Shown here: positions 1-64,000 of the stretch, one piece after another
Numbering within the stretch: the first letter of the stretch is position 1
How the letters are laid out: each line of letters starts with the position of its first letter
Assembly: GCA_030431975.1 (NCBI GenBank)
Contig: JAUIHP010000012.1
Span: 62,001-126,000 of the forward strand
Reading direction: 5' to 3'
DNA length: 64,000 nucleotides
DNA from: a bacterium
GTDB lineage: Bacteria; Eisenbacteria; RBG-16-71-46; CAIMUX01
Position numbers and translations under genes: made by a program
The notes under the pieces: model-generated
Seen by the model: only the letters and a program-made list of their open reading frames with translations
What the model was told of the DNA's origin: nothing
Databases searched by the model: none

Positions 1-25
1 TGGGTGTTTCCGAGGAGACCGCCGA

Positions 26-1285
26 CTAGTTGTTACCGCGGATCTGCCTCACCACCGCATCCGCCAACCGGTCCCAGGAGTACTTCCGCTTCTCCTCTCG
101 AATCCGCGGAATGAACCCCGGCTCGAGATCCTCATCGTAGAAGCGGGAGACGGCCCGGACCAGGGAGTCGGGATCTTCGGGCGGAACGATGAGGCCGGTT
201 TCCCCGTCGAGAACGATCTCGGCCAGCCCGCCGACGTCGCTGCAGATGACCGGCCGCTCGAGCTGATAGGCGATGGGGACGATTCCGCTTTGGGTCGCGG
301 ACCGGTACGGAAGCACGATGGTGTCCGCCGCCGAGAAGTAGAGGCCGACCCGTTCGTCGGGCACATATCCGTCTTCCAGAACCACCTTGTCGTTCAACCC
401 CAACCGTTGGATCTGCTCGACCGTGCGGTCTTTGCCCGAGTAGAACTCCCCCACCACCCAAAGTCGGGCTCCGGTCTGCTCCGAAATGCGCGGCATGGCG
501 TCGAGCAGGACATCCAGCCCCTTGTAGTCGCGAACGAATCCGAAGAAGAGAAGCATCCGTTCCTTCGGGTCAATGCCGAGCCGGGCGCGCGCCTCGTCCT
601 TGGGGACGGGGTCGCCGAAGGAGTTGTAGACCGGATGAAGGACGAGCTCGCAGGAGGCATCGGGGCGGTGACGCATGAGGTCGTCACGGACGGACGCGGA
701 CATGGCGACGTAGGCATCTACGGCGCCGGTGAAGTACCGGGTCAGGGCCAGATCAAAGGGACGGCGCTCGTGCGGGATGAGATTGTCGAGGATGGCGACG
801 ACCCGCGGTCCCGCTCCCCCGCGACCTTTGGTCAGGCTCTTCACCCTGCGGGCAATCGTGCCGAATGCGGGCGCAAAGAACGGCATCCAGTACTTGAAGA
901 TCAGTCCATCCAGAGGCCGCTCGAGGGAACTGAGATGACGCGCCGTCTTCTCCCACGTCCACGGCCCGACCGAATCGACCATGGCCTTTGCGTCGTAACG
1001 CACAGGGTCGTCACTGGTGTCGTACTGCGTCTTTCCGGGGAAGAAGATCGACGGGTACTGCCGCGTGAACGAGACGAGATGGACGTCGTGCTCCTTGGCC
1101 AGCTCCCGCGACAGAAGTGCGTTGTACTGCGCAAGCCCCCCGCGCATGGGATGAGCGGTTCCGACGAAGCCGATGTTGAGATCATGGGCAGCGGTCCGGT
1201 CGAGGACCGGACTCGCATCCGGACTCGCATCCGGATTCCCATTCGGGCTCACGTTCGGGTTCGACTTCGAGGTGGAGTCGGTCAA
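26..1285 (-). CDS. Glycosyltransferase family 4 (GT-B fold)
   Basis: Cytoplasmic or membrane-associated retaining sugar transferase, likely adding a sugar to a surface glycan. The C-terminal half has the family-4 layout: FFGFVRDYKGLDVLLDA, a VVGEFY strand, then YFSAADTIVLPYRSATQSG and the nucleotide-sugar loop VGGLAEIVLDGETGLIVPPEDP. About 419 aa, normal for GT4. The start is uncertain. A TTG at 1285 overlaps the kinase stop by 4 bases; a GTG at 1252 is the alternative. The first ~35 residues are a Pro/Asn/Ser/Asp-rich repeat (NPDASPDASP) before the Rossmann start LNIGFVGTAHPMRGGLAQ, so the repeat may be untranslated or a linker. It is last in an operon with hddA-like and hddC-like genes, which suggests transfer of a heptose-type or related sugar; the acceptor is unknown. 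Confidence 0.88.
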   Translation of the reverse strand: MTDSTSKSNPNVSPNGNPDASPDASPVLDRTAAHDLNIGFVGTAHPMRGGLAQYNALLSRELAKEHDVHLVSFTRQYPSIFFPGKTQYDTSDDPVRYDAKAMVDSVGPWTWEKTARHLSSLERPLDGLIFKYWMPFFAPAFGTIARRVKSLTKGRGGAGPRVVAILDNLIPHERRPFDLALTRYFTGAVDAYVAMSASVRDDLMRHRPDASCELVLHPVYNSFGDPVPKDEARARLGIDPKERMLLFFGFVRDYKGLDVLLDAMPRISEQTGARLWVVGEFYSGKDRTVEQIQRLGLNDKVVLEDGYVPDERVGLYFSAADTIVLPYRSATQSGIVPIAYQLERPVICSDVGGLAEIVLDGETGLIVPPEDPDSLVRAVSRFYDEDLEPGFIPRIREEKRKYSWDRLADAVVRQIRGNN

Positions 1286-2322
1286 TCGCCTGCCGTCCAG
1301 GTCTGGAGTCCGCGTCCTTCGAACGCAAAGCGCTGGATGACGCCGCCGCGCTGCTCCAGCGCCTCCCGAACGGCGGGCCGGGCTTCGAACGGCGTCTGCA
1401 GAAGAAGGAATCCACCTCCTCCCGCTCCGAGGATCTTGCCCCCGATCGCTCCCTCTGCACGGGCGGCCTCGTAGAGTTCGTCGATCAACGGATTGGTGAT
1501 GCCGGTATCCAGGTTCTTCTTGAAGACCCAGGCTTCGTGCAGCATCCGGCCGAAGTCCTCGATGCGGTCGCGAAGGAGCAGTCCCTTCATCTCGGCCGTG
1601 ATCCGCTTCATCTCGTCGAGCGCTTCCACGACGGGAGCCTTCTTCTCGACGAAGCTGCGGGCCTGGTTGACGACGATGTTGGCCGACTCCCGGGTCCGTC
1701 CGGTGAAACAGAGAAGCAGCGAGTAGTCGAGTTCGTTCTGGGTGTCGCGACGAAGGCGTAGCGGATTGACCACCGTGTGGTCGCCGAAGAACTCGATGAA
1801 GTTGAAGCCGCCGAACGTCGCCGCGTACTGGTCCTGCCGGCCACCGGCCAGCTCGAGGTCCACTCGTTCGATCTGGTAGGTCCGCTCCGCGATTTCGTAC
1901 GGGGCGAGAGGTTGCCGGACCCAGTCGGCAAAGACGCCGACCAGCGTGGTCACCATGGTCGAAGACGACCCCAGTCCCGATCCGGGCGGAGCGTCGCTGT
2001 GCAGAAAGACCTCGCAGCCGCCGGGCAGCCCAGGCTCCGTCCGGGCGAAGTGATTGATGACGCCCTGGGCGAGCATGAGGTCGCCTTGCGGCAGGATCTC
2101 CTGCCCGAGCGGATACTCCTCGTGGGTGTCGAAGTCGAGCGACCGGACCCGGATGACCGGTTCGTCGATGGGACGGAGCGTCGCGTAGGCGTACATGTCG
2201 ATCGTCGCGGACAGGACGACGCCGCCCCGCTCCTCCGGATAGGGAGAGACGTCCGTGCCGCCGCCGCAGAAACTGATTCTGAGCGGCGCCTTCGCCCGGT
2301 AGATGCGCGCGCGTTCGTTCAC
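1282..2322 (-). CDS. hddA: GHMP kinase, D-glycero-D-manno-heptose 7-phosphate kinase-like
   Basis: Predicted to phosphorylate the anomeric position of a heptose 7-phosphate (or a similar sugar phosphate) with ATP in the cytoplasm. The N-terminus PLRISFCGGGTDVSPY (residues 13-28) is the hallmark of the HddA/FKP branch of GHMP kinases. The ATP loop PPGSGLGSS is at 112-120 and the C-terminal glycine loop GGKILGAGGGGF near 300. Length 346 aa is typical. Start is GTG at 2322, whose GTGA overlaps the stop of the upstream nucleotidyltransferase; the same arrangement recurs at the next junction, supporting translational coupling. Adjacent nucleotidyltransferase and glycosyltransferase genes fit the GDP-heptose route, but substrate is inferred from family similarity only. 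Confidence 0.9.
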   Translation of the reverse strand: MNERARIYRAKAPLRISFCGGGTDVSPYPEERGGVVLSATIDMYAYATLRPIDEPVIRVRSLDFDTHEEYPLGQEILPQGDLMLAQGVINHFARTEPGLPGGCEVFLHSDAPPGSGLGSSSTMVTTLVGVFADWVRQPLAPYEIAERTYQIERVDLELAGGRQDQYAATFGGFNFIEFFGDHTVVNPLRLRRDTQNELDYSLLLCFTGRTRESANIVVNQARSFVEKKAPVVEALDEMKRITAEMKGLLLRDRIEDFGRMLHEAWVFKKNLDTGITNPLIDELYEAARAEGAIGGKILGAGGGGFLLLQTPFEARPAVREALEQRGGVIQRFAFEGRGLQTWTAGD

Positions 2323-3113
2323 CACTCTCCCCCGTCGTCCATTCGCTTTGAGAAAACCTCGAACTCCTTGCGGGCCGCTTGCAGACGCTCCGGCGTGCCA
2401 ATGTCGCGGAAGTAGCAACGCGAGGTCGCCGCCGAAAGCCGTCCCTCGGTGACCAGTCGCGGAAGCACGTCCCGCTCCAGGCTGGACCGGCCTTCCGGCA
2501 GTTCCTGGATCACTGCCCCCGGCAACACGTAGACCCCGCCGTTGATCCAACCCCCGTCGCTGCGGCCCTTCTCGACGAAAGACGTCACCTGGTTTCGGTC
2601 GCCGAGCGTAACGCCGCCGTAGTCGGAGCGATCCCGCATCCACACTGCGGCCAACGACCCTCCGTCGTCGCCCCGGACGGTCTCCGCGACGTCGGACAGG
2701 ACAATCTCTGCGTATGAGTCCCCGTTGAGGACCAGGTTGAACGAAGACGCATAACCCTTTGCCAAACCGACAGCTCCACCCGTCCCAAGCGGCTCGTCTT
2801 CCCGCACGACGAGGATGTCCATGTCCTTTCGTAACCCGGCGAGCCAGGCTCCAAGCCGGGAATCATATCGAGGATCGAAGGCCTGCGGGTCTTCGATTTG
2901 CAACAGGACCCGTTCGATGTCGTCGGCGCCGTGACCGAGCAGAAGAACGACCCGACGGTAGCCCTGTATGCGAAGGAGCCTGAGAAGGAAGGCGAGGAAC
3001 GGAACGCCGGCCAGTGGAATGAGCGCCTTGGGTCGAGCCTCCACCGAGCGGATCCGGGTGCCGAGTCCGCCGGCCAGGATGAAGCACGGGGTCGCCGCCG
3101 GATCCAGCTTCAC
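2319..3113 (-). CDS. hddC: Sugar-phosphate nucleotidyltransferase, HddC-like
   Basis: Activates a sugar 1-phosphate to an NDP-sugar. N-terminal nucleotide-binding signature FILAGGLGTRIRS (residues 11-23), PKALIPLAG shortly after, NGDSY metal-binding loop, EKGRSDGGWINGGVYVL in the sugar site and the C-terminal FRDIGTPERLQAA typical of RmlA/HddC-type enzymes. About 264 aa with GTG start at 3113 forming a GTGA overlap with the upstream gene; an in-frame ATG at 3137 is the alternative. No left-handed beta-helix acyltransferase domain. Operon partner of the HddA-like kinase, so GDP- or ADP-heptose formation is the likely role. Confidence 0.88.
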   Translation of the reverse strand: MKLDPAATPCFILAGGLGTRIRSVEARPKALIPLAGVPFLAFLLRLLRIQGYRRVVLLLGHGADDIERVLLQIEDPQAFDPRYDSRLGAWLAGLRKDMDILVVREDEPLGTGGAVGLAKGYASSFNLVLNGDSYAEIVLSDVAETVRGDDGGSLAAVWMRDRSDYGGVTLGDRNQVTSFVEKGRSDGGWINGGVYVLPGAVIQELPEGRSSLERDVLPRLVTEGRLSAATSRCYFRDIGTPERLQAARKEFEVFSKRMDDGGEW

Positions 3114-4174
3114 GGGAGATCGCGCTCCCGGACCCAAGCCGAGACCTGCTCCAGCTCGCAGTTGCCTCCGCTGAGGATGATGCCGACTCGCTGTCCGCGC
3201 GCGTCGATCCTCCCCGCCATCAAGCCGGCGAGGGGGACGGCGCTGCTCGGTTCGACGAGCTGCCTGGCCTCACGCCAAAGGAGAGCCAGTGCGTCCAGGA
3301 TCTCGTCTTCCGTCACCGTGACGATCCGGTCGACGTGCTTCGAAAGAACGGCGAAGTTGCGTTCTCCGATGAAGCGGGTTCGGAGTCCGTCGGCTACCGT
3401 CGCCGGTGTCTTGTCGAGAGCTACGATCCGGCCTTCGGAGAGGGAGCGGGCTGCGTCGTTCCCGAGCACGGGTTCGGCGCCGAAGACCTTCGTCCGCCGT
3501 GCACTTTGATCGCGACCCTGTCCGAGCCGCTCGCTCGATGCCGTTCGCTCATCTGACGCTGCCTGCTCGGCCGGCGTCGCCCGATCTTCCGCAGCCGCCT
3601 GCACTGCAAGAGCCGTTCCCGCCAGGAGTCCGCCGCCCCCAACAGGGGTCACGACCATGTCCAGGTCTGGGACCTCTTCCAGAAGTTCGCGGGCCGCCGT
3701 CCCCTGCCCGGCAATGATGTCGTCGTGGTCGTACGGCGGGATGATGTGCAGTCCCCGCTCCTTGGCCACGCGACGACCGACTTCCTCCCGGTCGTCTGCC
3801 TGACAGTCGACGATCTCCGCGCCGTAGGACAACGCCAGGCGCCGCTTCGTCGCGGACGCGGTGACGGGCATGGCAATGGTGACCGGCGCTCCCAGGAGTT
3901 GTCCGGCCAGGGCCAGGCCGGAAGCGTGGTTGCCGGACGAATAGGTGAGGATTCCGCGGGCTCGCGTCTCCTCTGAAAGGCGGCTCACGGCGTTGTAGGC
4001 CCCTCGGAATTTGAAGGCCCCAACGCGCTGCAGGTGTTCACACTTGAAGTAGAGACGGGCGCCGAATCGCTCGTCGAGACCGGGAAACGTGAGCACCGGC
4101 GTCCGGTAGGCGACCCCGGAGAGCCGGTCGGCGGCCTCGGCCACGGCCTTCGCCTCCAGAATCTTTGCTGCCAA
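3110..4174 (-). CDS. Threonine dehydratase-type PLP enzyme (fold type II)
   Basis: Pyridoxal-phosphate lyase of the threonine/serine dehydratase or serine racemase group. Schiff-base lysine is K55 in AFKFRGAY; the substrate loop SSGNHASG is at 79-86 and the phosphate-binding GGGG at 179-182. There is no ACT regulatory domain, so it is the short catabolic form (354 aa). Odd feature: about 34 charged, Ala/Ser/Arg-rich residues (195-228) are inserted just after the glycine loop, before KVFGAEP. Its stop overlaps the nucleotidyltransferase start, so it may be the first gene of the sugar operon, although no metabolic link is evident. Exact substrate cannot be fixed. Confidence 0.88.
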   Translation of the reverse strand: MAAKILEAKAVAEAADRLSGVAYRTPVLTFPGLDERFGARLYFKCEHLQRVGAFKFRGAYNAVSRLSEETRARGILTYSSGNHASGLALAGQLLGAPVTIAMPVTASATKRRLALSYGAEIVDCQADDREEVGRRVAKERGLHIIPPYDHDDIIAGQGTAARELLEEVPDLDMVVTPVGGGGLLAGTALAVQAAAEDRATPAEQAASDERTASSERLGQGRDQSARRTKVFGAEPVLGNDAARSLSEGRIVALDKTPATVADGLRTRFIGERNFAVLSKHVDRIVTVTEDEILDALALLWREARQLVEPSSAVPLAGLMAGRIDARGQRVGIILSGGNCELEQVSAWVRERDLP

Positions 4175-4356
4175 CCCCGTTCCTTTCCCGCGTGGAGATT
4201 TCTAAACCAGACCGTTACACTGCCCGTGCTTCGGGCCTGCCGCAAGTGATTCCCCGAAGACCGTCGAAACCCGCCGGCCCGTGCCCGCTCAGGCGTCGCA
4301 ATCGACCCTGACGCTGCGTCCGATCCGGTGCCACACCGTTCAGGGAGCATGCCACG

Positions 4357-6939
4357 CTGACCGTCGTCCTTCTCTGGCTGGCTCTCGCCGCGCTTCTCCT
4401 GTTTCCCGGCGCACTCCTTGCCCGTTGCCGCCCGGAACTCTGGGACCGGCTTCCGGTAGCGGAGCGAATTCTACCGGCCTTCCTGCTCTCGGCGGGCTAC
4501 GAAGGGTTGGTCTGGGTCCTCTCGACGGCGTTCTTCCCAACGGTGGAGAGCGCACTCTTCCTTTGGGGCGGCGGGCTCGTGGGCCTTGGAGCCCTTCAGT
4601 TTTTCTATCGTCGGAAACGCGATTCCCGGACCCCGGCCGTCCCTCTTCGCCCGGACGGCTCCCGTGTGGCGACGGTGCTGACGTTGCTCTCGGTTGCGGC
4701 GACGGCCGTGGTCATGATTCGGGACGGCGGTTCTCTCGGCTTCGTCCATGACTCGTTGGACTTTGTCGCCTTCGTCCGCCGCATGCTGGAAACCGGCCGG
4801 ATCGACATCCTGAGCGGGGCCTACGCAAACACCGAAGGCATGGGCGCGGACGCCAGGCGCGGTGCGTTCCACTTCGGGATGACTTTGGTCTGCGCCGTCA
4901 CCCGGGTCGACCCGACGGAGATGTGGCGTTGGCTTCCGTCGTTCCTCAGTCCGCTCGCCATTTGGATCTTCTTCGCGGCCTTTCGTCGCGTGCTGAACTC
5001 GGCGCGATCGGCCGGGCTCGCCGTGTTCTTCTTCACCGCTTCCCTGCTCTTCGCTCCGGAGCATTTCCTGCACAACCTGGCCTACGCGAGCCGTCTGGGT
5101 TGGATCTACTCACTGGTCGGCCTTTGGGCGGTCGCGCTCTTTCTCGACATCGAACAGACGGACCGGACTCCGCCCGGCGGCTGGAAAGCCTACGCTCTGC
5201 CGCCGCACAAACCGGGTCGGCCCGGCAAGATCCCGGCCCTGCTCACGGCACTGGGCGGTGCGATTCTGCTTGGGGTCCACGTCCTTTCCGCGGCCCAGTA
5301 CATCTATTCAGTGGCCGCATTCGCCTGGGTCCGCGCGTGGTCCCGCCGAGATCCGCGTCCGGTTCGCCGATGGTTGTGGCTTCTTCCGATCGGAGCCTTA
5401 GCGGCTGCGCTTCCATTCCTGGCGCTCAAGCTTCTCCAAAGCTACAGCACGGCCAATCCGTTCTTCGACCACACGCAGGGACTGCTCTACGTGTTCGGGG
5501 ATGCGGCGGTGCTCATGCCGGACCGGATCGCCGCCTGGTTTGGTTGGCCGGGAGTCCTCGCGCTGATTCTGATCGTTCCCCTGATCCCGCGAATCCTGGA
5601 AAGCCGGGCCATCACGTTTCTCGTGGGATCGACGCTGGCTTCGCTTCTGGTTCTCTTCAATCCGGTGGCGACCGCGATCATCGAAAAGGCCGGTGCCCAC
5701 TCACTGCTCTTTCGCATGCTCTATGTCTTCCCGCTCTATCCCATCCTCGGTTTCTATGGGGACTGGGCGCTGCGCCGGCTTACCGATCCGATCCAGGCCT
5801 GGCGCCGCGTTCTTGCCGTGGCCTACCTCGGGTTGCTGGCCGTCTTCTGCTTCATGGAACTCCGGTCGGCGCAGACGTTTCTCAGCAAGCCGTCGTACTT
5901 TCTTTCCGCATGGTCGGAGAGCGTGGCTTTGCGGGACGCTCTGCAGAAGTTGGAACGCCTGGACACGCAAAGCGGAGTCGTTCTGGCCGACCCGGTCACG
6001 AGCTACCAGATTCCAGCCTTCAGTCACTTCCACGCCGTAGCTCCGCTCCATCAGCATTCTTCGCCGTCCGATGATCGGGCCGGGGAACGAATGCGACACG
6101 TGCGGGCCGCACTCAATCCATTCGTGTCCATGGACGAAACGCTGCGCATTCTGCGGCAGTACGATGTCCACTACGTTCTGCTCAACCACAGCTTCCCGGG
6201 CTACGTCCGCGAATACATGGCGTTCATTCAACCGGAGGCTTTCGAGACGGAGCGCGTCAAGTTCGACAGCCAGCCGTCGGTGTTTCGACCCGTGCTCGAA
6301 GAAGCCGGGATCATCGTCTATCTGTTTCAGGACCCGGGACCCGAGTTCCAGGATCCGGGCATCGTCAATCCGTACCTGATTCTGCGCCCGGAACAAACCG
6401 AGGGACTTTCCGCAGAGGAGATCTGCGGAGTCTTCGGCGCAGAGCCATTGGGAATGGATCCCGTGGAGGGTCTCGAACCTCTCGGCATCGTCTGGAACGC
6501 GCCCGCCTTCGAAACGGGAGACTACGTCAAGGTCACGACCTACTGGCGCCGAACCGGGCCTCCCCGTGACCTGCCGGTCGAGTCGTTCTATCGCTTTGAA
6601 ACGCAGTTTCCGAACGAGCGCTTCTACCACCCCTTGACCGGCAAGCCGTATCGGCGCTGGTACGAGCAGCGCAACGGAGTCACGTACCGATTCGGACGCT
6701 TCCATCGTCCGTTGGAAGGCATCTTCCCTTCGTTTCTTTGGGAGGAAGGCGCCGTCTACGAAGACGAGTTCTGGATTCCGATTCCACGACATGCCGCGCC
6801 CGGACTCTACAAAGCGTCGATCAAACTTCAGGTGCAACCGTTCTCGCCGAACCTGAGGTTGGCGGACTACTTCAATGTGCGGGATTCTCTCGACGGTTAT
6901 CCGGTGGGAGAAGTCCGGATCATGCGGCCGACGCCGTAA
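4357..6939 (+). CDS. Large polytopic membrane protein, probable GT-C-like
   Basis: Not matched to a named family. The N-terminal half is strongly hydrophobic with roughly ten or more membrane helices; the C-terminal ~350 residues are soluble, probably periplasmic. An acidic stretch in the first large loop (HDSLDFVAFVRRMLETGRI) and the helix-rich half followed by a soluble domain resemble GT-C glycosyltransferases, but this is only an architectural analogy. Start: the first ATG/GTG/TTG in frame is TTG at 4507, inside the first hydrophobic segment. Coding character (LTVVLLWLALAALLLFPG) extends upstream to CTG at 4357, which has AGGGAG 9 bases before it, while the frame is closed by TGA at 4309. 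CTG is therefore my preferred start (860 aa); 4507 would remove the first helix. Confidence 0.75.
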   Translation: MTVVLLWLALAALLLFPGALLARCRPELWDRLPVAERILPAFLLSAGYEGLVWVLSTAFFPTVESALFLWGGGLVGLGALQFFYRRKRDSRTPAVPLRPDGSRVATVLTLLSVAATAVVMIRDGGSLGFVHDSLDFVAFVRRMLETGRIDILSGAYANTEGMGADARRGAFHFGMTLVCAVTRVDPTEMWRWLPSFLSPLAIWIFFAAFRRVLNSARSAGLAVFFFTASLLFAPEHFLHNLAYASRLGWIYSLVGLWAVALFLDIEQTDRTPPGGWKAYALPPHKPGRPGKIPALLTALGGAILLGVHVLSAAQYIYSVAAFAWVRAWSRRDPRPVRRWLWLLPIGALAAALPFLALKLLQSYSTANPFFDHTQGLLYVFGDAAVLMPDRIAAWFGWPGVLALILIVPLIPRILESRAITFLVGSTLASLLVLFNPVATAIIEKAGAHSLLFRMLYVFPLYPILGFYGDWALRRLTDPIQAWRRVLAVAYLGLLAVFCFMELRSAQTFLSKPSYFLSAWSESVALRDALQKLERLDTQSGVVLADPVTSYQIPAFSHFHAVAPLHQHSSPSDDRAGERMRHVRAALNPFVSMDETLRILRQYDVHYVLLNHSFPGYVREYMAFIQPEAFETERVKFDSQPSVFRPVLEEAGIIVYLFQDPGPEFQDPGIVNPYLILRPEQTEGLSAEEICGVFGAEPLGMDPVEGLEPLGIVWNAPAFETGDYVKVTTYWRRTGPPRDLPVESFYRFETQFPNERFYHPLTGKPYRRWYEQRNGVTYRFGRFHRPLEGIFPSFLWEEGAVYEDEFWIPIPRHAAPGLYKASIKLQVQPFSPNLRLADYFNVRDSLDGYPVGEVRIMRPTP

Positions 6940-7064
6940 CCCCATCTGCGCACGAAGGTCGTGACGAGGTTGACGGAATGTCCGCGGACACAAGGCGAAC
7001 GCCTGAACGACGGACGGGGTTCGCGGGATGGCATCAGGTCAGCTTCCGCAAGAACCTGGACAAC

Positions 7065-7733
7065 CTACCGGAGATAGGTCGACTTGATTTGCCCCCAGGA
7101 ACTCCGACTGGTGGGAGTGGGGCCGCAGTCGAGGACCTCCGCACCGATGTACAAAGCATGGGTCGGTCCCCAGGCGACAGAAGGGTTCTGCCAACCGGTC
7201 GGAAAACCCAACCCTGGGGCGACGTTGGTTTTCGGACGACCCATTCCACCGTCGAGATCCGCGCCGATCGCCCACGCCGCAATCTCGCCGGGCCAGTCAC
7301 CCCAATAGCCGATCCACCAAGTCGATTCCAAGCAAGGCACGTCATCCAATAGAACCGCGTGTCGACTAAAGTTCGGCCAGAGCGAGACCGGCCCCGGGTC
7401 GACGGCCGTCTTCATGAACACGACGGCGCCGGGGACTCCGTCGTCGTCGTCCCAGACATAAACGTCCATGGTGGACGCGCCCTGCTTGTCCGGAAAGGTA
7501 CTGAAGTCGAAGACCGCCGAGCAGATACGAACCTCGCCGGAATATTGCTCGGCGAATGCTCCGTAGTACGGTGATTGAACCCCATCGTAGCGCCACGCGT
7601 AACCGGTATCGATTTGTCCGTCGGCGTTGAACAACAAGGTGCCGCACCCTCCGGAATGCGACTCCGGCGCGACTCCGGCAGAAGCCGCTGACGCAAGGAC
7701 AAGGGCCATCAGCGCAGGCGTCAGTCCATTCAA
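7065..7733 (-). CDS. Secreted protein with C-terminal SWGxIK tail
   Basis: Unknown function, exported. Probable TTG start at 7733, six bases after a GGGGG stretch, gives a signal peptide NGLTPALMALVLASAASAG; longer in-frame starts lack a reason to be preferred. The mature part is a beta-rich, aromatic, Cys-containing domain with VYVWDDDDGVPGAVVF and WWIGYWGDWPG. It ends with SSWGQIKSTYLR, which closely resembles the end of the protein at 32799-33704 (TSWGAIKRQFR); that protein also shares the VVWEDDNGQPG motif. The two are paralogues. The shared tail may be a sorting signal (inference). Last gene of a minus-strand run with DUF72, TerB and GT-C genes. Confidence 0.75.
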   Translation of the reverse strand: MNGLTPALMALVLASAASAGVAPESHSGGCGTLLFNADGQIDTGYAWRYDGVQSPYYGAFAEQYSGEVRICSAVFDFSTFPDKQGASTMDVYVWDDDDGVPGAVVFMKTAVDPGPVSLWPNFSRHAVLLDDVPCLESTWWIGYWGDWPGEIAAWAIGADLDGGMGRPKTNVAPGLGFPTGWQNPSVAWGPTHALYIGAEVLDCGPTPTSRSSWGQIKSTYLR

Positions 7734-7793
7734 AACACACCCCCGGACTTGAGTCGGCAAACGGGCTATAGCCGAGAGGCCATCGTCGCGATC

Positions 7794-8669
7794 CTACTCG
7801 CCGCCTTCTTTCCACAGCTCGAGGAAGAGTTCGATCGAACCCGGCGCGAACCCCGCGTAGTGGTTGTTGAAGTAGAGAAAGACGTCGAGGTTCCGTCCCA
7901 GCAGAGACTGTAGGGTCGGAATCCATCGCTTCGTGTCCTCCCGCCGATCGACGATCAAGGACTCCCAGTCGCCCTTCCGCGTTCCTTCTTCGCGGGCCTT
8001 CGCGACCAGAAGGTCCATCTCGCGGTGGTGGCCGAGGAAGCGTCCGTAGACGAAGTCCGCCGTCACGGCGTCCATTTTCTCGAGGAGCTCCGGACCCGAC
8101 GGCATCGTGTAGTACTCGACGAGAGCGAGCGCGACGTTCTTTGATCGCAACAGATCGAGAAGCGGCGGCTCCACCCAGGCGGCGTTTCGTACCTCGACGA
8201 CGAGTCGAAGATCATCCGGGACCGTCGGCAGAAAGTCGCGAAGACGGCGGAGAAACTCTTCCCCGGAACTCCACTCTTCGGGCGCGCGGGACCGGGAAAT
8301 GTAGGGAAACTGTAGAACGACCGGACCGCGCTTCTCTCCCAGCGGCTCCAGAGCGCGAAGGAACTCATTCCACTCCGCCTCGCAGCCCTTCAGATAATGC
8401 TCGTGAGAAATCGTCTTCGGGACCTTCAGCGAGAAGATGAATCCCTCGGGTGCTCGGCGAGCCCAGGACTCCACCGTGCGAACCGCAGGCATGGCGTGCC
8501 AGGTCGAGTCGATCTCCACGGTCCGCAGCCTCGATGCGTAGTGCCCGAGAAAGTCGGCGGGTTTCGCTCCGTGCGGATAGAAGTTGCCGATCCAATCCGC
8601 GGAACTGAAGGATGACGTACCCAGGTGAAGCTGAGGTGGCAGGCCGGCGAGGTCCAGGTCGAGGCTCAA
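7794..8669 (-). CDS. DUF72 (YecE-like) TIM-barrel protein
   Basis: Member of the DUF72/YecE family of TIM-barrel proteins whose biochemical role is not established. Family marks: LHLGTSSFSSADWIGNFYP near the N-terminus, LRTVEIDSTWHAMP, FSLKVPKTISH, a GPVVLQFPY strand, VVEVRNAAW and the C-terminal FLYFNNHYAGFAPGS. About 291 aa. Start chosen at TTG 8669, which puts the barrel about 13 residues from the N-terminus as in relatives; a start at 8786 would run more than 100 bases into the upstream TerB gene. Ten bases separate it from that gene's stop, so the two are probably co-transcribed. Confidence 0.85.
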   Translation of the reverse strand: MSLDLDLAGLPPQLHLGTSSFSSADWIGNFYPHGAKPADFLGHYASRLRTVEIDSTWHAMPAVRTVESWARRAPEGFIFSLKVPKTISHEHYLKGCEAEWNEFLRALEPLGEKRGPVVLQFPYISRSRAPEEWSSGEEFLRRLRDFLPTVPDDLRLVVEVRNAAWVEPPLLDLLRSKNVALALVEYYTMPSGPELLEKMDAVTADFVYGRFLGHHREMDLLVAKAREEGTRKGDWESLIVDRREDTKRWIPTLQSLLGRNLDVFLYFNNHYAGFAPGSIELFLELWKEGGE

Positions 8670-8679
8670 AGGACCGCTC

Positions 8680-9540
8680 TCAACGACCGAGCACCTTGCG
8701 CCTTGCGGCGACAAAGTCCTGCACTTCGATCCATAGGTAGTTGGAGATGAGTCGAACCTCGGCCTCCTCCTCGGCCGAAACCTCACCGTCGGAGGCCGCC
8801 GTTTCGAAGAGAGCTTCGAGCAGAGTGATTCGGTCGGCGAGATCGGTCAGTCGATTGAACTCGGCGCAGAGACGTTGCCGATCGTGATCTTCGGCTACCC
8901 GCTGCTGGATGAGCCGAATGATGTAGTCGGCCTCTCCGCCTTCGAACTGGAACCGTTCTGCAAGAACGTTGCGAAGTCGGTCCACCTCACCGGCGTCGAC
9001 GACACGGTCCGCGTAGATGACGCGGTAGAGAAGAGCTCCGAAAAGGGCGACATAGGCTTCCCGAACCGAGACTTCCTTTCCTTCGCTGCCGACCAATGAA
9101 CGGACGGTTGCCCCGAGAGCCGAGGGATTCGCCTTCTTGAAGAGACGACCGATGCGGCCCAACAACGGCGGAGCGACTTCCGCCGGCTCGGTTGCGACGG
9201 GTTGCTCTTCCATCCAACGCTTCAAGAGGTGGAGGTACCGAATCTCTTCGGCATGACGAACCTCGTCGGCTTCCATGATCCGCTCGGCCCGAGCGATCAG
9301 TCGCACCCGGTCGTCGGGCGAGCCCTGACGTAGAAAGGCGCGGGCGTACTCCCCGTAGTCTTCGATCGAGACCGGGTTCTCGAGGAGATGATCGATCTCC
9401 GCCCGTTCGTGGTCATCCAGTCCGTACTCGCTCGCAAGACCGTTGATAAAGCGGAGTTCATCGGCTTCGAGTACGCCGTCCGCCCAGGCCACCGCGACGA
9501 GCACGCGGAGAAGAAGGAATTCAGATGTCGGTTCACGCAT
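8680..9540 (-). CDS. Tandem TerB-like domain protein
   Basis: 286 aa soluble protein containing two TerB/tellurite-resistance-type helical repeats. Repeat 1 (residues ~1-110) has LLRVLVAVAWADGVLEADEL; repeat 2 (~165-280) has LYRVIYADRVVDAGEVDRLR and a third partial acidic turn AASDGEVSAEEEAEVRLI. The recurring (A)DG.(L/V).(A).E turns are the TerB acidic, probably metal-binding, loops. A Lys/Pro linker (GRIGRLFKKANPS) separates them. Function in this organism is unknown; tellurite resistance should not be assumed. ATG start at 9540, 35 bases downstream of the GT-C gene stop. The open frame continues far upstream into the neighbouring gene but that part is non-coding shadow. Confidence 0.82.
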   Translation of the reverse strand: MREPTSEFLLLRVLVAVAWADGVLEADELRFINGLASEYGLDDHERAEIDHLLENPVSIEDYGEYARAFLRQGSPDDRVRLIARAERIMEADEVRHAEEIRYLHLLKRWMEEQPVATEPAEVAPPLLGRIGRLFKKANPSALGATVRSLVGSEGKEVSVREAYVALFGALLYRVIYADRVVDAGEVDRLRNVLAERFQFEGGEADYIIRLIQQRVAEDHDRQRLCAEFNRLTDLADRITLLEALFETAASDGEVSAEEEAEVRLISNYLWIEVQDFVAARRKVLGR

Positions 9541-9575
9541 AAGAGGACAAGACTCGCAGTCCGGGGCCGCGGACG

Positions 9576-11207
9576 TCAAGGGCCGACCCCGCTCCAATCG
9601 ATTCGGTAGAGCGTGTAGTAGAAGTCCAGGCTTCTCGCCAGGCCGATGCGCCCGACCCGCCGGGTCATGACCGGCTCGATATGGGCCCCATGGGGAGTGC
9701 GCTCCCGCAGTCGGCTGGGAAAGATCGAACGATCGACGAGATACTCCGGCCGCGCCACGTCCCGGAAGCCGAGGTCCGCAATGAAGTCTTCGACTTTCGT
9801 CGTTCGCAAACGTTCCTTGTCGATCAACTCCGGCGTCACGAGACCGGAGACATCCACGATGCGCCGTTCCGAGACGTACCCGAGCAGGCCGATGTCGGGA
9901 GTGGCAACCGCGGTCCCAGGCTCGGTGTTTTCCCGCAGCCAGGTTCCGATCACACGGACGGAGTCGTTGAGGCCGGCCGGAAACTCCCGGGTGTGCGGAT
10001 AGGCGAGCCCGAAGAGAACGACGAGATTCTGTGCAGCGACGGCAGCGAAGAAAAGAATGGCAAGACCTCTGCGGCGGCCGGGACCAACCCCGGTGCTCAC
10101 GCTCCCACCCGCCCTTACGCCCGCGCTCACACCAGCACCCGCGCCTCCTCCTGCTCCCGCGCGTGCACGAAGCCAGACGCGTGACTCGAACACGAGCCAA
10201 CCGAGAGCAACAATCGCGGGAACGACGAGAAGGAAATAGCGCGAGAGGAGGAACGTGTTCCTGAGCGCAAACACCAAAGGAATGCCGATGGCCCACGCCA
10301 TGAGCCAACCGTAGCGACTCACCCGCTTCCTGGCCTCGACCGCTCGTCCCCGCAGTGCCGCGACGAGAAAGACAACACAACCGAATCCGATCCAGCCGAC
10401 TTCCCAGACTCGAGTTGCGCCGACGACCTGAACTTCCCGTCGAAGTAGAAGACCGAAGGCATCCCAATCCAGAACGAAGCTACCGGACTTGGCGTGCGCC
10501 GTGTTCGGCAACCACTGCCCGAATTCCAATCGGGCGAAACCGAGCCACGTTCCTCCCAAAGCAGCCACGCCCGCGAACCACGGAACTATCCTCCCAACAC
10601 CGACGCGCGAAACGAGAATGAGATCGAGGAAGAAGACGAGGACCAACCCCAGGCACTCGGGGCGGCACACGACCGAGAGTCCTGCGACAAGACCGGCCGC
10701 GGCCAGGGAACCGTTTCCTTTTCGCACCTGGGCATGTAACGCGAGGGACCAGACAACGGCGCAGACGGCGAGCGAGGTTTCCATCCCGGAAAACGCCCAT
10801 CGCAGGAGCCATGCGTCGAGAGCAAAGGAAAGCGTGGCCAACCACCGGAAGAGTTCGGTTCGGAGCACGGACCCGGCCAGGACCCGAAACCCGACGGTCG
10901 CCGCGATCGTGAAAAGGCCTCCCAGGACCTTCGAGCCGACAAGAGGATCTCCGCCTATTCGGTCCCACAACGCGAGCAGGACAACCCACGCCGGAGACGT
11001 AAACCCGTAGGTCGGTTCGCCGACGTTGAACGCAAACTCTCCCGAGAGCGCGAGGTTGCGAGCGAACTGCAGATGGATGAAGGTGTCGTCGGTGAAGTAG
11101 CCGCGAAACGGCCAGAGTAGGACCAGCTGCAGGACCGCCAAAGCGAGGAGGGCGAGAAGATTCCTTTTGTCCAATGTCCCGGAACCTTCCCTGCCCGGAC
11201 CGGCCAT
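9576..11207 (-). CDS. GT-C family membrane glycosyltransferase (AftB/ArnT-like layout)
   Basis: Integral membrane, polyprenyl-phosphate-sugar-dependent transferase predicted to act on the outer face of the inner membrane. After the first helix the loop YFTDDTFIHLQFARNLALSGEFAFN carries the DD motif expected of GT-C enzymes, followed by GEPTYGFTSPAWVVLLALW, which is characteristic of the AftB-like branch. Around ten helices, then a ~130-residue soluble C-terminal domain. Length 543 aa. A low-complexity Ala/Gly/Val loop (RARAGAGGGAGAGVSAGVRAGG) lies between helices near residue 350. ATG at 11207 is preceded by GGAGAG on the minus strand. It diverges from the macroglobulin-like gene with almost no space between the starts. 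Confidence 0.82.
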   Translation of the reverse strand: MAGPGREGSGTLDKRNLLALLALAVLQLVLLWPFRGYFTDDTFIHLQFARNLALSGEFAFNVGEPTYGFTSPAWVVLLALWDRIGGDPLVGSKVLGGLFTIAATVGFRVLAGSVLRTELFRWLATLSFALDAWLLRWAFSGMETSLAVCAVVWSLALHAQVRKGNGSLAAAGLVAGLSVVCRPECLGLVLVFFLDLILVSRVGVGRIVPWFAGVAALGGTWLGFARLEFGQWLPNTAHAKSGSFVLDWDAFGLLLRREVQVVGATRVWEVGWIGFGCVVFLVAALRGRAVEARKRVSRYGWLMAWAIGIPLVFALRNTFLLSRYFLLVVPAIVALGWLVFESRVWLRARAGAGGGAGAGVSAGVRAGGSVSTGVGPGRRRGLAILFFAAVAAQNLVVLFGLAYPHTREFPAGLNDSVRVIGTWLRENTEPGTAVATPDIGLLGYVSERRIVDVSGLVTPELIDKERLRTTKVEDFIADLGFRDVARPEYLVDRSIFPSRLRERTPHGAHIEPVMTRRVGRIGLARSLDFYYTLYRIDWSGVGP

Positions 11208-11243
11208 GTTATAGCTCTCCGAATGGAATCGATGGGAGCTCGG

Positions 11244-14200
11244 ATGCTCACGCCCAACAATACATGGATGTGGTTCCTACTTCTCCTGCCATTGTGGGCC
11301 GGCCCTTCGGCTGCTCAAAAACCGGACGCGGACGCGAGTTCTGCGACCACCCCCGCCGTGGCATCAGGCGCCTCGGCGCCGTCCGCGCCCGCAGTCCTTC
11401 CGGCCTCAGATCGGGCGCAGGTCTCACACCTTCTCGAGTTCTCGCCCGCAAACGCCCTTCTCCTCCGGGGTCGCGAGGTTCCGTTGCGGATCGAAGCCCA
11501 GAATGTCGATACGGTGACCGTTCGGGGCCGTTGGATCGACGGCGCTGATGCCGCCCTTTGCTGGTCCGACCCGGAGTGGACTCCAGACGGAGAGGAGTGG
11601 TTCTTCGAAGAAGACTGGGTCCCGAACCGTTCCGGCGAAACGCAAACCCGGCGTATTCGTCTTCCGGCGGAACGCGGGGCGGCACTCTGGCTGGAAGCCG
11701 ATTCCGACTCCGTTTCGACGCGCACGGCCCTTCAGTGGAGTTCCGTTTCGGCGACGACTTTTCTCGGGGCGAGACACGGCCTGGCCTGGATTACCTCACT
11801 GGAAGAGGGAGCCCCGATCTCCGGAGCCGCAGTCGCGCTTGTTTCGGTGTCGGAGATCACGGCCGAAGACGAAAGCAAACGACTGCAGTACGACACAGTG
11901 TGGGAGGGACGCTCCGACGCGGAAGGCCTCGTCTGGTTTCCGGGCACGTCCGTCTTTCCGGAGACCAACGCCCCCGAACTCCTGAAAGTCAGCGTCGACG
12001 GACGCGACTCCTGGTTTCCACTCGGCGCGTCGGACCCCCGCAGCACGCCGCGGCTGGAACGGAACCCCGAACCTTCCGCGGATCATCGGGCGATGCTCTG
12101 GACGGATCGGATGACCTACTCCGCGCAGGACGAGGCACACTGGGCGGTATGGCTTGTGACCCGGACCGATCGGGAGCTCGTCGCAGCCGCCGACACACTG
12201 CAGCTATGGGTTAACGGAGGGGGAGCCACGCAGAAGCACGAAGTGCGGGTCGACGCACGGGGGCGGGCGCAGGGACGAATTCCACTTCCCTCTTCGCCGG
12301 GCCCGGTCGAGATCGAACTCCGCCATCCAGAAACCGGTGCGTCACTGACCCGACGGACGATCGAGGTTCGACACGACTCTCCGCCACGGCTTCGCCTGCA
12401 GGCGGTCAATGGCGCAGCCCGTGTCGTCGGATCCGAACGCATCGACCTCACCTGCCAGACCTTCGATCCACTGGGCGGACCGCTATCCGGAATTCCGGTC
12501 GAGTGGAGAATCGCCCGGGATGAGCGCGAAGACTGGTCGCCCGAAGGTCCCTACGCCCACTTCGAATTCACACCGGAACGACGTCCTTCGACCAACGATT
12601 CGATCGAGCGAACCGAAGCCTCGATCGACGCATCAGAGAAAACCGATCGCGAGGGATGGGCGACGGCCAGGTGGCAACGTGAGATCGAGAATGAAGTCGG
12701 ATGCCGCCGCGTCCGCGTCATCGCCCAAGGTCCAAGCGACTTCGCCGAAGCAGAAGCCGAGTTTGAGTTTCTTTGGTTTCGTTCTCCCTTTCAGGTCGGA
12801 TTGCACGACCTTTCCGACGAACCCGGTTACAGAGGCAGCCTCGCTTGGGAGTGGGTCGTGGTCGACACGGATGGACGCACCGTGTCGGACGTCGCAATCA
12901 CCGCCGAGTTGTTGGAAGAAAACGAAAACGGCGAACCTCGAAGTGTCTGGACGCGCGAGCTCGTAAGCGGGAGTGATCGCCAGGTTGTCGCGGTAGAGCG
13001 CCCTGGTCCGGGAAGCTATTCCCTTCGCCTTCGACAGGACGGAGATCCAGTCGGCGTTTCTCTGGCGGCAGGATCGAATCCGCAAGACGAAGCCCTCCCC
13101 GCGCGGGTGCCGTTTTCGATCCGGCCCGGCAATGGCGACAACTTGGAGATCCTGATGCCAGGCACTCCCGCTTCCGGAGCCCACACGCTGTTCGTGGTCG
13201 AACAGGACGAGGTCATGGCGGCTCGAAGCGTGTTCGTTCCCGGCTCCGGCACGATCGGACTTCCCTTGCCTCCACTGCCGCCGCCCAAGGCAAAGCTCCG
13301 TGCAACACAGATCGGCAGCGCCCCACCTTCCGACACGGAGAGGGGTCGGAGTCCCGCTCTGTTCGAAGGAAGTGTCCAAGTCAAGACCGACGACCCACGA
13401 CTGCGTTGTCGCATCGATCTCGATATTCAGGAGGTGGCGGACAGCCTCGACCTCGCTCTGCGACTCTTTGACTCCAACGGTCGCCCGGCCGCGGGTCAGG
13501 TTTCCGTCGCCGTGACCGGTCTCCCCGTATCGCAGGGAGACTCTGCATCCAACTCGGGTTCGATGGATCCTGTCGCGGCGCTCTTTGCCAAGTCCGGCGC
13601 GGCGCCAAAGGTTCATGAACCACGGCGGCGACTGCCACAAACGCGAACCCGCGCGAATCGTGCGGAGGTGTCTTCAGACCCGGTATCCAACCTGACCGCC
13701 GGCCGTCAGACCGCCGCGTCTGCCGATGAAACTCTCACCTTCGTTCGGACCAACCTGCAAATGAAGCCCGACATGCCCCTGCAACTCCGCGTTCCGACTC
13801 CATCCGGCTCCCATCCACGCGTTCAGGTCCTGGCCCAAACCGACGGTCTGGGCATGGCGTTGGTCGACACGGTCGTCATGCCCACAGGCATCCGCTTCGT
13901 CCTTCCCTCCCCGACCGCGCTTCGCCGTGGAGACGAGATCGAATTGCCTCTCCTCGTCGAGAACGCATCGAGTAACGAGTTCGACGGACACCTGCAGATC
14001 GAGACAGAAGGTGGGCGGTGTCGGAAAGACAAACTCGATCTCAAGGTCGCGAAACAGAGTTCCGAGTGGTTAGTCCTTCCCCTCCATGATTTGGATGCTC
14101 CATCGTTGGAAATCACTCTCCAGGCAGTAGAGGAAACGGGGGGAATCGTCCGGAAAGAGACGCATACGATCCTCGTGGCCGAAGAGGTCCGGCGCGAGAG

Positions 14201-15797
14201 GAGCACGCGCAGCGGGACTGCGGCTCCGCGAGCATCTGAAGAAATCGAGCTGAATGACCCTTGGATCCTTTCCGGAGAACGGGTCCACCTCGACATTGCA
14301 GGAAGCTACTTTATCAAGCTGCGGGACGCTCTCGTCTCCGTTCTTCACAACGACCTTCCCGGTGTCGGCGCCGAGATCGCCCGACTCGAAGCGGCTACGC
14401 TCATTCTGAATCGTCGCGACTGGTTCGATCGAGCACTCGACGTCGAGGATCAGGCCCTTGGAGCCCTGGATCGGCTTCGCGCCGCCGGCATTCCACGCTC
14501 TCTCGGCGCACCGATTCGCCCGGCACGAATGGCGTCGGGAACCTCGGGATGGGCGGAACGCTTCTACCACGATGCGTGGGCCCTTCGGGCGGCGAAGCAG
14601 GCCGATGAAGCGGGGATCGAAGTCGATCCGACATGGGTCGGCCAGCTGGAAGACGCGGTCCGGGGTTTTCATGACGCAACGTCATCGTCGCAAAGCCGTC
14701 CCGCGCTCGACCTGGCTGCCCTCCTCTACTGGGTCCGGGCAGAGACGGACGGACTGTCCCTCGATGAACCGCTCTTCAGTTGGTTCCTTTCCAGGGACGA
14801 CCGATTCGGAAGACACGGACGCCTATGGTCCAGTTTGGCTCTCTCCGCGTGGAGCGAGGACTCCCTTTCCACACCGCTGGCAAACTCGGTGGCTGCACGC
14901 ATCCACACGATGGTGGAAGAGATCGACGAGGACATTCCTGCGGACTGGACGGAAGGACTCTGGAGGGACTCGGTTGACCTGACGGCCGATGCTCTCCTTC
15001 TTCTCGCGCGGTCGCGTCCCAACCACCGGCTCGTTCCCGTGTTCCTGCGAGGACTTCTTCAGAGCCGCGAAGCCGACTCGTCCTGGTCGAACCCGCGACA
15101 GGCGATGTCCGCATGTACCGCGTTGGACCGTGTACTGCGTGTGCTTGAAGACCCGACGCGGACACCAGGAGGGCAGTTCGTCTGGGGAGTCTCGAGTCCA
15201 ACACGGTTCATCTTCGAAGAAGGTTCGCCGGTTGCCGAGTTCGCGTGGACGACGGAGGAACTCGCACGCATTCGTCGCAAGAATCCGGATTCTACTCGCC
15301 TGAAACTGGCGCTCGAGACGCGCCGCCTGGGTCGTGCGCACTATCGACTCTGGACCGAAAGTCGCGAGTCAGCCCTCGAGATGAAGGCATCGAACGCAGG
15401 AGTCGGTCTCGAACGCATCTATCGCGACCGCATCGACGGCGACGACGGCAAAGCGAAGACCGAGAGGCAAAGGGTTTCCCACCGTTGGGTAGAGGTCGAG
15501 GTTCGTCTTACGTTGAGTGAGGATGTCGACGGATTGATCGTCGAGGATCCACTGCCACCACATACGCAGGTCTGGCCGACGGATACGAATGAGATCAGGA
15601 ATGCATTCGAGGTCAGGGAACACTCGGTTCGCTGGAGAACGGGGCCGCTATCCGCGGGACTTCACTCGTTTTCCTACCACATCATGGTTCCGGGAGACGG
15701 CCGCTTCCGCGTGCCGGGCACGAAGGCCCGGTTGTCCGACCTCAGCGGCAAGATCTCCCACGGTTCCGCAACGGAGTTGACGGTATCCTCGGACTGA
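11244..15797 (+). CDS. Bacterial alpha-2-macroglobulin-like exported protein, thioester-less
   Basis: Very large (about 1517 aa) exported protein. The start at ATG 11244 has GGGAG five bases upstream and gives a clean signal peptide (NNTWMWFLLLLPLWAGPSAA); ATG 11223 is an alternative. Domains by eye: beta-rich MG-type region with DRMTYSAQDEAHWAVWLVTR (MG2-like, near 290), a proline-rich linker near 690, an A2M-type segment from about 860 (PTGIRFVLPSPTALRRGDEIELPLLVEN), a helical toroid-like region ~1010-1370, and a terminal beta domain resembling A2M receptor-binding domains. No CxEQ thioester motif is seen where the toroid begins (SYFIKLRDALVSVLHNDLPG), so it would trap proteases only non-covalently, if at all. 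Family assignment is by architecture. Confidence 0.75.
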   Translation: MLTPNNTWMWFLLLLPLWAGPSAAQKPDADASSATTPAVASGASAPSAPAVLPASDRAQVSHLLEFSPANALLLRGREVPLRIEAQNVDTVTVRGRWIDGADAALCWSDPEWTPDGEEWFFEEDWVPNRSGETQTRRIRLPAERGAALWLEADSDSVSTRTALQWSSVSATTFLGARHGLAWITSLEEGAPISGAAVALVSVSEITAEDESKRLQYDTVWEGRSDAEGLVWFPGTSVFPETNAPELLKVSVDGRDSWFPLGASDPRSTPRLERNPEPSADHRAMLWTDRMTYSAQDEAHWAVWLVTRTDRELVAAADTLQLWVNGGGATQKHEVRVDARGRAQGRIPLPSSPGPVEIELRHPETGASLTRRTIEVRHDSPPRLRLQAVNGAARVVGSERIDLTCQTFDPLGGPLSGIPVEWRIARDEREDWSPEGPYAHFEFTPERRPSTNDSIERTEASIDASEKTDREGWATARWQREIENEVGCRRVRVIAQGPSDFAEAEAEFEFLWFRSPFQVGLHDLSDEPGYRGSLAWEWVVVDTDGRTVSDVAITAELLEENENGEPRSVWTRELVSGSDRQVVAVERPGPGSYSLRLRQDGDPVGVSLAAGSNPQDEALPARVPFSIRPGNGDNLEILMPGTPASGAHTLFVVEQDEVMAARSVFVPGSGTIGLPLPPLPPPKAKLRATQIGSAPPSDTERGRSPALFEGSVQVKTDDPRLRCRIDLDIQEVADSLDLALRLFDSNGRPAAGQVSVAVTGLPVSQGDSASNSGSMDPVAALFAKSGAAPKVHEPRRRLPQTRTRANRAEVSSDPVSNLTAGRQTAASADETLTFVRTNLQMKPDMPLQLRVPTPSGSHPRVQVLAQTDGLGMALVDTVVMPTGIRFVLPSPTALRRGDEIELPLLVENASSNEFDGHLQIETEGGRCRKDKLDLKVAKQSSEWLVLPLHDLDAPSLEITLQAVEETGGIVRKETHTILVAEEVRRERSTRSGTAAPRASEEIELNDPWILSGERVHLDIAGSYFIKLRDALVSVLHNDLPGVGAEIARLEAATLILNRRDWFDRALDVEDQALGALDRLRAAGIPRSLGAPIRPARMASGTSGWAERFYHDAWALRAAKQADEAGIEVDPTWVGQLEDAVRGFHDATSSSQSRPALDLAALLYWVRAETDGLSLDEPLFSWFLSRDDRFGRHGRLWSSLALSAWSEDSLSTPLANSVAARIHTMVEEIDEDIPADWTEGLWRDSVDLTADALLLLARSRPNHRLVPVFLRGLLQSREADSSWSNPRQAMSACTALDRVLRVLEDPTRTPGGQFVWGVSSPTRFIFEEGSPVAEFAWTTEELARIRRKNPDSTRLKLALETRRLGRAHYRLWTESRESALEMKASNAGVGLERIYRDRIDGDDGKAKTERQRVSHRWVEVEVRLTLSEDVDGLIVEDPLPPHTQVWPTDTNEIRNAFEVREHSVRWRTGPLSAGLHSFSYHIMVPGDGRFRVPGTKARLSDLSGKISHGSATELTVSSD

Positions 15798-15845
15798 TGG
15801 AACGAGAAGGCGTCGGTAGGACACTACGATAGTCATCACGGAGCG

Positions 15846-17123
15846 ATGGGAATGGGACCTTTGTACGGGAACGCACGCTTCACGGTCATGATCGCACTTC
15901 TTGTGGGCCTTGGACTGGGCGCCGTCGATGCGACGTTCCTGTCAGCGCCCGCCTATGCCGACGTGGATCACCACCCGAAAGTCGTAACCTGCTCCTACCT
16001 CGACGCCCGCGGACTATCCGTACGCAGGACAAGCGGACTGGTCATGGACGCAGGTCTTCTCGTCACCTTTTCGGCGTTGCAAGACGTCGAGCGAGTCGAA
16101 GCCAGTGACGACAACGACACGATGTGGACTGCGGACTCCCTGATCGCGCTCTATCCCGAAGCCGACCTTGCCCTGCTCTCCCTGGCGAATTCAGGCAACC
16201 CATCCGGTCAACCGGCGGTCGCCGTCCAACCCGATGCCGCGGGGCTTCGAGTACAGATCGACGTCGGACCGGAGGGTCCGGGAACGGAAGGATTCTCCAT
16301 CATCCCTCCTCCGCTCTCCTTCCGAACCGAAGCCGCGATCTATCCCTTGGGCAAGGCTTACGGCGATGGCGCCGCGGCCGTACTTCCCGATGGTCGCCTC
16401 GCCGGGATTTGTTTCGACCTTTCCGAGTCCGGGTTCGAGATTGCGTACATGGTCGGAGGCGTGGCCGTCTCGCGACTCCTCGAAGCCAGAGGAGAGGCCA
16501 TCGCTCTCTCTACGCTGCGCGACCCGGTGATTCCAGCCTACAAGGACCGCGAGTCGGCCCGTGGACTCGCCTTTCGCGCGGCACTCCTGTTGGTTGCCAA
16601 ACAACTCGACGATGCTCGCAGTTTCGTCGACCTCGCTTTGAAGAAGGACGAAGACGATCCCGACGCCCTCTACTGGATGGGCAAGGTCGACTTTGAGTCA
16701 CAACGTTATGGGCGTGCTGCGGAGTGGTTCGAGCAGGCCGCTGCAGTGACCCCGGAGTACGATCTCGCCTGGCACATGGCCGGCGCCAGCCACAACGAGA
16801 ACGGCGCCTTCGAGAGTGCAGCCACCTCTTTCCACCGGGCCCTGGAATCCAATCCGAAGGCGGTTCACACCTGGTGCAACCTCGGAACCGCGGAATACAA
16901 CCTGTCCCGCTGGAAGGCCGCCGAAACCGCATACCGCCGAGCGATGGATCTGGATCCGCGATTCGGGCTGGCTCCGTTCAACCTCGGCGTACTCTATCTG
17001 CGATTGGATCGACGCGATGACGCCGAGGCCATGCGGCGACACTTGGAGATCTACGCCCCCGATTGGGCCCAGCGCTTGACCCGAGCGATGGTCAAGGCCG
17101 CCGAACTCAACGGACCGGGCTAG
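15846..17123 (+). CDS. Exported degenerate trypsin-fold plus TPR protein
   Basis: Signal peptide (ARFTVMIALLVGLGLGAVDA) then a ~190-residue region with the outline of a trypsin/DegP-type fold: GLVMDAGLLVTFSALQDV where proteases have the catalytic His, DLALLSL where they have Asp, and GDGAAAVLPDGRLAGICFD where they have GNSGGP. His and Ser positions are not conserved, so it is likely a pseudoprotease. The C-terminal ~190 residues contain at least four TPR units (DALYWMGKVDFESQRYGRAAEWFEQAAAVTP, then three more). 425 aa. Start ATG 15846 or 15852. It follows the macroglobulin-like gene by 48 bases and may act with it in the periplasm. Its TAG stop overlaps the TAG of the convergent downstream gene within the palindrome CTAG. 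Confidence 0.75.
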   Translation: MGMGPLYGNARFTVMIALLVGLGLGAVDATFLSAPAYADVDHHPKVVTCSYLDARGLSVRRTSGLVMDAGLLVTFSALQDVERVEASDDNDTMWTADSLIALYPEADLALLSLANSGNPSGQPAVAVQPDAAGLRVQIDVGPEGPGTEGFSIIPPPLSFRTEAAIYPLGKAYGDGAAAVLPDGRLAGICFDLSESGFEIAYMVGGVAVSRLLEARGEAIALSTLRDPVIPAYKDRESARGLAFRAALLLVAKQLDDARSFVDLALKKDEDDPDALYWMGKVDFESQRYGRAAEWFEQAAAVTPEYDLAWHMAGASHNENGAFESAATSFHRALESNPKAVHTWCNLGTAEYNLSRWKAAETAYRRAMDLDPRFGLAPFNLGVLYLRLDRRDDAEAMRRHLEIYAPDWAQRLTRAMVKAAELNGPG

Positions 17124-18304
17124 CCCTTGGGAGCGTGTGGAGTCCTCGGCGCTTTCGTGTCGTGGCGACGCCGACTGACCAACAGGATCGAACCCTGCCA
17201 GCGAACCTTGCGGTAACCGAAGAGATGGAAGATATCGAGCGGGAACCAACGGGCGACTTTCGTATCGACAACCAGCGTGTCGATCTTCTCCGGGTGACGC
17301 CGGACCCCCGGCAGAATCCGCACGAGGCTCGAGAGCCTTAGCCTGCGCAGAAAAGCCGACACCTTCAGCCAAGCGGGGCGAACGGTCAACGCCAGGAAGA
17401 AGCCGTCCTGGCCCTGGCCCTGGTAAAGCGGCATCAGCAACCAGGCGTCCCAACGCGCACGAATCTCTCCGTCACGATCCCGAGCCAGTAGCGTACCGAC
17501 GTCGACCGGAGTGAGATTCTCGAAACCGGGACGCATCCGAAAGCGATCGGCCGGCTGCACCGGGTGTCGATACCGCACCTGGATGATTCGTGGAAGCTCA
17601 CCGCGAACCCTTTCCAAGTGAGCCCTCTTCTCGCTGAGGAGCGGCTCGTCCGATCCCACCATTCCGGCGGAAGCCAGCGCCAACCACAGAACGGCCTCGT
17701 GGTTGAGAACGGAGTTCGGATCGTCATGCTGGCCTCCTTCGCAGGCCATGCTCACACACCCGAGTCCCGTCATGTGCTCGAGGAGCGTCCCATCGAGTTG
17801 TTCTTCCAACCCGAGGATCGTCGTCAAAGGAATCGGTGTCCCAAAGACCCGGTTGCGAAGCGTGTCACCGAAGAGGATGAAGGCGCCGCCTTCGGCCGAT
17901 GTGGTGTGGAGATCCAGGAAGAAGCAGGTCCGGGACGGGTCGTACTCACTTTCGACGACGTCCAACAACTCCCCGAGTTCTTCGTCCTCCGGATCCAAAC
18001 CGGCCGCGCTGGTGCCGCTGCGAACCGCGGTAAGGCGCTCGCTTGTCCATTGCCGATTGAGATCCTTGCTCAGATAGCGGACACCCGCGGCCGCAGCGCG
18101 GGTGTTTCCAACGAGCACCACCAGTTCACCATCGAAGTCGATGTGGCCGCGCCCGAGTTCTTCCAGAACCCGGCGAGCGGCATCGGCGCCGGCAGGCTCA
18201 TTGCCGTGCATCAACGTCGTGACGATGAGCTTGGGACCGGCTTCGCCGACACGATGCCGGCCCACGAATCGTGCGGCCGGCGCGGAGGTTTCAGGTGCTC
18301 CCAC
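17120..18304 (-). CDS. AstE/AspA-like zinc deacylase (succinylglutamate desuccinylase family)
   Basis: Zinc hydrolase of the M14 aspartoacylase/succinylglutamate desuccinylase branch. Ligand motif LMHGNE gives His33 and Glu36; the second His is in FLDLHTT, and the substrate-arginine region is DLNRQW. 394 aa, longer than AstE: the last ~75 residues (from about KVSAFLRRLRL) form a basic extension with VVDTKVARWFPLDIFHLFGYRKVRW. Only 12 bases separate it from the upstream GCS2-CBS gene, so they are an operon. Pairing of a deacylase with a GCS2-type amide-forming enzyme suggests opposite or sequential steps on an amide or peptide metabolite (inference); the real substrate is unknown. Confidence 0.85.
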   Translation of the reverse strand: MGAPETSAPAARFVGRHRVGEAGPKLIVTTLMHGNEPAGADAARRVLEELGRGHIDFDGELVVLVGNTRAAAAGVRYLSKDLNRQWTSERLTAVRSGTSAAGLDPEDEELGELLDVVESEYDPSRTCFFLDLHTTSAEGGAFILFGDTLRNRVFGTPIPLTTILGLEEQLDGTLLEHMTGLGCVSMACEGGQHDDPNSVLNHEAVLWLALASAGMVGSDEPLLSEKRAHLERVRGELPRIIQVRYRHPVQPADRFRMRPGFENLTPVDVGTLLARDRDGEIRARWDAWLLMPLYQGQGQDGFFLALTVRPAWLKVSAFLRRLRLSSLVRILPGVRRHPEKIDTLVVDTKVARWFPLDIFHLFGYRKVRWQGSILLVSRRRHDTKAPRTPHAPKG

Positions 18305-18316
18305 GACGGCCCTGCC

Positions 18317-20230
18317 CTACTCCTTGAGCTTGGCGGCCAGAAGCTCGGCCGCCACATCCATGAAGTCGCGCTCGGTGATGACGCCGACGAGGTGATCCTT
18401 CTTCACCACCGGCAGGCAGGAGATCTTGAACTCCTGCATGACTTCGATGGCGCGAAGCGCGGGAGTGTCCGGAGTCACGCAGATCGGATCGCGCCTCATG
18501 ATCTCGGAGACCGCTTCCGTGTTCTCGCGGTGCCCGGCCCATCCTTCGGCCAGAATTCGAAGAAGCGCGCGGTAGGAGACGACGCCGACCAGCCGTCCGC
18601 GGTTGTCTTCGACCAGGACATGGCGAATCCGCTCCCACTTCATGAGATTGGCAACGAGGTCGATGGGGTCGTCCTGGTTGACGCTGAACAAGTCCGTCGA
18701 CATGAACTGCTCGACGCGCAGGAAGGTGTGCTTCCAGCCGCCCGATTCTTCAAGCCGGGCCGGTTCCCACTCCGCGACGGGTGCACCGTCTTTCTGACGC
18801 TCGATGAGAGCAGCGACTACGGCGTTGAGCTTCTCCGAAACGTTGCGTTGATTGCCCATCCCCGCCATCGAATCGAGAATCCAAGCGGAGCCGGTCTTGC
18901 GACGGGATACGCGCTTCTCGATGATTCCGAGGTAGCGTTCGATATCCTCTTCGTCGATGCCCTTCCGGCGAAGACCTTCCTCGGCCCGGGGCAGTAGCTC
19001 GTCGAGAATCAGTTTGTCCGCAGGCCAACTGCGACCGCCCAACCAGGTGAACTGAGACTGGATTCCGAGTCGCGCCGCAGCCAGGAAGTTCATCTTCGTC
19101 TCGCCGAAGTCGGCATGACGCGAAATGTCTTCGTAGTCGTTGGACAGGTTGCTCATGAGCCCGAACCAAAAGGCGGCATTGGCCACTTCGTCGGGGATAC
19201 TCGGTCCGGAAGGCAGGACGCGGTTCTCGATGCGGAGGTGCGGAACGCCATCGGTCATGCCGTAGCAAGCACGGTTCCAGCGATAGACCGTTCCGTTGTG
19301 AAGCCGCAACGAAGAGAGAGCCGGGATTTCCCCATCGCGCAAGGTCGCCATGGCGTCTTCGTCGAACTCACCGCCGATGACGGTTCGGAAACGCGCCACG
19401 TCTTCGCGATAGAGTTCGAGGACCGATTCCTTGACCCACCGATCGCCGAAAAAGACGCGGGGCCGGGTCTCGCGAACGTGATGCGTCGGCCCACGTGTGT
19501 CGACGGCTTGTTGGAAGAGCGCGATTCTCGTTTCGCGCCAAAGTCGAAGTCCAAAGAGGACGGGCGAGTTGACGGCTGCGGCCAACACCGGGGCCGCGAT
19601 GAACTGCGCCACATTGTAGAGATTGGCGAACTCTTCCGGTCCAACCTGAAAGTGCACCTGAAAGCTGGCATTGCACGACTCCAACATCACGGAGTTGTGC
19701 TTCACGTTCAGTTCGTCGAGACCTTTGATGTGGAAGTCGTAGGCGCCGCCACGAAGGCGGGTCAATGCCCGGTTGAGCGCGCGGTACCTGGGTAGCGGCG
19801 TCATGTTCTTGAGATCGAGATCGGACTTCAGAAGAGTGGGCAGGATGCCGGTCAGGGCAATCTCGATCTCCTCCTCGGCGCAAGCTTCGCGGACGCGGGC
19901 CACCTGTTCGACGATCTCTTCTTCAACGGCCCGTAGGCAGTTGGTCCCGAACTCGTGCGGAGTGAGGTTGATCTCCAGGTTGAAGAGGCCGAGTTCCGTC
20001 GTGAAATTGTCGCCGTCGAGCTTCTTGAGGATATCGAGGGCCCGGGGAGCGGGCTGCCAGTTTCGTTCGACGAGGAAGAGTTCCTGCTCCGCCCCGATAC
20101 GGCGAACTCCGGATTCGATCATCCCTTCCTGAAGCATGTGCTCCAAGGCTTGGAGATCCACGAGCAGGTTGCGCATGAAAGTCCGCTGCGCCTGACCCGT
20201 CGACTGTTGCTGTACTTCCTGAGTGCCCAT
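18317..20230 (-). CDS. GCS2-type carboxylate-amine ligase fused to CBS pair
   Basis: 637 aa. Residues ~20-400 are a glutamate-cysteine ligase family 2 (GCS2/YbdK-type) domain: IGAEQELFLV, LEINLTPHEF, LESCNASFQVHFQV, RIENRVLPSGPS. Such domains couple ATP hydrolysis to amide-bond formation between a carboxylate and an amine. The C-terminus (~505-637) is a tandem CBS pair (FMSTDLFSVNQDDPI ... LVGVVSYRALL; IMRRDPICVTPDTPAL ... LVGVITERDFM), which usually senses adenine nucleotides, so activity is probably regulated by energy charge. ATG 20230 (MGTQEVQQ) is chosen because upstream in-frame residues are an Arg-rich run without family similarity. The fusion plus the adjacent deacylase is unusual. 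Confidence 0.85.
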   Translation of the reverse strand: MGTQEVQQQSTGQAQRTFMRNLLVDLQALEHMLQEGMIESGVRRIGAEQELFLVERNWQPAPRALDILKKLDGDNFTTELGLFNLEINLTPHEFGTNCLRAVEEEIVEQVARVREACAEEEIEIALTGILPTLLKSDLDLKNMTPLPRYRALNRALTRLRGGAYDFHIKGLDELNVKHNSVMLESCNASFQVHFQVGPEEFANLYNVAQFIAAPVLAAAVNSPVLFGLRLWRETRIALFQQAVDTRGPTHHVRETRPRVFFGDRWVKESVLELYREDVARFRTVIGGEFDEDAMATLRDGEIPALSSLRLHNGTVYRWNRACYGMTDGVPHLRIENRVLPSGPSIPDEVANAAFWFGLMSNLSNDYEDISRHADFGETKMNFLAAARLGIQSQFTWLGGRSWPADKLILDELLPRAEEGLRRKGIDEEDIERYLGIIEKRVSRRKTGSAWILDSMAGMGNQRNVSEKLNAVVAALIERQKDGAPVAEWEPARLEESGGWKHTFLRVEQFMSTDLFSVNQDDPIDLVANLMKWERIRHVLVEDNRGRLVGVVSYRALLRILAEGWAGHRENTEAVSEIMRRDPICVTPDTPALRAIEVMQEFKISCLPVVKKDHLVGVITERDFMDVAAELLAAKLKE

Positions 20231-20690
20231 ATTGGTTCTTCGCCTTCGATTGTATGCGCCGCGACGACGTATGTTCAATGAAGATCGGCTGTTCCCACGA
20301 TCGCATCATCCGGCCCGTACCTTATGACGGGCCATCACCACGCGCCCAACCTGCGGACACGTCAGGCTGCAATCCGGGCAGGGCCGTGACTCCACCGAAA
20401 GCGTCGGCATTTCTGTCCGCCCGCTGTACTTTCCGACCGGCGAAATGCCCGTAGGTACGTAGGGCATCGAGGATTCTCGAACGAAACGGAGATCAGACAC
20501 AGTCCGACTTCAGCGTGGTTCGCGCAGGTCAGAACGGCGGTCAAGTGTTTGGCCCGAGTGGACGATCTCCCCTCTGTCACCTTTTGCAGCGTCCACGGGC
20601 GGAACCCGTTACGATGCCCCCGAAATCACGACCAACGTCCGCGTGGGTGGGCGCAACCGACCGTTCTGCTGTTGCCTGCCGGGAGCCGCT
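20231..20690 (+). other. Divergent intergenic region
   Basis: 460 bases between the divergent GCS2-CBS and MoeB-like genes, expected to hold both promoters. I see no convincing gene. An interrupted inverted repeat TGCCC (20446-20450) / GGGCA (20462-20466) separated by 11 bases could be an operator but is short. Confidence 0.4.
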
Positions 20691-21839
20691 ATGTTTGAAA
20701 CGAGTAAGTCGTCCCTGTCACCTGCCGAGCTCCGACGGTACGACCGGCACATCCTCCTTCCGGAGGTCGGCCGGGACGGGCAGGAACGGCTCAAACAATC
20801 CTCGGTTCTGGTCGTCGGTGCGGGAGGACTTGGCTCTCCACTGGCCCTCTATCTGGCAGCAGCTGGAGTCGGACGCATCGGGATCGTCGATTTCGACGAG
20901 GTGGACGAGAGCAACCTGCAGCGGCAGATCATCCACGGGACCTCCGACGTTGGCCGGCCGAAGTTGGAGTCGGCACGGGACAGCCTTCGTGAAGTCAATC
21001 CTCACGTCCAGCTCGACCTCATTCCCACGGCGCTCCGGTCCGAGAACGCATTGGACGTTTGCCGCCCCTACGACGTCATCATCGACGGGACGGACAACTT
21101 CCCGACGCGCTACCTCGTGAACGATGTCTGCGTCCTTCTGGGAAAGCCCAACGTCTACGGATCGATTTTTCGCTTCGAAGGACAGGTCTCGGTCTTCTGG
21201 GCGGAGAAGGGCCCCTGCTACCGCTGCCTCTATCCCGAGCCGCCGCCGCCCGGACAGGTCCCGAGTTGCGCGGAAGGCGGAGTCTTCGGAGTTCTTCCCG
21301 GAGTCGTCGGTACACTCCAGGCCACGGAGTGCATCAAGCTCCTTCTTGGGATCGGTGACCTTTCGATCGGCCGCCTCCTCTTGTACGACGCCCTGACCCT
21401 CAGCTTTCGTACTCTGAATCTGCACAAGGATCCGAAGTGTCGCATCTGCGGTGAGGATCCCGAGATCAAGAGCCCGATCGACTACTACGGCTTCTGTGGC
21501 ATCCCTCAACCCACGTCGTCCGAGACCTTCTCGGATCTGGGGCCGAAGGAATGCCAGGAGCGCATCGAGGCCGGCGCTTTTCTTCTCGACATTCGCGAAC
21601 CGCAGGAGTACGAATTCGCCCGTCTCGAGGGAGCGACTCTGATTCCGCTGGGCGATTTGCCCGGTCGCATGGAAGAGCTGCCTCGCGACCGGGAAATCAT
21701 CGTGTACTGCCGGTCCGGCCAAAGAAGCCTGACCGCTTGCGCTCTCCTCGCCGCAGCGGGCTTCCCGCAGTTGGTCAATATGGAAGGAGGCATCCTTCGG
21801 TGGGGCGCCGAGCTCGATCCATCGATCCCCTGGTATTGA
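20691..21839 (+). CDS. moeZ: ThiF/MoeB-type adenylyltransferase with rhodanese domain
   Basis: E1-like enzyme that adenylates the C-terminal glycine of a sulfur-carrier protein (MoaD/ThiS/CysO type) and, through its rhodanese domain, supplies sulfur. ATP loop VVGAGGLGSPLA (GAGGLG at 43-48), Arg finger NLQRQII, DGTDNFPTRYLVND, zinc cysteines CYRC and CRIC, and the rhodanese active-site loop CRSGQRS starting at Cys340. 382 aa, full length for MoeZ/ThiF-rhodanese. ATG 20691 is chosen; sixteen in-frame upstream codons (RNRPFCCCLPG) look non-coding. No carrier protein is encoded nearby. Confidence 0.9.
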   Translation: MFETSKSSLSPAELRRYDRHILLPEVGRDGQERLKQSSVLVVGAGGLGSPLALYLAAAGVGRIGIVDFDEVDESNLQRQIIHGTSDVGRPKLESARDSLREVNPHVQLDLIPTALRSENALDVCRPYDVIIDGTDNFPTRYLVNDVCVLLGKPNVYGSIFRFEGQVSVFWAEKGPCYRCLYPEPPPPGQVPSCAEGGVFGVLPGVVGTLQATECIKLLLGIGDLSIGRLLLYDALTLSFRTLNLHKDPKCRICGEDPEIKSPIDYYGFCGIPQPTSSETFSDLGPKECQERIEAGAFLLDIREPQEYEFARLEGATLIPLGDLPGRMEELPRDREIIVYCRSGQRSLTACALLAAAGFPQLVNMEGGILRWGAELDPSIPWY

Positions 21840-21858
21840 GTGTGTCCCCCCGACGGCT

Positions 21859-22398
21859 ATGAAGGAACGCACCTCACGCCGCTTCGCCGCCGGATTCACG
21901 GCCGCGATGGCAGTCATCACCCTGACTCTGATCTTCTACGGTTGGCGGCACCTGCACCCCGATGACGAGTTCGCCGTCTCCGCCACTGCCCAACGCATGG
22001 CCGACCTCTGGCAGGTCGATGTCCAGCCCTCCGAGACCCTCTACGTCTATGTGCTCGAAGAGGGCGAAGACGGAAAGATCCGGGCGCTGTTCCCAGGCCC
22101 CGACAGCCCGGCCAATCCCCTTCCTCCCAAAGATACGTCCCTCCGGCTTCCGGCCGTATCCTCCCAAGGCACTCTGCTGCTGCTCGCGGGAGCCCGACCG
22201 CTTTGGTCGCTGGACGAGGCAATATACGAGTCCAACGAACGTGGACAGAACATCCCCGAGTTGAAACGGGACGCAGTTCTTTCCGTCCGTGGACTGCCGG
22301 CCACTCCAGCCAGCGGGTCGGTCTCGGCCACCCTCCCCCCCCTCTCCGATGACCCGCAGAGTCGAAACGCCCTCTGGGCGCGCCGTTCGGCTCCCTGA
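21859..22398 (+). CDS. Small membrane-anchored periplasmic protein, unknown
   Basis: 179 aa with one N-terminal helix (FAAGFTAAMAVITLTLIFYGW) and a beta-rich extracytoplasmic part containing YVYVLEEGEDGKIRALFPGP, which resembles the display-type strands of DUF4384-like domains (weak). It follows the MoeB-like gene by 19 bases in the same direction and is probably co-transcribed. The N-terminal KERTSRR suggests an uncleaved anchor. No function can be assigned. Confidence 0.6.
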   Translation: MKERTSRRFAAGFTAAMAVITLTLIFYGWRHLHPDDEFAVSATAQRMADLWQVDVQPSETLYVYVLEEGEDGKIRALFPGPDSPANPLPPKDTSLRLPAVSSQGTLLLLAGARPLWSLDEAIYESNERGQNIPELKRDAVLSVRGLPATPASGSVSATLPPLSDDPQSRNALWARRSAP

Positions 22399-22522
22399 TT
22401 TTTGCGGACGGTAACGATCCGCCGATTCTGCGGACTTGCGGAACTGGAAGCGCGGGCCCCCGCCCGCTAGACTCTCCGTTTCTCATCCACGACTCGGCCG
22501 AGCGGCCACACCGGAGGAATGC

Positions 22523-24130
<1,608 letters not shown>

Positions 24131-24132
24131 CC

Positions 24133-24948
24133 ATGAGTTCACCGCTCCAAGTCATCGAACACGATTCCATCCGGGAGATCCGCCTCGATCGCCCCGACGT
24201 CCACAACGCCTTCGACGTCGAGTTGATCGAAGCGATAACCCGGGAGTTCACTCGCGCCGGCGAGGAAGCCGGTTCCGGTGATTCGTTGCGCGGAGTTCTT
24301 CTCTCCGCCGCCGGCAAGTCCTTTTGCGCCGGCGCGGATCTCAACTACATGAAGTCGATCGCCGGATACGGCCCCGACGAGAACCGCGCGGATGCTCTCC
24401 GTCTTTCACGCATGTTCCTGGCCATTCGACAGTGTCCCGTTTTCGTGTTGGCACGTGTCCAGGGTGCCACGCTTGGAGGCGGAACCGGGCTCGCCGCCGC
24501 CTGCGACTACGTTATCGCGGCCAAACGCGCTCGCTTCGGCTTCAGTGAAGTCAAACTGGGAATCATTCCATCCGTCATTTCTCCGTTCGTCCTGGATCGC
24601 ATCGGCCCCGCCCAAGGGAGAGCGCTCTTCCCAACGGGAATGCGGTTCGACGCCGACCAGGCACTCCGGATCGGGTTGATCGACGAGGTCGTTGCCGATG
24701 ACGCGCTGGACGCGGCGGTGGAGCGTGTCCTGGGAGAGCTTCTCTCCGCAGCACCGAATGCGTCTCGGGAGGCCAAGGCGCTGGCTACGCAGGTTGCCCG
24801 TCACCTGCCTTTGGAACTCGTCGAAGACAACCCGGTCTTCGCCGCTACCGCAGACGGGATCGCCAGACTTCGGGGCGGGGATGAAGGCCAGGAGGGGATG
24901 GCCTCCTTCCTGGAGAAGCGTCGCCCCGGTTGGGTTCCCAGCCGGTAG
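24133..24948 (+). CDS. liuC: Enoyl-CoA hydratase family, probable methylglutaconyl-CoA hydratase
   Basis: Crotonase-fold enzyme predicted to hydrate 3-methylglutaconyl-CoA to HMG-CoA, the step after MccB. Oxyanion-hole region SAAGKSFCAGADLNYM, then GATLGGGTGLAAACDYVIA and FGFSEVKLGIIPSVISPFV, the last two being typical of the LiuC/AtuE subgroup. 271 aa. Starts two bases after the mccB stop, so it is translationally linked. Position between mccB and the HMG-CoA lyase gene in the locus supports the specific assignment over a generic fatty-acid hydratase. Confidence 0.9.
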   Translation: MSSPLQVIEHDSIREIRLDRPDVHNAFDVELIEAITREFTRAGEEAGSGDSLRGVLLSAAGKSFCAGADLNYMKSIAGYGPDENRADALRLSRMFLAIRQCPVFVLARVQGATLGGGTGLAAACDYVIAAKRARFGFSEVKLGIIPSVISPFVLDRIGPAQGRALFPTGMRFDADQALRIGLIDEVVADDALDAAVERVLGELLSAAPNASREAKALATQVARHLPLELVEDNPVFAATADGIARLRGGDEGQEGMASFLEKRRPGWVPSR

Positions 24949-25310
24949 CTGGCGCCCAGCGGTAGGTTGGCTCTCACGCGCGTCACGCGCGTTCTCGGCC
25001 CATTCGACGACCGTTGCGAGACGCGGAATCGGGGTTTCGGGCTGCAATCCACCGGTCGAAGTCGGACTCGAGCCGGAGGGCGGGTCGCACGATTTGGGCC
25101 AGGATCGACCGGGCGAAGGTACAGGTTCGGACAACGCAACTTGGCGTTCCCATCTCCCTCTCGATGCTTCCCAAATGACCACTATCCGCCCTTTGAATCT
25201 CCCGTGTCAGGCCTCCAAAGCACGGTTTAGGCCCAGGATTCCGACTTGGCACACGGCTTTCCTCCTTCATTCCCGACAGAGGCAATGGGCAACTCGGAGG
25301 AACGACGATC
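24949..25310 (+). promoter_or_regulatory. Intergenic region with a weak sigma-54-like element
   Basis: 362 bases before the lipoprotein gene, no gene seen. TTGGCAC at 25246-25252 is a perfect -24-type element; five bases later TTTCC replaces the expected TTGCW, so the -12 GC is degraded. An 8-base palindrome ACGCGCGT occurs twice in tandem near 24977-24994. Both signals are weak. Confidence 0.25.
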
Positions 25311-25598
25311 ATGAAGAACAGCGCACGTTTTCTGATGGCACTCCCTTGTGCCGCGGTCTTGACCCTTTCTCTCACCGCCTGCTCGACGAACTCGCCGACG
25401 GGACCGGACGCGCAGTTCGGGGATGAGCCGACCACCGAGCGTTTCGAAGATTTCGAAGAAGACGGCTCTGATGGCGGTACGAACGGTATCGACGCAGACG
25501 GCTCCGGCGCAGAGCAGGAGCACGACCATACGGATTCCACCGACGGAAAGAACGAATCAGGTCCGACCGACGGTGGCGATGATTGGGGCTCGTACTAG
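25311..25598 (+). CDS. Small acidic lipoprotein
   Basis: 95 aa. Signal peptide ending in the lipobox LTAC (lipidated Cys24), then an almost fully acidic and polar, probably disordered tail (FEDFEEDGSDGG, EQEHDHTDSTDG, ending GDDWGSY). GGAGG stands 10 bases before the ATG. It sits alone between the mccB-liuC pair and the SpoVG genes. No family recognised; the acidic His/Asp/Glu-rich tail could bind divalent metal, but that is a guess. Confidence 0.7.
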   Translation: MKNSARFLMALPCAAVLTLSLTACSTNSPTGPDAQFGDEPTTERFEDFEEDGSDGGTNGIDADGSGAEQEHDHTDSTDGKNESGPTDGGDDWGSY

Positions 25599-26231
25599 TC
25601 CCTTTTCTGTTCGGACGAGGTCGGGAAGCGCCCGACGGCGTCTCGTTTTCGACCGGTGAACCATCGATCCTAGGGAGCCCTCTCGCGTCCCAGCGAAGCT
25701 CCGCCAGAGTCAGCCACGATGAGTTCGCCGGAAAAAATCGAGGACCGGAAAAGCACTTCCCGAAAGTAGACACCGGCCGGATGGCGTTGCGTCCATCGCC
25801 GTCCGACCCTTGGCCGACCGAAGCGTGGTTGCCTGTGCCGACACAGGCGTAGCCCGATTCACGGACGCAAAGACTGAGCGTTTGCCACGCGGCGGAGCCT
25901 CCGGGTTCCGCCGCTCTCATTTTGCTCGAAACGGACCGAACCGGATCGGATCGCCTCACAGCCTTCGGTTGAGTACACCTGATTCACCTCGGTATCCCGT
26001 ACGGCTTTTTTGGCAATCCCCGTTGCACTTCTTTCACACTTACGAGATCCTAACTTGGTTGTTCAGTGACCTCTGGGTTGTTGGATGACAACGGTCGCAG
26101 CGCGGCTTCTGCGGTCCCGATTCAAGGGCGCCCTCTCCGCCCCAGTAGATGCAGTCAGGTACGACGGGACTTCCTTCCCGCCCATCGTCTTGCCTGGGTC
26201 GTGTATACGCATCTTTGGAGGCTTCAGCGAA
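25599..26231 (+). other. Long intergenic region with two hairpins
   Basis: 633 bases without a convincing gene on either strand. Two good hairpins are visible: GCCTGTG/CACAGGC at 25831-25848 with a four-base loop, and an 8-bp stem GCGGCGGA/TCCGCCGC at 25889-25914 followed by CTCATTTTG, which could be a weak terminator reading plus. The remainder presumably holds the promoter of the first SpoVG gene. A structured RNA is possible but not shown. Confidence 0.4.
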
Positions 26232-26534
26232 ATGAATATCACTGAGGTTCACATCCGGTTGAACCCAAAAGGAAAGCTCCGCGCTTTCGCCAGCATCACA
26301 ATCGACGGTTGGTTCGCTGCTCGTGGACTCAAAGTCATCGAGAAGGCCAACGGCTCCCTCTTCGTCGCCATGCCGACGCGGGAAGACAACACGCGGGACA
26401 TCTGTCACCCCATCAACCGCGAAGGGCGGGCGTACCTCACGAAGGTGGTGCTTGCCGCCTTCAAGGAGGCCAACTCGGACCCTCCGGATCGGACCGAGTC
26501 GCACGAATACTCCGTGGAGTTCGCGAACCCATAG
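26232..26534 (+). CDS. spoVG: SpoVG-family nucleic-acid-binding regulator
   Basis: 100 aa, the standard SpoVG length. Begins NITEVHIRLNPKGKLRAFASIT, then DGWFAARGLKVIEKANGSLFVAMPTRE, the conserved core with the Lys/Arg-rich loop, and DICHPINREGR, all family signatures. SpoVG proteins bind DNA and RNA and act as global regulators (known from Bacillus, Borrelia, Listeria). ATG 26232 is preceded by GGAGG about 10 bases upstream; the open frame extends 147 bases further up but without family similarity. First of two SpoVG paralogues placed inside the leucine degradation locus. Confidence 0.9.
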   Translation: MNITEVHIRLNPKGKLRAFASITIDGWFAARGLKVIEKANGSLFVAMPTREDNTRDICHPINREGRAYLTKVVLAAFKEANSDPPDRTESHEYSVEFANP

Positions 26535-26883
26535 GAGGATCGTCCACCATTTCAGGGAGCCCTCGCGGGGACATAGTTCGGCTGACCGAACAAAAGTGCC
26601 TCGCCGTTGGCTCCCTCAGCGTCTATACTCACAAGGCAATCTGAATGACGACTGTATGGGGCCGTCATCCGGAAAGTTGCCGCGACTTGCGCGGCCCGCA
26701 CCGCAAACGATGCCGCTGGGGATCGGGTGCGACAGCAGAGGTTCGCCACGGACTCCTGGGCGGCGAATCCGGGCCACGCTACAGCTGAGAAGCGCACAAC
26801 ACATCTTGGATCGTTCTACTAAGCCTGCTTACGCGTAGGAGTGGGGCCACCTCTGGCGCTACGAAGCACGGCGGGGGCTAGGT
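26535..26883 (+). other. Spacer between SpoVG genes
   Basis: 349 bases between the two SpoVG genes. No gene or clear terminator seen; a short inverted repeat TAAGCctGCTTA lies near 26820. The length suggests separate transcription of the second paralogue. Confidence 0.4.
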
Positions 26884-27387
26884 ATGGACATTACCGAGAT
26901 TCGGATGTTTCTCTGCAACGAACCTCGGCTCAAGGCCACTCTCAGTGTGACCTTCGACGACGTCTTCGTCGTCAAGGGCGTCAAGGTCATTCAAGGAAAA
27001 CACGGACTGTTCGTCGCGATGCCGAGCCGCAAGGCGGAGTCGAGCTTCGAAGACGTGTGCCATCCGGTCAATCGACGGTTCCGGGAACTCCTGGAGGACA
27101 CCGTCATGCGCGAGTACTCCAAGCTGTCGGGAGTACCCTTCGACGAAGTCGAGAGGATGATGCGCGACAGTCGGGCCGCCGGCCGTTCGAAGTCACCGGA
27201 CGAGCACGGTGACGCTGAATCCCCGGAGGACTGTTCTTCCGGTGGCGATCTTGGCGATGCCAACGAACCGAAAGCCTCTTCGAATCGTCCTCCCCGACCC
27301 GATACCTACCGGCCAGGCTCGGCACGTCCCGGACGCCGGCCGGAACGTGCCGAGGACGGCGACGACTCCGCTCCATCGATGATGTGA
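26884..27387 (+). CDS. SpoVG-like paralogue with long disordered tail
   Basis: 167 aa. Residues 1-85 follow SpoVG (DITEIRMFLCNEPRLKATLSVT, VVKGVKVIQGKHGLFVAMPSR, EDVCHPVNRRFRELLE). The remaining ~80 residues are a Ser/Pro/Asp/Arg-rich tail (e.g. RPPRPDTYRPGSARPGRRPE) absent from ordinary SpoVG, and likely disordered. The core is divergent from the first copy (NEPRLKAT in place of NPKGKLRAF), so this is an old duplication rather than a recent one. It could form mixed oligomers with the upstream SpoVG or compete with it; the tail could bind nucleic acid or a partner. Role unknown. Confidence 0.85.
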   Translation: MDITEIRMFLCNEPRLKATLSVTFDDVFVVKGVKVIQGKHGLFVAMPSRKAESSFEDVCHPVNRRFRELLEDTVMREYSKLSGVPFDEVERMMRDSRAAGRSKSPDEHGDAESPEDCSSGGDLGDANEPKASSNRPPRPDTYRPGSARPGRRPERAEDGDDSAPSMM

Positions 27388-27551
27388 CGCACGTACGCGG
27401 AGACCACTGCTGGTCCGAGATCGGAACGGGCCGGACTCGCGCCTGCCGCTCGCGGCGTAGTGCCCTCGCCCCGGGCACGCTGTAGCTGATAGACTGCCGC
27501 GATCGGGTTCCGGACCGTCGGGACCCGGCTTCATCGATTCGGAGGTGTCTT

Positions 27552-29072
27552 CTGCTACGAAAGCCCTTTCGGCGGCTCCTGGTCGCCAATCGCGGTGAGA
27601 TCGCCGCGCGGATTCTGGGCGGGGCTCGAGAGCTCGGCTTGGAAACCGTTTCCGTTCACTCGGAGGCCGACGTCCGGGCCGTCCACACCCGAGCTGCGGA
27701 TCAGAGCGTCGAAATCGGACCGGCCCCTGCCATCGACAGCTATTTGCGCATCGACCGCATCGTCGATGCTGCACGTCGATCCGGCGCAGAAGCCGTCCAC
27801 CCGGGGTATGGATTCCTCGCCGAGAACGCCGATTTGGCTCGAGCGTGCGAGACAGCCGGGCTCGTCTTCGTCGGTCCTTCGGCCGATTCGATGGAGAAGA
27901 TGGGAGACAAGGCAGGCGCTCGCAAGATCGCCGAGCAAGCTGGCGTTCCCGTGGTTCCGGGTTACGACGGCGACGACCAGTCCGACGAAACACTCACCGC
28001 TGAAAGCACCCGGATCGGCTTTCCGCTTCTGATCAAGCCATCGGCCGGCGGAGGCGGAAAGGGCATGAAGAGAGTCGAAGCCGGCGACCGCTTTGCCGAC
28101 GCATTGGCTTCGGCGCGACGCGAAGCCGGCTCGTCTTTCGGCAACGAGCACATGGTGCTCGAGCGATTCCTCGAGCCCATTCGGCACATCGAGATTCAGG
28201 TCTTCGGCTTCGGCGACAAGGCGGTCGCCCTCTTCGAACGAGAATGCTCTCTACAACGCCGCCACCAGAAGATCATCGAGGAGTGTCCCTCCCCCGCCGT
28301 TGCCGACGACCTACGCGGCCGCATGTGTGACGCCGCCGTCCGGCTCGCGGAAGCCGTAGGGTACCGGGGAGCCGGTACCGTCGAGTTCATCCTGGCTGAG
28401 GACGGCTCCTTCTATTTCCTGGAAATGAACACGCGTCTTCAGGTGGAGCATCCGATCACGGAAATGACGACGGGAGTCGATCTGGTCCACGAACAACTTT
28501 GGGAAGCGATGGGCCGGGACTCCGGGCTTCTCTCCCGTCCGCTGACGCAGCGCGGGCACTCTATCGAAGCGCGGCTCTACGCCGAGGATCCGGAGAACGG
28601 CTTCCTTCCCTCGGCTGGACACATTGGGACATTCGCCGCCCCGCACGGGCCGGGGATTCGGGTGGATAGCGGGATCGAATCCAGATCCGAGGTTCCCGTT
28701 CACTACGATCCGATTCTCGCTAAGATCATCGTCTGGGCCGCCGACCGGGAAGCGGCTCGTCTGCGCATGCGCTTCGCCCTGGAAAACACTGTGGTCCTCG
28801 GTGTCCGGTCGAACGTCGGATTTCTCCTCCGCGTCCTCGATCACCCGGGGTTCGTCTCCGGAGAAACGACAACCGATCTCGTCGAACGTGACCTCGCCGA
28901 ACTGGCCCAGCCCTGGGACCTGAACGACGACGCCTTGGCATTGGCCGTCGTCGCCGCATCCTCCCGCAGTCGCTCCCGTACAGCCGACTCGGCAACGGGT
29001 GTCGTTTCCGATCCGGAGTCGATGTACTCCCCATGGGCACGCCTTCAAGACTTCCGCCTCGGCGTGGACTGA
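27552..29072 (+). CDS. mccA: Biotin carboxylase subunit of methylcrotonoyl-CoA carboxylase
   Basis: ATP-grasp biotin carboxylase that loads CO2 onto the biotin carrier encoded next. Visible: RLLVANRGEIAARI at the N-terminus, AVHPGYGFLAENADLA, GDKAGARKIAEQAGVPVVPG, IKPSAGGGGKGM (ATP loop), QRRHQKIIEECPSPA, and FLEMNTRLQVEHPITEMTTG. 506 aa and no biotinyl domain, so the alpha subunit is split. Start: the only way to include the essential N-terminal strand is CTG at 27552, six bases after a perfect GGAGG; no ATG, GTG or TTG is in frame until TTG 27639, which would delete the strand. MCC rather than acetyl-CoA carboxylase is inferred from mccB, liuC and mvaB in the same locus. Confidence 0.9.
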   Translation: MLRKPFRRLLVANRGEIAARILGGARELGLETVSVHSEADVRAVHTRAADQSVEIGPAPAIDSYLRIDRIVDAARRSGAEAVHPGYGFLAENADLARACETAGLVFVGPSADSMEKMGDKAGARKIAEQAGVPVVPGYDGDDQSDETLTAESTRIGFPLLIKPSAGGGGKGMKRVEAGDRFADALASARREAGSSFGNEHMVLERFLEPIRHIEIQVFGFGDKAVALFERECSLQRRHQKIIEECPSPAVADDLRGRMCDAAVRLAEAVGYRGAGTVEFILAEDGSFYFLEMNTRLQVEHPITEMTTGVDLVHEQLWEAMGRDSGLLSRPLTQRGHSIEARLYAEDPENGFLPSAGHIGTFAAPHGPGIRVDSGIESRSEVPVHYDPILAKIIVWAADREAARLRMRFALENTVVLGVRSNVGFLLRVLDHPGFVSGETTTDLVERDLAELAQPWDLNDDALALAVVAASSRSRSRTADSATGVVSDPESMYSPWARLQDFRLGVD

Positions 29073-29097
29073 TTTTTCCAGCAAGTAACGAGGGTTC

Positions 29098-29616
29098 ATG
29101 AGCAAGAAGCAAATCGAGTTCGTCCATGCCGGCAACGTCATCGCCGCTCCCGCTGTCCTTTCCAAAGGTGTTCTGCGAGTCGCCGCCTCCGAAGACGCCG
29201 AAGCGGCGGAATATGACGTCGTTCAACATGGTCAAACGGAGTACCGACTGATCGGTGCGGACCGCACGATTCAAGGATATGCGCAACGTCTCGGAGACGA
29301 AGTGTGGGTTCACCTCGGTGGCCGGACATTCCATCTCGAAGTCAGTGCCGCTTCCGGCGGATGTCGCCGCGGAGCTGGTGTGGCCAAGGACGAGATCCTC
29401 GCGCCCATGACCGGGACCGTGCGAAAAATCATGGTCTCCGAGGGTGCCGAGGTTACGGCCGGGACACCGGCCATCGTTCTCGAAGCGATGAAGATGGAGC
29501 ACGTGCTGTCCGCTCCCAGAGATGGAAAGGTCGCTGAAATCCGGTGCCGCGAAGGTGAGCAGGCAGAGGCTCAGTCCATTCTCCTGCTCATGGCTCCGGA
29601 AGCCGAAGGCGAATGA
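29098..29616 (+). CDS. Biotin carboxyl carrier protein (split MCC subunit)
   Basis: 172 aa. The C-terminal ~75 residues are a biotinyl domain: ILAPMTGTVRKIMVSEGAEV, the biotinylation site EAMKMEH, and LSAPRDGKVAEI. The N-terminal ~95 residues are a beta domain (EYDVVQHGQTEYRLIGA; VWVHLGGRTFHLEV) like the barrel that links BC to carrier in fused MCC alpha chains, so the native polypeptide seems to have been cut before this barrel. Starts 25 bases after mccA and its stop overlaps the next gene (ATGA). Confidence 0.92.
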   Translation: MSKKQIEFVHAGNVIAAPAVLSKGVLRVAASEDAEAAEYDVVQHGQTEYRLIGADRTIQGYAQRLGDEVWVHLGGRTFHLEVSAASGGCRRGAGVAKDEILAPMTGTVRKIMVSEGAEVTAGTPAIVLEAMKMEHVLSAPRDGKVAEIRCREGEQAEAQSILLLMAPEAEGE

Positions 29617-30368
29617 ACCTTGTCGTTACGTTCCTCCTTGGTTCCGCCGTCGGAGTCCCGCTCGGTCTGACCGGCGCCGGCGGCTCCATCATGGCGGTCC
29701 CGATCCTTGTCTACGGTCTTTCCGTCCCGGCCCACGACGCCGTGGGGATTTCTCTCTGTACCGTCGGCGCGACGGCCTGGATCGGGACTCTGACCCGGCT
29801 TCGGGATGGACTGATCGACGTTTGGTCGGTTCTCGTATTCGCAGCAGCCGGAGTCTTGGGAACGCCCATCGGCGCGTGGATCGGATCGCGGACTTCAGAA
29901 CGCCTGCTTCTCACGCTCTTTGGATTCCTCATGCTCGTCGTCGCTCTGCGCATGCTTCGTTCGAAGACGCCGGACGGTGACGAAGCCACGTCCCATACGG
30001 GCAACCGTCCCCTTCTTGCCGTCATCGGATTCGCCACGGGAGTTCTGGCCAGTCTCTTCGGAGTCGGAGGCGGATTCCTCATCGTTCCGAGTCTCGTCAT
30101 CGTTGCGGGTCTGGGCGTGAGAAGAGCCATGACCACGTCTCTCGCCGTCATTGCTCTCATCAGTACGGCCGGGGTCATCAACTTCCTCCGTCAGCCCGGC
30201 GGATTCGACTTGGATCTCGCCGCACTCTTCACCGCGGGAAGTCTGGCCGGACTTGCCCTGGGTTCCGTCCTGGCGCGGCAGGTCTCGGGAGTCGGACTCC
30301 GCCGCGCCTTCGCCACTCTTGTTCTCTCCGTCGCGGTCTTTGTGACCGTGCAGAATCTGTTTCTCTAG
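29613..30368 (+). CDS. TauE/SafE (DUF81) family permease
   Basis: 251 aa, about eight membrane helices in two homologous halves: GLTGAGGSIMAVPILVY near the N-terminus and SLFGVGGGFLIVPSLVIV in the second half are the paired family motifs. Members export or import organic acids or sulfur-containing anions. Start ATGA overlap with the carrier-protein gene ties it to the leucine operon, so an acyl-carboxylate produced or consumed in isovalerate breakdown is a plausible cargo (inference). Confidence 0.88.
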   Translation: MNLVVTFLLGSAVGVPLGLTGAGGSIMAVPILVYGLSVPAHDAVGISLCTVGATAWIGTLTRLRDGLIDVWSVLVFAAAGVLGTPIGAWIGSRTSERLLLTLFGFLMLVVALRMLRSKTPDGDEATSHTGNRPLLAVIGFATGVLASLFGVGGGFLIVPSLVIVAGLGVRRAMTTSLAVIALISTAGVINFLRQPGGFDLDLAALFTAGSLAGLALGSVLARQVSGVGLRRAFATLVLSVAVFVTVQNLFL

Positions 30369-30392
30369 CGGGCCGCATCAAGGAGCTGACCC

Positions 30393-31355
30393 TTGTCCTC
30401 TGAATCCAGCCACCGTCGCGAAGCCGCCGCAGTTCGCAGGGACATTCGCATCATCGAAGTCGGACCTCGCGACGGACTGCAGAACGAGTCCCGCCCCGTT
30501 CCGACGGCGACGAAGATTCGCTTCGTCAACGCTCTCAGTTCGGCCGGCTTTCCGGAGATCGAAGTCAGCTCTTTCGTCCATCCCAAACTCGTTCCTCAAC
30601 TGGCCGATGCCACCGAGGTCTTCGCCGGGTTGGAGCCTGCGGAAGGCACCGTCTACTCGGCGTTGGTGCCAAACGAAAAGGGATTGGCACGAGCCTTGGA
30701 ATCCGGTGTCCGTCGGATCGCCGTGTTCACTGCGGCGTCGGAAACGTTCAACCGCAAAAACATCAACGCCGGGATCGACGAATCGATAGAAAGATTCACT
30801 CCGGTCCTGGATCTGGCAAAAGACGCGGGAGTGAGCGTTCGGGGCTACGTGTCGACAGCCTTCTTCTGTCCTTTCGAGGGAGAGATTCCCCCGGAGGCCG
30901 TCGTTCGGGTCGTCGACCGGCTCTTCGAACTGGGAGTCGACGAAGTGTCGATCGGGGACACCATCGGCGCGGCTCTGCCCTCCCATGTCGAACGGCTCAT
31001 TGGAGTCCTGACGCCACCGCTCGACCGAATCGCCATGCACTTCCACGACACCCGGGGAACGGCGTTGGTCAACGTCATGGCCTCTCTCGAGTACGGCATC
31101 CGTACGTTCGACGCGTCGGCCGGCGGACTCGGTGGATGTCCGTTTGCACCCGGGGCAACGGGGAACCTGGCCACCGAAGACCTACTCTTTTTCCTTCATG
31201 GAATCGGTATCGAAACGGGCGTCGACGCCGCGGCCGTCACTCGCGCATCCGACATCATGGAAGAGGCGTTTGGATCTCCCCTTCCTTCCCGGGTCCGAAA
31301 CGCCGGTGCGATCGTCAAAGGATCGTCCGACGGAGACGGGGACGGGGACGCCTAG
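30393..31355 (+). CDS. mvaB: Hydroxymethylglutaryl-CoA lyase
   Basis: Cleaves HMG-CoA to acetyl-CoA and acetoacetate, the last step of leucine degradation. DRE-TIM metallolyase: IRIIEVGPRDGLQNES near residue 20, HFHDTRGTALVNV, and the catalytic-cysteine loop GGLGGCPFAPGATGNLATED. 320 aa. Start is TTG at 30393, seven bases after AAGGAG. It ends seven bases before the convergent gene. Together with mccB, liuC, mccA and the carrier this completes the route from methylcrotonoyl-CoA; isovaleryl-CoA dehydrogenase is not in the window. Confidence 0.94.
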   Translation: MSSESSHRREAAAVRRDIRIIEVGPRDGLQNESRPVPTATKIRFVNALSSAGFPEIEVSSFVHPKLVPQLADATEVFAGLEPAEGTVYSALVPNEKGLARALESGVRRIAVFTAASETFNRKNINAGIDESIERFTPVLDLAKDAGVSVRGYVSTAFFCPFEGEIPPEAVVRVVDRLFELGVDEVSIGDTIGAALPSHVERLIGVLTPPLDRIAMHFHDTRGTALVNVMASLEYGIRTFDASAGGLGGCPFAPGATGNLATEDLLFFLHGIGIETGVDAAAVTRASDIMEEAFGSPLPSRVRNAGAIVKGSSDGDGDGDA

Positions 31356-31362
31356 CTCATGA

Positions 31363-32802
31363 TCATTCCGGCTGGCGGACGTACCGAACCAGATAGGCCA
31401 GGTGCAGCGGGCTCGGCTTCTCTACGAAGCGTCGCAGAAACGGTTCGAGAACGGCGTGCACTTCGGGGTCCGTCTCCGCCAGACACAGCCATCCAGGTAG
31501 GTTTCCGATCGCAGCATTGAAGAAGCCCTTCCGCCCACAGATGGACGTATAGAAGCTCTCAAACTCGGCGTCGTAGAAACCCTGCGTCACCGTCTTGGCG
31601 AAGCCACCGAGGTCTTCTTCGTCGAAGACGACCCCTGCCCGCGCGAGTTTGACGACCGGTTCGATGGTGTAGTAGGCATGGGAGACATCATCGCAATTCA
31701 GCATCTGGTCTCGAGGGACTGGATCCGGATACGACGGCTCATAGGCCCAGGCGAGCGCACCCTCTCCCTGCCGTTGCACTCGTCGTTGAAAGAAGCGTGA
31801 CAGCTGGGCCGACCGCTCCACCAGACTGGAGTCTCCGGAGAGCTTCCCGGCCAGCCACAGGTCCCACGCTACGACGAGGACGCGGTTGTAGGGCTGTGCC
31901 TTCCTTGTTTCGTGAGCAGCCGCAACCGGATGAACGTAATGTCCCTCATTCTCGAGCGGACCGGATACGAACATGTCGTCGTAGCTTCGCAGAGTGTCCA
32001 GGCACTTCTCGAGAAGCTCCCTACGAGCGTCGGGTGTGGCGGCAGCCAGAACCGGCCGCCTCTCCGCGTCTCCCGGACTCGAACCCGCTTGTACGGTGGC
32101 ACCGCTCGACACGACCGGAACCAGCACTCCCTCCAGGTAGGCCAGAGTCTCCAGAATCGGCTGCAGAATCAATCCGCTGTGAACGAGAAAGCTGGTTCGA
32201 CGCCCGCTTCCGTATCGTGTCGAACTCCATGCCGGCCGAGCCTCGCCGGAGAAGTCTTCGAGCCCGGTTTGGTCATCGCGTAGCTGCATCGCGCGGACGG
32301 CAAAGTCCCAGGCCCGTTCCAGATACTCCGCGTCGCCCGTCACGTCGAACATCTCATTCAGTGCCACCGCCTCACGGCTGACTTTCCACGCCAGTGTTCC
32401 GTCGTCATTGGTCATCGCGACGAATGCGGTGTCCCAATGCGCAGCCGGAAAGGATGCGTCCCAGGACTCACGGCTCGAGAACCGTTCCGGGTCCCGAACC
32501 AATGTGTCACGGAACGTCTCGTGAAAGCTGAAGATGGCAGAGCGGCGCGGCGGGTCCCCGAGACTGCGAAGACGTTGTTTGAGGGACCGAAGCGGGTCAC
32601 GCGCTTCCAGTTCGTCGGAGATGGACGCTCCACTGTCAGAGCTCGCGTGGACCGGTCTGGAGCCGAAAGTCGTGAATAGGCTGACAGCGACGGCCGCGAG
32701 CAAGACAGCGTGGAGCCGCGCGCCACCCAAACGAACTCTGATCTCACGGAAACACATTGAGTTTCTGGACTCGACACACATGAAGAATGGGAGTGTCTTC
32801 AT
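31363..32802 (-). CDS. Exported helical (alpha/alpha-toroid-like) protein, unknown
   Basis: About 479 aa. ATG 32802 overlaps the upstream stop by 4 bases (ATGA). N-terminal hydrophobic stretch LHAVLLAAVAVSLFTTFGS follows a basic segment, consistent with export or anchoring. The mature part is built of regularly spaced helices with AHWDTAFVAMTNDDGTLAWKV, DAEYLERAWDFAVRAM, SSTRYGSGRRTSFLVHSG and DDVSHAYYTIEPVVKLARAG, a pattern like six-hairpin toroid glycan-active enzymes. No catalytic motif can be fixed, so enzyme status is open. Coupled to an exported SWGxIK-tail protein upstream. Confidence 0.65.
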   Translation of the reverse strand: MKTLPFFMCVESRNSMCFREIRVRLGGARLHAVLLAAVAVSLFTTFGSRPVHASSDSGASISDELEARDPLRSLKQRLRSLGDPPRRSAIFSFHETFRDTLVRDPERFSSRESWDASFPAAHWDTAFVAMTNDDGTLAWKVSREAVALNEMFDVTGDAEYLERAWDFAVRAMQLRDDQTGLEDFSGEARPAWSSTRYGSGRRTSFLVHSGLILQPILETLAYLEGVLVPVVSSGATVQAGSSPGDAERRPVLAAATPDARRELLEKCLDTLRSYDDMFVSGPLENEGHYVHPVAAAHETRKAQPYNRVLVVAWDLWLAGKLSGDSSLVERSAQLSRFFQRRVQRQGEGALAWAYEPSYPDPVPRDQMLNCDDVSHAYYTIEPVVKLARAGVVFDEEDLGGFAKTVTQGFYDAEFESFYTSICGRKGFFNAAIGNLPGWLCLAETDPEVHAVLEPFLRRFVEKPSPLHLAYLVRYVRQPE

Positions 32803-33704
32803 CGGAACTGACGCTTGATCGCTCCCCATGACGTTTCGTTCACGGGAACCGGACACCAGCCGATGACGACCCCAATTCCTAGAGCCGCAGGACGGCCGAT
32901 GATGTCTTCGACCGGGTGCCAACCTTCACTCAGTTCGGACCCCGGTGGGACGTAGGTCATTCCAACGCGGCGGGCCGCCGGCGTGTCCGAGTTCTCGTCG
33001 ATGGAGTCGACGGCCAAAAGCACGGTGCACTCTTCAGACTGCCAGTCGCCGCGAAAGCCGGCCCAGAAGCCACCGCGCACACCGACTTGCCCGACCTCGA
33101 AAACTTCGTACGCCCGCTGTTCGATCAGCGGCCAGGACACGACCCGGTTGAGCGGAAACGGCCCGACCGTCCCAAGGATGTCACCAGGCTGGCCATTGTC
33201 ATCTTCCCAAACGACGACCTCGATGTTCTGGTCCGGTGCATCGCTCACGGACGCGGCAGCAACGACCAGGTGACAAATCGCTCCGGCCCGATTCTCGGGC
33301 GTCTCGAAGTACTCCGCGAAACTTGCCACTTCGGATGTGAAGGACTTTCCCGTCCACCCGATGGCCGCGTCGTAACGGCGATCCGTGTTCATGAAATACT
33401 GCTGCTTGGCCTGGCAACTGCAGTGAAGCGAGGTCGGCTCGACGGACTGCGCGACGACCTCACCGGCTCCGGCCGTCGATTCGAGACACAGAACAGGAGT
33501 GTCCGCAGCTGCCTGGACATCGCCGGAACTCGCCGATCCCAGCGCAGTGAGCAGTAGCGCGGAGACGACGGTGAGCCAGCGGTGCCACGACGTTCCCCGG
33601 GTCGCCAGCGCGGTCACGCCGGGGAGCCGGCGGTCCCACGACGTCCCTCGGTCACCCGATTCCGAGCGCGAAAGTCGCTGGGGCGGCTGTGGATTGGAGG
33701 TCAT
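32799..33704 (-). CDS. Secreted protein with C-terminal SWGxIK tail, paralogue
   Basis: 301 aa from ATG 33704 (TTG 33710 is also in frame). Long basic N-region then the hydrophobic core WLTVVSALLLTALGSASSG, consistent with a signal peptide. Mature part: CSCQAKQQYF, NIEVVVWEDDNGQPGDILG, GGFWAGFRGDWQSEECTVLLAVD, ending TSWGAIKRQFR. The WEDD.G.PG strand and the tail match the protein at 7065-7733. Role unknown; extracellular or surface display is inferred from the signal peptide and the shared tail. Confidence 0.7.
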   Translation of the reverse strand: MTSNPQPPQRLSRSESGDRGTSWDRRLPGVTALATRGTSWHRWLTVVSALLLTALGSASSGDVQAAADTPVLCLESTAGAGEVVAQSVEPTSLHCSCQAKQQYFMNTDRRYDAAIGWTGKSFTSEVASFAEYFETPENRAGAICHLVVAAASVSDAPDQNIEVVVWEDDNGQPGDILGTVGPFPLNRVVSWPLIEQRAYEVFEVGQVGVRGGFWAGFRGDWQSEECTVLLAVDSIDENSDTPAARRVGMTYVPPGSELSEGWHPVEDIIGRPAALGIGVVIGWCPVPVNETSWGAIKRQFR

Positions 33705-33777
33705 TCCCAAACTCTACACCGATCAGCGCCCCATGACGAAGGGGCGACCCGAGCACGGCGCGTTCCAGAAGACACAA

Positions 33778-33803
33778 ATCAATTTGACATACATCGAATT
33801 GAT
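33778..33803 (+). promoter_or_regulatory. Probable operator/promoter of ArsR-DUF2087 gene
   Basis: Perfect 7-base inverted repeat ATCAATT (33778-33784) and AATTGAT (33797-33803), centres 19 bases apart, in an AT-rich island of a GC-rich genome. It covers TTGACA at 33784-33789, a good -35 box; the matching -10 is poor (TACCTT or TTTACC around 33806-33812). Position 117 bases upstream of a wHTH regulator fits autoregulation. Confidence 0.55.
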
Positions 33804-33919
33804 ATTTACCTTCTCACCCATCTGTCCGATAAGAGACAGATCGGCGGGACAAACGCCCGAAGCGGACGACGGTCAACAAAGTCGCGACTATTGAGAGCCC
33901 GGAGGGGCGGGAAGCTAGC

Positions 33920-34525
33920 ATGGCACATTCAATCAAACCCGAGACCGATCCCATTCCCGAGATGGTGGAGTTCTTTAAGGCTCTAGCGGAACCGACCCGA
34001 CTCCGGATTGTCGGACGGATCGCCTCCGAATCTTGTTGCGGCCAGGAACTCGCAGCCGAGCTCAAGCTCAGTCCCGCCACCGTGACCCATCACCTGGGGA
34101 CGCTGCGGAAGGCCGGTCTGCTCCTGGAGGAACGACGGGCTCCCTACACCTACTTCTCTCTCAACATGAAGAAGCTGCAGGAAGTCCTTCGAACGGCGGT
34201 TCGCAAAGAGACGGTTCAGCACCTGGGTGTCGCACCGGATGTCAGCGAGGAGAAGCGAAAGGTCCTGCAGAACTTCTTCGACGGCGAGACGCTTCGTCGA
34301 ATCCCGGCGCAGCGCCGGAAGAAGGAGATCATCTTCGAAGAGATCCTCCGTCGACTACCCGCGGACAAAGAGTACTCGGAGAAAGAACTCAGTACGTGGC
34401 TGCAAGGCTTCCACTCGGATTTCTGCACCATTCGTCGCGAGTTCATCATGGGTGGCTACATGGAAAGAGCGGATGGAGTCTACAAGCTCAGCGGAAAGGG
34501 AAAGGCCGTGCGCGCCGGTGAGTGA
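33920..34525 (+). CDS. ArsR-family wHTH regulator with DUF2087 domain
   Basis: 201 aa. N-terminal winged helix (residues ~15-85): FFKALAEPTRLRIVGRIAS, CCGQELAAELKLSPATVTHHLGTLRKAGLL, RRAPYTYFSL. C-terminal DUF2087 (~110-195): LQNFFDGETLRRIPAQRRKKEIIFEEILRRLP, YSEKELSTWLQGFHSDFCTIRREFIMGGYMER, the canonical signature of this Firmicutes-type domain. Probably a transcription repressor; the double Cys in ESCCGQ could be redox or metal responsive (inference). Upstream AT-rich inverted repeat suggests autoregulation, and a strong hairpin spans its stop. Confidence 0.9.
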   Translation: MAHSIKPETDPIPEMVEFFKALAEPTRLRIVGRIASESCCGQELAAELKLSPATVTHHLGTLRKAGLLLEERRAPYTYFSLNMKKLQEVLRTAVRKETVQHLGVAPDVSEEKRKVLQNFFDGETLRRIPAQRRKKEIIFEEILRRLPADKEYSEKELSTWLQGFHSDFCTIRREFIMGGYMERADGVYKLSGKGKAVRAGE

Positions 34526-34536
34526 CGCGCACGGCC
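34504..34536 (+). terminator. Strong hairpin spanning the stop codon
   Basis: Perfect 11-bp stem GGCCGTGCGCG (34504-34514) / CGCGCACGGCC (34526-34536) with the TGA stop in the 11-base loop. Followed by CTTATGTACTTCTT, a weak U-tract. Likely a terminator for the ArsR-DUF2087 gene, possibly slowed by the translating ribosome. Confidence 0.6.
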
Positions 34537-34679
34537 CTTATGTACTTCTTGTCGCAGCCGCAGGTCCCAAGTCGCAGGGCTTGTCAGTCGCAGGCCTGTC
34601 CATCACAGGCCTATCAGCCGTGGCCTAGGCTGCCGCTGGATTGGCCCGCGCGGTACGAAGTATCAGCGGTCGAACCGAC

Positions 34680-37589
34680 CTACCAACGGTCCGGGTATCC
34701 CGGCAGATCCGCGCGCAGGTGCGGCCAACGTCGGGCCTTTTCCTCCTCCGTCATCCGGTCCTGAATCTCGGCCGCCTTCCACACGAGCCGGGAAAACTCC
34801 GTCACATCCGGATCCTCGTTGAGACGACCGGCCATTTCGTTCGCGACGGGAACGAGGTCCTGCAGGTCACGGTTCTGCGCCCAGAACGAGTGCCGAAGAA
34901 TCTCCGCGTACTCGGCGACGACGGCGGCCAGTTGAAGCCTCGGCGCCTGCGTCTCGACGGACCGGACCACCTGGTGCATCCGAACGTCCTGCTCCAGTTC
35001 CGTCACCTTCGGCCTCTGTCCCGCCTGCGTCGCCGGCTTCGCGTAGCGGAAACGAACCGTGGCCAGCGTGTCGTCGACATGAACGTCATCCTGTAGCCGG
35101 ACTTCGTAGAGAGCGACCACCGTGTGCCCCGATCCGATCTCTCCTGCATCGATGTCATCGTTGCGGAAGTCGCGATCGGCCACGTCGCGGTTCTCGAATC
35201 CGATCAGCCGGTACCCGTCGACCTTCCGAGGATCGAACTCGACCTGGATCTTGGCGTCCTGCCCCACGACTTCGAGAGTGCCGGTCAGTTCTCGGCGGAA
35301 GATCCGGTCCGCTTCGTCGAGGCGATCGACGTAGTAGTACGCACCGTCACCCTGATCCGCCAGCTGTTCCATGAGGACGTCGTTGTAGTTGCCCATTCCG
35401 AACCCGACCGTGGTCAGGTAGACGCCCTTGTCCGCTTCGCTCCGAACGACTTCGAGAATCGCATTCGGTCCGGTTCGGCCGACGTTGGCCACTCCGTCCG
35501 AACAGAGGATGATGCGGTTGTTGGCTTCCGGATCGAACATCTCCCGGGCCATTTCATAGCCCAGGCGCAAGCCGTCTTCCGCGTTCGTGCTTCCCGCCGA
35601 CTGAAGACGCCCGATGCTTTCCAGAATGCGGTCCTTTTTCGCGACCTGCGTTCCGCGAAGCAGCACTTCGGCCCGACTTCCGTAGACCACCAGGCTGACG
35701 CGGTCGGACGGTCGCAGTCCGTCGACCAGTTGCTCGAGTGAGGTACGAACCAATCCCAGTCGATCCTCGCGACTCATCGAACCCGAGATGTCGACGACAA
35801 AGGTCAGGTTCGCCGGCTTGCGCTCTGCATCCGGAACCGTCCGAGCTTTGAGTCCAACCCGCAACAGGTGGAAACCGTCGCCGTAGGGCGCTTCGGCGCC
35901 GTCCACGAAGATGCGGAAGTCCGGTCCGTGAAACTCCGGGTAACCCGGATCGAAGAAGTTGACGAACTCTTCGACGCGGACGGAAGCCGGTTCGGGCAGG
36001 TAACCATCCGTGACGTAGCGACGGGCCACCGTGTAGGAGCCGTTGTCGACATCGACGGCGAACGTGCTGAAGGGATCCGTGTCTGCAAAGGTCAGTGGGT
36101 TCGAACCGTAGTCTTGGTAGATCACGAGATCGTAAGGTTCGTTCGACTCCCCAGGAGTCTGAAGACCCAGGAACTGGGGCTTATCCCGAGACGTGGACTG
36201 AGGCACGCTCCCGGAAGGCTCCGCCATGACTCGTCGGCTCGAATCGTCGAACTTCTGCTCAGAATTCGCGGGCGCGGAAGGGTTCGCCTCGCCGGCACGA
36301 CCTCCCCGGAAGAGAACCTCTTCGTCCTTCGCTACGACACCGGCTTTCAACCCGATCGCCTCGGCGACTTCGTCGACGGGCAGAGGTTCCCGCGATGCAG
36401 GCCGCCGAACTGTCGTCGACTTCCCCGTTGGCGCAATGCGTTCCTTTTCCGCGGTGACGGCAATCTCGCTCATCCATCCGACCGATTTGGGCTCCATGGC
36501 AAAGCTGAGGCTCGGTCCTTTGCCCGAACTCACTTCAACGTTCTTGGCGATCTCCATTGAGAAACCCATCGAACTGGCCCGCACGTCGTAGACACCCGGC
36601 GGGACGTTCACGACCTTGAATCGGCCGTCTTCGAGGGCTACTGCCCCCAATTGCGTCCCGACAAGCATGACGTTCGCAAAGGGAATGGGGTTGCCAAGAG
36701 TGTCCGTTACGACGCCTTCAATGGTCCCAAGCTCGGCAAGAAGCCGTGAATCAGAATCCGAGAATCTGGCAGCTTCGGTTTCGGCCGGACTCGTCTCCGA
36801 ATCGGCGGTCCGTCTTTGGCGCCCAGATTCCCCGCCTACCGTCGAACCGACCTGGGGCCGAGTGTCAGGCAACTCACTCGTAGAGCGCGTCTCCTCGGAA
36901 CGCTGTGACTGAGTCTGAGCCTTGAATGGCGGCGCGGCACTGGTCGGTGGCGGCGTCGGCTCGGACTCCGGCACGGGAGCGACCACCGACTCCGGGCGGA
37001 CTTCCTTTGACTCGACGGCCTTACCCAATCCCATCGAAACCGATTTGTCGTCGGAGCCGCTCATCGCATCATCCGCATCCCCGGGGTCGCCGGGCCCCTC
37101 GTTCTCCGAGACGTCGGCACCGGACACGGTCGGGGTCGGGGCCGGGGCCGGAATCGGGAGGTTTCGATTGTCCTCGCTCTCGTCGGACTCCGCCTCCATG
37201 AGCTCGCCGGTGAATTGTCCTTCGGACTTCAGGTCAAGACTGGAGTCCGCGTCCTTCTTTGCGGGTTGCGGAGTCACCTCTTCCGTTCCTGCAGAACTGA
37301 TTGCACGGTCGCGTATCCGATCAAGGTCCGCCTCGTGCTCCGCCGCGCGGTCCCAAATGACCACCGCAAAAACAACCGTCGCCATCGCCCCAACCGCCAT
37401 CGGAGTCAGGAACCGTCGACCGGTGAACCAATGGCTGAATGGGGACTCCGAGCGTCCCGCGGCATCAACGGCGGAATCTCCGGCGCCATGTCCACTGGCC
37501 GATGTCGTTTGCTGTCGAACGCGCTCCCAAACCCGCTGCCGCTCTCCCTCGGTCATGCGCGGTCGCTGTGTGTCGATGCGATCTTTCAT
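34680..37589 (-). CDS. Membrane-anchored von Willebrand A (YfbK-like) protein
   Basis: 969 aa. N-terminal ~60 cytoplasmic residues (EGERQRVWERVRQQ), one helix FLTPMAVGAMATVVFAVVIW, a ~190-residue Pro/Ser/Glu linker, a carboxypeptidase-regulatory-like beta domain (IEGVVTDTLGNPIPFANVML ... VPPGVYDVRASSMGF), a vWF_A N-terminal domain (DPFSTFAVDVDNGSYTVARR), a VWA domain with MIDAS DISGSMS and GSTNAEDGL, and a DUF3520-type C-terminal domain. Fits an envelope protein binding ligands through metal. Its start overlaps the ECF sigma gene stop, and the cytoplasmic N-terminus plus single helix is the topology of an anti-sigma factor, so it may regulate that sigma (inference). Confidence 0.88.
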   Translation of the reverse strand: MKDRIDTQRPRMTEGERQRVWERVRQQTTSASGHGAGDSAVDAAGRSESPFSHWFTGRRFLTPMAVGAMATVVFAVVIWDRAAEHEADLDRIRDRAISSAGTEEVTPQPAKKDADSSLDLKSEGQFTGELMEAESDESEDNRNLPIPAPAPTPTVSGADVSENEGPGDPGDADDAMSGSDDKSVSMGLGKAVESKEVRPESVVAPVPESEPTPPPTSAAPPFKAQTQSQRSEETRSTSELPDTRPQVGSTVGGESGRQRRTADSETSPAETEAARFSDSDSRLLAELGTIEGVVTDTLGNPIPFANVMLVGTQLGAVALEDGRFKVVNVPPGVYDVRASSMGFSMEIAKNVEVSSGKGPSLSFAMEPKSVGWMSEIAVTAEKERIAPTGKSTTVRRPASREPLPVDEVAEAIGLKAGVVAKDEEVLFRGGRAGEANPSAPANSEQKFDDSSRRVMAEPSGSVPQSTSRDKPQFLGLQTPGESNEPYDLVIYQDYGSNPLTFADTDPFSTFAVDVDNGSYTVARRYVTDGYLPEPASVRVEEFVNFFDPGYPEFHGPDFRIFVDGAEAPYGDGFHLLRVGLKARTVPDAERKPANLTFVVDISGSMSREDRLGLVRTSLEQLVDGLRPSDRVSLVVYGSRAEVLLRGTQVAKKDRILESIGRLQSAGSTNAEDGLRLGYEMAREMFDPEANNRIILCSDGVANVGRTGPNAILEVVRSEADKGVYLTTVGFGMGNYNDVLMEQLADQGDGAYYYVDRLDEADRIFRRELTGTLEVVGQDAKIQVEFDPRKVDGYRLIGFENRDVADRDFRNDDIDAGEIGSGHTVVALYEVRLQDDVHVDDTLATVRFRYAKPATQAGQRPKVTELEQDVRMHQVVRSVETQAPRLQLAAVVAEYAEILRHSFWAQNRDLQDLVPVANEMAGRLNEDPDVTEFSRLVWKAAEIQDRMTEEEKARRWPHLRADLPGYPDRW

Positions 37590-38170
37590 AGTTCCAGTCC
37601 CTCCAGGCCTTGGGCCTCGACGCGGGGGGCCATGTCACCGAGGGCTTCTCTCATCTTCTGCTTGGCTCGGACGTGGTGGACACGGACGGTGCTCTCTTTG
37701 ATCTCCAACTGCTGAGCGATCTCTGCAAAGCTCAGTTCCTCCCACTCGTGAAGCAGAAGGACGGCCCGTTGGTTCTTGGAAAGTCGTGCCAGGGCGTCGT
37801 GAAGATTCCGATCCTCACTTTCGAATCGCACGCGTTCCGTCTGCGGCTCGACGATAGCGGTGCGTTCGGTCAGTCCCACCGTGCGCTTGATCTTGAGAAG
37901 CGCGGATCGTTTCCAGTCGATGGCCAGTCGCATCGCGATGGTTCGCAGCCACGATGCAAGCGAGGCCTCTCCCCGGAATCCGTCGAGGCGTTGGAAGGCT
38001 CGGACGTAGGTGTCCTGAAGCAGATCCAAAGCCGCTTCCCGATCCCCGAGCTGATAACAGAGGAGTGAGAAGAGCCGGTCGCAGGTGGCATCGTAGATGG
38101 CTTGCCAAGCCTCTTCGTCACCTTGCGCTGCTTGTCGCGCCAGCTCTCGATCCCGTGTTGCGTCGCTCAT
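37586..38170 (-). CDS. ECF-type RNA polymerase sigma factor
   Basis: 194 aa. Region 2 (residues ~20-95): DRLFSLLCYQLGDREAALDLLQDTYVRAFQRLDGF and ASWLRTIAMRLAIDWKR. Region 4 (~130-182): LSKNQRAVLLLHEWEELSFAEIAQQLEIKESTVRVHHVRAKQKMRE, the HTH that reads the -35. No region 1 or 3. Overlaps the VWA gene by 4 bases, so the two are translationally coupled. The 286 bases upstream (38171-38456) hold a perfect CGGCCAG/CTGGCCG hairpin near 38308-38325 but no obvious promoter that I can name. Confidence 0.9.
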   Translation of the reverse strand: MSDATRDRELARQAAQGDEEAWQAIYDATCDRLFSLLCYQLGDREAALDLLQDTYVRAFQRLDGFRGEASLASWLRTIAMRLAIDWKRSALLKIKRTVGLTERTAIVEPQTERVRFESEDRNLHDALARLSKNQRAVLLLHEWEELSFAEIAQQLEIKESTVRVHHVRAKQKMREALGDMAPRVEAQGLEGLEL

Positions 38171-38456
38171 GAGTCTCTCCGTCGCGCGCGAGATTCGCGT
38201 GGTCCCCGGTCTCAGAACTGGAGACGGGTCGGGATCCTCGTCTGCTTACGACGAAGACGAAAAAGTCGTGGCCAGTTGTCGCGCGCGGGACTGGTGGGTT
38301 GATTTTCGGCCAGGTCTGGCCGGAGCGAAAGGACTGAGGCGTATGGGGCGGGTTACGGACGTCTGCGCAAAAAGTGGAAACGGCCCGGTGTAGATGATCC
38401 CCTCATCTCCCGCGCCGATCCAGGCTCGCTGTATCTGTAGGTGCGTAACTGTGGAC

Positions 38457-38528
38457 TTACCAACCAGCTCGTCCGTAGCTCAATAGCACCAGAATCCCTG
38501 CGATGATGGCTCCGCCAGCTGCAAACAT
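38457..38528 (-). CDS. Tiny single-helix membrane peptide, copy A
   Basis: 23 aa, far below usual gene-calling limits. Starts MFAAGGAIIAGI, continues LVLLS and ends YGRAGW then TAA. One hydrophobic segment covers about residues 3-17; the only charged residue is Arg near the C-terminus. Ribosome site AAAGGGGGC 5 to 8 bases before ATG. Compared with copies B and C the first seven residues, G11, I12 and the last six are invariant, while seven positions within the helix change only between small or hydrophobic residues (I/L, A/V, L/M, V/M, L/I, L/V, S/A). That pattern indicates selection on a membrane peptide. Function unknown. Confidence 0.8.
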   Translation of the reverse strand: MFAAGGAIIAGILVLLSYGRAGW

Positions 38529-38580
38529 TCCAGCCCCCTTTCCTAGTTGCGAACCCGATCTTTCCTGAGTGAAGTCTGTC

Positions 38581-38652
38581 TTACCAGCCTGCGCGGCCGT
38601 AAGCGACGATCATCATGATTCCAACGATAAGGGCTCCACCTGCTGCGAACAT
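38581..38652 (-). CDS. Tiny single-helix membrane peptide, copy B
   Basis: 23 aa: MFAAGGALIVGI, then MMIVA, ending YGRAGW and TAA. AGGAGG lies seven bases before ATG (AGGAGGAACTCAA), an ideal ribosome site. The peptide is identical to copy C although four bases of the 72 differ (three synonymous codons, GCC/GCT, CTT/CTC, GCT/GCC, and TAA versus TAG). Similarity stops sharply outside the reading frame, so this is a maintained gene, not a DNA repeat. Copy A starts 52 bases downstream. Comparable classes are KdpF/CydX-like accessory peptides or type I toxins, but there is no sequence match to any of these that I recognise. Confidence 0.85.
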   Translation of the reverse strand: MFAAGGALIVGIMMIVAYGRAGW

Positions 38653-38737
38653 TTGAGTTCCTCCTGACTGTTGAGTTTCGATTGCTTCCTGAATTCCACC
38701 GAGGCCGGACGGGCCGCTGTCCAGCCGACCGTTCCGA

Positions 38738-38809
38738 CTACCAGCCTGCGCGGCCGTAGGCGACGATCATCATGATTCCAACGATGAGAGCTCCACCTGC
38801 TGCGAACAT
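38738..38809 (-). CDS. Tiny single-helix membrane peptide, copy C
   Basis: 23 aa, same peptide as copy B, stop TAG. AGGAGG six bases before ATG (AGGAGGTAGGAA). First gene of the array; copy B starts 85 bases downstream. About 60 bases upstream lies a sigma-54-like element, giving a leader of roughly 50 bases that contains a small GGGC/GCCC hairpin. The separate strong ribosome site at each copy suggests all three peptides are made in high amounts. Predicted inner-membrane location with the YGRAGW end at one face. Confidence 0.85.
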   Translation of the reverse strand: MFAAGGALIVGIMMIVAYGRAGW

Positions 38810-38868
38810 TTCCTACCTCCTGGTTTGGGTTGTTTCCTGTGGGCTTGCGCCCTACGCCCTTTGTATTA

Positions 38869-38883
38869 GTAATCGTTGTGCCA
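38869..38883 (-). promoter_or_regulatory. Sigma-54-like promoter for the peptide array
   Basis: On the minus strand CTGGCAC-AACGA-TTACT matches the -24/-12 consensus YTGGCAC-N5-TTGCW with correct spacing; only the G of the -12 GC is changed to A. TAATAC just downstream could alternatively be a sigma-70 -10 box with a poor -35. No RpoN activator gene is in the window. Confidence 0.45.
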
Positions 38884-39296
38884 GCCTTGGGAAATAATCC
38901 TCACCCACTGACTTGCAGCGCCTTAACTCCATACCTCACAAGCACTTAAAAATTGGCGCATTCGCACCGACGGGATTCCGTCGAACTTGGACGCATCATC
39001 AATGTGTCACCCATGAATGACATCGCCTACTGTCTCGCGATCTCCAGAAGAACTAATCGTCATCACAGCAACGACTTAGGGACAACTGCCGGGCCCATGC
39101 GTCAACAGCGAGCGACACCCTGTGTCCGTCATGCATACATGACACATCGCTATTCCCACTCCCTGGAGCGACTTGCGCGCCAATCGCCCGAGAGATGGGC
39201 GGACCGGCCGTTGGCCGAATCCCTGATCCAACAACCGACGACCGTCGCCTATACTGCCCCGATACATTTGGCGCTACCGAAAGGAGTTCCGGCCCC
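38884..39296 (+). promoter_or_regulatory. Divergent region upstream of ileS
   Basis: Region between the peptide array and ileS. TATACT at 39250-39255 is a good -10 box for ileS, about 40 bases before its ATG; no matching -35 is clear. No T-box-like structure or gene was recognised, and the long open frame through 38953-39296 is a shadow in front of ileS. Confidence 0.4.
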
Positions 39297-42200
39297 ATGG
39301 TCCCGAGCAAACCCCCGCAGACGATCCGTTTCCCCGAAATGGAAGAGCAAGTCCTCTCCTTTTGGAAAGAGGGGCGGATTTTTGCTCGGAGCATCGAAGA
39401 GAAGGATCCGGAAAACACCTGGTCGTTCTACGACGGCCCGCCCTTCGCTACCGGGCTGCCCCACTACGGTCATCTCCTGCCGGGCACGATCAAAGACGTC
39501 GTTCCCCGCTACTGGGCGATGCGCGGAAAACGCATCGAGCGTCGATTCGGTTGGGACTGCCACGGACTTCCCGTCGAGTTCGAGATGGAAAAGACACTCG
39601 AACTGAACGGCCGCCGCGAGATCGAAGAGTACGGAGTCGACCGCTTCAACGAAGCCTGTCGCGGAATCGTGCTTCGCTACACCTCGGAGTGGCGGGAGAT
39701 CGTCGAACGCCTCGGCCGGTGGATCGATTTCGACAACGACTACAAGACCATGGACGTCGACTTCATGGAGTCGGTTTGGGCCGTCTTCAAAGGACTCTGG
39801 GATCGGGGCCTCATCTATGAGGACAAGAAGATCCTCCCCTACTCGAGCCGGATCTCGACGCCGTTATCCAACTTCGAGGCCAACCTGAACTACCAGGACG
39901 TGCAGGATCCGTCGATCACGGTCAAGCTTCGGATCAAGGGCGAGTCGGACAAGTTTCTCCTCATCTGGACGACGACACCTTGGACGTTGCCCGCGAACCT
40001 CGCCGTGGCTGCACACCCCGAGTTCACCTACGCCGAAATCCGGGACACGGAGTCGGGCGAAACCTACATCGCCCTCGAGTCCCTGCTCGCTCCGCTCTAC
40101 AAGAAGCACGGAGGCGCAGATGGCTACGAGGTCCTGCGCACGATGCCGGGAACGGAACTGGGAGGCACCGAATACGAGCAGCTCGTCCCGGCCTTCGAAG
40201 GTCGCCTGCCTGAGAACGCGTTTCGTGTCCACCTGGCCGACTTCGTTACGGCTGACACCGGTACCGGGTTGGTTCACATCGCACCGGGCTTTGGCGAGGA
40301 CGACTTCAACGTCGGCAAGGCTCAAGGCCTCGACCCGCTCGACCATCTTGATGACGAGGGCATCATCACGTCGGCGGTCCCGCTCTTCGAAGGTCGTTAC
40401 TTCAAGGACGCGGACAAGGAAGTCATCAAGTATCTGAAAGACCGGGGGCAGGTTCTCCGTCAGGAGACCTACGCGCACAGCTACCCGTTCTGCTATCGAT
40501 CGGACACGCCGCTGATCTACCGGGCCATCTCGACCTGGTTCGTCAAAGTCACCGCGATTCAGGACGAACTGCAGGCGAACAACCAAGAGATCCACTGGGT
40601 GCCGGAGCACTTGCGCGACGGTCGCTTCGGAAAGTGGCTGGAGAACGCGCGCGACTGGTCGATCTCCCGAAATCGTTTCTGGGGGAACCCACTCCCTGTC
40701 TGGCGGAATGAGGAAACGGGCGAGTCGCTTTGTGTCGGGAGCCGCGCCGAGCTCGAAGAGCTGACCGGTGAAAAGGTCGACGACCTCCACAAGCACTTCA
40801 TGGACAAGCTCGTCATCAAGTCTCCCAAGACCGGCGACGAACTTCGACGGATCCCACACGTCCTCGACTGCTGGTTCGAATCCGGATCGATGCCCTACGC
40901 ACAACAGCATTACCCCTTCGATATGAACGACGAGGAATTCGACAAGATCTTTCCCGCCGACTTCATCGCCGAAGGACTCGACCAGACTCGCGGGTGGTTC
41001 TATACCCTGCTCGTCCTGTCGACGGCGCTGGGAAAGGGCCCTGCGTTCCGGAACGTCGTCGTCAACGGCATCGTTCTGGCCGAGGACGGTCGCAAGATGT
41101 CGAAGCGGCTCCGCAACTATCCGGACGCCTCCGAGGTGTTCCACAAGTTCGGCGCGGACACGCTGCGCATCTATCTGTTGCAGAGCGGCGCTGTGCGTGG
41201 CGAAGACCTGCGTTTCAGTGAAGAGGGCCTCAAGGAGATGACGCGCAAGGTCCTCATCCCCTTTTGGAACGCCTACTCTTTCTTTGCAACGTACGCCTCG
41301 GTCGACGGCTGGGATCCGGCCACCCAGTACACGGACAAGCGCGAAGCCGAGCTCGACCGCTGGATCTCGACCAAGCTCGAAACTCTGAAGGCGGAGATCC
41401 ATGAAGAGATGGGCCGCTATCACCTGTCCAAAACGGTGCCGCCTCTGTTGTCCTTCATCGACTACCTGACCAACTGGTACATCCGTCGCTCACGCCGGCG
41501 CTTTTGGAAGTCGGCCAACGACGATGACAAGCGGCAGGCCTATTCGACGCTCTACCACGTACTCGTCGACTTCTCGAAACTGGCGGCGCCGTTCATCCCG
41601 TTCCTGACCGAGGAAATCTACGGTCGGTTGCGGCTTGGCCACGAGTTGGTCGGATGCGATTCAGTGCACCTCGATGTGTATCCCGAACCACGGGAGCTGT
41701 CGGAAGAGGAAAAGGCGCTGGAATACGCGATGGACTTGACGCGCGACGTCGTCAACCTCGGGCGCGAGCTTCGGGAGAAGGTCAAGGTCAAGACGCGCCA
41801 GCCGCTCAGCCGGCTCTTCGTGGGCACAGCCCACCCGGACGATGCCGAGAAGTTGGCGCCGCTCTTCCCCATCGTGCAGGAAGAGATCAACGTCAAGGCC
41901 GTCGAGTTTCATCCCTTCTCCGAGATGGCCCACTGGAACGTGAAGCCGAACTTCAAGCTTCTGGGCAAGGAGCTCGGCCCCCGAATGAAGGAGTTCCAGG
42001 CGGCCACCCAGTCCCTGGGCGACGAGCAGGTCTTCTCGATTCTGGAAGGTGGAACGGTCGACATCCTGGAAGCGCCCCGTGGAATGGAAGCGTTCCTCAT
42101 CGACTTGGCGCCGAGCGAGAGTTTCGGTCATCCCTGCCACGCTTCGGGAAGCATCGTCGTGGCCTTGGATACGGATCTCTCCGATGAGTTGCGTGACGAA

Positions 42201-42455
42201 GGACTCTCCCGGGAACTCATCAATCGCGTGCAGAAACTACGGAAGGACTCCGGCCTGGACGTCGAAGACCGGATCCATCTCAGCGTGGAAGCGCCCGACG
42301 AGATGGGATCGGCTTTCTCCCGCTTCCAGAAACTCATCGAGTCCGAAACGTTGTCATCTCTGCAGCTTCAGGCGCCCGGCGATGGCATGTCGCAGAGTGC
42401 AGAGAAGATTGAGGGCGAGGCTGTCGCCGTCGGCATCTCGCGGATCGGCAGCTGA
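39297..42455 (+). CDS. ileS: Isoleucyl-tRNA synthetase, eukaryotic-like (IleS2 type)
   Basis: Charges tRNA-Ile; cytoplasmic. HIGH motif in PPFATGLPHYGHLLPGTIKD and KMSKS as GRKMSKRLRNYPD; the CP1 editing domain contains TTPWTLPANLAVA and DTGTGLVHIAPGFGEDD. The wording around HIGH and the length (1052 aa), with no C-terminal zinc-cysteine cluster, fit the eukaryote-like IleS2 group rather than the common bacterial IleS1, the group often linked to low mupirocin sensitivity. ATG 39297 is preceded by AAAGGAG; upstream in-frame sequence is non-coding. No second ileS is visible here. Confidence 0.95.
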   Translation: MVPSKPPQTIRFPEMEEQVLSFWKEGRIFARSIEEKDPENTWSFYDGPPFATGLPHYGHLLPGTIKDVVPRYWAMRGKRIERRFGWDCHGLPVEFEMEKTLELNGRREIEEYGVDRFNEACRGIVLRYTSEWREIVERLGRWIDFDNDYKTMDVDFMESVWAVFKGLWDRGLIYEDKKILPYSSRISTPLSNFEANLNYQDVQDPSITVKLRIKGESDKFLLIWTTTPWTLPANLAVAAHPEFTYAEIRDTESGETYIALESLLAPLYKKHGGADGYEVLRTMPGTELGGTEYEQLVPAFEGRLPENAFRVHLADFVTADTGTGLVHIAPGFGEDDFNVGKAQGLDPLDHLDDEGIITSAVPLFEGRYFKDADKEVIKYLKDRGQVLRQETYAHSYPFCYRSDTPLIYRAISTWFVKVTAIQDELQANNQEIHWVPEHLRDGRFGKWLENARDWSISRNRFWGNPLPVWRNEETGESLCVGSRAELEELTGEKVDDLHKHFMDKLVIKSPKTGDELRRIPHVLDCWFESGSMPYAQQHYPFDMNDEEFDKIFPADFIAEGLDQTRGWFYTLLVLSTALGKGPAFRNVVVNGIVLAEDGRKMSKRLRNYPDASEVFHKFGADTLRIYLLQSGAVRGEDLRFSEEGLKEMTRKVLIPFWNAYSFFATYASVDGWDPATQYTDKREAELDRWISTKLETLKAEIHEEMGRYHLSKTVPPLLSFIDYLTNWYIRRSRRRFWKSANDDDKRQAYSTLYHVLVDFSKLAAPFIPFLTEEIYGRLRLGHELVGCDSVHLDVYPEPRELSEEEKALEYAMDLTRDVVNLGRELREKVKVKTRQPLSRLFVGTAHPDDAEKLAPLFPIVQEEINVKAVEFHPFSEMAHWNVKPNFKLLGKELGPRMKEFQAATQSLGDEQVFSILEGGTVDILEAPRGMEAFLIDLAPSESFGHPCHASGSIVVALDTDLSDELRDEGLSRELINRVQKLRKDSGLDVEDRIHLSVEAPDEMGSAFSRFQKLIESETLSSLQLQAPGDGMSQSAEKIEGEAVAVGISRIGS

Positions 42456-42545
42456 TCACGTAATCGCGACCGGCCGTCGACAGCTGAAACACGGAATCAG
42501 AAACGGCACCGCATCGACAACCGATCGACGAGGAAAGTCGAAAAG

Positions 42546-43628
42546 ATGAGCGAGCCTACAGCAAGGAAGGTCCATCTCTACACGGATCCGCTCTTCCTTC
42601 GCCACGACGCCGGCCCTGGGCACGTCGAGCGCCCGGAACGACTGATCGCGATCGAAAAGAGTCTGGCGGAGTCTCCCATTCCGGGACTCGAACGCTGCAG
42701 TCCGACGGAAGCCACCGCCGAAGAAATTCTCCGAGTTCACACCCGGGAGCACTTCGAAGAGATCCGGGCGACCGAAGGAAAAGAGCGCGTCGTGCTCGAT
42801 CCGGACACCTCGACCGGTCCAGAGTCCTACCAGGTCGCGCTACGGGCCGCCGGAGCCGTCAACTCCTGTGTTCGCGACATCGTTTCGGGAGAAGCGGATG
42901 GGGCCCTCGCCCTCGTCCGTCCTCCGGGGCATCACGCCGAATCCGATCAGGCGATGGGCTTTTGTCTTTTTGCCAACGTGGCGATTGCAGCGGAAGTGGC
43001 GTTGCAGGAATTGGGCCTCGAACGTGTGCTCATCCTCGATCCCGACGTTCACCACGGGAACGGAACACAGCACATTTTCGAAGACCGCAGCGACGTCCTC
43101 TTCGTCTCGTCCCACAGGTATCCCCTCTATCCCGGTACGGGGTGGTTCGACGAGGTCGGACGCGGACAGGGCGCAGGTTATACCGTCAACCTTCCGATGC
43201 CGGCCCTTCTCGGTGACGAAGACTTCCTGTTTCTCTACCGGACGGTGGTCGAACCGATCGTCGATCAGTTCCAGCCGCAGCTCATTCTGGTCTCGGCCGG
43301 CTTCGACACATGGAAAGACGATCCGCTCGGAATGATGAAGATGACCCGCCAAGGGTACGACCAACTCTTCAGCCTGTTTCGATCCTGGGCGGACCGGCAC
43401 TGCGGAGGCCGCATCGTGGCGGCACTCGAAGGCGGGTACGATCCAGCCGGGGTCGTGCAGGGAGTGAGAGCCTGTTTGCGGGCCTGGACTGCCGAAGAGG
43501 TTGAGACTCCGGATACCGCCGCGCTCGAAGCCGCCGTCGGAGAAAAGGTACTCGCGATCGCGCAAGCGGCTCGAGAACATCTGAACGCCCACTGGACGTT
43601 TGCCGCGAGTTCTCAAGGCCAGGACTGA
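42546..43628 (+). CDS. Histone-deacetylase/AcuC-family zinc amidohydrolase
   Basis: 360 aa arginase/deacetylase-fold enzyme that removes acetyl or related acyl groups from amines (protein lysine, acetylpolyamine or similar). Key motifs: RPPGHHAESDQAMGFCLFANVAIAA with the catalytic His pair, LILDPDVHHGNGTQHIF with the Asp and His zinc ligands, and ALEGGYDPAGV near the C-terminus. Closest in layout to class II HDAC-like bacterial proteins. ATG preceded by GAGGAAAG. Ninety bases after ileS, possibly co-transcribed. Substrate unknown. Confidence 0.9.
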   Translation: MSEPTARKVHLYTDPLFLRHDAGPGHVERPERLIAIEKSLAESPIPGLERCSPTEATAEEILRVHTREHFEEIRATEGKERVVLDPDTSTGPESYQVALRAAGAVNSCVRDIVSGEADGALALVRPPGHHAESDQAMGFCLFANVAIAAEVALQELGLERVLILDPDVHHGNGTQHIFEDRSDVLFVSSHRYPLYPGTGWFDEVGRGQGAGYTVNLPMPALLGDEDFLFLYRTVVEPIVDQFQPQLILVSAGFDTWKDDPLGMMKMTRQGYDQLFSLFRSWADRHCGGRIVAALEGGYDPAGVVQGVRACLRAWTAEEVETPDTAALEAAVGEKVLAIAQAAREHLNAHWTFAASSQGQD

Positions 43629-43658
43629 GGCCGGTCCACACTCCCCGTTCTTTCCCAA

Positions 43659-43693
43659 AAGTTCGTTCATCGAGTACGAACTTACAAAGTTCG
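43659..43693 (+). promoter_or_regulatory. AAGTTCG repeat cluster upstream of stress genes
   Basis: AAGTTCG (43659-43665) is followed by its inverted copy CGAACTT (43677-43683) and a third direct copy AAGTTCG (43687-43693). It lies in the 250-base region before DUF1328, so it may be an operator for the stress cluster; without a T-run it is a poor terminator for the preceding gene. Confidence 0.45.
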
Positions 43694-43878
43694 CTGATCC
43701 CCTCGAGGATTCCTAGGCAAGGCGGGATCCGTCTGCTCTCGTACTTCCGTTGTCGAGCAACAACATAGCCGTTTCTTTGCCTTTCCGCTCCGAAACGGCA
43801 CGCGCATTTAGACCTTCCTCTTTGAAACGGAAACGGCCCTCCCCAAAGCGGCGGGCCATCACGAATCAGGAGGATCCC

Positions 43879-44043
43879 ATGCTCTCGCTCTCTGTGACGT
43901 TCCTACTCATCGCAATCGTCGCCGCCGTATTCGGCTTCGGTGGAATCGCAGCCGGCGCGGCAGGTATCGCCAAGATTCTGTTCTTCGTCTTCCTCGTTCT
44001 CTTCGTCGTCAGTCTCATTCGTCGCGGTAGCACGGCCGTATAG
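43879..44043 (+). CDS. DUF1328 small membrane protein
   Basis: 54 aa with two hydrophobic helices: [43 protein letters not shown] in three parts is typical of DUF1328 ([20 protein letters not shown] is the family core). AGGAGG stands five bases before ATG 43879. First gene of a run with hemerythrin, Pmp3 and SYLF genes, all commonly induced in general or envelope stress. Exact function of DUF1328 proteins is not known. Confidence 0.88.
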
Positions 44044-44063
44044 AGATCGAAGGAGTGACGGAC

Positions 44064-44513
44064 ATGAACATCTTTGAAGCCATTCGGAAGGACCATGAAA
44101 AGCAGCGAACGCTCCTGGACATCCTGGTCAAGACAGAGGGAGACAGCCGCGGTCGCCGCGAGATCTTTGATCGTCTCAAGCGGGAACTCGAAACACATGC
44201 AGCCGCGGAAGAACGGCACTTCTATGTCCCGCTGATCGACGCCGACCTGACACAGGAGAAGTCGCGTCACGGGGTGGCAGAGCATCACGAGATCGACGAG
44301 ATGATCGCCCACCTCGATGAGACCGATTTCAGTTCACCCGGATGGCTTCCGGGTGCCAAGAAACTGAAACACCTGGTGGAACACCACCTGGATGAAGAGG
44401 AACACGAGATCTTCCAGCTCGCCGGCAAGGTCCTCTCCGAAGACCGGAAGCGGGTGCTGGGAATGGAGTACCAACAGACCCTCACGGAAATGAAGGAGGA
44501 GTACCGACAATGA
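44064..44513 (+). CDS. Hemerythrin HHE domain protein
   Basis: 149 aa four-helix bundle expected to bind a di-iron centre for O2, NO or iron handling. Probable ligands: FEAIRKDHEKQR, ETHAAAEERHFYVPL, AEHHEIDEMIAHL and LVEHHLDEEEHEIF. ATG 44064 has AAGGAG eight bases upstream; GTG 44055 overlaps that ribosome site and is rejected. Its TGA overlaps the ATG of the Pmp3-like gene. Confidence 0.9.
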   Translation: MNIFEAIRKDHEKQRTLLDILVKTEGDSRGRREIFDRLKRELETHAAAEERHFYVPLIDADLTQEKSRHGVAEHHEIDEMIAHLDETDFSSPGWLPGAKKLKHLVEHHLDEEEHEIFQLAGKVLSEDRKRVLGMEYQQTLTEMKEEYRQ

Positions 44514-44692
44514 CTGTCGCCAAAGGTGAAAGCCTGGACGTTCTACGAATTCTTGCAGCCATACTTCTGCCGCCCGTCGGGGTTTTTCTTCAAGTCGGTT
44601 TGGGCGGCCACTTCTGGCTGAATCTGCTGCTCACGCTCTTAGGCTACATCCCAGGCATCATCCACGCTGTCTGGGTCATCGTTCGGCGCTAG
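44510..44692 (+). CDS. YqaE/Pmp3-family membrane protein
   Basis: 60 aa with two helices: LRILAAILLPPVGVFLQVGLGGHFWLN and LLLTLLGYIPGIIHAVWVI. The LPPVGVFLQVG and GYIPGIIHA blocks are the PF01679 signature. Members help membrane potential and salt/cold tolerance. ATGA overlap with the hemerythrin gene makes one translational unit. Confidence 0.93.
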   Translation: MTVAKGESLDVLRILAAILLPPVGVFLQVGLGGHFWLNLLLTLLGYIPGIIHAVWVIVRR

Positions 44693-44823
44693 GCCGATCG
44701 CCGGCGGTGCGGAATGGATTCCCCGGTCAATTCCGCATCGCCGGACTTCAAGGCCGATCGCAACAAACTCAACGGACGCGCCATCTGGCCGTGTCCCTTC
44801 GGTCCAACAGGAGGAAACTCAAA

Positions 44824-45567
44824 ATGATGCCGAAACATCTCCGTACTCTGACTCTTGCCGTCGCTCCGCTCATGCTGGGCGCCAACCTCGTGACCGCTGG
44901 CGATACGAAAGTCGACGCGCACGATCAAATGTCCGACGAAGCCAAGCGGGCTGTAAAGGCCGGTGAGGTTCTTCACTCCGCTCTTTCGAGTGAAGACGGC
45001 GGCATCCCCCGCGCTTTGCTGGAGAATGCGCACGGAATCATCGTGGTGCCCCACGTCGTCAAGGGAGCCTTCATGGTCGGTGGACAGTACGGTAAGGGAC
45101 TCGCAGCCTGGCGGGGCGATGATGGAGAGTGGAATGCCCCCTCCTTCGTCAGTATCGGTGGCGCAAGCTACGGATTCCAGGCTGGAGTCGAAGCCGTCGA
45201 CCTGGTGCTGGTCGTGAATGAAGAAGACGGCATCGAAGCCATCTTCGAGGACGGGCTCAAGCTCGGCGCGACGATGGGCGTAACCGCCGGTCCGATCGGC
45301 CGACGTGCGGAACTGTCCACAAACGTCACGCTCGACGCCGGAATCTACAGTTACTCGCAGTCCAAGGGCATCTTCGCCGGTGCAGCGTTGGATGGCGCCG
45401 TCCTGACGATCGACAGTGAAGCGAACCAGCATGTCTACGGTGAGGTGGATGGAAAGCACATCCTGACGAGCGGCGAAATCGACGTCAACGACACGGTGTC
45501 TCCGTTCTACAGCGCCCTCGAGAATCTGATCCCCGACCTCGACGAGGATACGGCCTCCAAGCACTAG
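44824..45567 (+). CDS. SYLF-domain (YSC84-like) exported protein
   Basis: 247 aa. Signal peptide LRTLTLAVAPLMLGANLVTAG, then a SYLF lipid-binding domain: GIIVVPHVVKGAFMVGGQYGKGL, PSFVSIGGASYGFQAGVEAVDLVL, GPIGRRAELSTNVTLDAGIYSYSQSKGIFAG. AGGAGG seven to nine bases before ATG 44824. Predicted periplasmic, binding phosphoinositide-like or other anionic lipids. Last gene of the stress run; strong terminator follows. Confidence 0.9.
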   Translation: MMPKHLRTLTLAVAPLMLGANLVTAGDTKVDAHDQMSDEAKRAVKAGEVLHSALSSEDGGIPRALLENAHGIIVVPHVVKGAFMVGGQYGKGLAAWRGDDGEWNAPSFVSIGGASYGFQAGVEAVDLVLVVNEEDGIEAIFEDGLKLGATMGVTAGPIGRRAELSTNVTLDAGIYSYSQSKGIFAGAALDGAVLTIDSEANQHVYGEVDGKHILTSGEIDVNDTVSPFYSALENLIPDLDEDTASKH

Positions 45568-45601
45568 ACAGCGGACCGCGTACAGGTTTGCGCACACACA
45601 G

Positions 45602-45630
45602 CGGGCCCGGATTTCCGGGCCCGTTTCGTT
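45602..45630 (+). terminator. Rho-independent terminator after SYLF gene
   Basis: Perfect 9-bp stem CGGGCCCGG (45602-45610) / CCGGGCCCG (45615-45623) with ATTT loop, followed by TTTCGTTGTC. It lies between two convergent genes and reads best on the plus strand. Confidence 0.85.
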
Positions 45631-45636
45631 GTCTCG

Positions 45637-46815
45637 TTACTCTTGAAAGTAAGGATTCGGAACAAAAGCGAGCAACGTCGTCGGGAACCGATCCGTCATG
45701 ACAAGAAAGCCATCGTCTCCGAGTCGCACGACGGCCTCCCAATTGCGACACTCTCCGTCATCTTGTGGAACAAGATAGATCGGCGGCGTGCTGGTCCGCT
45801 CGATGTAGCCTTCGCCACCGGCGGACTGGACGACGCGAAGTTCGAGCAGGCGCTCGATACACCGTTCGCCGTCGCCGCCTTCCTGCCCGCGGTTCTCCTC
45901 CGAAACATCCGACGGGCCGTCTGAACGCCGAGCATCGGCGGCAAGTGGATCGCTATCGAGCGGCCACGGCTCCTCGTCCGGTGCGGGATTCAGTTTGTCC
46001 CCTTCCGGCGGCCAGAAGTAGTTAATGACCCAGAACCGTCCATCGCCGTCGACCGCGGTTGCGTCGGTCACTCGGTACTCGATGGCCGGCAGCGCAAAGC
46101 ATCCCAGGAACTCGAGGTCCGGGCTGAAGCGTTTGGCCCGGGGCTCTGGATTCACATTGACGCCGTTGGCTTCCCCCATCGTGAAGACCTCGTTTTGCAA
46201 GGCCACGATGGTTTCGTCGGCGAAGTTGGGAATGCTGAGAGCGAAGGGAATCTCACAGAAACGTGCGGTGTCGATGGAAACGTGCCCCCCTTCGGCCTCG
46301 AACCTGGCACTCAGGAGATAGCCGGCCATCTCACGTCCCTCCCCGGCCTCCACAGTTAGGAAGAAACGATCGCCGAGCAGAGCAATGGCTTCGAGGCCGT
46401 CGAAACCCCGAACCATCTGTTCGAGGCCGGGTGCATTGCAGGTCACCTGTCGCGGGACGATCGGTCCGGACCGCCCCAATTCCATCGCAGACGAGATCTG
46501 TGCCCGGTCGATACTGAAAAAACCAAGTTCACCGTCGCCGCCGAAGCGCGTCGGGAATTGCGGCAGAACGACCAAGGTGTCGCCCTTCCAAGCCATCCCC
46601 GAGACTTCCGCATCCGGATCGGAAAGAGGGCCGGTGATGTCGAGCATTCGTGGGCGCACCCACTTCGGAGCCGGAGAGAGATCAAGCTGCCGAGGGCGCG
46701 ACCACTCTGGAGACGCTTCAAGCGCTGAATTCCGCGGCGCCGTACAGGCAGGAAGACCAACGCACCCAACGAAGACGAGGAACGTTGGAAGAACGTATGG
46801 CGACAGACGGATCAC
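45637..46815 (-). CDS. Lipoprotein, phytase-esterase-like propeller (tentative)
   Basis: 392 aa. Signal sequence with lipobox LPAC (FLVFVGCVGLPACTAP), then a beta-rich protein with repeated strands such as DAEVSGMAWKGDTLVVLPQF, FDGLEAIALLGDRFFLTVE, DATAVDGDGRFWVINYFWPP and NWEAVVRLGDDGFLVMTDRF. This resembles the six-bladed esterase-like domain of phytases (PF13449), by appearance only. An Asp/Glu-rich insert near 290-310 (RSDGPSDVSEENRGQEGG). ATGA overlap with the upstream M20 gene, so it is in an operon. Confidence 0.7.
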   Translation of the reverse strand: MIRLSPYVLPTFLVFVGCVGLPACTAPRNSALEASPEWSRPRQLDLSPAPKWVRPRMLDITGPLSDPDAEVSGMAWKGDTLVVLPQFPTRFGGDGELGFFSIDRAQISSAMELGRSGPIVPRQVTCNAPGLEQMVRGFDGLEAIALLGDRFFLTVEAGEGREMAGYLLSARFEAEGGHVSIDTARFCEIPFALSIPNFADETIVALQNEVFTMGEANGVNVNPEPRAKRFSPDLEFLGCFALPAIEYRVTDATAVDGDGRFWVINYFWPPEGDKLNPAPDEEPWPLDSDPLAADARRSDGPSDVSEENRGQEGGDGERCIERLLELRVVQSAGGEGYIERTSTPPIYLVPQDDGECRNWEAVVRLGDDGFLVMTDRFPTTLLAFVPNPYFQE

Positions 46816-48020
46816 GCGCCCCCGGGCGCACCGGCACGGAGCTCGGCGAGGGATCGCAACGCGAAAGCCACATGCATGGCTGAGCCGGTCGGAAGAACGG
46901 ACTCATCCACCTTGAACTTTGGGTGATGCACGGAGAATGTACAGCCCTGATCCGGATTCCGAATTCCAAGTCCGACGAAGCAACCGGGGACCTCTTCCGT
47001 ATAGAAGGCGAAGTCCTCCCCGCCCATGATCGGGGGAGATTCGTTCACGGATTCCGTCCCGTACGCGCCCTTCCAGATGTCGCCGGCAAGGCGCCAACAT
47101 TCGGCATCGTTGACCGTGGGTGGATAGTCCTCACCGGGATACTCCACTTCGGCTCGACAACGGTTCGCCGACGCAATCCTCTCGGCAACTTCCCGCACCC
47201 GCGACTGCGCCTCAGCCATATGCGCGGAGGTCAACGTCCGGATGGTGCCGCGCATCGTGACCTCTTCCGGGATCACATTGTGCGCTTCCCCACCGTGGAT
47301 ACTGGTAATGCTGATGACCAGGGACGAAAGCGGGTCCGTCTCACGCGACACGATCGACTGCAAGTCAGAGATGACCTTCGCGCTCGCGACCACGGGATCG
47401 ACGGCGAGGTGCGGCATCGCCGCATGCCCGCCCTTTCCTTCGATTCGAATACTGAGCTTGGAAGCGGCGGCGAGGAAGGTTCCGACGCGGGACGCAATCT
47501 CTCCGCTGTCGGCCAGGGGCCAGACATGCAACCCGAAGATGCGCTGCACCTGCGGGGACCGGAGAATGCCGTGCTCGCGCATCCTCTTTCCCCCGGCTCC
47601 ACCTTCTTCCGCAGGTTGGAAGACCAGCTTTACCGTTCCCTGGATCTCGTGTTCCCGCGACTTCAACATGCGCGCGGCACCGAGCAACATGGCCGTATGG
47701 CAGTCGTGACCGCACGCATGCATCTTGCCGGGAATCTCACTTCGGAAGTCGACGTCCGCTTCCTCGTGAATCGGAAGGGCATCCATGTCGGCGCGTAGTG
47801 CGACGCAGGGACCATTGGAATCGCCGAGGGTGGCAACGACACCGGTTTCGGCGATTCCGGCCTCGTACGAGATTCCGAGCTCGTCGAGCACCTTACGAAC
47901 GAGGGCGCTCGTCTCGACTTCTTCGTACATCAGTTCCGGCTTACGGTGGATCGTGCGGCGTAGTTCGACGATCCAATCCTCGACGGTCCGCGCTTCGCGA
48001 ACGAGGTTTCCCAACTCCAT
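46812..48020 (-). CDS. M20-family amidohydrolase (N-acyl-amino-acid type)
   Basis: 402 aa cytoplasmic metal hydrolase that removes acyl groups from N-acyl amino acids (hippuricase / IAA-amino-acid hydrolase branch, M20D). Motifs: LRADMDALPIHEE, the metal loop HACGHDCHTAMLLGAARML, QPAEEGGAGGKRM, GKGGHAAMPHLAVDPV (dimerisation domain) and MGGEDFAFYTEEVPG. ATG 48020. Coupled by ATGA to the downstream lipoprotein. Confidence 0.92.
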   Translation of the reverse strand: MELGNLVREARTVEDWIVELRRTIHRKPELMYEEVETSALVRKVLDELGISYEAGIAETGVVATLGDSNGPCVALRADMDALPIHEEADVDFRSEIPGKMHACGHDCHTAMLLGAARMLKSREHEIQGTVKLVFQPAEEGGAGGKRMREHGILRSPQVQRIFGLHVWPLADSGEIASRVGTFLAAASKLSIRIEGKGGHAAMPHLAVDPVVASAKVISDLQSIVSRETDPLSSLVISITSIHGGEAHNVIPEEVTMRGTIRTLTSAHMAEAQSRVREVAERIASANRCRAEVEYPGEDYPPTVNDAECWRLAGDIWKGAYGTESVNESPPIMGGEDFAFYTEEVPGCFVGLGIRNPDQGCTFSVHHPKFKVDESVLPTGSAMHVAFALRSLAELRAGAPGGA

Positions 48021-48098
48021 GATGCTGTCCCCAAAAGGCTTCCGGTGAGTGGATTGACCTTGCGGAGACTAACACGAAACCCGGACCGTCTCCCGCAT

Positions 48099-50738
48099 CT
48101 ACCGGACCAGGACGAGTCGTTGGCCGATTCGTGAGAGCGGAGTGCGCACTTCGTAGAAGTAGACCCCGGAGCCCAACTCACGACCGGCGTCGTCAAGTCC
48201 ATCCCAGACCATCTCTACGGTTTGGCCTCCCGTCAGCAGCCGCTGCTCGGCCAGGCTCCGGACCCGCGCACCCGTGGCATCGAAGATGCTGACATCCACG
48301 CGAACGTCCGCTTCGACGTCGAAGTAGATCACGCCCGCGGACGTCATCGGGTTCGGGCGAACGCCTCCTAGTCGAACGGAAAGCGGTCCCGTGGGTTCCC
48401 CGAACTCGACGTCGGCCGGTGCGAGACTGCGTTGAACAACGATGCGGTAAGCGGCTCCCTCCGCGGCGGGGCGAAGACTCGATGAAGCCAGGAATGCCTG
48501 TCCCCCGGTGGAGAAAAGCGCGGGACGGATCTCAGGGGAGGCTTCCGCAAGCAGTGCGACACCGGAGGGATCCATGACCGTCCCGTCTTCGAGAACCCGC
48601 GTGCCGAAGATGTCCGTCCGTTCGTCGAAGTAGATGAGTGCGCCGCGCTTGTCTTCCCAAGCGACGATGAACTCGGTGCCGTTCCAGGTCACGCACGGTC
48701 GGAGCTGCTTGTCCTCCGCATCCGAGATCCCGAACGGGCTGCCCTGGAATGAGCCGTCCTCGTTCATAATGACGCCTTCGAGGTCCGTCGTCGCGGTGGC
48801 AATGGTTCCCGTGACCGCAACGAACAACGCTTTCGTCGGCGAGACCGCGACCTGGGGGCGCCATCCCAGCGGAACATCGATCGCTCCCGCCGTGGTGCCG
48901 TCCGGTTCGATGATCGCCGCAGTCGTTCCGGCAATCGTGTTGTCGTGCGAGATGTTCCGCTGCCAAACCGCAAGCCAGCGGTTTCCCCAGGTCTCTACGC
49001 GGGGATGCCTGGCAAAGATGAGAAAGCCGTCGATCGGCGTGGACTCTATGTCGAGATTCGTCCCCGTCGCACCGTCGACTCGCATCGAAAACGCAGCCTG
49101 CCAGTGTGGATTGTCATCGATGTAATCCAACGCGACGACGAGAAAGACATCGCCGACTGCGGACAGGTCAGGGTCACGACCGTCCATCACCACGCGGGGC
49201 GAAGGATCGAGAAACGTTCCGTCGGCAAGCATCCGCCGCATGAACACCTGAATCCCGTCCGACCAGGTAACCATGAAGAGCGAGCCGTTCCAGGCCGCCC
49301 GGACTTCGCTCAGTGACGGTGCTCCGCGGTGTGAAAAGGGTCCGACCGCGACTTCGATCGGCTCCACGTCCATCGAAACCCCATCATCGTTCAACCGTTG
49401 AACCAAAACCCGGGCGCTATCGGAGCCGCGGGAAAGAAACGCCACCAGATGCACACCATCGCCTTCGGCAAAGTCGGCACCGAGCTGGGCCGGAGCTCCG
49501 ACGGAGACCACCGATTCGTTTCCGAATTGGGTGTCCGTTCCAACCTGACCGCCGCGGACATCTTTCGGATCCGCGGCGGCACTGACTCCGTCGTTGTAGA
49601 CCAACTGCACTCCGCCTCCCGGAACACCGGCCAATCCGGGTTGGCTGACCGGGGAAACGGACGGGGTCACCCAGAAACCTCCCGGATCCAGAACGGCGCC
49701 TTCGGCCGTGACCCGGGCCAGCCTCGGACCGCCCCAACTCACCCAGTACAGGCTGCCGTCCCAGACGACATCGACGCAGCAGGTCCCATCCTGATTGCCT
49801 CCGGTAAAGAGAGTGACCGGCGAAGTCAGCCCACCATCTTCCATGACACGGACGGCATCGATCGTCGCCAACGGTGGCGACCCGGAGGCCCGAACGACGA
49901 GAAAGTCGGTCCCGTCGCTGGCCACGCGTTGCCCAAAGGGCAGTGCCGAAGTGCCGAGGAGGGAAAGCTCGGGGGTATAGCGCCGGGCGCGGGGAGAATC
50001 GAAGGAACCGGACCAAACCATCATGTACTGGTCGCCGGCGAAGGCGATGTCAAACTCCATGAGAAAGTTCGTGGAGTGAACGAGAAGCCCGCCGGGATTG
50101 GAGACGACACCGTCGTCCGTGACCCTGACCGCCACCAGTCCGCTAAGGGGTCCGTCGGCTTGAAAAGTGACGACCCAACCGCCACCGCCTCCCGCAACCT
50201 CCAGCCCAGTGTAGTAGGAATCGTCGTTGTGAATCGAAATTGGGGAGGCATCCAGAATCTGGCCGTCCGGCGAGACCCGCACGGCGCGGAGTTCGTCATA
50301 GGTCGGAAGGGTCTCAGTCTGTTGCTTCCAGACGACGAGCCAGTTTTGTCCGTCCCAGGCGACGCGGGGCTCGATCTGGTCGCCGAGCGCTTCATCGACG
50401 ACGAACGGAACGGGGTCAATGAGACTCCCGTCACTGTCTAGACGCGCCGCGTAGATGTCCGCTCCGGTGCCTTCCGAGGCGAACGGCGGGTAGTCGTCGG
50501 GGCTGGAGCGATAGTCCGTCCAGACCGCGAGGAACTGGGATCCGCCTGCGGCAACGTTGGCGCCCTCCTGGACGCCGGCCGCCGCTGCGACGAGATCATC
50601 GCCCGAAAGTAGAATTGGAGCCGAAAAAACCAGGTCTTCAGCTTTGGCGGGAGTTACCGCAAAGAGCCAGGAAATCACCGTAATCAGCGCGCAAGTGGAA
50701 CTTGCGTGCACGCGGAACGGGGCAAAATGGCGGCGCAT
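48099..50738 (-). CDS. Exported beta-repeat protein with FlgD-like C-terminal domain
   Basis: 879 aa. Signal peptide (STCALITVISWLFAVTPAKA), then ten or more repeats of a strand pattern (F)LAVW.D/(Q)NWLVVW/ (E)FIVAWED alternating with ARLDSDGSLIDPVPF-type turns, so probably one or more beta-propellers. The last ~90 residues form a FlgD/type-IX-like domain: VRPNPMTSAGVIYFDV, VSIFDATGARVRSLAE, MVWDGLDDAGRELGSGVYFY, ending QRLVLVR. AAGGA eight bases before ATG. Surface or secreted protein of unknown ligand. Confidence 0.82.
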   Translation of the reverse strand: MRRHFAPFRVHASSTCALITVISWLFAVTPAKAEDLVFSAPILLSGDDLVAAAAGVQEGANVAAGGSQFLAVWTDYRSSPDDYPPFASEGTGADIYAARLDSDGSLIDPVPFVVDEALGDQIEPRVAWDGQNWLVVWKQQTETLPTYDELRAVRVSPDGQILDASPISIHNDDSYYTGLEVAGGGGGWVVTFQADGPLSGLVAVRVTDDGVVSNPGGLLVHSTNFLMEFDIAFAGDQYMMVWSGSFDSPRARRYTPELSLLGTSALPFGQRVASDGTDFLVVRASGSPPLATIDAVRVMEDGGLTSPVTLFTGGNQDGTCCVDVVWDGSLYWVSWGGPRLARVTAEGAVLDPGGFWVTPSVSPVSQPGLAGVPGGGVQLVYNDGVSAAADPKDVRGGQVGTDTQFGNESVVSVGAPAQLGADFAEGDGVHLVAFLSRGSDSARVLVQRLNDDGVSMDVEPIEVAVGPFSHRGAPSLSEVRAAWNGSLFMVTWSDGIQVFMRRMLADGTFLDPSPRVVMDGRDPDLSAVGDVFLVVALDYIDDNPHWQAAFSMRVDGATGTNLDIESTPIDGFLIFARHPRVETWGNRWLAVWQRNISHDNTIAGTTAAIIEPDGTTAGAIDVPLGWRPQVAVSPTKALFVAVTGTIATATTDLEGVIMNEDGSFQGSPFGISDAEDKQLRPCVTWNGTEFIVAWEDKRGALIYFDERTDIFGTRVLEDGTVMDPSGVALLAEASPEIRPALFSTGGQAFLASSSLRPAAEGAAYRIVVQRSLAPADVEFGEPTGPLSVRLGGVRPNPMTSAGVIYFDVEADVRVDVSIFDATGARVRSLAEQRLLTGGQTVEMVWDGLDDAGRELGSGVYFYEVRTPLSRIGQRLVLVR

Positions 50739-50855
50739 GTCTCAATCCTTTCACGACAGATCGCAGCTTGGGGTCCCGAAGAGAAGAGGGGACCGCGACT
50801 TATTCTGCAGTAGGGAATGAGGATGCGCCAAATACGCAGTTCTGCCCCGCGACGG

Positions 50856-51941
50856 TCACTTTTCCGCCATCTGTGCCCCCTCCAACCACTCACGACCACC
50901 TTCCCGGGTCAAGGCGACGATCAAGCGAGTTTCGGCCGGGCCGCGGGAGCTTCCCGCCTCCTCCTGTTCGGCGACCAGATCCGAAACGAAGCGCAGCTCG
51001 TCCAAACTCGAATACATCCGATAGGGGGCAACGGGGATCCGGGCTCCCGGAACCGACTTGATGTTTCCGTAGCGATCGATCGTATCGGCACTGATCCCGG
51101 TGTGGGCCACGATGTACTGCCTCATGTCGATCGTGCCGTTTGCGATGTAGGCGTCCGGAAGCTGGTCGAAGGGGCCGTCGTACCACGTGTTGTAGGAGAC
51201 TTCCGCAGCCCGCACCCCCACAAGGATCTTTCGGTCGCGCTCTGTGTCACAGAAGAAGGCAAAACCAGTGCGGGCACCGACGACGACGTTCTCGTCGAAA
51301 ACGGTCAACGCTTCCGGCAGAAAGCGGCTCTCATCGAGCATCCAGTAGAGGCGCTGCTCGGGCTCGCTGAAGAGGAGGTGGAATCGAAGCCCCGATTCGT
51401 CGAAGTTGCTTCCGACGTATGTCTCCCCGGCTGCCAGATGCGGCGGCGCAGGGGGCGACCACCCGGGATCGTAGAGATGAAAGGTGACCTTCCGGTCCTC
51501 GTATTCGACTTCGTAGCTCAGCTCGTCCAATTCTCGAACGATGAGACCGTCCTCAACCGAAAAGCGGTGCGACCGTCCCGGCATCTCCGTGTAGGTCCCC
51601 TCCGGCCGGTCCTCGATCTCCCCCACATAGCCGAAGCCGACGATCCCCTGATCTCGTTCGAATGCGTACAGCGTGATCGCGCCCCGTACCGTCAGTCCCC
51701 TCATCGGAAAACGGAAGTAGTAGTAGCCTTCCGAGGGATAGACCGTGACTTCATCGTCCAGCTGAGAGAGCACATGGTAGAAAACGGATTCCGTGTCTTC
51801 GAGATCCAGATCCGAGTAGAAGCCGGTGATAACCGCATCGTTGCTCACGAACGACGGACGTGTCGCTTCGGAGGCGACGGACTCGGCAACGAACAGCAAG
51901 CTGCTCAGCGTCATCGCAAGAATCAAACGGCAGGGAAACAT
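50856..51941 (-). CDS. Exported protein of unknown function
   Basis: 361 aa from ATG 51941 (GGAG six bases upstream); upstream in-frame residues are not signal-like. Signal peptide FPCRLILAMTLSSLLFVAESVAS. Two recognisable parts: a beta-sandwich-looking first ~180 residues (EGYYYFRFPMRGLTVRGAITLYAF, EVEYEDRKVTFHLYDPGW) and a second part with GARTGFAFFCDTERDRKILVGV and YNTWYDGPFDQLPDAYI. No family recognised. A small exported protein gene lies 79 bases upstream in the same direction. Confidence 0.65.
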   Translation of the reverse strand: MFPCRLILAMTLSSLLFVAESVASEATRPSFVSNDAVITGFYSDLDLEDTESVFYHVLSQLDDEVTVYPSEGYYYFRFPMRGLTVRGAITLYAFERDQGIVGFGYVGEIEDRPEGTYTEMPGRSHRFSVEDGLIVRELDELSYEVEYEDRKVTFHLYDPGWSPPAPPHLAAGETYVGSNFDESGLRFHLLFSEPEQRLYWMLDESRFLPEALTVFDENVVVGARTGFAFFCDTERDRKILVGVRAAEVSYNTWYDGPFDQLPDAYIANGTIDMRQYIVAHTGISADTIDRYGNIKSVPGARIPVAPYRMYSSLDELRFVSDLVAEQEEAGSSRGPAETRLIVALTREGGREWLEGAQMAEK

Positions 51942-52020
51942 GGCTTTCTCCTGAAATAGCTGGAGTTGCTCTCTGTTGATGGAAGAGCGCAGCCGAGTGC
52001 CTGCGCTCTTCTGTACTCCG

Positions 52021-52437
52021 CTAGTTGCTGCCCGGCACGAACTTCCAGAACTTGCTCTCATTCGGGCCGTGACCGTAGTGAATCCACTGCGTCAACGGGC
52101 GGGCTCCGACCTGCTTGTACCGCGAGTAGAGAATCGCCGTGTAATGCCGACCGGTGAAATGGTCCGACGCGTTGGGTCCGTTGATGATGTGGAACTCCGC
52201 CTCGAGCGGCGGATTGTTCTCATCGTAGTCACTCATGGATGCGTTGGGGCCGAACGGCAGCGGCTCTGCCTCCCTGTACTCGATTTCCTGTGAGACAGGA
52301 ACGATCCCGACGGAACCGGCGTCCAAACTGGATGCTTCAAGCAAGGTGCCGGACTGCCAATCACTCGCAAACGCGAGTGACGGAATCGCGGCCAAGGCGG
52401 TGAATCCGGCCAAGAACAGGACACGGGTGAGCCTCAT
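52021..52437 (-). CDS. Small exported protein of unknown function
   Basis: 138 aa. Signal peptide RVLFLAGFTALAAIPSLAFA. Mature ~115 residues rich in Asn, Tyr and His (NGPNASDHFTGRHYTAILYSRYK; HYGHGPNESKFWKF). AAAGGAG lies upstream of ATG 52437. It is followed by the 361-aa exported protein and may form a pair with it. No family recognised. Confidence 0.65.
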   Translation of the reverse strand: MRLTRVLFLAGFTALAAIPSLAFASDWQSGTLLEASSLDAGSVGIVPVSQEIEYREAEPLPFGPNASMSDYDENNPPLEAEFHIINGPNASDHFTGRHYTAILYSRYKQVGARPLTQWIHYGHGPNESKFWKFVPGSN

Positions 52438-52629
52438 AGATTCTCCTTTCAGATTCTTGTGACGAACACGTCCAAATCCTCCCCAACGGGAAAGCTGGGC
52501 AGGCGAGTCTCATCAGACGCGTATCGGAAAGGGCGAAGAGGTGGTGTCTTGATACACCCAATTTCGGGTGGAGACGCACTGACCCGATCTATCGGCAAGT
52601 AAATCGCGTCAAGGCGGTCCGTTCGCTGC

Positions 52630-55137
52630 TTAGCGCGAATCTCGACCGAGGAAGATCAACTTCTTTGAGACCGTTCGTCCGAGGGCGGACAGTCTGTAGA
52701 GATAGGTGCCCGCCGGCACTCGGTTTCCCTGTCTGTCGGTTCCGTCCCAGGTAGTCCGATGCCGCCCGGCTTCGAATGCATCGTCAACCACAACCCGGAC
52801 CCGACGACCCGCAACGTCGAATATCTCCAGCGTCACATCTCCGGCTGCGGGTAGTCCGAACGAAATCTGCGTGGAGTTCGTAACAGGGTTTGGTTGATTG
52901 GGAAAGAGCTGCAGGTCATCGAACGACGGCCCGATTGGAACGCCCGCCGCCCGCACAGCGGCATCGTCCGCAAGTGTCGCCTCGAGAACGTAGACATACG
53001 ATGCATCCGCGGTCGCACTCGGATCGACGTACGATCGCGACTTGGGAGGCAGGAGTTCGCTCACCTTTGCGACGTGATCCACGCCGGATTCCCGCCGGTA
53101 AACACGGAACCCGACCACATTGCTACCTGCAAGCACATCCCATCGAATCTGGGCGCCGGAGGCACCCCAGCTCACCTCCACGACGCGAATCGGGTTGACC
53201 AGACCCGGTTTCAGATGAACTCCCAGTGGCATCGACCTTCCCAGTATCCGCCCCGCGGAGTCCCTCGCTTCGACCTCGAACTCGACCGGGATACCATCGG
53301 GAAGATCGAGAACTCGATGTGATCGCCCCCCCAATGGTATGGCCGCAGAGGGTTGCCCGGACGTCCCCGAATGGATCACCGCGTACTCCGTCGCATCGCT
53401 ACGTCCGAAAGTTTCGAAGCCTAGAGTGACACTGCGGCCCAGTGTGTCCACCTCGGCGATCCAAAGGTCTGGCGCCTGGGCCTCTGCGGACCATGGGAAC
53501 CGAAACGCACGGTAGTTGAAGACCTCGGGTTCGTACCGCATCTCCCAGGCCACACTTCCATCCGGTCGCACTTCTGTTTGGACGCCGGAGTTTCCAAAAG
53601 AGACGAACGTGTTTCCGTTTGGCAACCTCTGTGCATATCCCACGATCGGACCGTAAAGGTCTTCGCGGTGCTCATACTCCCACACCAAGGTTGCCGTTCG
53701 CTTCACTTCGTCGAGGCAGTACTCCACTGCGCGCGAAACCTGTGGTCGGTGGGCAGTCCCGTTGTCAAACAGAAGGACGTTGCCGTTCTCGAGCCGACGG
53801 ATCGCATGCTGTCGAGAGAACCAGCGGTCATCGTCGATCAGTGTGAACTGGTTCCTAAGCCCGCCCATGCGCCATAGAACTTCACCAGTCTCCCGATCGA
53901 TCTTCGTGATCTCGTTCGTGGACCGGCCCGAGAATAGGATGCTGCCGTCGAAGTCCGTCTCGATCGCATTGCAATGCACGTAGTCGATTCGCTGTGAAGT
54001 GAAGTCGAAATCCTGTGCATCCGTGATCTCGAAGTGATCCCAGCTCCTCCACTGGAAAACGACGTTCTTGTCATCGTCAAGTTCCTGAATGACCAGCCCC
54101 GCCACACGGGCGTCCTTCTGTCCTCCCTCGACGATCCGACTCATGTCCACCGTCTGCCAGTCGTAGATGATGATGAGCACATGCCCGTTCGGAAGCATTT
54201 CGAAGTCGTGAAAGTCCAGCTCCTCATAGCCGTTCCCGGCGAGAAAGGTGTCGACGGGAGTGTAGGTCGCATCCAAGGTGACAATACGTGCCGGACTCGC
54301 AAGCTCCGCGTAGCTCAGAAGTCCGGTGGCCTCATGAAGCTTGAAGTCGTGGACTCTGGACTCCGTTTCCCGGAAGAACACCGGCGACCCATCGTTGTCG
54401 AGGACGATCAGGTGTGGGGCCCTCTCCACGTTGGCCGTTCTCAGGGACGCGTTTGTCGTGAAGACGAACCCCGGGGCCGGGCCATCGTTGATGTCCACCG
54501 TGAATCTGGGGAAGTCGAACGGAAGAGGAAACGGTGACACTCGCTCGGAGGTCACGAGATCGATTCCCGGCATCGACTTCTTCTCCTTTCGGGATTGCAG
54601 CTGAGGTTGGCCGCTGGAACTCCATGGGATTGGAGCCTCCGCCCAGTCACATTCGACGTGGAGACATCGAGGGGTCTTGTCCCGTGCCTGTTCGGGGGAC
54701 GTGTGAAATCGGTATTCCAACACCACCCCCGCATCCGGTCCCGCTCCTCGGATCGACACGGTCACGGTCTCCGCGAATTCGAAAGGACTGGACGGACGAA
54801 ACGTGATGACCGCGCCGCCGTCTGCCGGTTTCCATTCCCCGGAATGTGGACCGGAAGCGTCTCCGCGAACCTCGACCTGCTGCTTCCAGTCGAGGCTCTC
54901 AACGAGGCTTGGATCGATGGGACGAAGGATCAACGAAGCCCCGACCGGAACGAAGACCGCATCCGGTTTCGGAGAAAGGAACGAGAAGCCGAACTCTTCC
55001 GTCGCCGCCGACGGACTCCCGATCATCAGAAAGAGCGTTACGAGTATGGCGGGAACGCGAGGAAACCTGAGGCCAAGCAGGACAGCGGATCGCCTCCGGA
55101 TCAATGATGACCCGTTCGCCCGAAACGGAATCGGCAT
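52630..55137 (-). CDS. Aryl-sulfotransferase-like exported protein with FlgD-like domain
   Basis: About 835 aa from ATG 55137 (GTG 55176 is an alternative). Signal peptide FPRVPAILVTLFLMIGSPSA. After a beta domain, residues ~190-560 resemble the ASST (PF05935) propeller: LIVLDNDGSPVFFRE, FHDFEMLPNGHVLIIIYD, YVHCNAIETDFDGSILFSGR, ITKIDRETGEVLWRMGG, FSRQHAIRRLENGNVLLFDNG. These contain His residues expected in the active site. Then a fibronectin-III-like segment and a FlgD-like end (FPNQPNPVTNSTQISFGLP, EIFDVAGRRVRVVVD, WDGTDRQGNRVPAGTYLYRL). It may transfer sulfate between phenols, or be a non-catalytic relative. Confidence 0.82.
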   Translation of the reverse strand: MPIPFRANGSSLIRRRSAVLLGLRFPRVPAILVTLFLMIGSPSAATEEFGFSFLSPKPDAVFVPVGASLILRPIDPSLVESLDWKQQVEVRGDASGPHSGEWKPADGGAVITFRPSSPFEFAETVTVSIRGAGPDAGVVLEYRFHTSPEQARDKTPRCLHVECDWAEAPIPWSSSGQPQLQSRKEKKSMPGIDLVTSERVSPFPLPFDFPRFTVDINDGPAPGFVFTTNASLRTANVERAPHLIVLDNDGSPVFFRETESRVHDFKLHEATGLLSYAELASPARIVTLDATYTPVDTFLAGNGYEELDFHDFEMLPNGHVLIIIYDWQTVDMSRIVEGGQKDARVAGLVIQELDDDKNVVFQWRSWDHFEITDAQDFDFTSQRIDYVHCNAIETDFDGSILFSGRSTNEITKIDRETGEVLWRMGGLRNQFTLIDDDRWFSRQHAIRRLENGNVLLFDNGTAHRPQVSRAVEYCLDEVKRTATLVWEYEHREDLYGPIVGYAQRLPNGNTFVSFGNSGVQTEVRPDGSVAWEMRYEPEVFNYRAFRFPWSAEAQAPDLWIAEVDTLGRSVTLGFETFGRSDATEYAVIHSGTSGQPSAAIPLGGRSHRVLDLPDGIPVEFEVEARDSAGRILGRSMPLGVHLKPGLVNPIRVVEVSWGASGAQIRWDVLAGSNVVGFRVYRRESGVDHVAKVSELLPPKSRSYVDPSATADASYVYVLEATLADDAAVRAAGVPIGPSFDDLQLFPNQPNPVTNSTQISFGLPAAGDVTLEIFDVAGRRVRVVVDDAFEAGRHRTTWDGTDRQGNRVPAGTYLYRLSALGRTVSKKLIFLGRDSR

Positions 55138-55421
55138 CCTCGAGGCGCTCCCTCCTGCTCTCTCAAAACGTCTCACCGACAGGGTCCCACGCCAGGACAG
55201 TTGGTGTTGCTTCTGTTCATCATATCAACGGTGGACGCGGCCCGGGCTAGTTGGCCGGGGCCGCAGACGGCATAATGGCTTGAAGGCCTCCACCGCTGCA
55301 ACCGACGGACGTCTACGCTAGAATTTCCGGTGCCGTGTCTCTTCACCTTTTCGACGGTGGGAACCGCCGGACGTGGGAACTTGTCCGCAGACGACCACCG
55401 CGAATCCTAGGAGGTATCCAA
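55138..55421 (+). other. Divergent spacer with GC-rich hairpin
   Basis: 284 bases between divergent genes. A strong imperfect hairpin GCGGCCCGG / CCGGGGCCGC lies at about 55237-55264; no T-run follows. No gene is seen. Confidence 0.35.
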
Positions 55422-55922
55422 ATGAGCAAGTTTCTGACCTTCCTGATGGCCATCACGTTCATCATGCTCTTGCCGGGCTCAGCATCGGCGGGACAAACCG
55501 TCGACGACGCTGCCCAGGCAATCGTGGACCAGTTGATAGAAGGTTGGAACGCCGGAGACGGGAAAGCTTTCGCCAGCCCCTTTCGGGAAGATGCCGGATA
55601 CCGTGTCTGGAATGGAATGCTCTCGGAAGGGCGTGATGAAATAGCGCGGAATCACCAGCAGGTCTTCGACACCATCTTCCGTGGCACGAACCTCACGCTG
55701 AAGATCCAGAAGATTCGACCGCTCACTGATCGTGTCGTTGTCGTCTATCTGGAAGGCCGGATCTATCGCGATGGAGAACCTCTCGAGCAACTGCCCAACA
55801 TGAAAGGCGCAGTTCCCGTGCTGATCCTCGTCGAGGAAGAGGGCCAATGGGTCGTCGGTCACTTCCAAAACACCCCAATGATCCAGATGGGACCGCCACC
55901 CGGAGTCGGTGACGACGGCTAG
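55422..55922 (+). CDS. Exported SnoaL-like (DUF4440/SgcJ-EcaC type) protein
   Basis: 166 aa. Signal peptide LTFLMAITFIMLLPGSASAG, then a cone-shaped NTF2-like domain: AIVDQLIEGWNAGDGKAFASPFREDAGYRVWNG, GRDEIARNHQQVFDTIFRGT, VVVVYLEGRIY, QWVVGHFQNTPM. AGGAGG seven bases before ATG 55422. NTF2-like proteins of this group bind small molecules or are hydrolases/isomerases; here it is periplasmic and its ligand is unknown. Confidence 0.85.
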   Translation: MSKFLTFLMAITFIMLLPGSASAGQTVDDAAQAIVDQLIEGWNAGDGKAFASPFREDAGYRVWNGMLSEGRDEIARNHQQVFDTIFRGTNLTLKIQKIRPLTDRVVVVYLEGRIYRDGEPLEQLPNMKGAVPVLILVEEEGQWVVGHFQNTPMIQMGPPPGVGDDG

Positions 55923-56198
55923 CCAGCCCCCCCGGCGACGTATCTGCCCCGACCGCATGATCCACCCTCCAACGCTGGTGGGAAGGTCTCATCCTGTTGG
56001 CTGAGACGCAAACTCGGCGGCTCTTTCGTATCATCTAGGTCTCGACCGGACACCTATCTACTGAAGTTCACACCCGTGCACGACTTCCTGAACGCGCCGA
56101 CGCGCTTCAGACTCTGCAACCGCCGAGTCAAGCACGGGCAAGGTCGCCACCTGAGGTAGGGAGTAGCACTCCTCCCCACGAGAAGGAGCCCGAAGACG

Positions 56199-58928
56199 AT
56201 GCCATCCCCGATCTACAACCCGATCCCGCACCCACTTACGATTCTGTTTCTGGGTCTCTTGGGAACCTGCAGCGCCGGCGTGAAGTCCGTCGCTCTGGCT
56301 GGAAGCGAGCCCGGTCCGGACCCGTTCGAATTCTCCTGGCTCGGCTTCAACGCCGGGTCGAGCGCCTTTCCCGGAAACCCGGAACCGTTCGAGAGGGATC
56401 CGACAGCCATGACCTCCGCGGATTTCAACGGAGACGGCCTGCAGGACATCGCCATTTCGAACTACGAGTATGCCGCACCCGGTGGAGGAACCGACGGCAT
56501 GTCCGGTTTCGTCGTACTGCTCGGTATGGGGGGAAACCGCTTCACGGAGCCCAGCCACATCACCGTGTCGTCGCAGGGTTGCTGGGACATCGTCGCGCAC
56601 GACTTCGACCTCGACGGTGATCCTGACATTGCCGTTTCGATCGCCAATGCTTTCTGGGAAGGGACCGGAGTGAGGATCTACCTCAACGACGGATCCGGAC
56701 AGTTTCCGGAGTTTCGCTCGGCGGCCGTGGCCAACGGAGCGAGCGGGCTGGCGGCGGGAGACTTCGACGGCGACGGATCACCCGACCTGGCCGTCGCTAG
56801 TTTCCAATCGTTCGAGGAACAGGGCATCGTCTCGATTCTTTTCGGGGACGGCACAGGCAGTCTGAGTGCACTCACACCTTACTCGGTAGCGGCACGCCCC
56901 TGGAAGCTGGAGTCCGCGGATATGGACGGTGACGGTGATACCGACCTGGTCGTCGCGCACGAGCTTCACGCCGTCACCGTGCTCGAGAACACGGGCGCAG
57001 GACTGTTCCAGTCGCAGGAGTATTCGGGATTCTTTCCGCTCCAGGGCGGCCAGGCCTACGCCGCGTTGGCTCTGGCGGACGGGGACCAGGACGGAGACCT
57101 GGATGTCTACTACACGAATACCCGAACCGGCCAGCCCGGTCTGATTCAGCGCTACATCGTACATCTCCAGAATGACGGAGGAATCCTCAGTCGAGGAACC
57201 GACATTCCGGCTCCTTCCGCATGCGACCTCATATCCACGGACTGGAACGGCGACGGCTGGGCCGACTTCGCGACCGTCCTTCACAGCGGAAGGGACGGGG
57301 ACGGTCCGCAGATCATTCTTTCCGACGGAAACGGCGGGTATCACGAAGCGGCTCCTGTCGCGGCCGGTCAAGGGACCTTTGCCGTGCTTGCCGTCGACAT
57401 CGACGGTGATACCGACCCCGATCTACTGACCGCCGACCGGTACTCGATGGCACTGACCGTACATGACAACCGGGGCGACGGGATCTTTCCGCGTCTTCAG
57501 ATCTTCGACATCGAAGGACTGGGAGTCCGCCTGGATGCCGGCGACGTGGACGGCGACGGAGACCTCGACATCATGTCGTCGAGCGAGAGCTTCGGTACTC
57601 CGGGATCCCTGATCCGCAACGAGGGTGACGGCACGTTCGGACCTCCGGAGGTCTACACACACAGCGACACGTACGGCCGGGGCGTGGCCCGCGCGAAGCT
57701 CCGGGACCTGGACGGGGACGGAGACCTCGACCTGCTCTACAACGGCGCGCACACCGACTTCCATGACGGTTACAACTTCTACACCGCGATGAATGACGGA
57801 GCGGGTCAATTCGGCCCCATCATTCAGTGGTTCATCGGCACCTGTGGCAACGGCGACGTCGATGCCTTCGACCTGGACGGCGACGGAGATCTGGACGTCG
57901 TCAACTGCGAGGAACTCGCGTGTGCGGGCGGCCCAAGCGCCAACCGGCTCTACATCAGCCTGAACCGGGGAGATGGCACCTTTGATCCCGCCTACACCGT
58001 TCAGATCAGCACGGGCCCGCATGCCCTTCTCGGCGGTGACTTCAATGAGGATGGAGACGTCGACCTGATCACGACCCACTACATGCCCTACGGCTTCCGG
58101 GACTTCATCAACGTCCACATCGGCAACGGCGACGGAACCTTCGTCGAGGAGCAGGTCTATCAGACCGGGCAGGGCCCACGTTGGATCGTCTCCGAGGACT
58201 TCGATGGAGACGGTCACGCCGATCTGGCCACCGCGAACTCCGGCCAGGACGGTGAGGGAAGAGAAACCATGACCGTTCTCTTCGGCACCGGACTCGGTAC
58301 TTTCACCGGAAGGACCGACTACTACCTCCCCTTCTCCCCGGACTTGCTCGGAGCGACCGGGCTGGCCGCGGGAGACACCGACGGCGATGGGGATATCGAC
58401 CTCATGGCCACGACCGCAGCGAACGCACTCGTCCTCTACGAAAACGACGGAACCGGGAGCTTCGAGTTCGAGATTCGCTACGGAATGATCTGGGGACCGT
58501 GGAACCCCATCTTCGCGGACTTCAGCGGAGACGGAATCGAAGACGTAGCTTCGATCGGTTGGGATGGCGACTCTGAAGCGGAGGGCGGAGGCGTTCTGCT
58601 GTTGATCGGCAAACGGCAGGATCCTGCCAACGCTCCTGACCCAACTCCGGAGTCCTATTCTTCGAGAATCGCAGAAGTCCGGTCCGCGCCGAATCCGAGT
58701 CGCGAGTTTACTCGGCTGGAACTCAGGATTCCCGAGTCCCAGGATGTAGATATCTCCGTCTTCGATCCGTCGGGACGTCGGAGCCTGGAGGTCCACCGGG
58801 GTCGACTCGAGGCCGGCACCACTCACCGGTTCATCATCGATGCCCGCAACCTTGCCAGTGGCGCCTACTTCGTCAGGATCACGGGAGAGCGATTCCATCG
58901 GACGGAGAAAATCGTCGTCCAGAGATAG
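56199..58928 (+). CDS. Exported FG-GAP/VCBS repeat protein with FlgD-like C-terminus
   Basis: 909 aa. Signal-like N-terminus (PLTILFLGLLGTCSAGVKSVALA). The body has about a dozen FG-GAP/VCBS units with calcium-binding DxDxDG loops: DFNGDGLQDIAISN, DFDLDGDPDIAVS, DFDGDGSPDLAVAS, DMDGDGDTDLVVAH, DGDQDGDLDVYY, DLDGDGDLDLLYN and others, forming one or two seven-bladed propellers. The last ~80 residues are a type-IX/FlgD-like domain (SAPNPSREFTRLELRIPE, DISVFDPSGRRSLEVH, LASGAYFVRI, ending KIVVQR). GAAGGAG precedes ATG. Immediately followed by the HTH-M29-AraC regulator. Confidence 0.88.
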   Translation: MPSPIYNPIPHPLTILFLGLLGTCSAGVKSVALAGSEPGPDPFEFSWLGFNAGSSAFPGNPEPFERDPTAMTSADFNGDGLQDIAISNYEYAAPGGGTDGMSGFVVLLGMGGNRFTEPSHITVSSQGCWDIVAHDFDLDGDPDIAVSIANAFWEGTGVRIYLNDGSGQFPEFRSAAVANGASGLAAGDFDGDGSPDLAVASFQSFEEQGIVSILFGDGTGSLSALTPYSVAARPWKLESADMDGDGDTDLVVAHELHAVTVLENTGAGLFQSQEYSGFFPLQGGQAYAALALADGDQDGDLDVYYTNTRTGQPGLIQRYIVHLQNDGGILSRGTDIPAPSACDLISTDWNGDGWADFATVLHSGRDGDGPQIILSDGNGGYHEAAPVAAGQGTFAVLAVDIDGDTDPDLLTADRYSMALTVHDNRGDGIFPRLQIFDIEGLGVRLDAGDVDGDGDLDIMSSSESFGTPGSLIRNEGDGTFGPPEVYTHSDTYGRGVARAKLRDLDGDGDLDLLYNGAHTDFHDGYNFYTAMNDGAGQFGPIIQWFIGTCGNGDVDAFDLDGDGDLDVVNCEELACAGGPSANRLYISLNRGDGTFDPAYTVQISTGPHALLGGDFNEDGDVDLITTHYMPYGFRDFINVHIGNGDGTFVEEQVYQTGQGPRWIVSEDFDGDGHADLATANSGQDGEGRETMTVLFGTGLGTFTGRTDYYLPFSPDLLGATGLAAGDTDGDGDIDLMATTAANALVLYENDGTGSFEFEIRYGMIWGPWNPIFADFSGDGIEDVASIGWDGDSEAEGGGVLLLIGKRQDPANAPDPTPESYSSRIAEVRSAPNPSREFTRLELRIPESQDVDISVFDPSGRRSLEVHRGRLEAGTTHRFIIDARNLASGAYFVRITGERFHRTEKIVVQR

Positions 58929-58947
58929 TGAAAGGAACGACCGCGTC

Positions 58948-60831
58948 GTGGGCGATCGCAAGAACATACGAGATCTCGACGTACTTCGGGAGTTCGATGA
59001 GGTTCGTGCGATCGCTCACGAACAGCGCCTGCAACTGCTCGCTCACCTGACACGCGGTCCGATGAGCGCGGGAGTCCTCTCGCGAAAGACGGGGATCCGT
59101 CCGAACCGCATTCACTACCATCTTCGTCGTCTCCTGGACTTGGGGATGGTCCACGAAGTGCCGGACCGATCGCGGGAACGCGCTTCGGATCGCCGGTACG
59201 TTGCCCGAGCCCGGCACTTCATCGTCGATCCCGGACTCGGCCTGAACGATCCGGGAATGGTGGCTGCCATCGACAGCTCTCTCCAGTCCATGCTGCTGGA
59301 TTGGAGACGGAGCGAAATCCTTCAGATCGACGTGCCGCGCCTGGCCAGACGAATCGCATTCGACTGCGCGCGTATCTCCGCCGGCGAAACCGTTCTCATC
59401 ATCTACGGCCGGTTCGGAGCGGAACTCGGAGAGACGCTTCTCGTCGAAGTGGAAGCAGCAGGCGCCAGAGGAGTCATCCGCCCCTGGTCACACACCTGGT
59501 TGTTTCGGACGATGGACCGACATCGGGACGAGGACCTCCAGGGGATGAGCTTCGTTCCCGACGAGTTGTGGTCTTCTCTCGACGCCGTGCTCATCCTGAC
59601 GACCAGCTTGCCGGAAGGCGCGGCGCCCGATGAGGAACAGACCCGGAAGATCCCGGCGATGATGGAACTCATGTCGCGCTTTCTGCGCGAGGTCCATCGT
59701 CGCAGGATCCGCTTCGTGGAGTTCAGTCTCCCCTTTCGAAGCGAGTTCGACTCTTCGCTCGTCTCTCCCGAGGACGGAACGACGACATTTTGGAAGGCCG
59801 TGATGACGGACCTGGACGCGATCGGTCAGTCGGGAGGGCGGCTGCATGAACGAATCATCGCCGATCCATCGCTACGGATGGTTTGCGAACGCGGCACGGA
59901 ACTGACCTTGAAAGTCGACCCTCGAACGATCAGCGTTCGCGACGGAGTGCTGACCAGCCGGGATGTCTCCGGAGGGAGAACGGCCGAAGTGTTGCCGACC
60001 GGATCCCTGGCCGCAGTACCGGACCCCGAGTCGGTGCGCGGCCGTTTCGTGGCCGACTACGTCGCATGGAGCGGGGTCGTGGTGAGGAATCCGAAACTTC
60101 GCATCGATCGCGGAAGAATCATCGAGATCGAAGGCGGCGAAGGAATCGAGTTCGTCCGAGAGATGATGGCCGGGGCTAAGGGAGACGGGGACCAGGTCGC
60201 CATGGTGACGTTCGGGCTCAACCCCGCCGGCAGGGGCCCGACCGGAAAGCCCACCTTGGATTCCTGCCTCGAGGGCACGGTCTCACTTCACTTCGGGAGC
60301 AACGAGCTGCTCGGCGGGCAGGGAAGATCCACCTTGAACCTCGTGTTTCCGCACACGGCACTTTCCGTCAGAAACGGACCGTTCACGTTGCTCGACTCGG
60401 GTCGCTTCGTGTGGGACGAGACCAAAGACGCGAGACCACGGGGGCGCTACGAGCGATCCGGGCTCGGACCGGCGGACATCGAGCGGATCGCCAAGGATCT
60501 CCAGGAACTCATGGAACGTGAACGTCCCTACCTCGACTCGCGGCTGCGTCGGGAGACCCTCGCGTCACGCCTTGCCGTATCGACGAACCATCTCTCCCAA
60601 GTGCTCCGCCAGGGGTTGTCGACGACGTTCAACGACCTCGTGAACCTCCACCGGGTGGAGGAATTCAAACGGCGCGTCCAGGACCCGACAAACCGGAACC
60701 GAACGCACCTTGCGCTCGCCCTCGACGCCGGTTTTCCGAGCAAGGCGTCCTTTTACCGAAGCTTCAGGAAGGTTACCGGGGAAACACCGGCCCAGTTTCA
60801 GGAGCGGATGGCTTCAACTACCCAGGAATGA
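58948..60831 (+). CDS. ArsR-HTH / M29-aminopeptidase-like / AraC-HTH fusion regulator
   Basis: 627 aa from GTG 58948; ATG starts upstream lie inside the FG-GAP gene. Residues ~15-75 are an ArsR-type winged helix (IAHEQRLQLLAHLTRGPMS, SRKTGIRPNRIHYHLRRLLDLGMVHEV). The middle (~110-470) resembles M29 (AmpS) aminopeptidases: VRGRFVADYVAW, GRIIEIEGGEG, FGLNPAGRG, GTVSLHFGSNELLGGQGRST. Metal-ligand positions appear lost (family HLALG His reads as SLHFG; HxD reads as NLV), so it is probably a ligand-sensing pseudoenzyme. The C-terminus (~525-620) is an AraC-type HTH (DSRLRRETLASRLAVSTNHLSQVLRQGL; LALDAGFPSKASFYRSFRKVTGETPAQF). Two different DNA-binding domains flanking a dead peptidase is very unusual. 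It may control the neighbouring exported proteins. Confidence 0.8.
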   Translation: MGDRKNIRDLDVLREFDEVRAIAHEQRLQLLAHLTRGPMSAGVLSRKTGIRPNRIHYHLRRLLDLGMVHEVPDRSRERASDRRYVARARHFIVDPGLGLNDPGMVAAIDSSLQSMLLDWRRSEILQIDVPRLARRIAFDCARISAGETVLIIYGRFGAELGETLLVEVEAAGARGVIRPWSHTWLFRTMDRHRDEDLQGMSFVPDELWSSLDAVLILTTSLPEGAAPDEEQTRKIPAMMELMSRFLREVHRRRIRFVEFSLPFRSEFDSSLVSPEDGTTTFWKAVMTDLDAIGQSGGRLHERIIADPSLRMVCERGTELTLKVDPRTISVRDGVLTSRDVSGGRTAEVLPTGSLAAVPDPESVRGRFVADYVAWSGVVVRNPKLRIDRGRIIEIEGGEGIEFVREMMAGAKGDGDQVAMVTFGLNPAGRGPTGKPTLDSCLEGTVSLHFGSNELLGGQGRSTLNLVFPHTALSVRNGPFTLLDSGRFVWDETKDARPRGRYERSGLGPADIERIAKDLQELMERERPYLDSRLRRETLASRLAVSTNHLSQVLRQGLSTTFNDLVNLHRVEEFKRRVQDPTNRNRTHLALALDAGFPSKASFYRSFRKVTGETPAQFQERMASTTQE

Positions 60832-60844
60832 AGCAACGGCCCAC

Positions 60845-63800
60845 CTACCGCGGTCTTCCGATCCGGGTCAGCTTCCCGCCGCCGCCGGACTCACCACCGG
60901 ACTCGACGCGGTAGAAGTAGACGCCCGGCGCAACCGAGACTCCACGGTCCGTTCGGCCGTCCCAGTTCAACGACCACTGCCCGGCACTCTTCAACTCTGG
61001 AGAGTAGGTGCGGACCCTCCGCCCGGTCGCGTCGAAGATGGAGACGCCGACTTCGGCCGGGTCGGTCAACGTGAACCGGATCGCGGTCGAGTTCTCGAAG
61101 GGATTGGGGAACGCCGGCTGCAGATGAAGAGAGGTTCCACCGGGAAGCTCGAGCCCGCTGTCCTCCATACCGCTGACCACGGTCTCCGGCGGGTGTGAGA
61201 CGAAGACGTAGTCGAACCCGTCCGAGAACCAGTCGATGTCCATGATCACCTGGTTGTCCCGCAGTTGCGGATCCCCCTGAATTACCACACTGAAGACCGG
61301 ATCCGTCGTCGGCTCCGCCGGCTCGAAGACTTCGTAGAAGTACTCCTCCTCGACGAGAAGGTGGAGAGGTCCACCGCTGCCGTCATGGGATTCGAGAATC
61401 CAATCGAACTGTTCTGTCGGCCCGTAGCCGGATGGCACGACGATGGAGCCTCCCGGTGCGATGTTGAAGAAGCTGGAGAAGAGAGGCGTCTCGACTTTGA
61501 TCTTGGTCGTCCAGGTCTCCAGGTTCGTGATCCGGATCTCCTCGTGTCCCTCGAACGGACCGATTCCGTAGTGCGCTTCGCCGTTGGGTTCGATCGCGAC
61601 CTCGGCTTCCCGCGACACGACGATGCGCGCGTTCGTCTCCGCGACCTCGGCCGACGCATGAAAGAGATTCATCTGCTGACTGTACGTCTGCTGGGACCCG
61701 GACCGGATTCGGGAGTCATTGAGCGCCGAAGCGGTGATCCCACCCTGGACGTACACATCTCTGAACTGCCAGTCTTCCCAGAGTTCGATCGTCATGCAGT
61801 TTCCGACGCCCAGGCCGATGAGACGGCCGGCATCCTGTCGGGCTGTCGGACCGTCGACGGTTCCAAACGTCGTCGCGACTGCATCTCCGAAGCGTCCCCG
61901 TGCGGAGACGCACCACGTCGTCTGTGCAGCCGGGGTGAACCCGCCTTTGAGCCCGGTTCCCGTGATTCCCATGTTGTTGTTGAGAATCCAGCTCTGGAAA
62001 CTGTTGAAATTGTCGATGAGAACCGCTCCCGTCGGCAGAATCCGGGCGGCGGTGTACGAACTCGTCGTCGAGATCTCGCGGAACATCGCGTTCCGCAACG
62101 CCTCTTTGCTCAGGAGAGCCATGTCGTAGGCCGTGGAGTAATGGTCGCCGAGATCGCGTCCGACGGCTTCCTGTTCGAACCCGTTGGGATTATTGAACGC
62201 CGTGTCGAACATCCCGATCTCGTCGGCTCTCTCGTTCATTCGCTGGACGAAGAGCGGAAGAGACACCTCCGGTCCCAGCGAGCCGTAGAGCAGGTCGGCG
62301 ATGGCATGGGCCGCATCGTTGCCGGAAATGAGAAGCGCCATGTGCATCAGGTCTTCCAACGTCACCGTCTCGCCCTCGATCAGGTCGGCCGAGGAGCCTC
62401 CGATGTTGTTCGCGACCCAGGCAGGGACGGTGTACGAAGTGTCGAGGTCGACATAGTCGGGGTCGCCCGGCGACAACGACGCTCGCTCGCAGGCGAGCAG
62501 CACCGTCATGATCTTCGTCGTACTCGCGATGTAGACCTGTTCAAAAGGCTTCTGCGTGTAGACGAGTTCACCCTGACAGTCCATGACACAGGCGGTCTTG
62601 TGAGTTTGGAAGTAGAACTGGCGCCACGGGGCGACGACGTGGACGAGACCTGCGTAGTCGTCCTCTCCCGGAGCCCCGATCACTGCGGTCCCGCGGTTGC
62701 TGGAATCGAACTCACCACCAAGACTAAGCCCATAGCCGAGTAGGTCTGCGGTCTCCGGAGTCTCCCCGATCGGAGTTTGCGAGTAGACGTAGTAGCCTTC
62801 GTTGCCGATTCCGGAAACGCCTCCGAGAAGGAGATGGCAGATTCCGGCGTCGCTTCCAACGAAGTCGGCGAGAGGAGAGCCGATCATCAGGTCGTCGAAG
62901 TTGTCGTCTTCGAAACGCCCCGATGCAAGGAAGAGGCCGAACCGCTCGTCGTCTCCGCTGGGACCGTCGAACATGTCGCGGGTCAGCGCCACGCCGGTGT
63001 CATAGTTGGGACCATCCACCGATCCCATGACCGCCACAACGCGACCGGCTCTCTGAACGCTCCCAAGGTAGCGGTCGGGCTCGCCAATGAAGATCCGGTC
63101 ATAGACACCGACCGAAGTCGTGGCCAGGGACATTCCGAAGTCGGCTTGTGCCGCGCAGTCATCCACCACCTTTGCGGTGAAGCTGAGGGCTGCCCCTTCG
63201 ACCAGCCCCGAGTTGCTGCCCGGCACCATGTAGCAGACCCCGGCGCCGCCCTGTCCGAAGGCATCACGGTGCGGGGCGCCGACGATGAGATCCTTCCGCG
63301 TGTCGCCAATGACGTTCCCTGCGGCGAGCGAGAGCCCGAAGTAGTCGTCGATCTGATACGAGGCGCCCAGATCCTCGGCCGTGAACAGCTGGTCGGCGCC
63401 GAAAGGCCCGTTTGCGGCGCCGTAGCGAACGAAGACGGTTCCCGCCTGTTGGCCCTGGCCCGGACTGCCCACAGCAACATCCGGATAGAGGTCGTTGTTG
63501 AAGTCCGAGATGACGATCGACTGGCCGAAGAAGTCTCCGTACTGCGAGAAGCCGTTCCAGTGTTCCTGAGCGTAGGCCACCCAAGGCTGCAACCCGTTGG
63601 AGCTGCCGTAGTACATGCCGATCCAACCGGCCAAACTCACGCCGTTGTAGGTCGCGGTCGGCATTCCGACGACGAGGTCATCGTAGCCGTCGCGGTTCAG
63701 GTCCCCGACGGCGAGCGTGTTCCCGAATCGCATGTCGGTATGAAGTGACAGACCGAGCTGGCCCGGCTCGAGGAGCGCCGCGGCAACATGCGTCAACCCT

Positions 63801-64000
63801 TCTGAACTCCCGTAGTTGATCGCGACCTGTCCAACCCGCGCCGTCGATCCCGCGCCCTCCCACGGAGCCCCCGTGGCCAGGTCATCGAACCCGTCTCCGT
63901 TGAAATCGCCGTAGGTGACGGCGCCTCCGAAGAGGTCTCCGTCTTCTCTGAATCCGGACGACTCCTCTCCCTGACGAATGATGGAAAGGTGGGCCCACGC
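60845..64000 (-). CDS. FG-GAP / S11 D,D-carboxypeptidase / FlgD-like fusion (5' end missing)
   Basis: The open frame runs past the right edge, so the N-terminus is outside; at least 1051 residues are present. Order: FG-GAP propeller units from the edge to ~62700 (DFNGDGFDDLATGAP, GDLNRDGYDDLVVGMP, INYGSSEGL), then an S11 D-alanyl-D-alanine carboxypeptidase domain (~61700-62640) with SxxK in YIASTTKIMTVL (about 62515), SGN in LISGNDAAHA (about 62315) and KGG in GLKGGFTPAA at the KTG position, a beta segment, and a FlgD-like end (PAFPNPFENSTAIRFTL, SIFDATGRRVRTYS, WDGRTDRGVSVAPGVYFY). The first two catalytic motifs are intact, so it may trim peptidoglycan or be an esterase; KGG instead of KTG weakens this. 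Exported and surface-associated by inference. Confidence 0.85.
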   Translation of the reverse strand, partial: AWAHLSIIRQGEESSGFREDGDLFGGAVTYGDFNGDGFDDLATGAPWEGAGSTARVGQVAINYGSSEGLTHVAAALLEPGQLGLSLHTDMRFGNTLAVGDLNRDGYDDLVVGMPTATYNGVSLAGWIGMYYGSSNGLQPWVAYAQEHWNGFSQYGDFFGQSIVISDFNNDLYPDVAVGSPGQGQQAGTVFVRYGAANGPFGADQLFTAEDLGASYQIDDYFGLSLAAGNVIGDTRKDLIVGAPHRDAFGQGGAGVCYMVPGSNSGLVEGAALSFTAKVVDDCAAQADFGMSLATTSVGVYDRIFIGEPDRYLGSVQRAGRVVAVMGSVDGPNYDTGVALTRDMFDGPSGDDERFGLFLASGRFEDDNFDDLMIGSPLADFVGSDAGICHLLLGGVSGIGNEGYYVYSQTPIGETPETADLLGYGLSLGGEFDSSNRGTAVIGAPGEDDYAGLVHVVAPWRQFYFQTHKTACVMDCQGELVYTQKPFEQVYIASTTKIMTVLLACERASLSPGDPDYVDLDTSYTVPAWVANNIGGSSADLIEGETVTLEDLMHMALLISGNDAAHAIADLLYGSLGPEVSLPLFVQRMNERADEIGMFDTAFNNPNGFEQEAVGRDLGDHYSTAYDMALLSKEALRNAMFREISTTSSYTAARILPTGAVLIDNFNSFQSWILNNNMGITGTGLKGGFTPAAQTTWCVSARGRFGDAVATTFGTVDGPTARQDAGRLIGLGVGNCMTIELWEDWQFRDVYVQGGITASALNDSRIRSGSQQTYSQQMNLFHASAEVAETNARIVVSREAEVAIEPNGEAHYGIGPFEGHEEIRITNLETWTTKIKVETPLFSSFFNIAPGGSIVVPSGYGPTEQFDWILESHDGSGGPLHLLVEEEYFYEVFEPAEPTTDPVFSVVIQGDPQLRDNQVIMDIDWFSDGFDYVFVSHPPETVVSGMEDSGLELPGGTSLHLQPAFPNPFENSTAIRFTLTDPAEVGVSIFDATGRRVRTYSPELKSAGQWSLNWDGRTDRGVSVAPGVYFYRVESGGESGGGGKLTRIGRPR

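Follow-up and report, generated by a model that had tools for sequence, protein, structure and literature searches.

A short C-terminal tail shared by apparently exported proteins of Eisenbacteria and other bacteria, a probable sorting signal

Introduction

C-terminal signals on exported proteins have led to the envelope machines that belong to them: PEP-CTERM to exosortase, GlyGly-CTERM to rhombosortase, and the T9SS domains to the SprA translocon. The PEP-CTERM, GlyGly-CTERM and MYXO-CTERM signals are tripartite, comprising a motif, a transmembrane segment and a basic cluster, and LPXTG is likewise accompanied by a transmembrane segment and a basic cluster. Domain families whose C-terminal signals are exchangeable bear the name "choice-of-anchor".

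According to two articles, the T9SS reads C-terminal signals that are unrelated to one another, type A via PorV and type B via PorP/SprF (PMC12618676), and a type C signal exists as well (PMC10202324). The T9SS signals described in the passages considered range from ~70 to >200 residues, and none of them is as short as the tail reported here (PMC12618676, PMC10202324). One review describes C-terminal domains of this kind as confined to Bacteroidota (PMC10202324).

Here we describe a short C-terminal tail that was noticed on two proteins encoded in a single stretch of Eisenbacteria DNA, and we compare it with these systems.

Results

Two homologous proteins of the window share a C-terminal end

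The window is the whole stretch of 64,000 nucleotides that was analysed. Both proteins are encoded on its minus strand (Table 1), the plus strand being closed by stops at both loci. A preliminary description had attributed to each of them a signal peptide and a V.VW(D/E)DD.G.PG strand, and a signal-peptide-like N-terminal segment and the strand can indeed be seen in both translations. The two proteins are 28% identical and homologous over most of their length (E 2e-13), and their shared end alone is therefore weak evidence. A Pfam search gave no real match to either protein, and neither was matched by the T9SS type A models TIGR04183 and PF18962 up to an E-value of 10. In NCBIfam, the second protein weakly resembles choice-of-anchor R (E 0.022, below cut-off). 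The AlphaFold model of the first protein, for which the second was the only relative, was unusable (mean pLDDT 28.7).

Table 1. Positions in the window of the two tail proteins, their parts, and the FlgD-like domains of other proteins
Feature	Position	Strand	Remarks
First exported protein	7065..7733	-	Frame open from 7760; its domain family has 27 matches in the genome of origin
C-terminal tail of first protein, SSWGQIKSTYLR	7068..7103	-	Variant: an additional residue precedes the final R
Probable signal peptide of first protein, MNGLTPALMALVLASAASAG	7674..7733	-	Cleavage site by inspection; heuristic export score
Shared domain strand of first protein, VYVWDDDDGVPG	7428..7463	-	
Second exported protein	32799..33704	-	Frame open from 33710; distant homologue of the first
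C-terminal tail of second protein, TSWGAIKRQFR	32802..32834	-	Canonical
Shared strand of second protein, VVVWEDDNGQPG	33183..33218	-	
FlgD-like / T9SS type A-like domain	48120..48356	-	19.9 bits, below cut-off 23; protein 48099-50738
T9SS type A sorting domain (TIGR04183)	52654..52893	-	32.5 bits, cut-off 23; arylsulfotransferase-like protein 52630-55176
T9SS type A sorting domain	58689..58922	+	31.1 bits; FG-GAP protein 56199-58928
T9SS type A sorting domain	60890..61111	-	32.9 bits; FG-GAP / D-Ala-D-Ala carboxypeptidase-like protein 60845-63796

Elsewhere in the window, the isoleucyl-tRNA synthetase at 39195-42455 (+) is 50% identical to the copy of a Latescibacteria genome (G052) and only 36-37% identical to the copies of a genome of its own family (G001) and one of its own order (G003). 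From these identities a gene transfer is possible.

The tail recurs in the genome of origin on diverse, apparently exported proteins

The whole genome of origin (6.19 Mb) was searched for the pattern W-G-x-[IV]-K-x-x-[YF]-R followed by a stop (TGGGGNNNNRTHAARNNNNNNTWYMGNTRR). It contains 17 exact matches and none to the reversed pattern that served as control, which confirms that the end noticed on the two window proteins is a real shared tail. All 17 matches end open protein frames, and the protein types are varied, including by eye Cys-rich repeat, SdrD-like and lipoprotein-like proteins and others. A looser pattern (WG-x-[IV]-K, then one to six codons, then a stop) returned 52 raw rows against 2 control hits. 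These rows include duplicates as well as out-of-frame and TGG-ended ones, and counting from the fetched stretches gave at least 43 distinct tail genes. The first window copy was found only by the looser pattern.

Among the positions that the looser pattern leaves unfixed, S or T stands at -1 in 42/43 tails of the genome, P at -6 in 38/43, E or D at -3 in 35/43, and every one of the 43 has F, Y, W or H at +7. A final R is frequent (27/42) without being invariant. The core reads [E/D]-x-[S/T]-W-G-x-[I/V/L]-K-x-x-[Y/F]-R, is placed at or a few residues from the C-terminus, and follows a short, acidic, often proline-containing linker.

Many tails of this genome (e.g. those of L014, L017 and L227) come after Cys-rich repeat arrays of the form GACC(F)..DGSC.....C...GG.(Y/F)QG.(D/G)T.CDPNPC.

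Two further views of the tail were tried and rejected. Treated as an amphipathic helix, it had a mean hydrophobic moment of 0.486, compared with a mean of 0.357 (sd 0.133) for permuted columns, and 42/200 permutations were as high; the moment thus does not rise above that of permuted columns, and a helix lying on the membrane is not supported. A terminus resembling the BAM beta-signal was dropped because the spacing misfits the consensus.

A signal-peptide heuristic identified an export-like N-terminus in 230 of the 247 tail ORFs that have their own start, so that the N-terminal Sec signal peptide expected of T9SS cargo is predicted for most carriers. The 247 ORFs are a mixture from the genome of origin, its phylum and other stretches, and 39 ORFs cut at their 5′ end were left out. 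On other likely genes of the window the same heuristic was positive for 13/33, and some of these 33 are probably exported themselves. This heuristic is permissive, and it also overlooks some genes (it fails on 56199-58928 and 60845-63796); the export context of the tail proteins is supported by it to that extent.

Pfam was run on 91 of the 140 tail proteins counted (29/30 from the genome of origin, 62/110 from the genome_contigs collection). At E 0.001 the matches were to right-handed beta-helix (11), CBM20 (3), LTD (3), SdrD_B (2) and MAM (2), with single matches to beta-lactamase and redoxin and a few more families, and more than half of the proteins matched no Pfam family at all. NCBIfam matches among the 91 included families whose names refer to exchangeable C-terminal anchors, namely choice-of-anchor E (3.4e-43), V (6.7e-28) and J (1.1e-14), on one tail protein each, a family anchored by MYXO-CTERM, and M36 peptidases dependent on myxosortase or rhombosortase (cut-offs not shown). 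Neither TIGR04183 nor any other T9SS domain was found among the families of these 91 proteins at E 0.001, and no matched model of Pfam or NCBIfam covers the tail itself.

The preliminary description had called for a genome-wide search for exported proteins with the tail, and would have given up its proposal of a signal had the tail been confined to one family and packed in the domain core. With 17 exact matches, and at least 43 distinct tail genes by the looser pattern, the search yielded many different carriers with predicted export, and the refuting condition does not apply. The tail thus satisfies one expectation of a sorting signal, namely that many different exported proteins encoded by one genome share a C-terminal motif.

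At least one tail protein of the genome has a lipoprotein-like N-terminus (L012:1504-2232; G000:C50). The C-terminal region of another protein, L253, is similar to that of L012, but L253 scores as Sec type.

Tail and T9SS type A domain exclude each other behind the same domain

In the genome of origin, 24 proteins contain the domain of the first window protein (27 matches), and 22 of them, the first window protein included, have a complete C-terminus; two incomplete proteins, cut by contig ends (L004/L240 and L236), were left out. Fifteen of the 22 end in the tail and seven in a T9SS type A-like (FlgD-like) domain, while none has both ends and none has neither. The 15 tails comprise 11 of the I form and four with L at the fourth core position (L223, L226, L234 and L239). 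L223 has the most divergent of them (SWGDLKARLGTRPSSKDRRR), L233 lacks the final R, and the reported frame of L237 has a stop inside the domain match. All six type A-like ends that were tested passed the TIGR04183 cut-off, and the seventh (L230) was classed by eye. Among the FlgD-like proteins of the window, three of four are above this cut-off.

Since either the tail or the type A domain, never both and never neither, follows the same domain, the tail stands at the position of a sorting signal. Because it replaces a known secretion domain, it probably specifies the destination of the protein. A second expectation of a sorting signal, that it be exchangeable with another one behind the same domain, is therefore met (15 vs 7, n=22). 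The preliminary description had also held the tail to be separate from the FlgD-like domains of other window proteins, and this agrees with the finding that the two are alternatives on one domain family.

The domain in question (VYVWDDDDGVPG...W.IGYWGDWPG) is expanded in the genome of origin, is found in only 6/47 genomes of the phylum, and corresponds to no Pfam family. The window protein at 60845-63796 (-) unites FG-GAP repeats, a Peptidase_S11 domain and a type A sorting domain, and is apparently a peptidoglycan peptidase addressed to the outside.

The tail might carry no signal at all and simply be the last strand or helix in the fold of a single domain, passed on together with that domain, as the homology of the two window proteins would allow. 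However, the same domain lacks the tail where a type A domain follows, and the tail is present on beta-helix, CBM20, LTD, beta-lactamase, redoxin, lipoprotein-like and FN3-like proteins. Moreover, in the one usable structure model, that of a Bacteroidota protein described below, the tail is outside the fold. Carrier diversity and the exclusivity test together led us to reject the tail as the last strand of a single domain, and we regard inheritance as part of one fold as very improbable.

A tag for periplasmic retention, quality control or proteolysis, read by a PDZ-type protease or a chaperone, usually takes the form of a short free C-terminal peptide, which is the form seen here. Within one family, however, the tail replaces a T9SS secretion domain, and many carriers have the architecture of surface proteins; a tag of this kind is consequently an improbable explanation, if a less remote one than a shared fold.

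The tail is widespread in the phylum and occurs in other lineages

The exact tail is present in 43/47 genomes of the phylum, with no control match in any of the 47; the genomes without it are G011, G029, G038 and G043. Exact tails number 0-3 per genome in one family (f11) and up to 17 in the other families of the phylum. G001, of the same family as the genome of origin, has match coordinates identical to those of the genome of contig CAIMUX010000127.1 (Candidatus Eisenbacteria bacterium Loclat_bin-10216), and the window's organism is accordingly of a lineage that NCBI labels Candidatus Eisenbacteria.

The genome_contigs collection was scanned with a stricter pattern and gave at least 114 matching stretches, whose spread over species is that of a sample. 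Among the matches listed, all but nine are labelled as Eisenbacteria, Effluviviaceae, Krumholzibacteri-, Latescibacter- or simply "bacterium". The other nine are from two Bacteroidota isolates, an "Acetofilamentum" MAG, Coatesbacteria, UBP1, Archaeoglobus, Clostridia, and Gemmatimonadetes (two contigs, both of one MAG). The Archaeoglobus and Clostridia matches were rejected as chance-like, the former being a 78-residue frame without a signal peptide and the latter a frame with an internal stop. When 14 genomes behind named contigs were searched whole, each contained 1 to 62 exact matches, and the control gave 0 in 14/14.

The highest number among the genomes searched, 62 exact tails in 3.2 Mb, belongs to G057 (BHB10-38_Bin_124). 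On the Coatesbacteria contig (L097:4172-6046), two adjoining exported proteins with the tail end in WGEIKAGYR and WGQIKASYAP.

Most inspected Bacteroidota matches are one kind of protein

A tail match was found in 70 of 296 sampled Bacteroidota genomes, exactly one in 69 of the 70, and the control gave two single hits. Among the 42 distinct genomes of the 70 that were inspected, 37 have one kind of protein, predicted to be exported, FN3-like, ~125-175 residues long and ending in WG-x-IK-x-x-FR; beyond 17 aligned members, the family was assigned by eye. The remainder are two tails with an unresolved start (L273, L274) and three chance-like matches (G109, G256, G350). Only eleven columns are invariant in the alignment of the 17 members, and the tail supplies six of them with its W, G, I, K, F and R. 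No NCBIfam model covers this family, and a PDB sequence search with it produced nothing convincing (best E 0.02).

An AlphaFold model built from three sequences of the Bacteroidota protein has a beta domain at residues 21-120 (block mean pLDDT 77-93). The tail is modelled as a helix with a pLDDT of about 48, outside the confident fold. Core packing, the other half of the condition mentioned above, is accordingly not seen in the one model that could be used, though this is a Bacteroidota protein and not a window protein.

The single-copy state of the protein fits a component of a system as well as a cargo. Its gene neighbourhood differs between lineages and gave no pointer to a receptor. In some Bacteroidota (L289, L290, L291, L294 and L300), the gene directly 3′ of the tail gene encodes a putative metalloprotease of the MXAN_6640 family, and in three of these cases its frame, as drawn, overlaps that of the tail gene. 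All five downstream metalloproteases tested were above the NF045524 cut-off, and in 3/5 the T9SS type A model also matched, though below its cut-off.

The counts from all these genomes bear on the simplest explanation, chance recurrence of a short motif. Chance may account for individual matches, three in Bacteroidota and two in the genome_contigs collection having that appearance. As an account of the tail it is already contradicted by the reversed control (0 in the 47 phylum genomes, 0 in the 14 further genomes and two single hits in the 296 Bacteroidota), and we give it practically no weight.

Genomes with the tail generally encode SprA

Within the phylum, 40 of the 43 genomes with the tail have a SprA match (PF14349 or TIGR04189), as do 14/14 genomes behind named contigs. 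In G036, G041, G056 and G058 the match was by TIGR04189 alone and below cut-off, and matches of about 50 residues (G008, G018, G043) were left uncounted. No clear SprA was detected in the tail genomes G008, G009 and G018, which are 69%, 86% and 82% complete. Apart from these three, the hosts encode SprA, as is expected for T9SS cargo.

In Bacteroidota, SprA was present in 70/70 tail-bearing genomes compared with 228/296 overall (hypergeometric 6e-10, phylogeny ignored); the count of 70 was read from tables by hand and includes the three chance-like tail matches. Another 158 Bacteroidota genomes have SprA without the exact tail. In ten Bacteroidota genomes without SprA_N, TIGR04189 was also absent.

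Tail-less genomes of the phylum carry SprA too, in 3/4 cases: the match is strong in G038 (97% complete), and in G011 and G029 it is partial, by TIGR04189 and below cut-off (E 6.5e-39 and 3.2e-32). SprA is therefore no predictor of the tail within the phylum. PorV was considered as a discriminating partner and rejected as uninformative, since PorV-like proteins are found in 47/47 genomes of the phylum, 1-5 in each.

We also observe that an Eisenbacteria lineage has type A sorting domains along with SprA and PorV-like proteins (in the genome of origin, in the phylum, and, for the window, at 48099-63796), in contrast to the confinement of such domains to Bacteroidota described in the review cited above (PMC10202324).

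The distribution of SprA leaves room for a sorting or anchoring signal that is read by a pathway other than the T9SS, for example by an unknown processing enzyme or a peptide-binding scaffold of the envelope. The tail resembles no T9SS domain type, and at least one tail protein (L012) is lipoprotein-like, an N-terminus that is unusual for T9SS cargo. Three tail genomes lack a clear SprA, and many Bacteroidota as well as three tail-less genomes of the phylum have SprA without the exact tail. Against such a pathway, the tail occupies the slot of the T9SS type A domain, all 70 tail-bearing Bacteroidota genomes encode SprA, and the genomes without a clear SprA are only 69-86% complete. We consider a separate pathway a substantial possibility, though one held at distinctly less than even confidence.

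Discussion

The tail is conserved and widespread, excludes the type A domain within one family, and occurs in genomes that encode SprA. It is very probably a C-terminal sorting signal. The preliminary description had proposed a short secretion or anchoring signal, a proposal that the diversity of the putatively exported carriers supports; which of secretion, anchoring or another fate applies has not been shown. A sorting role is thus well supported, and the route and the receptor are not shown.

Recognition by a receptor, passage by the T9SS and the final place of the tail proteins are inferred. In the mechanism that we propose, the carrier would enter the periplasm by its N-terminal signal peptide (Sec), and the free tail would then be recognised by a dedicated receptor that decides the further fate of the carrier. 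The function of the tail would be that of the Ig-like T9SS type A domain carried by sister proteins. The most likely route would be the same one across the outer membrane, with the SprA translocon and a shuttle of the PorV or PorP/SprF kind, and the destination would be the cell surface or the medium. If the tail is a sorting signal, the chances that the T9SS reads it or shares its route are about one half. For the proposal as a whole, a short sorting signal on Sec-exported proteins that is read by a receptor and most likely directs them through the SprA outer-membrane route, our confidence is likewise evenly divided, there being no experiment and no receptor.

A broader hypothesis, which we put forward tentatively and at somewhat less than even confidence, is that the tail marks a new sorting pathway based on a peptide of ~10 residues, without a membrane segment or folded domain and with an unknown receptor. 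This pathway would have been conserved since Bacteroidota and the group of Eisenbacteria, Krumholzibacteriota and Latescibacterota last shared an ancestor, and would serve a single core exported protein in many Bacteroidota but dozens of proteins elsewhere. It might be a fourth, minimal T9SS class or a separate outer-membrane machine for export or anchoring.

If the T9SS reads the tail, its translocon accepts a peptide of ~10 residues, far below the known folded domains; if it does not, there is an undiscovered route of export or anchoring. By either route, the tail would allow the surface and secreted proteomes of several uncultured phyla to be predicted. The tail is directly testable, since named Bacteroidota strains carry it, for instance Hymenobacter ginkgonis HMF4947 and Adhaeribacter terrigena BT258. 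No description of it was found among the open-licence PMC papers searched, which does not establish its absence from print.

Among known systems, the T9SS type A domain (TIGR04183 / PF18962) is similar in being C-terminal, in being carried by Sec-exported cargos, several per genome, and in following the same domain family; SprA and PorV-like proteins are present in the phylum of the genome of origin. The type A domain, however, is an Ig-like domain of ~70 residues, whereas the tail has about 10-15 residues and no sequence resemblance to it. Neither the two window proteins (up to E 10) nor the 91 scanned tail proteins (at E 0.001) have a TIGR04183 or PF18962 match in their last 70-80 residues, and the tail is too short for an Ig-like beta-sandwich, being a low-confidence helix in the one usable model. 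The type B (TIGR04131) and type C signals offer a parallel in that the T9SS reads several unrelated C-terminal signals (PMC12618676, PMC10202324), but those domains have about 100 residues or more and other motifs.

PEP-CTERM/exosortase, GlyGly-CTERM/rhombosortase and MYXO-CTERM/myxosortase resemble the tail system in having a short C-terminal signal on many exported proteins per genome, and they share choice-of-anchor families with the tail proteins. They differ in that the tail lacks a hydrophobic segment, its end being a single aromatic-Arg. The transmembrane segment and basic cluster that define these signals are missing, the consensus around and after the W containing no hydrophobic stretch, and no model of such a signal was among the matches of the 91 tail proteins. 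The choice-of-anchor families of NCBIfam are a further point of contact, types E, V and J each matching one tail protein, but the name denotes the domain and not the signal. The tail belongs to the general kind of C-terminal sorting signals and, with neither a transmembrane segment and basic cluster nor a folded domain, has a form unlike those known to us.

What the first reader, a model, noticed from the sequence alone, without database searches (positions are those of the whole stretch)
38457..38809. Three tandem 23-codon genes for a new single-helix membrane peptide family
On the minus strand three ORFs of 72 bases each start MFAAGGA, have a hydrophobic middle and end YGRAGW. Each has its own ribosome site (AGGAGG for B and C, AAAGGGGGC for A). 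Copies B and C encode the same peptide yet differ at four bases: three synonymous codons and TAA versus TAG. The flanks do not align. Copy A changes seven residues, all within the helix and all between small or hydrophobic residues. That is selection on a peptide. I know of no described family with this sequence; functions to weigh include a membrane-complex accessory subunit, a stress peptide or a type I toxin array.
Basis: partly seen in the sequence, partly recalled or inferred. Interest (0 to 1): 0.88.

Follow-up and report, generated by a model that had tools for sequence, protein, structure and literature searches.

The report
Tiny peptides sharing a lipoprotein tag
Three tiny genes in an uncultured Eisenbacteria bacterium belong to a family found across that phylum, whose 16-40-residue peptides end in the same short tag (G-R/K-A-G-W) as a set of larger surface lipoproteins; in many of these genomes both are preceded by the same kind of switch (sigma-54), which points to an undescribed envelope system.

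Summary
In detail: three 72-base minus-strand ORFs, each with its own ribosome site; B and C differ only synonymously. They are real genes. Relatives occur in 37 of 47 Eisenbacteriota genomes (about 50 ORFs), often in tandem or at conserved positions. The helix is not the constant part: transmembrane-like here, amphipathic and acidic in another family. The constant part is the C-terminus, G[RK]AGW-stop. About 33 larger proteins in 20 genomes end in the same motif; nearly all are lipoproteins with a ZU5-fold domain (AlphaFold/Foldseek). The tag tends to co-vary within a genome (GKGGW in both in G025; YRAGW in both in G028). Copy C, most class I relatives and many tagged lipoproteins have predicted sigma-54 promoters upstream; related peptide genes lie beside sigma-54 activators or kinases. 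Best reading: tag-only membrane peptides co-expressed with tagged lipoproteins, recognised by one unidentified envelope partner (inferred). Type I toxin, leader-peptide and pheromone readings are less likely. In 33 of 35 tagged proteins the tag follows HF|S, the autocleavage site of animal ZU5 domains, so release of a roughly ten-residue tag peptide is possible but untested.

The parts
38738..38809 (-). copy C, 23-aa peptide MFAAGGALIVGIMMIVAYGRAGW, first gene of the array
   Evidence: tag motif, SD, synonymous-only difference from B
38581..38652 (-). copy B, same peptide as C
38457..38528 (-). copy A, MFAAGGAIIAGILVLLSYGRAGW
38868..38883 (-). predicted sigma-54 promoter TGGCAC-AACGA-TTACT, 74 nt upstream of the ATG of C (inferred to drive C-B-A)
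   Evidence: score 22.0 of 25, shuffle p 0.006; similar position to relatives
38815..38821 (-). ribosome site AGGAGGT of C
38660..38665 (-). ribosome site AGGAGG of B
38533..38541 (-). ribosome site AAAGGGGGC of A
37586..38170 (-). downstream neighbour: ECF-type sigma factor (not shown to belong to the system)
   Evidence: Sigma70_r2, r4_2

Best explanation
A, B and C are translated tiny membrane peptides made of a variable helix plus a conserved C-terminal tag G[RK]AGW. The same tag ends a set of ZU5-domain lipoproteins, and in many genomes both groups have predicted sigma-54 promoters, with activator, Ser/Thr kinase or histidine kinase genes beside several of the peptides (this much is shown by sequence). 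Inferred mechanism: when the activator fires, cells make tagged lipoproteins together with tag-only peptides. One envelope partner, not yet identified, recognises the tag. The peptides anchor or titrate that partner at the inner membrane, or present the tag as a ligand. The logic resembles PEP-CTERM systems, but the tag and cargo differ. Confidence by step: about 0.85 that the peptides are real and share a functional tag with the lipoproteins; about 0.75 for joint sigma-54 control in class I; about 0.35 for recognition of both by one partner.
For: Reading frame conserved and synonymous changes favoured. Family in 37 of 47 genomes, with members found by position alone as well as by motif. Tag shared with about 33 larger proteins of ZU5-lipoprotein type; own genome has GRAGW on C33 and TRAGW on C4. 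Within-genome co-variation: GKGGW in the peptide and both matching proteins of G025, YRAGW in both of G028, R/R in f1/f2/f4/f6 and K/K in f7. Sigma-54 sites upstream of copy C, G001, G002, G003, G005 and the f7 peptides, and upstream of lipoproteins (the eight order members p <= 0.003; upstream vs in-gene Wilcoxon p 1e-5). RpoN found in 45 of 47 genomes. Neighbouring GAF/sigma-54 activator and Ser/Thr kinase at four related loci, and a TPR/sigma-54 activator at G001.
Against: No tag-binding partner was identified. Many f10 genomes have the peptide but no ZU5 lipoprotein found with my profile. f10, f9, f5 and f11 peptides lack a convincing sigma-54 site and sit in a structured RNA element instead. 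f3 and f8 lack the peptides. Tag identity follows lineage, so part of the co-variation is shared ancestry; G038 (K vs R) and one of three G040 proteins disagree. Some f10/f7 lipoproteins have weak sigma-54 sites, and G000 copy D and G012b score poorly. Nothing was measured.
Confidence: 0.5

Rival explanations
1. Small regulatory subunits of adjacent membrane signalling proteins (histidine kinase, HD-GYP protein, kinase), like MgrB- or CydX-type small proteins; the tag is the docking residue set and its presence on lipoproteins is secondary.
For: Related loci often sit beside a signalling gene: dCache-HAMP histidine kinase (f7), HD-GYP membrane protein (f5, f6, f9, f10, f11), Ser/Thr kinase or sigma-54 activator (f1, f2, f4, f6).
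Against: The neighbour type changes between families while the tag stays; window copies A-C have no such neighbour except an ECF sigma factor; the tag on about 33 lipoproteins is unexplained.
Confidence: 0.2
2. Type I toxin array: short hydrophobic peptides held silent by mRNA structure or an antisense RNA.
For: Size, hydrophobicity, tandem copies; class II relatives have a 5'-3' closing helix and partly pairable SD, as in hok/AapA-type mRNAs.
Against: Phylum-wide conservation, often at fixed loci; conserved tag shared with lipoproteins; predicted A-C transcript not more structured than shuffles; no sigma-70-like antisense promoter; f10 peptides short and acidic.
Confidence: 0.1
3. Leader or arrest peptides (SecM-like RAG motif) that regulate a downstream gene.
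For: C-terminal RAG resembles RAGP of SecM (recalled, not tested); class II elements precede one conserved gene; class I D and G005 copies are followed by possible terminators (sequence reading).
Against: R to K and A to G tolerated; motif internal in G028 and in lipoprotein C47; motif repeated three times in G015; three tandem copies here; tag also ends ~200-aa lipoproteins; downstream genes differ.
Confidence: 0.07
4. Secreted or processed peptide signal sensed by TPR proteins (RRNPP-like).
For: TPR domains in the G001 activator and, weakly, in the neighbouring Ser/Thr kinase; tandem genes; tripled motif GGHAWW in G015.
Against: Tag conserved across a phylum, unlike strain-specific pheromones; no exporter or peptidase seen beside the genes; f10/f9 loci lack TPR neighbours among the genes looked at.
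Confidence: 0.1

Closest known systems
PEP-CTERM/EpsH (exosortase) protein-sorting system (PMC1569441)
   Same: Short C-terminal signature on exported proteins, sigma-54 motif about 70 nt before single-gene units, NtrC-like activator, membrane histidine kinase and TPR protein
   Different: Tag is G[RK]AGW without PEP motif, without a following membrane helix and basic cluster; cargo is lipoproteins; tag-only micropeptides; exosortase not searched for
ZU5 / Nup98 autoproteolytic domains (PIDD, CARD8, NLRP1; bacterial ZU5 in PMC3482391; PMC3210808)
   Same: The lipoprotein domain has the ZU5 fold and a near-invariant HFS before the last strand, the cleavage motif of PIDD/Nup98
   Different: Cleavage untested; a very short C-terminal fragment (mostly about 10 aa) rather than UPA/CARD or a toxin; applies to the lipoproteins, not to the tiny peptides
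Type I toxins (Ibs, Ldr, Hok, AapA)
   Same: 15-30-aa hydrophobic peptides, tandem copies
   Different: Conserved tag, predicted sigma-54 control, phylum-wide conservation, no antisense evidence

Membership tests
PEP-CTERM-like sorting system | C-terminal PEP motif + membrane helix + basic residues | tested here: not met
   tags are G[RK]AGW at the very C-terminus of ZU5 domains
PEP-CTERM-like sorting system | exosortase/EpsH in the genome | not tested
PEP-CTERM-like sorting system | sigma-54 promoter upstream of substrate genes | tested here: met
   (most class I peptides and many lipoproteins; not class II peptides); by sequence only
Type I toxin | small hydrophobic peptide | tested here: met
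   (class I); f10 amphipathic
Type I toxin | antisense RNA antitoxin | tested here: inconclusive
   no sigma-70-like site near A-C; no RNA data
Type I toxin | toxicity on expression | not testable with these tools
   needs experiment
ZU5 domain (lipoprotein partners) | ZU5 fold | tested here: met
   model pLDDT > 90 over most of the domain, best PDB match ankyrin-B ZU5, E 4.9e-5; Pfam ZU5 only E 0.043, below cut-off
ZU5 autoprotease (lipoprotein partners) | HFS cleavage motif before the last strand | tested here: met
   33 of 35 tagged proteins; also present in untagged ZU5 lipoproteins
ZU5 autoprotease (lipoprotein partners) | self-cleavage at F|S | not testable with these tools
   needs protein
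Arrest/leader peptide | arrest motif at fixed distance from stop and a regulated downstream gene | tested here: not met
   motif internal in G028 and C47, tripled in G015, downstream genes differ
RRNPP-type peptide signal | export and processing genes linked to a TPR receptor | tested here: inconclusive
   TPR proteins beside some members; no exporter or peptidase noticed in the neighbourhoods listed

The most novel reading that the evidence does not exclude
The ZU5 lipoproteins cleave themselves at HF|S and can release a short, usually ten-residue peptide S-x-Y-x-x-G-[RK]-A-G-W at the cell surface or in the periplasm. The tiny genes encode a membrane-tethered, ready-made version of the same ligand, and a sigma-54/kinase module controls both: a bacterial counterpart of tethered-agonist (GAIN/ZU5) signalling.
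Probability: 0.13. Interest if true: 0.95.

Novelty: new variant of a known kind. Interest (0 to 1): 0.8.

Why it matters
It would give an uncultured phylum its own C-terminal tag system, with the smallest possible members (helix plus tag), and a concrete handle (G[RK]AGW) to fish out the partner protein. It shows that 16-25-residue genes, probably missed by standard annotation, can be near-core genes of a phylum. If the HF|S motif is active, it would link bacterial ZU5 lipoproteins to the autocleaving ZU5 domains of animal innate immunity.

Tried and rejected
Rfam: nothing above threshold in the window region or in five class II loci. Pfam, NCBIfam and PHROGs with the peptides: no significant match. 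PDB sequences: no significant match. Spread beyond Eisenbacteria: genome scan of 84,980 species with the [YF]GRAGW pattern gave only chance hits outside the phylum; viral contigs none; a one-genome phylum had none; GKAGW-type peptides in other phyla were not scanned. Shared activator site upstream of peptides and lipoproteins: none found; a TGTAAG-N7-CTTACA palindrome occurs only before two f7 peptides, with a similar one before a third. Twenty further hits of the tag pattern were read: in-frame tails are mostly R-rich chance frames and none is a lipoprotein. Tagged larger proteins matching GGHAWW in about 27% of f9 genome G015: none. The tag as an RNA element rather than a peptide: rejected because codons vary freely (CGN and AGG for Arg).

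Full report
Observation. The three ORFs are as described. The window lies in a 6.2-Mb, 59-contig genome of Candidatus Eisenbacteria: the named records that match relatives carry that name, and the phylum search holds 47 genomes. Genomes are called G000 (own) to G046, families f1 (own) to f11, as the tool numbers them.

A family, not an array. A protein search found a fourth paralogue D on contig C41 (MIIGGAVLAGLLMLVNYGRAGW) and one in G005 (MFLQIDVTILLGLLMAMYFGRAGW). Patterns then found members through the phylum. In family f10 a test by position was possible: relatives of the upstream gene carry a short ORF at the same intergenic site in almost every genome, for example MDLLIEIVELFGKAGW and MELLVQIIQLFGRAGW. 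At the same site f9 has MPKLIYTIIAALLSYITVSGGQSNWW and MPKVIHSILAALLTYTISGGHAWWANGGHAWWMSGGHAWW, f5 MEFLQLVVLATLLKWITVNSRGHW, f6 MIALWIAAIYVVLNGGRAGW and f11 MSFINLDLLELVGVLLIGFYRAGWGPGGP. Family f7 has tandem pairs such as MAALALILFVVTFAGGGGGKAGW/MAALALILIVISFAGGGGGKAGW. In all I count about 50 ORFs in 37 of 47 genomes. They were not found in f3 (five genomes) and f8 (one), nor in G006, G031, G041 and G043 (75-82% complete). Nine ORF pairs show 26 synonymous and 15 nonsynonymous changes where 27% synonymous is expected (p = 1e-6).

What is conserved. The helix varies from transmembrane-like (Kyte-Doolittle 2.5-3.3 over 11 residues) to short and amphipathic with Asp/Glu (f10). The C-terminus is nearly fixed: G[RK]AGW, rarely GRASW, GKGGW, TKAGW, and more divergent in f9 and f5. 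Arg codons CGN and AGG both occur, so the constraint is on the peptide.

Two genomic settings. Class I (f1, f2, f4, f7 and a second f6 copy) stands alone or in tandem. A predicted sigma-54 promoter lies 74-123 nt before the first ORF (f7 TGGCACGRCGGCTGCTC-type sites with shuffle p about 0; copy C TGGCACAACGATTACT, p 0.006; G001, G002, G003, G005 p 0.004-0.016). D and G012b score poorly. RpoN was found in 45 of 47 genomes. At D, G003, G005 and G012b the neighbours are a GAF/sigma-54 activator with Fis-type HTH and a Ser/Thr kinase; G001 has a TPR/sigma-54 activator (domains were scanned with Pfam for D and G001, read from sequence for the others). In f7 the pair lies beside Lon in six genomes, with a membrane sensor gene on the other side where the contig allows; the one scanned is a dCache-HAMP histidine kinase. 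Class II (f5, f6, f9, f10, f11) lies after an unnamed gene and, where read, before an HD-GYP membrane gene, without a convincing sigma-54 site. It is enclosed by a covarying helix GAGACCGACATC/GATGTCGGTCTC: 94% of cells paired, 6 of 12 pairs with changes on both sides; for the whole structure 0 of 500 shuffles did as well. A second, weaker pairing covers part of the SD (74-85% of cells).

The tag is on lipoproteins. A search for the tag alone and reading of the frames showed larger proteins of 140-320 aa ending ...HFSRYxxGRAGW or ...HFSKYSAGKAGW, nearly all with signal peptide and lipobox. Own genome: C33 (187 aa...EHFSRYRPGRAGW), C4 (...HFSRWKTRAGW), C47 (tag internal); C41 and C57 are untagged relatives. 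AlphaFold gives a confident beta-sandwich (mean pLDDT 82.6, above 90 over most of the domain), and Foldseek's best PDB matches are ankyrin ZU5 domains (E 4.9e-5). Their upstream regions hold sigma-54-like sites (C33 TGGCACGGGTCTTGCC; upstream versus in-gene scores p = 1e-5; C4 TGGCATGAGGGTTGCC). An untagged ZU5 lipoprotein lies next to the peptide at D and in G003.

Co-variation. Tag type agrees between peptide and larger protein in nearly all of the genomes that have both, including GKGGW in G025 and YRAGW in G028. G038 (K vs R) and one G040 protein disagree. Shared ancestry explains part of this, and the search pattern required Ala, so other GKGGW proteins could have been missed.

Mechanism. 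Shown by sequence: peptide-level selection, common tag, common predicted promoter type in class I and lipoproteins. Inferred: one envelope partner recognises the tag; the micropeptides anchor, titrate or mimic tagged lipoproteins. The design resembles PEP-CTERM (PMC1569441: sigma-54 motif on average 71 nt before the start, PrsR activator, PrsK kinase, PrsT TPR protein), but its defining tag is absent, so membership is not claimed. In 33 of 35 tagged proteins the tag follows HF|S, commonly ten residues from the end. HFS is the autocleavage motif of PIDD and Nup98, and SF/S that of CARD8/NLRP1, just before a long strand at the end of the domain (PMC3210808). Bacterial ZU5 domains are proposed autopeptidases (PMC3482391). 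Self-release of a tag peptide is therefore possible, though untagged relatives also keep HFS, so the motif may be structural.

Limits. Most genomes here are drafts; members were partly found by the motif itself; no expression or biochemical data exist; the tag-binding partner is unknown; the GKAGW form was not scanned outside the phylum; counts of members are from my own reading of the hits.

Noticed in passing
L095-L120 (class II sites, e.g. L095:2327-2544 +): Undescribed structured RNA of about 220 nt around the peptide ORF in f5/f6/f9/f10/f11: covarying closing helix, two GCGAAGCG repeats, invariant AGGAGGTG ribosome site partly pairable with an upstream ACCCACC. No Rfam match in the five loci searched.
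   Followed up: partly
L120 (G015), ORF at about 2056-2178 +: Peptide in which the C-terminal motif GGHAWW is repeated three times.
   Followed up: no
L208, L209, L211 (f7): Palindrome TGTAAG-N7-CTTACA upstream of the sigma-54 site of two f7 peptide pairs, with a similar one in a third; candidate activator site.
   Followed up: partly
L378 (G000:C47): ZU5 lipoprotein with the GRAGW tag followed by a 24-residue charged tail.
   Followed up: no
L012:9256-9777 -: Untagged ZU5 lipoprotein next to peptide D; an equivalent pair occurs in G003. The peptide might supply the tag in trans.
   Followed up: no
window 34680-37589: 969-aa protein with carboxypeptidase-regulatory, vWF-A and YfbK_C domains directly downstream of the ECF sigma factor.
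   Followed up: no

Follow-up and report, generated by a model that had tools for sequence, protein, structure and literature searches.

The reuse of enzyme folds as the sensors of one-component regulators is a known principle, as in the MocR and ROK regulators, where a winged helix is joined to a recruited aminotransferase or sugar-kinase fold rather than a peptidase. In the libraries and literature searched we found no M29 or other peptidase fold in such a sensor role, and literature searches for ArsR combined with M29, or with type IX secretion, returned nothing relevant. Classical ArsR/SmtB-type regulators are proteins of about 100 aa with a winged helix-turn-helix (wHTH). Among M29 aminopeptidases, AmpT (2ayi) is reported to shift between open and closed forms, and in the Listeria enzyme LmAmpII (AmpII) mutation of any of the six M29 catalytic residues abolishes activity (PMC7023490). 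A departure from the enzyme is known from crocagin biosynthesis, where CgnB and CgnE have an M29-derived fold but no peptidase activity; in CgnE the metal site is broken and metal is absent, and its authors placed it in a family of peptide-binding proteins (PMC10070186).

The window, i.e. the whole 64,000-nucleotide stretch of Eisenbacteria DNA analyzed here, encodes a 627-aa protein in which elements of these systems are found together (Table 1). The preliminary description had proposed an ArsR HTH, an M29-like domain and an AraC HTH in one reading frame, in an order not known from any named family. Pfam places HTH_20 (E 1.8e-9), with HTH_5 also matching (E 4.2e-6), at the N-terminus, and HTH_18 at residues 538-620 (E 1.2e-14, above the cut-off), so that the protein carries an AraC/XylS-type DNA-binding domain; the M29 fold lies between them, and Pfam, NCBIfam and the literature searched hold no named family with this order. 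The modelled wHTH matches ArsR structures with Z about 11, the nearest solved structure by family profile being PH1932 (1uly), while the NCBIfam metalloregulator model NF033788 scores 30 bits, below its cut-off of 55. Unlike the classical ArsR/SmtB proteins, the window protein adds a large enzyme-derived domain after the wHTH. That it is a DNA-binding regulator is, from these domains, very probable. The open frame on the plus strand already begins at an ATG at 58840 and runs to 60831; the likely start is the GTG at 58948, which has AAAGGA 11 nt upstream and the preceding stop 19 nt before it, and which agrees with the start of a relative (L064).

Table 1. Positions of the regulator, its parts and the adjacent secreted-protein gene in the window.
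Feature	Position	Strand	Basis or remark
ArsR-M29-AraC regulator, 627 aa	58948..60831	+	likely GTG start
ArsR-type winged helix	59014..59160	+	Pfam HTH_20, residues 23-71; modelled wHTH about 5-98
M29-fold domain, without metal ligands	59308..60420	+	residues 121-491; structure match and family profile
S353, ligand Glu site (AmpS E253)	60004..60006	+	alignments
M419, bridging Glu site (AmpS E319)	60202..60204	+	alignments
S446, ligand His site (AmpS H348)	60283..60285	+	alignment
N464-L-V466, HxD site (AmpS H381/D383)	60337..60345	+	alignment
RYERSGL linker and AraC/HTH_18 DNA-binding module	60442..60819	+	residues 499-624; in no relative
Secreted FG-GAP protein with type IX sorting tail	56199..58928	+	FG-GAP_3 8.8e-75, Por_Secre_tail 1.6e-6

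Against the Pfam Peptidase_M29 model the window protein narrowly misses the cut-off (26.1 bits over residues 308-408, cut-off 27), and four of its relatives exceed it with 30.6, 34.2, 39.8 and 50.6 bits. An AlphaFold model built from an alignment of 12 rows has a mean pLDDT of 77.5, rising to about 90 for residues 130-490, the M29 part; the AraC part is poorly modelled because the alignment held no AraC rows, a search of viral contigs for AraC homologs to align having given one short match only. When VIA-align was run on Foldseek's top 1000 for this model, AmpT was the best match (Z 26.4 over 352 residues), and AmpT, NicX (Z 26.3), PepS (4icq/4icr/4ics) and AmpS (1zjc) together formed the top rank with Z 25-26 over 310-356 residues, followed by CgnE and CgnB with Z 13-14. 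A profile of six family members likewise retrieved PepS, AmpS and AmpT from the PDB (E 4.5e-12 to 6e-9), and also NicX. Predicted structure and family profile thus agree with the earlier reading of the middle region, i.e. that it has the M29 fold.

Ligand positions were assigned by aligning the protein with M29 proteins whose ligands are intact (L079, L010 and L075), and those of E253 and E319 additionally from a profile alignment to AmpS; the EEHYHD motif was scored at the five metal-ligand positions. All five ligands are replaced in the window protein, so that the suspicion that the Glu, His and HxD positions had been lost survives proper alignment. Since the Listeria enzyme tolerates the loss of none of its six catalytic residues, the window domain should, judged from its residues, be inert as a peptidase. 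Compared to AmpT, PepS and AmpS, then, the same fold appears with its metal and catalytic ligands replaced and with DNA-binding domains fused to it; CgnB and CgnE, which share the lack of peptidase activity, differ from it in that they do not bind DNA, are without much of the N-terminal M29 part and serve in biosynthesis. A domain that is still partly enzymatic through other metal ligands, e.g. in the manner of NicX with its same fold, seems to us highly improbable, as the His and HxD positions are without ligands throughout the family described below.

The preliminary description treated the protein as a single odd case, which proved too narrow. Single-sequence searches of genome contigs and viral contigs gave no close relatives, whereas profile searches did. 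Two sister-genome genes, both from Eisenbacteria, encode ArsR-M29 proteins without AraC (L063, 41% identical, and L064, 35%), and broad sampling across bacteria added three further genomes. Phylum-level searches with a six-row profile then gave near-full-length ArsR-M29 members (a count of rows) in 61 of 125 genomes of a first phylum, probably Cloacimonadota, and in 16 of 20 genomes of a second, that of genome G256, one of them split over two reading frames. No ArsR-M29 protein was found beyond the three phyla in two broad samples of about 385 genomes each (386 in the second). Two genomes (G491 and G498) have two paralogs each. In a tree, the Eisenbacteria, the second phylum and the f268 proteins form separate groups with full support and long branches, and the ArsR-M29 fusion likely arose once. 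By these sequences, the ArsR plus dead M29 core defines a separate family, present in at least three phyla and apparently undescribed so far.

The loss of the metal site runs through the whole family. In the set of 59 distinct proteins, S, T or A occupies the His345 position throughout; 58 have lost the second Glu and 36 retain the first. HxD is lost in all 58 that align there, the remaining one being truncated. The window protein has the ArsR wHTH, the M29 domain lacking His and HxD, and a cargo-gene neighbor like its relatives; what sets it apart is the C-terminus, as every other member ends at most 16 residues after the M29 part. With every catalytic ligand gone, the domain might be a mere scaffold for dimerization or spacing, the ArsR domain answering another cue or being constitutive, and the extensive dimer interface of M29 enzymes would indeed suit a dimeric repressor. 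We consider this unlikely, as the residues that are invariant over long divergence around the old active-site motifs (G333, P350, G352, G365, G423, N425 and G450) exceed what a mere scaffold needs, and as the fold precedent CgnB/CgnE binds peptide. W282 is also present in 59 of 59 family proteins. The earlier suggestion of a peptide or amino-acid sensor remains plausible and is strengthened, by analogy, by the same precedent.

In nearly all contexts read, the regulator is followed directly by a co-oriented gene for a large secreted protein, the gap in the first phylum being typically about 15 bp. The cargo, as named by Pfam and NCBIfam, is diverse: choice-of-anchor J/Cleaved_Adhesin proteins with Por_Secre_tail (L161, L178; about 1086 aa in f152/f265), a gingipain-like Peptidase_C25 in f268, which in L185 carries Por_Secre_tail and flanks the regulator on either side, and InhA-like MAM plus FlgD_ig proteins in the second phylum (L194, L197). 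In the window the order is reversed, the FG-GAP and Por_Secre_tail gene lying upstream and ending 19 nt before the regulator. From this arrangement, it likely shares the regulator's operon and is its target.

Several variations on these contexts were observed. At L063:4699-4702 the stop codon of the regulator and the ATG of a gene for a secreted Reg_prop propeller protein overlap, which suggests translational coupling. At L158:11630-13310 the second downstream gene, whose product in sister genomes has about 560 aa, is broken into two frames in G187, probably through frameshift or decay. Elsewhere in the window, both on the minus strand, are a secreted protein with FG-GAP repeats, a D-alanyl-D-alanine carboxypeptidase (Peptidase_S11) domain and a FlgD-type sorting tail (60845-63796), and an Arylsulfotransferase (ASST) domain protein with a FlgD-Ig/Por_Secre sorting tail (52630-55176).

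Sorting tails are common in these genomes (67 in G187, 91 in G256 and at least 150 in G000), so adjacency by itself could mislead, and one may ask if the regulator acts on other genes and has secreted cargo nearby only incidentally. We regard that as improbable. The tail frequency, estimated at roughly one per 25 to 30 genes in G187 and G256, together with the different cargo in independent lineages, often on the same strand and about 15-20 bp away, makes chance adjacency unlikely as far as gene order can tell. Copies of the DNA elements described next, situated elsewhere in the genomes, likewise mostly precede genes for secreted proteins.

In the first phylum the regulator is preceded by GTCAA-N7-TTGAC, whose commonest form self-matches in 7 of 8 symmetric positions and whose right half could act as a -35 box; the -10 boxes in this phylum are weak, and for that reason we can only infer repression there. 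An exact scan for GTMAAAAANNNHTTGAC gave 29 matches in 20 genomes and one for the reversed control. Twenty sites lie upstream of the regulator (19 genomes), by construction, as both element patterns were built from regulator-upstream DNA, and the independent evidence is confined to the rarity of the elements and their extra sites. Nine such sites are situated elsewhere: four about 400-500 bp before an orthologous secreted cargo gene in four Cloacimonas-like genomes, its product having a sorting tail in G187, one before another secreted protein, one before a small lipoprotein-like gene, and three before neither. A small frame starting MKM(K/Q), otherwise unconserved in sequence and perhaps a leader, occurs between a second operator-like site and the cargo gene in L218, L220 and L221.

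The second phylum has an element unlike that of the first. CGCTGRAMANNNRGACYG gave 23 matches in 14 genomes against three for the control, and each of the 14 has it in front of the regulator. Out of eight other sites, five come directly after a promoter-like TTGA-TATxxT, 30-73 bp before genes for signal-peptide proteins, two of which are orthologs of the cargo gene beside the regulator in G256. At the regulator itself CGCTGGAAAATTAGACCG follows a TTGAC-N17-TATxxT promoter, and a site directly behind the -10 box is compatible, by position, with a repressor. The promoters bearing GTCAAAAAGTTCTTGAC and CGCTGGAAAATTAGACCG are candidate operator promoters in the relatives, where the extra sites make up a small candidate regulon, and they leave regulator, operator and regulon open to direct test. 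In Eisenbacteria no operator-like element was identified, and a search upstream of the FG-GAP gene found no sigma-70-like promoter. An inverted repeat in that region, GTCTCATCC-TGTT-GGCTGAGAC at 55986-56007, occurs once in the genome; we do not claim it as an operator, because repeats of similar quality occur about 0.35 times per 300 bp in the window.

Taken together, we favor, at a probability of roughly 0.6, a one-component regulator of secreted cargo that also regulates its own expression and uses its dead peptidase domain to bind a peptide or amino acid. The window protein would be cytoplasmic, its N-terminal winged helix binding an operator located at the promoter of the operon to which it belongs. 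Lacking the metal site, the M29 fold would not cleave peptides; a peptide or amino acid would most likely be held in the former substrate cleft and would open or close the two lobes, thereby altering DNA affinity, for which the movement known from AmpT would offer a ready allosteric switch. Its targets would be the operon partner or partners together with a few further genes for secreted type IX cargo, and the loop would match the output of secreted adhesins and proteases to the intracellular peptide supply. The parts differ in strength: control of cargo is well supported in the relatives, in the window itself we lean towards it by a small margin only, and the nature of the ligand, drawn from the CgnB/CgnE analogy, is tentative. 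In the literature searched, dedicated regulators of type IX cargo seem not to have been described from these uncultured phyla. More speculatively still, a retired aminopeptidase might here sense peptides inside the cell for a conserved family of repressors that tune the export of adhesins and gingipain-like proteases by type IX secretion, thereby linking proteolysis outside the cell to the peptide supply within it in a closed loop, with the second HTH of the window protein possibly joining two operators or inputs.

The AraC domain is found in the window protein alone among all members. Its module, including the RYERSGL linker, shares 38-41% identity with the C-terminal region of two membrane-AraC proteins, L002 from the window genome itself and L007, and a third (L277), in a sister genome, has the same linker, of the form KYxxSxL in these regulators; where they have N-terminal membrane helices, the window protein has ArsR-M29. 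Being absent from all relatives and known from a single MAG, the extension might be an artefact of assembly or annotation, the native protein stopping after the M29 domain as its relatives do. This we hold to be very unlikely, since the frame is continuous and the linker motif sits at the same place in the membrane-AraC proteins. GC by codon position is unbroken over the M29/AraC junction and the gene is on a 194-kb contig, and the fusion therefore looks genuine, though the tri-domain form comes from that one MAG. The simplest history would be that an ArsR-M29 gene of the window lineage acquired a membrane-AraC-type module at its end by fusion, and it probably gives the protein a second DNA contact. 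In three genomes of genus g343 (L170, L175 and L176), the ArsR-M29 gene has a separate AraC-type regulator gene upstream of it, at most two genes away.

Lastly, a stand-alone M29-like family with the motifs ISHIGIGLNP...DEHxxG...GENRYMGGQN was found in Chloroflexi, Acidobacteria, Schekmanbacteria, Eisenbacteria and others (L065-L070 and L072-L074, complete genes; L071 is truncated by the end of its contig). The first Glu is mostly Ser, the second is His, the His345 position is mostly hydrophobic and HxD is mostly NxD, which possibly represents, judging by these residues, another altered or NicX-like metal site.
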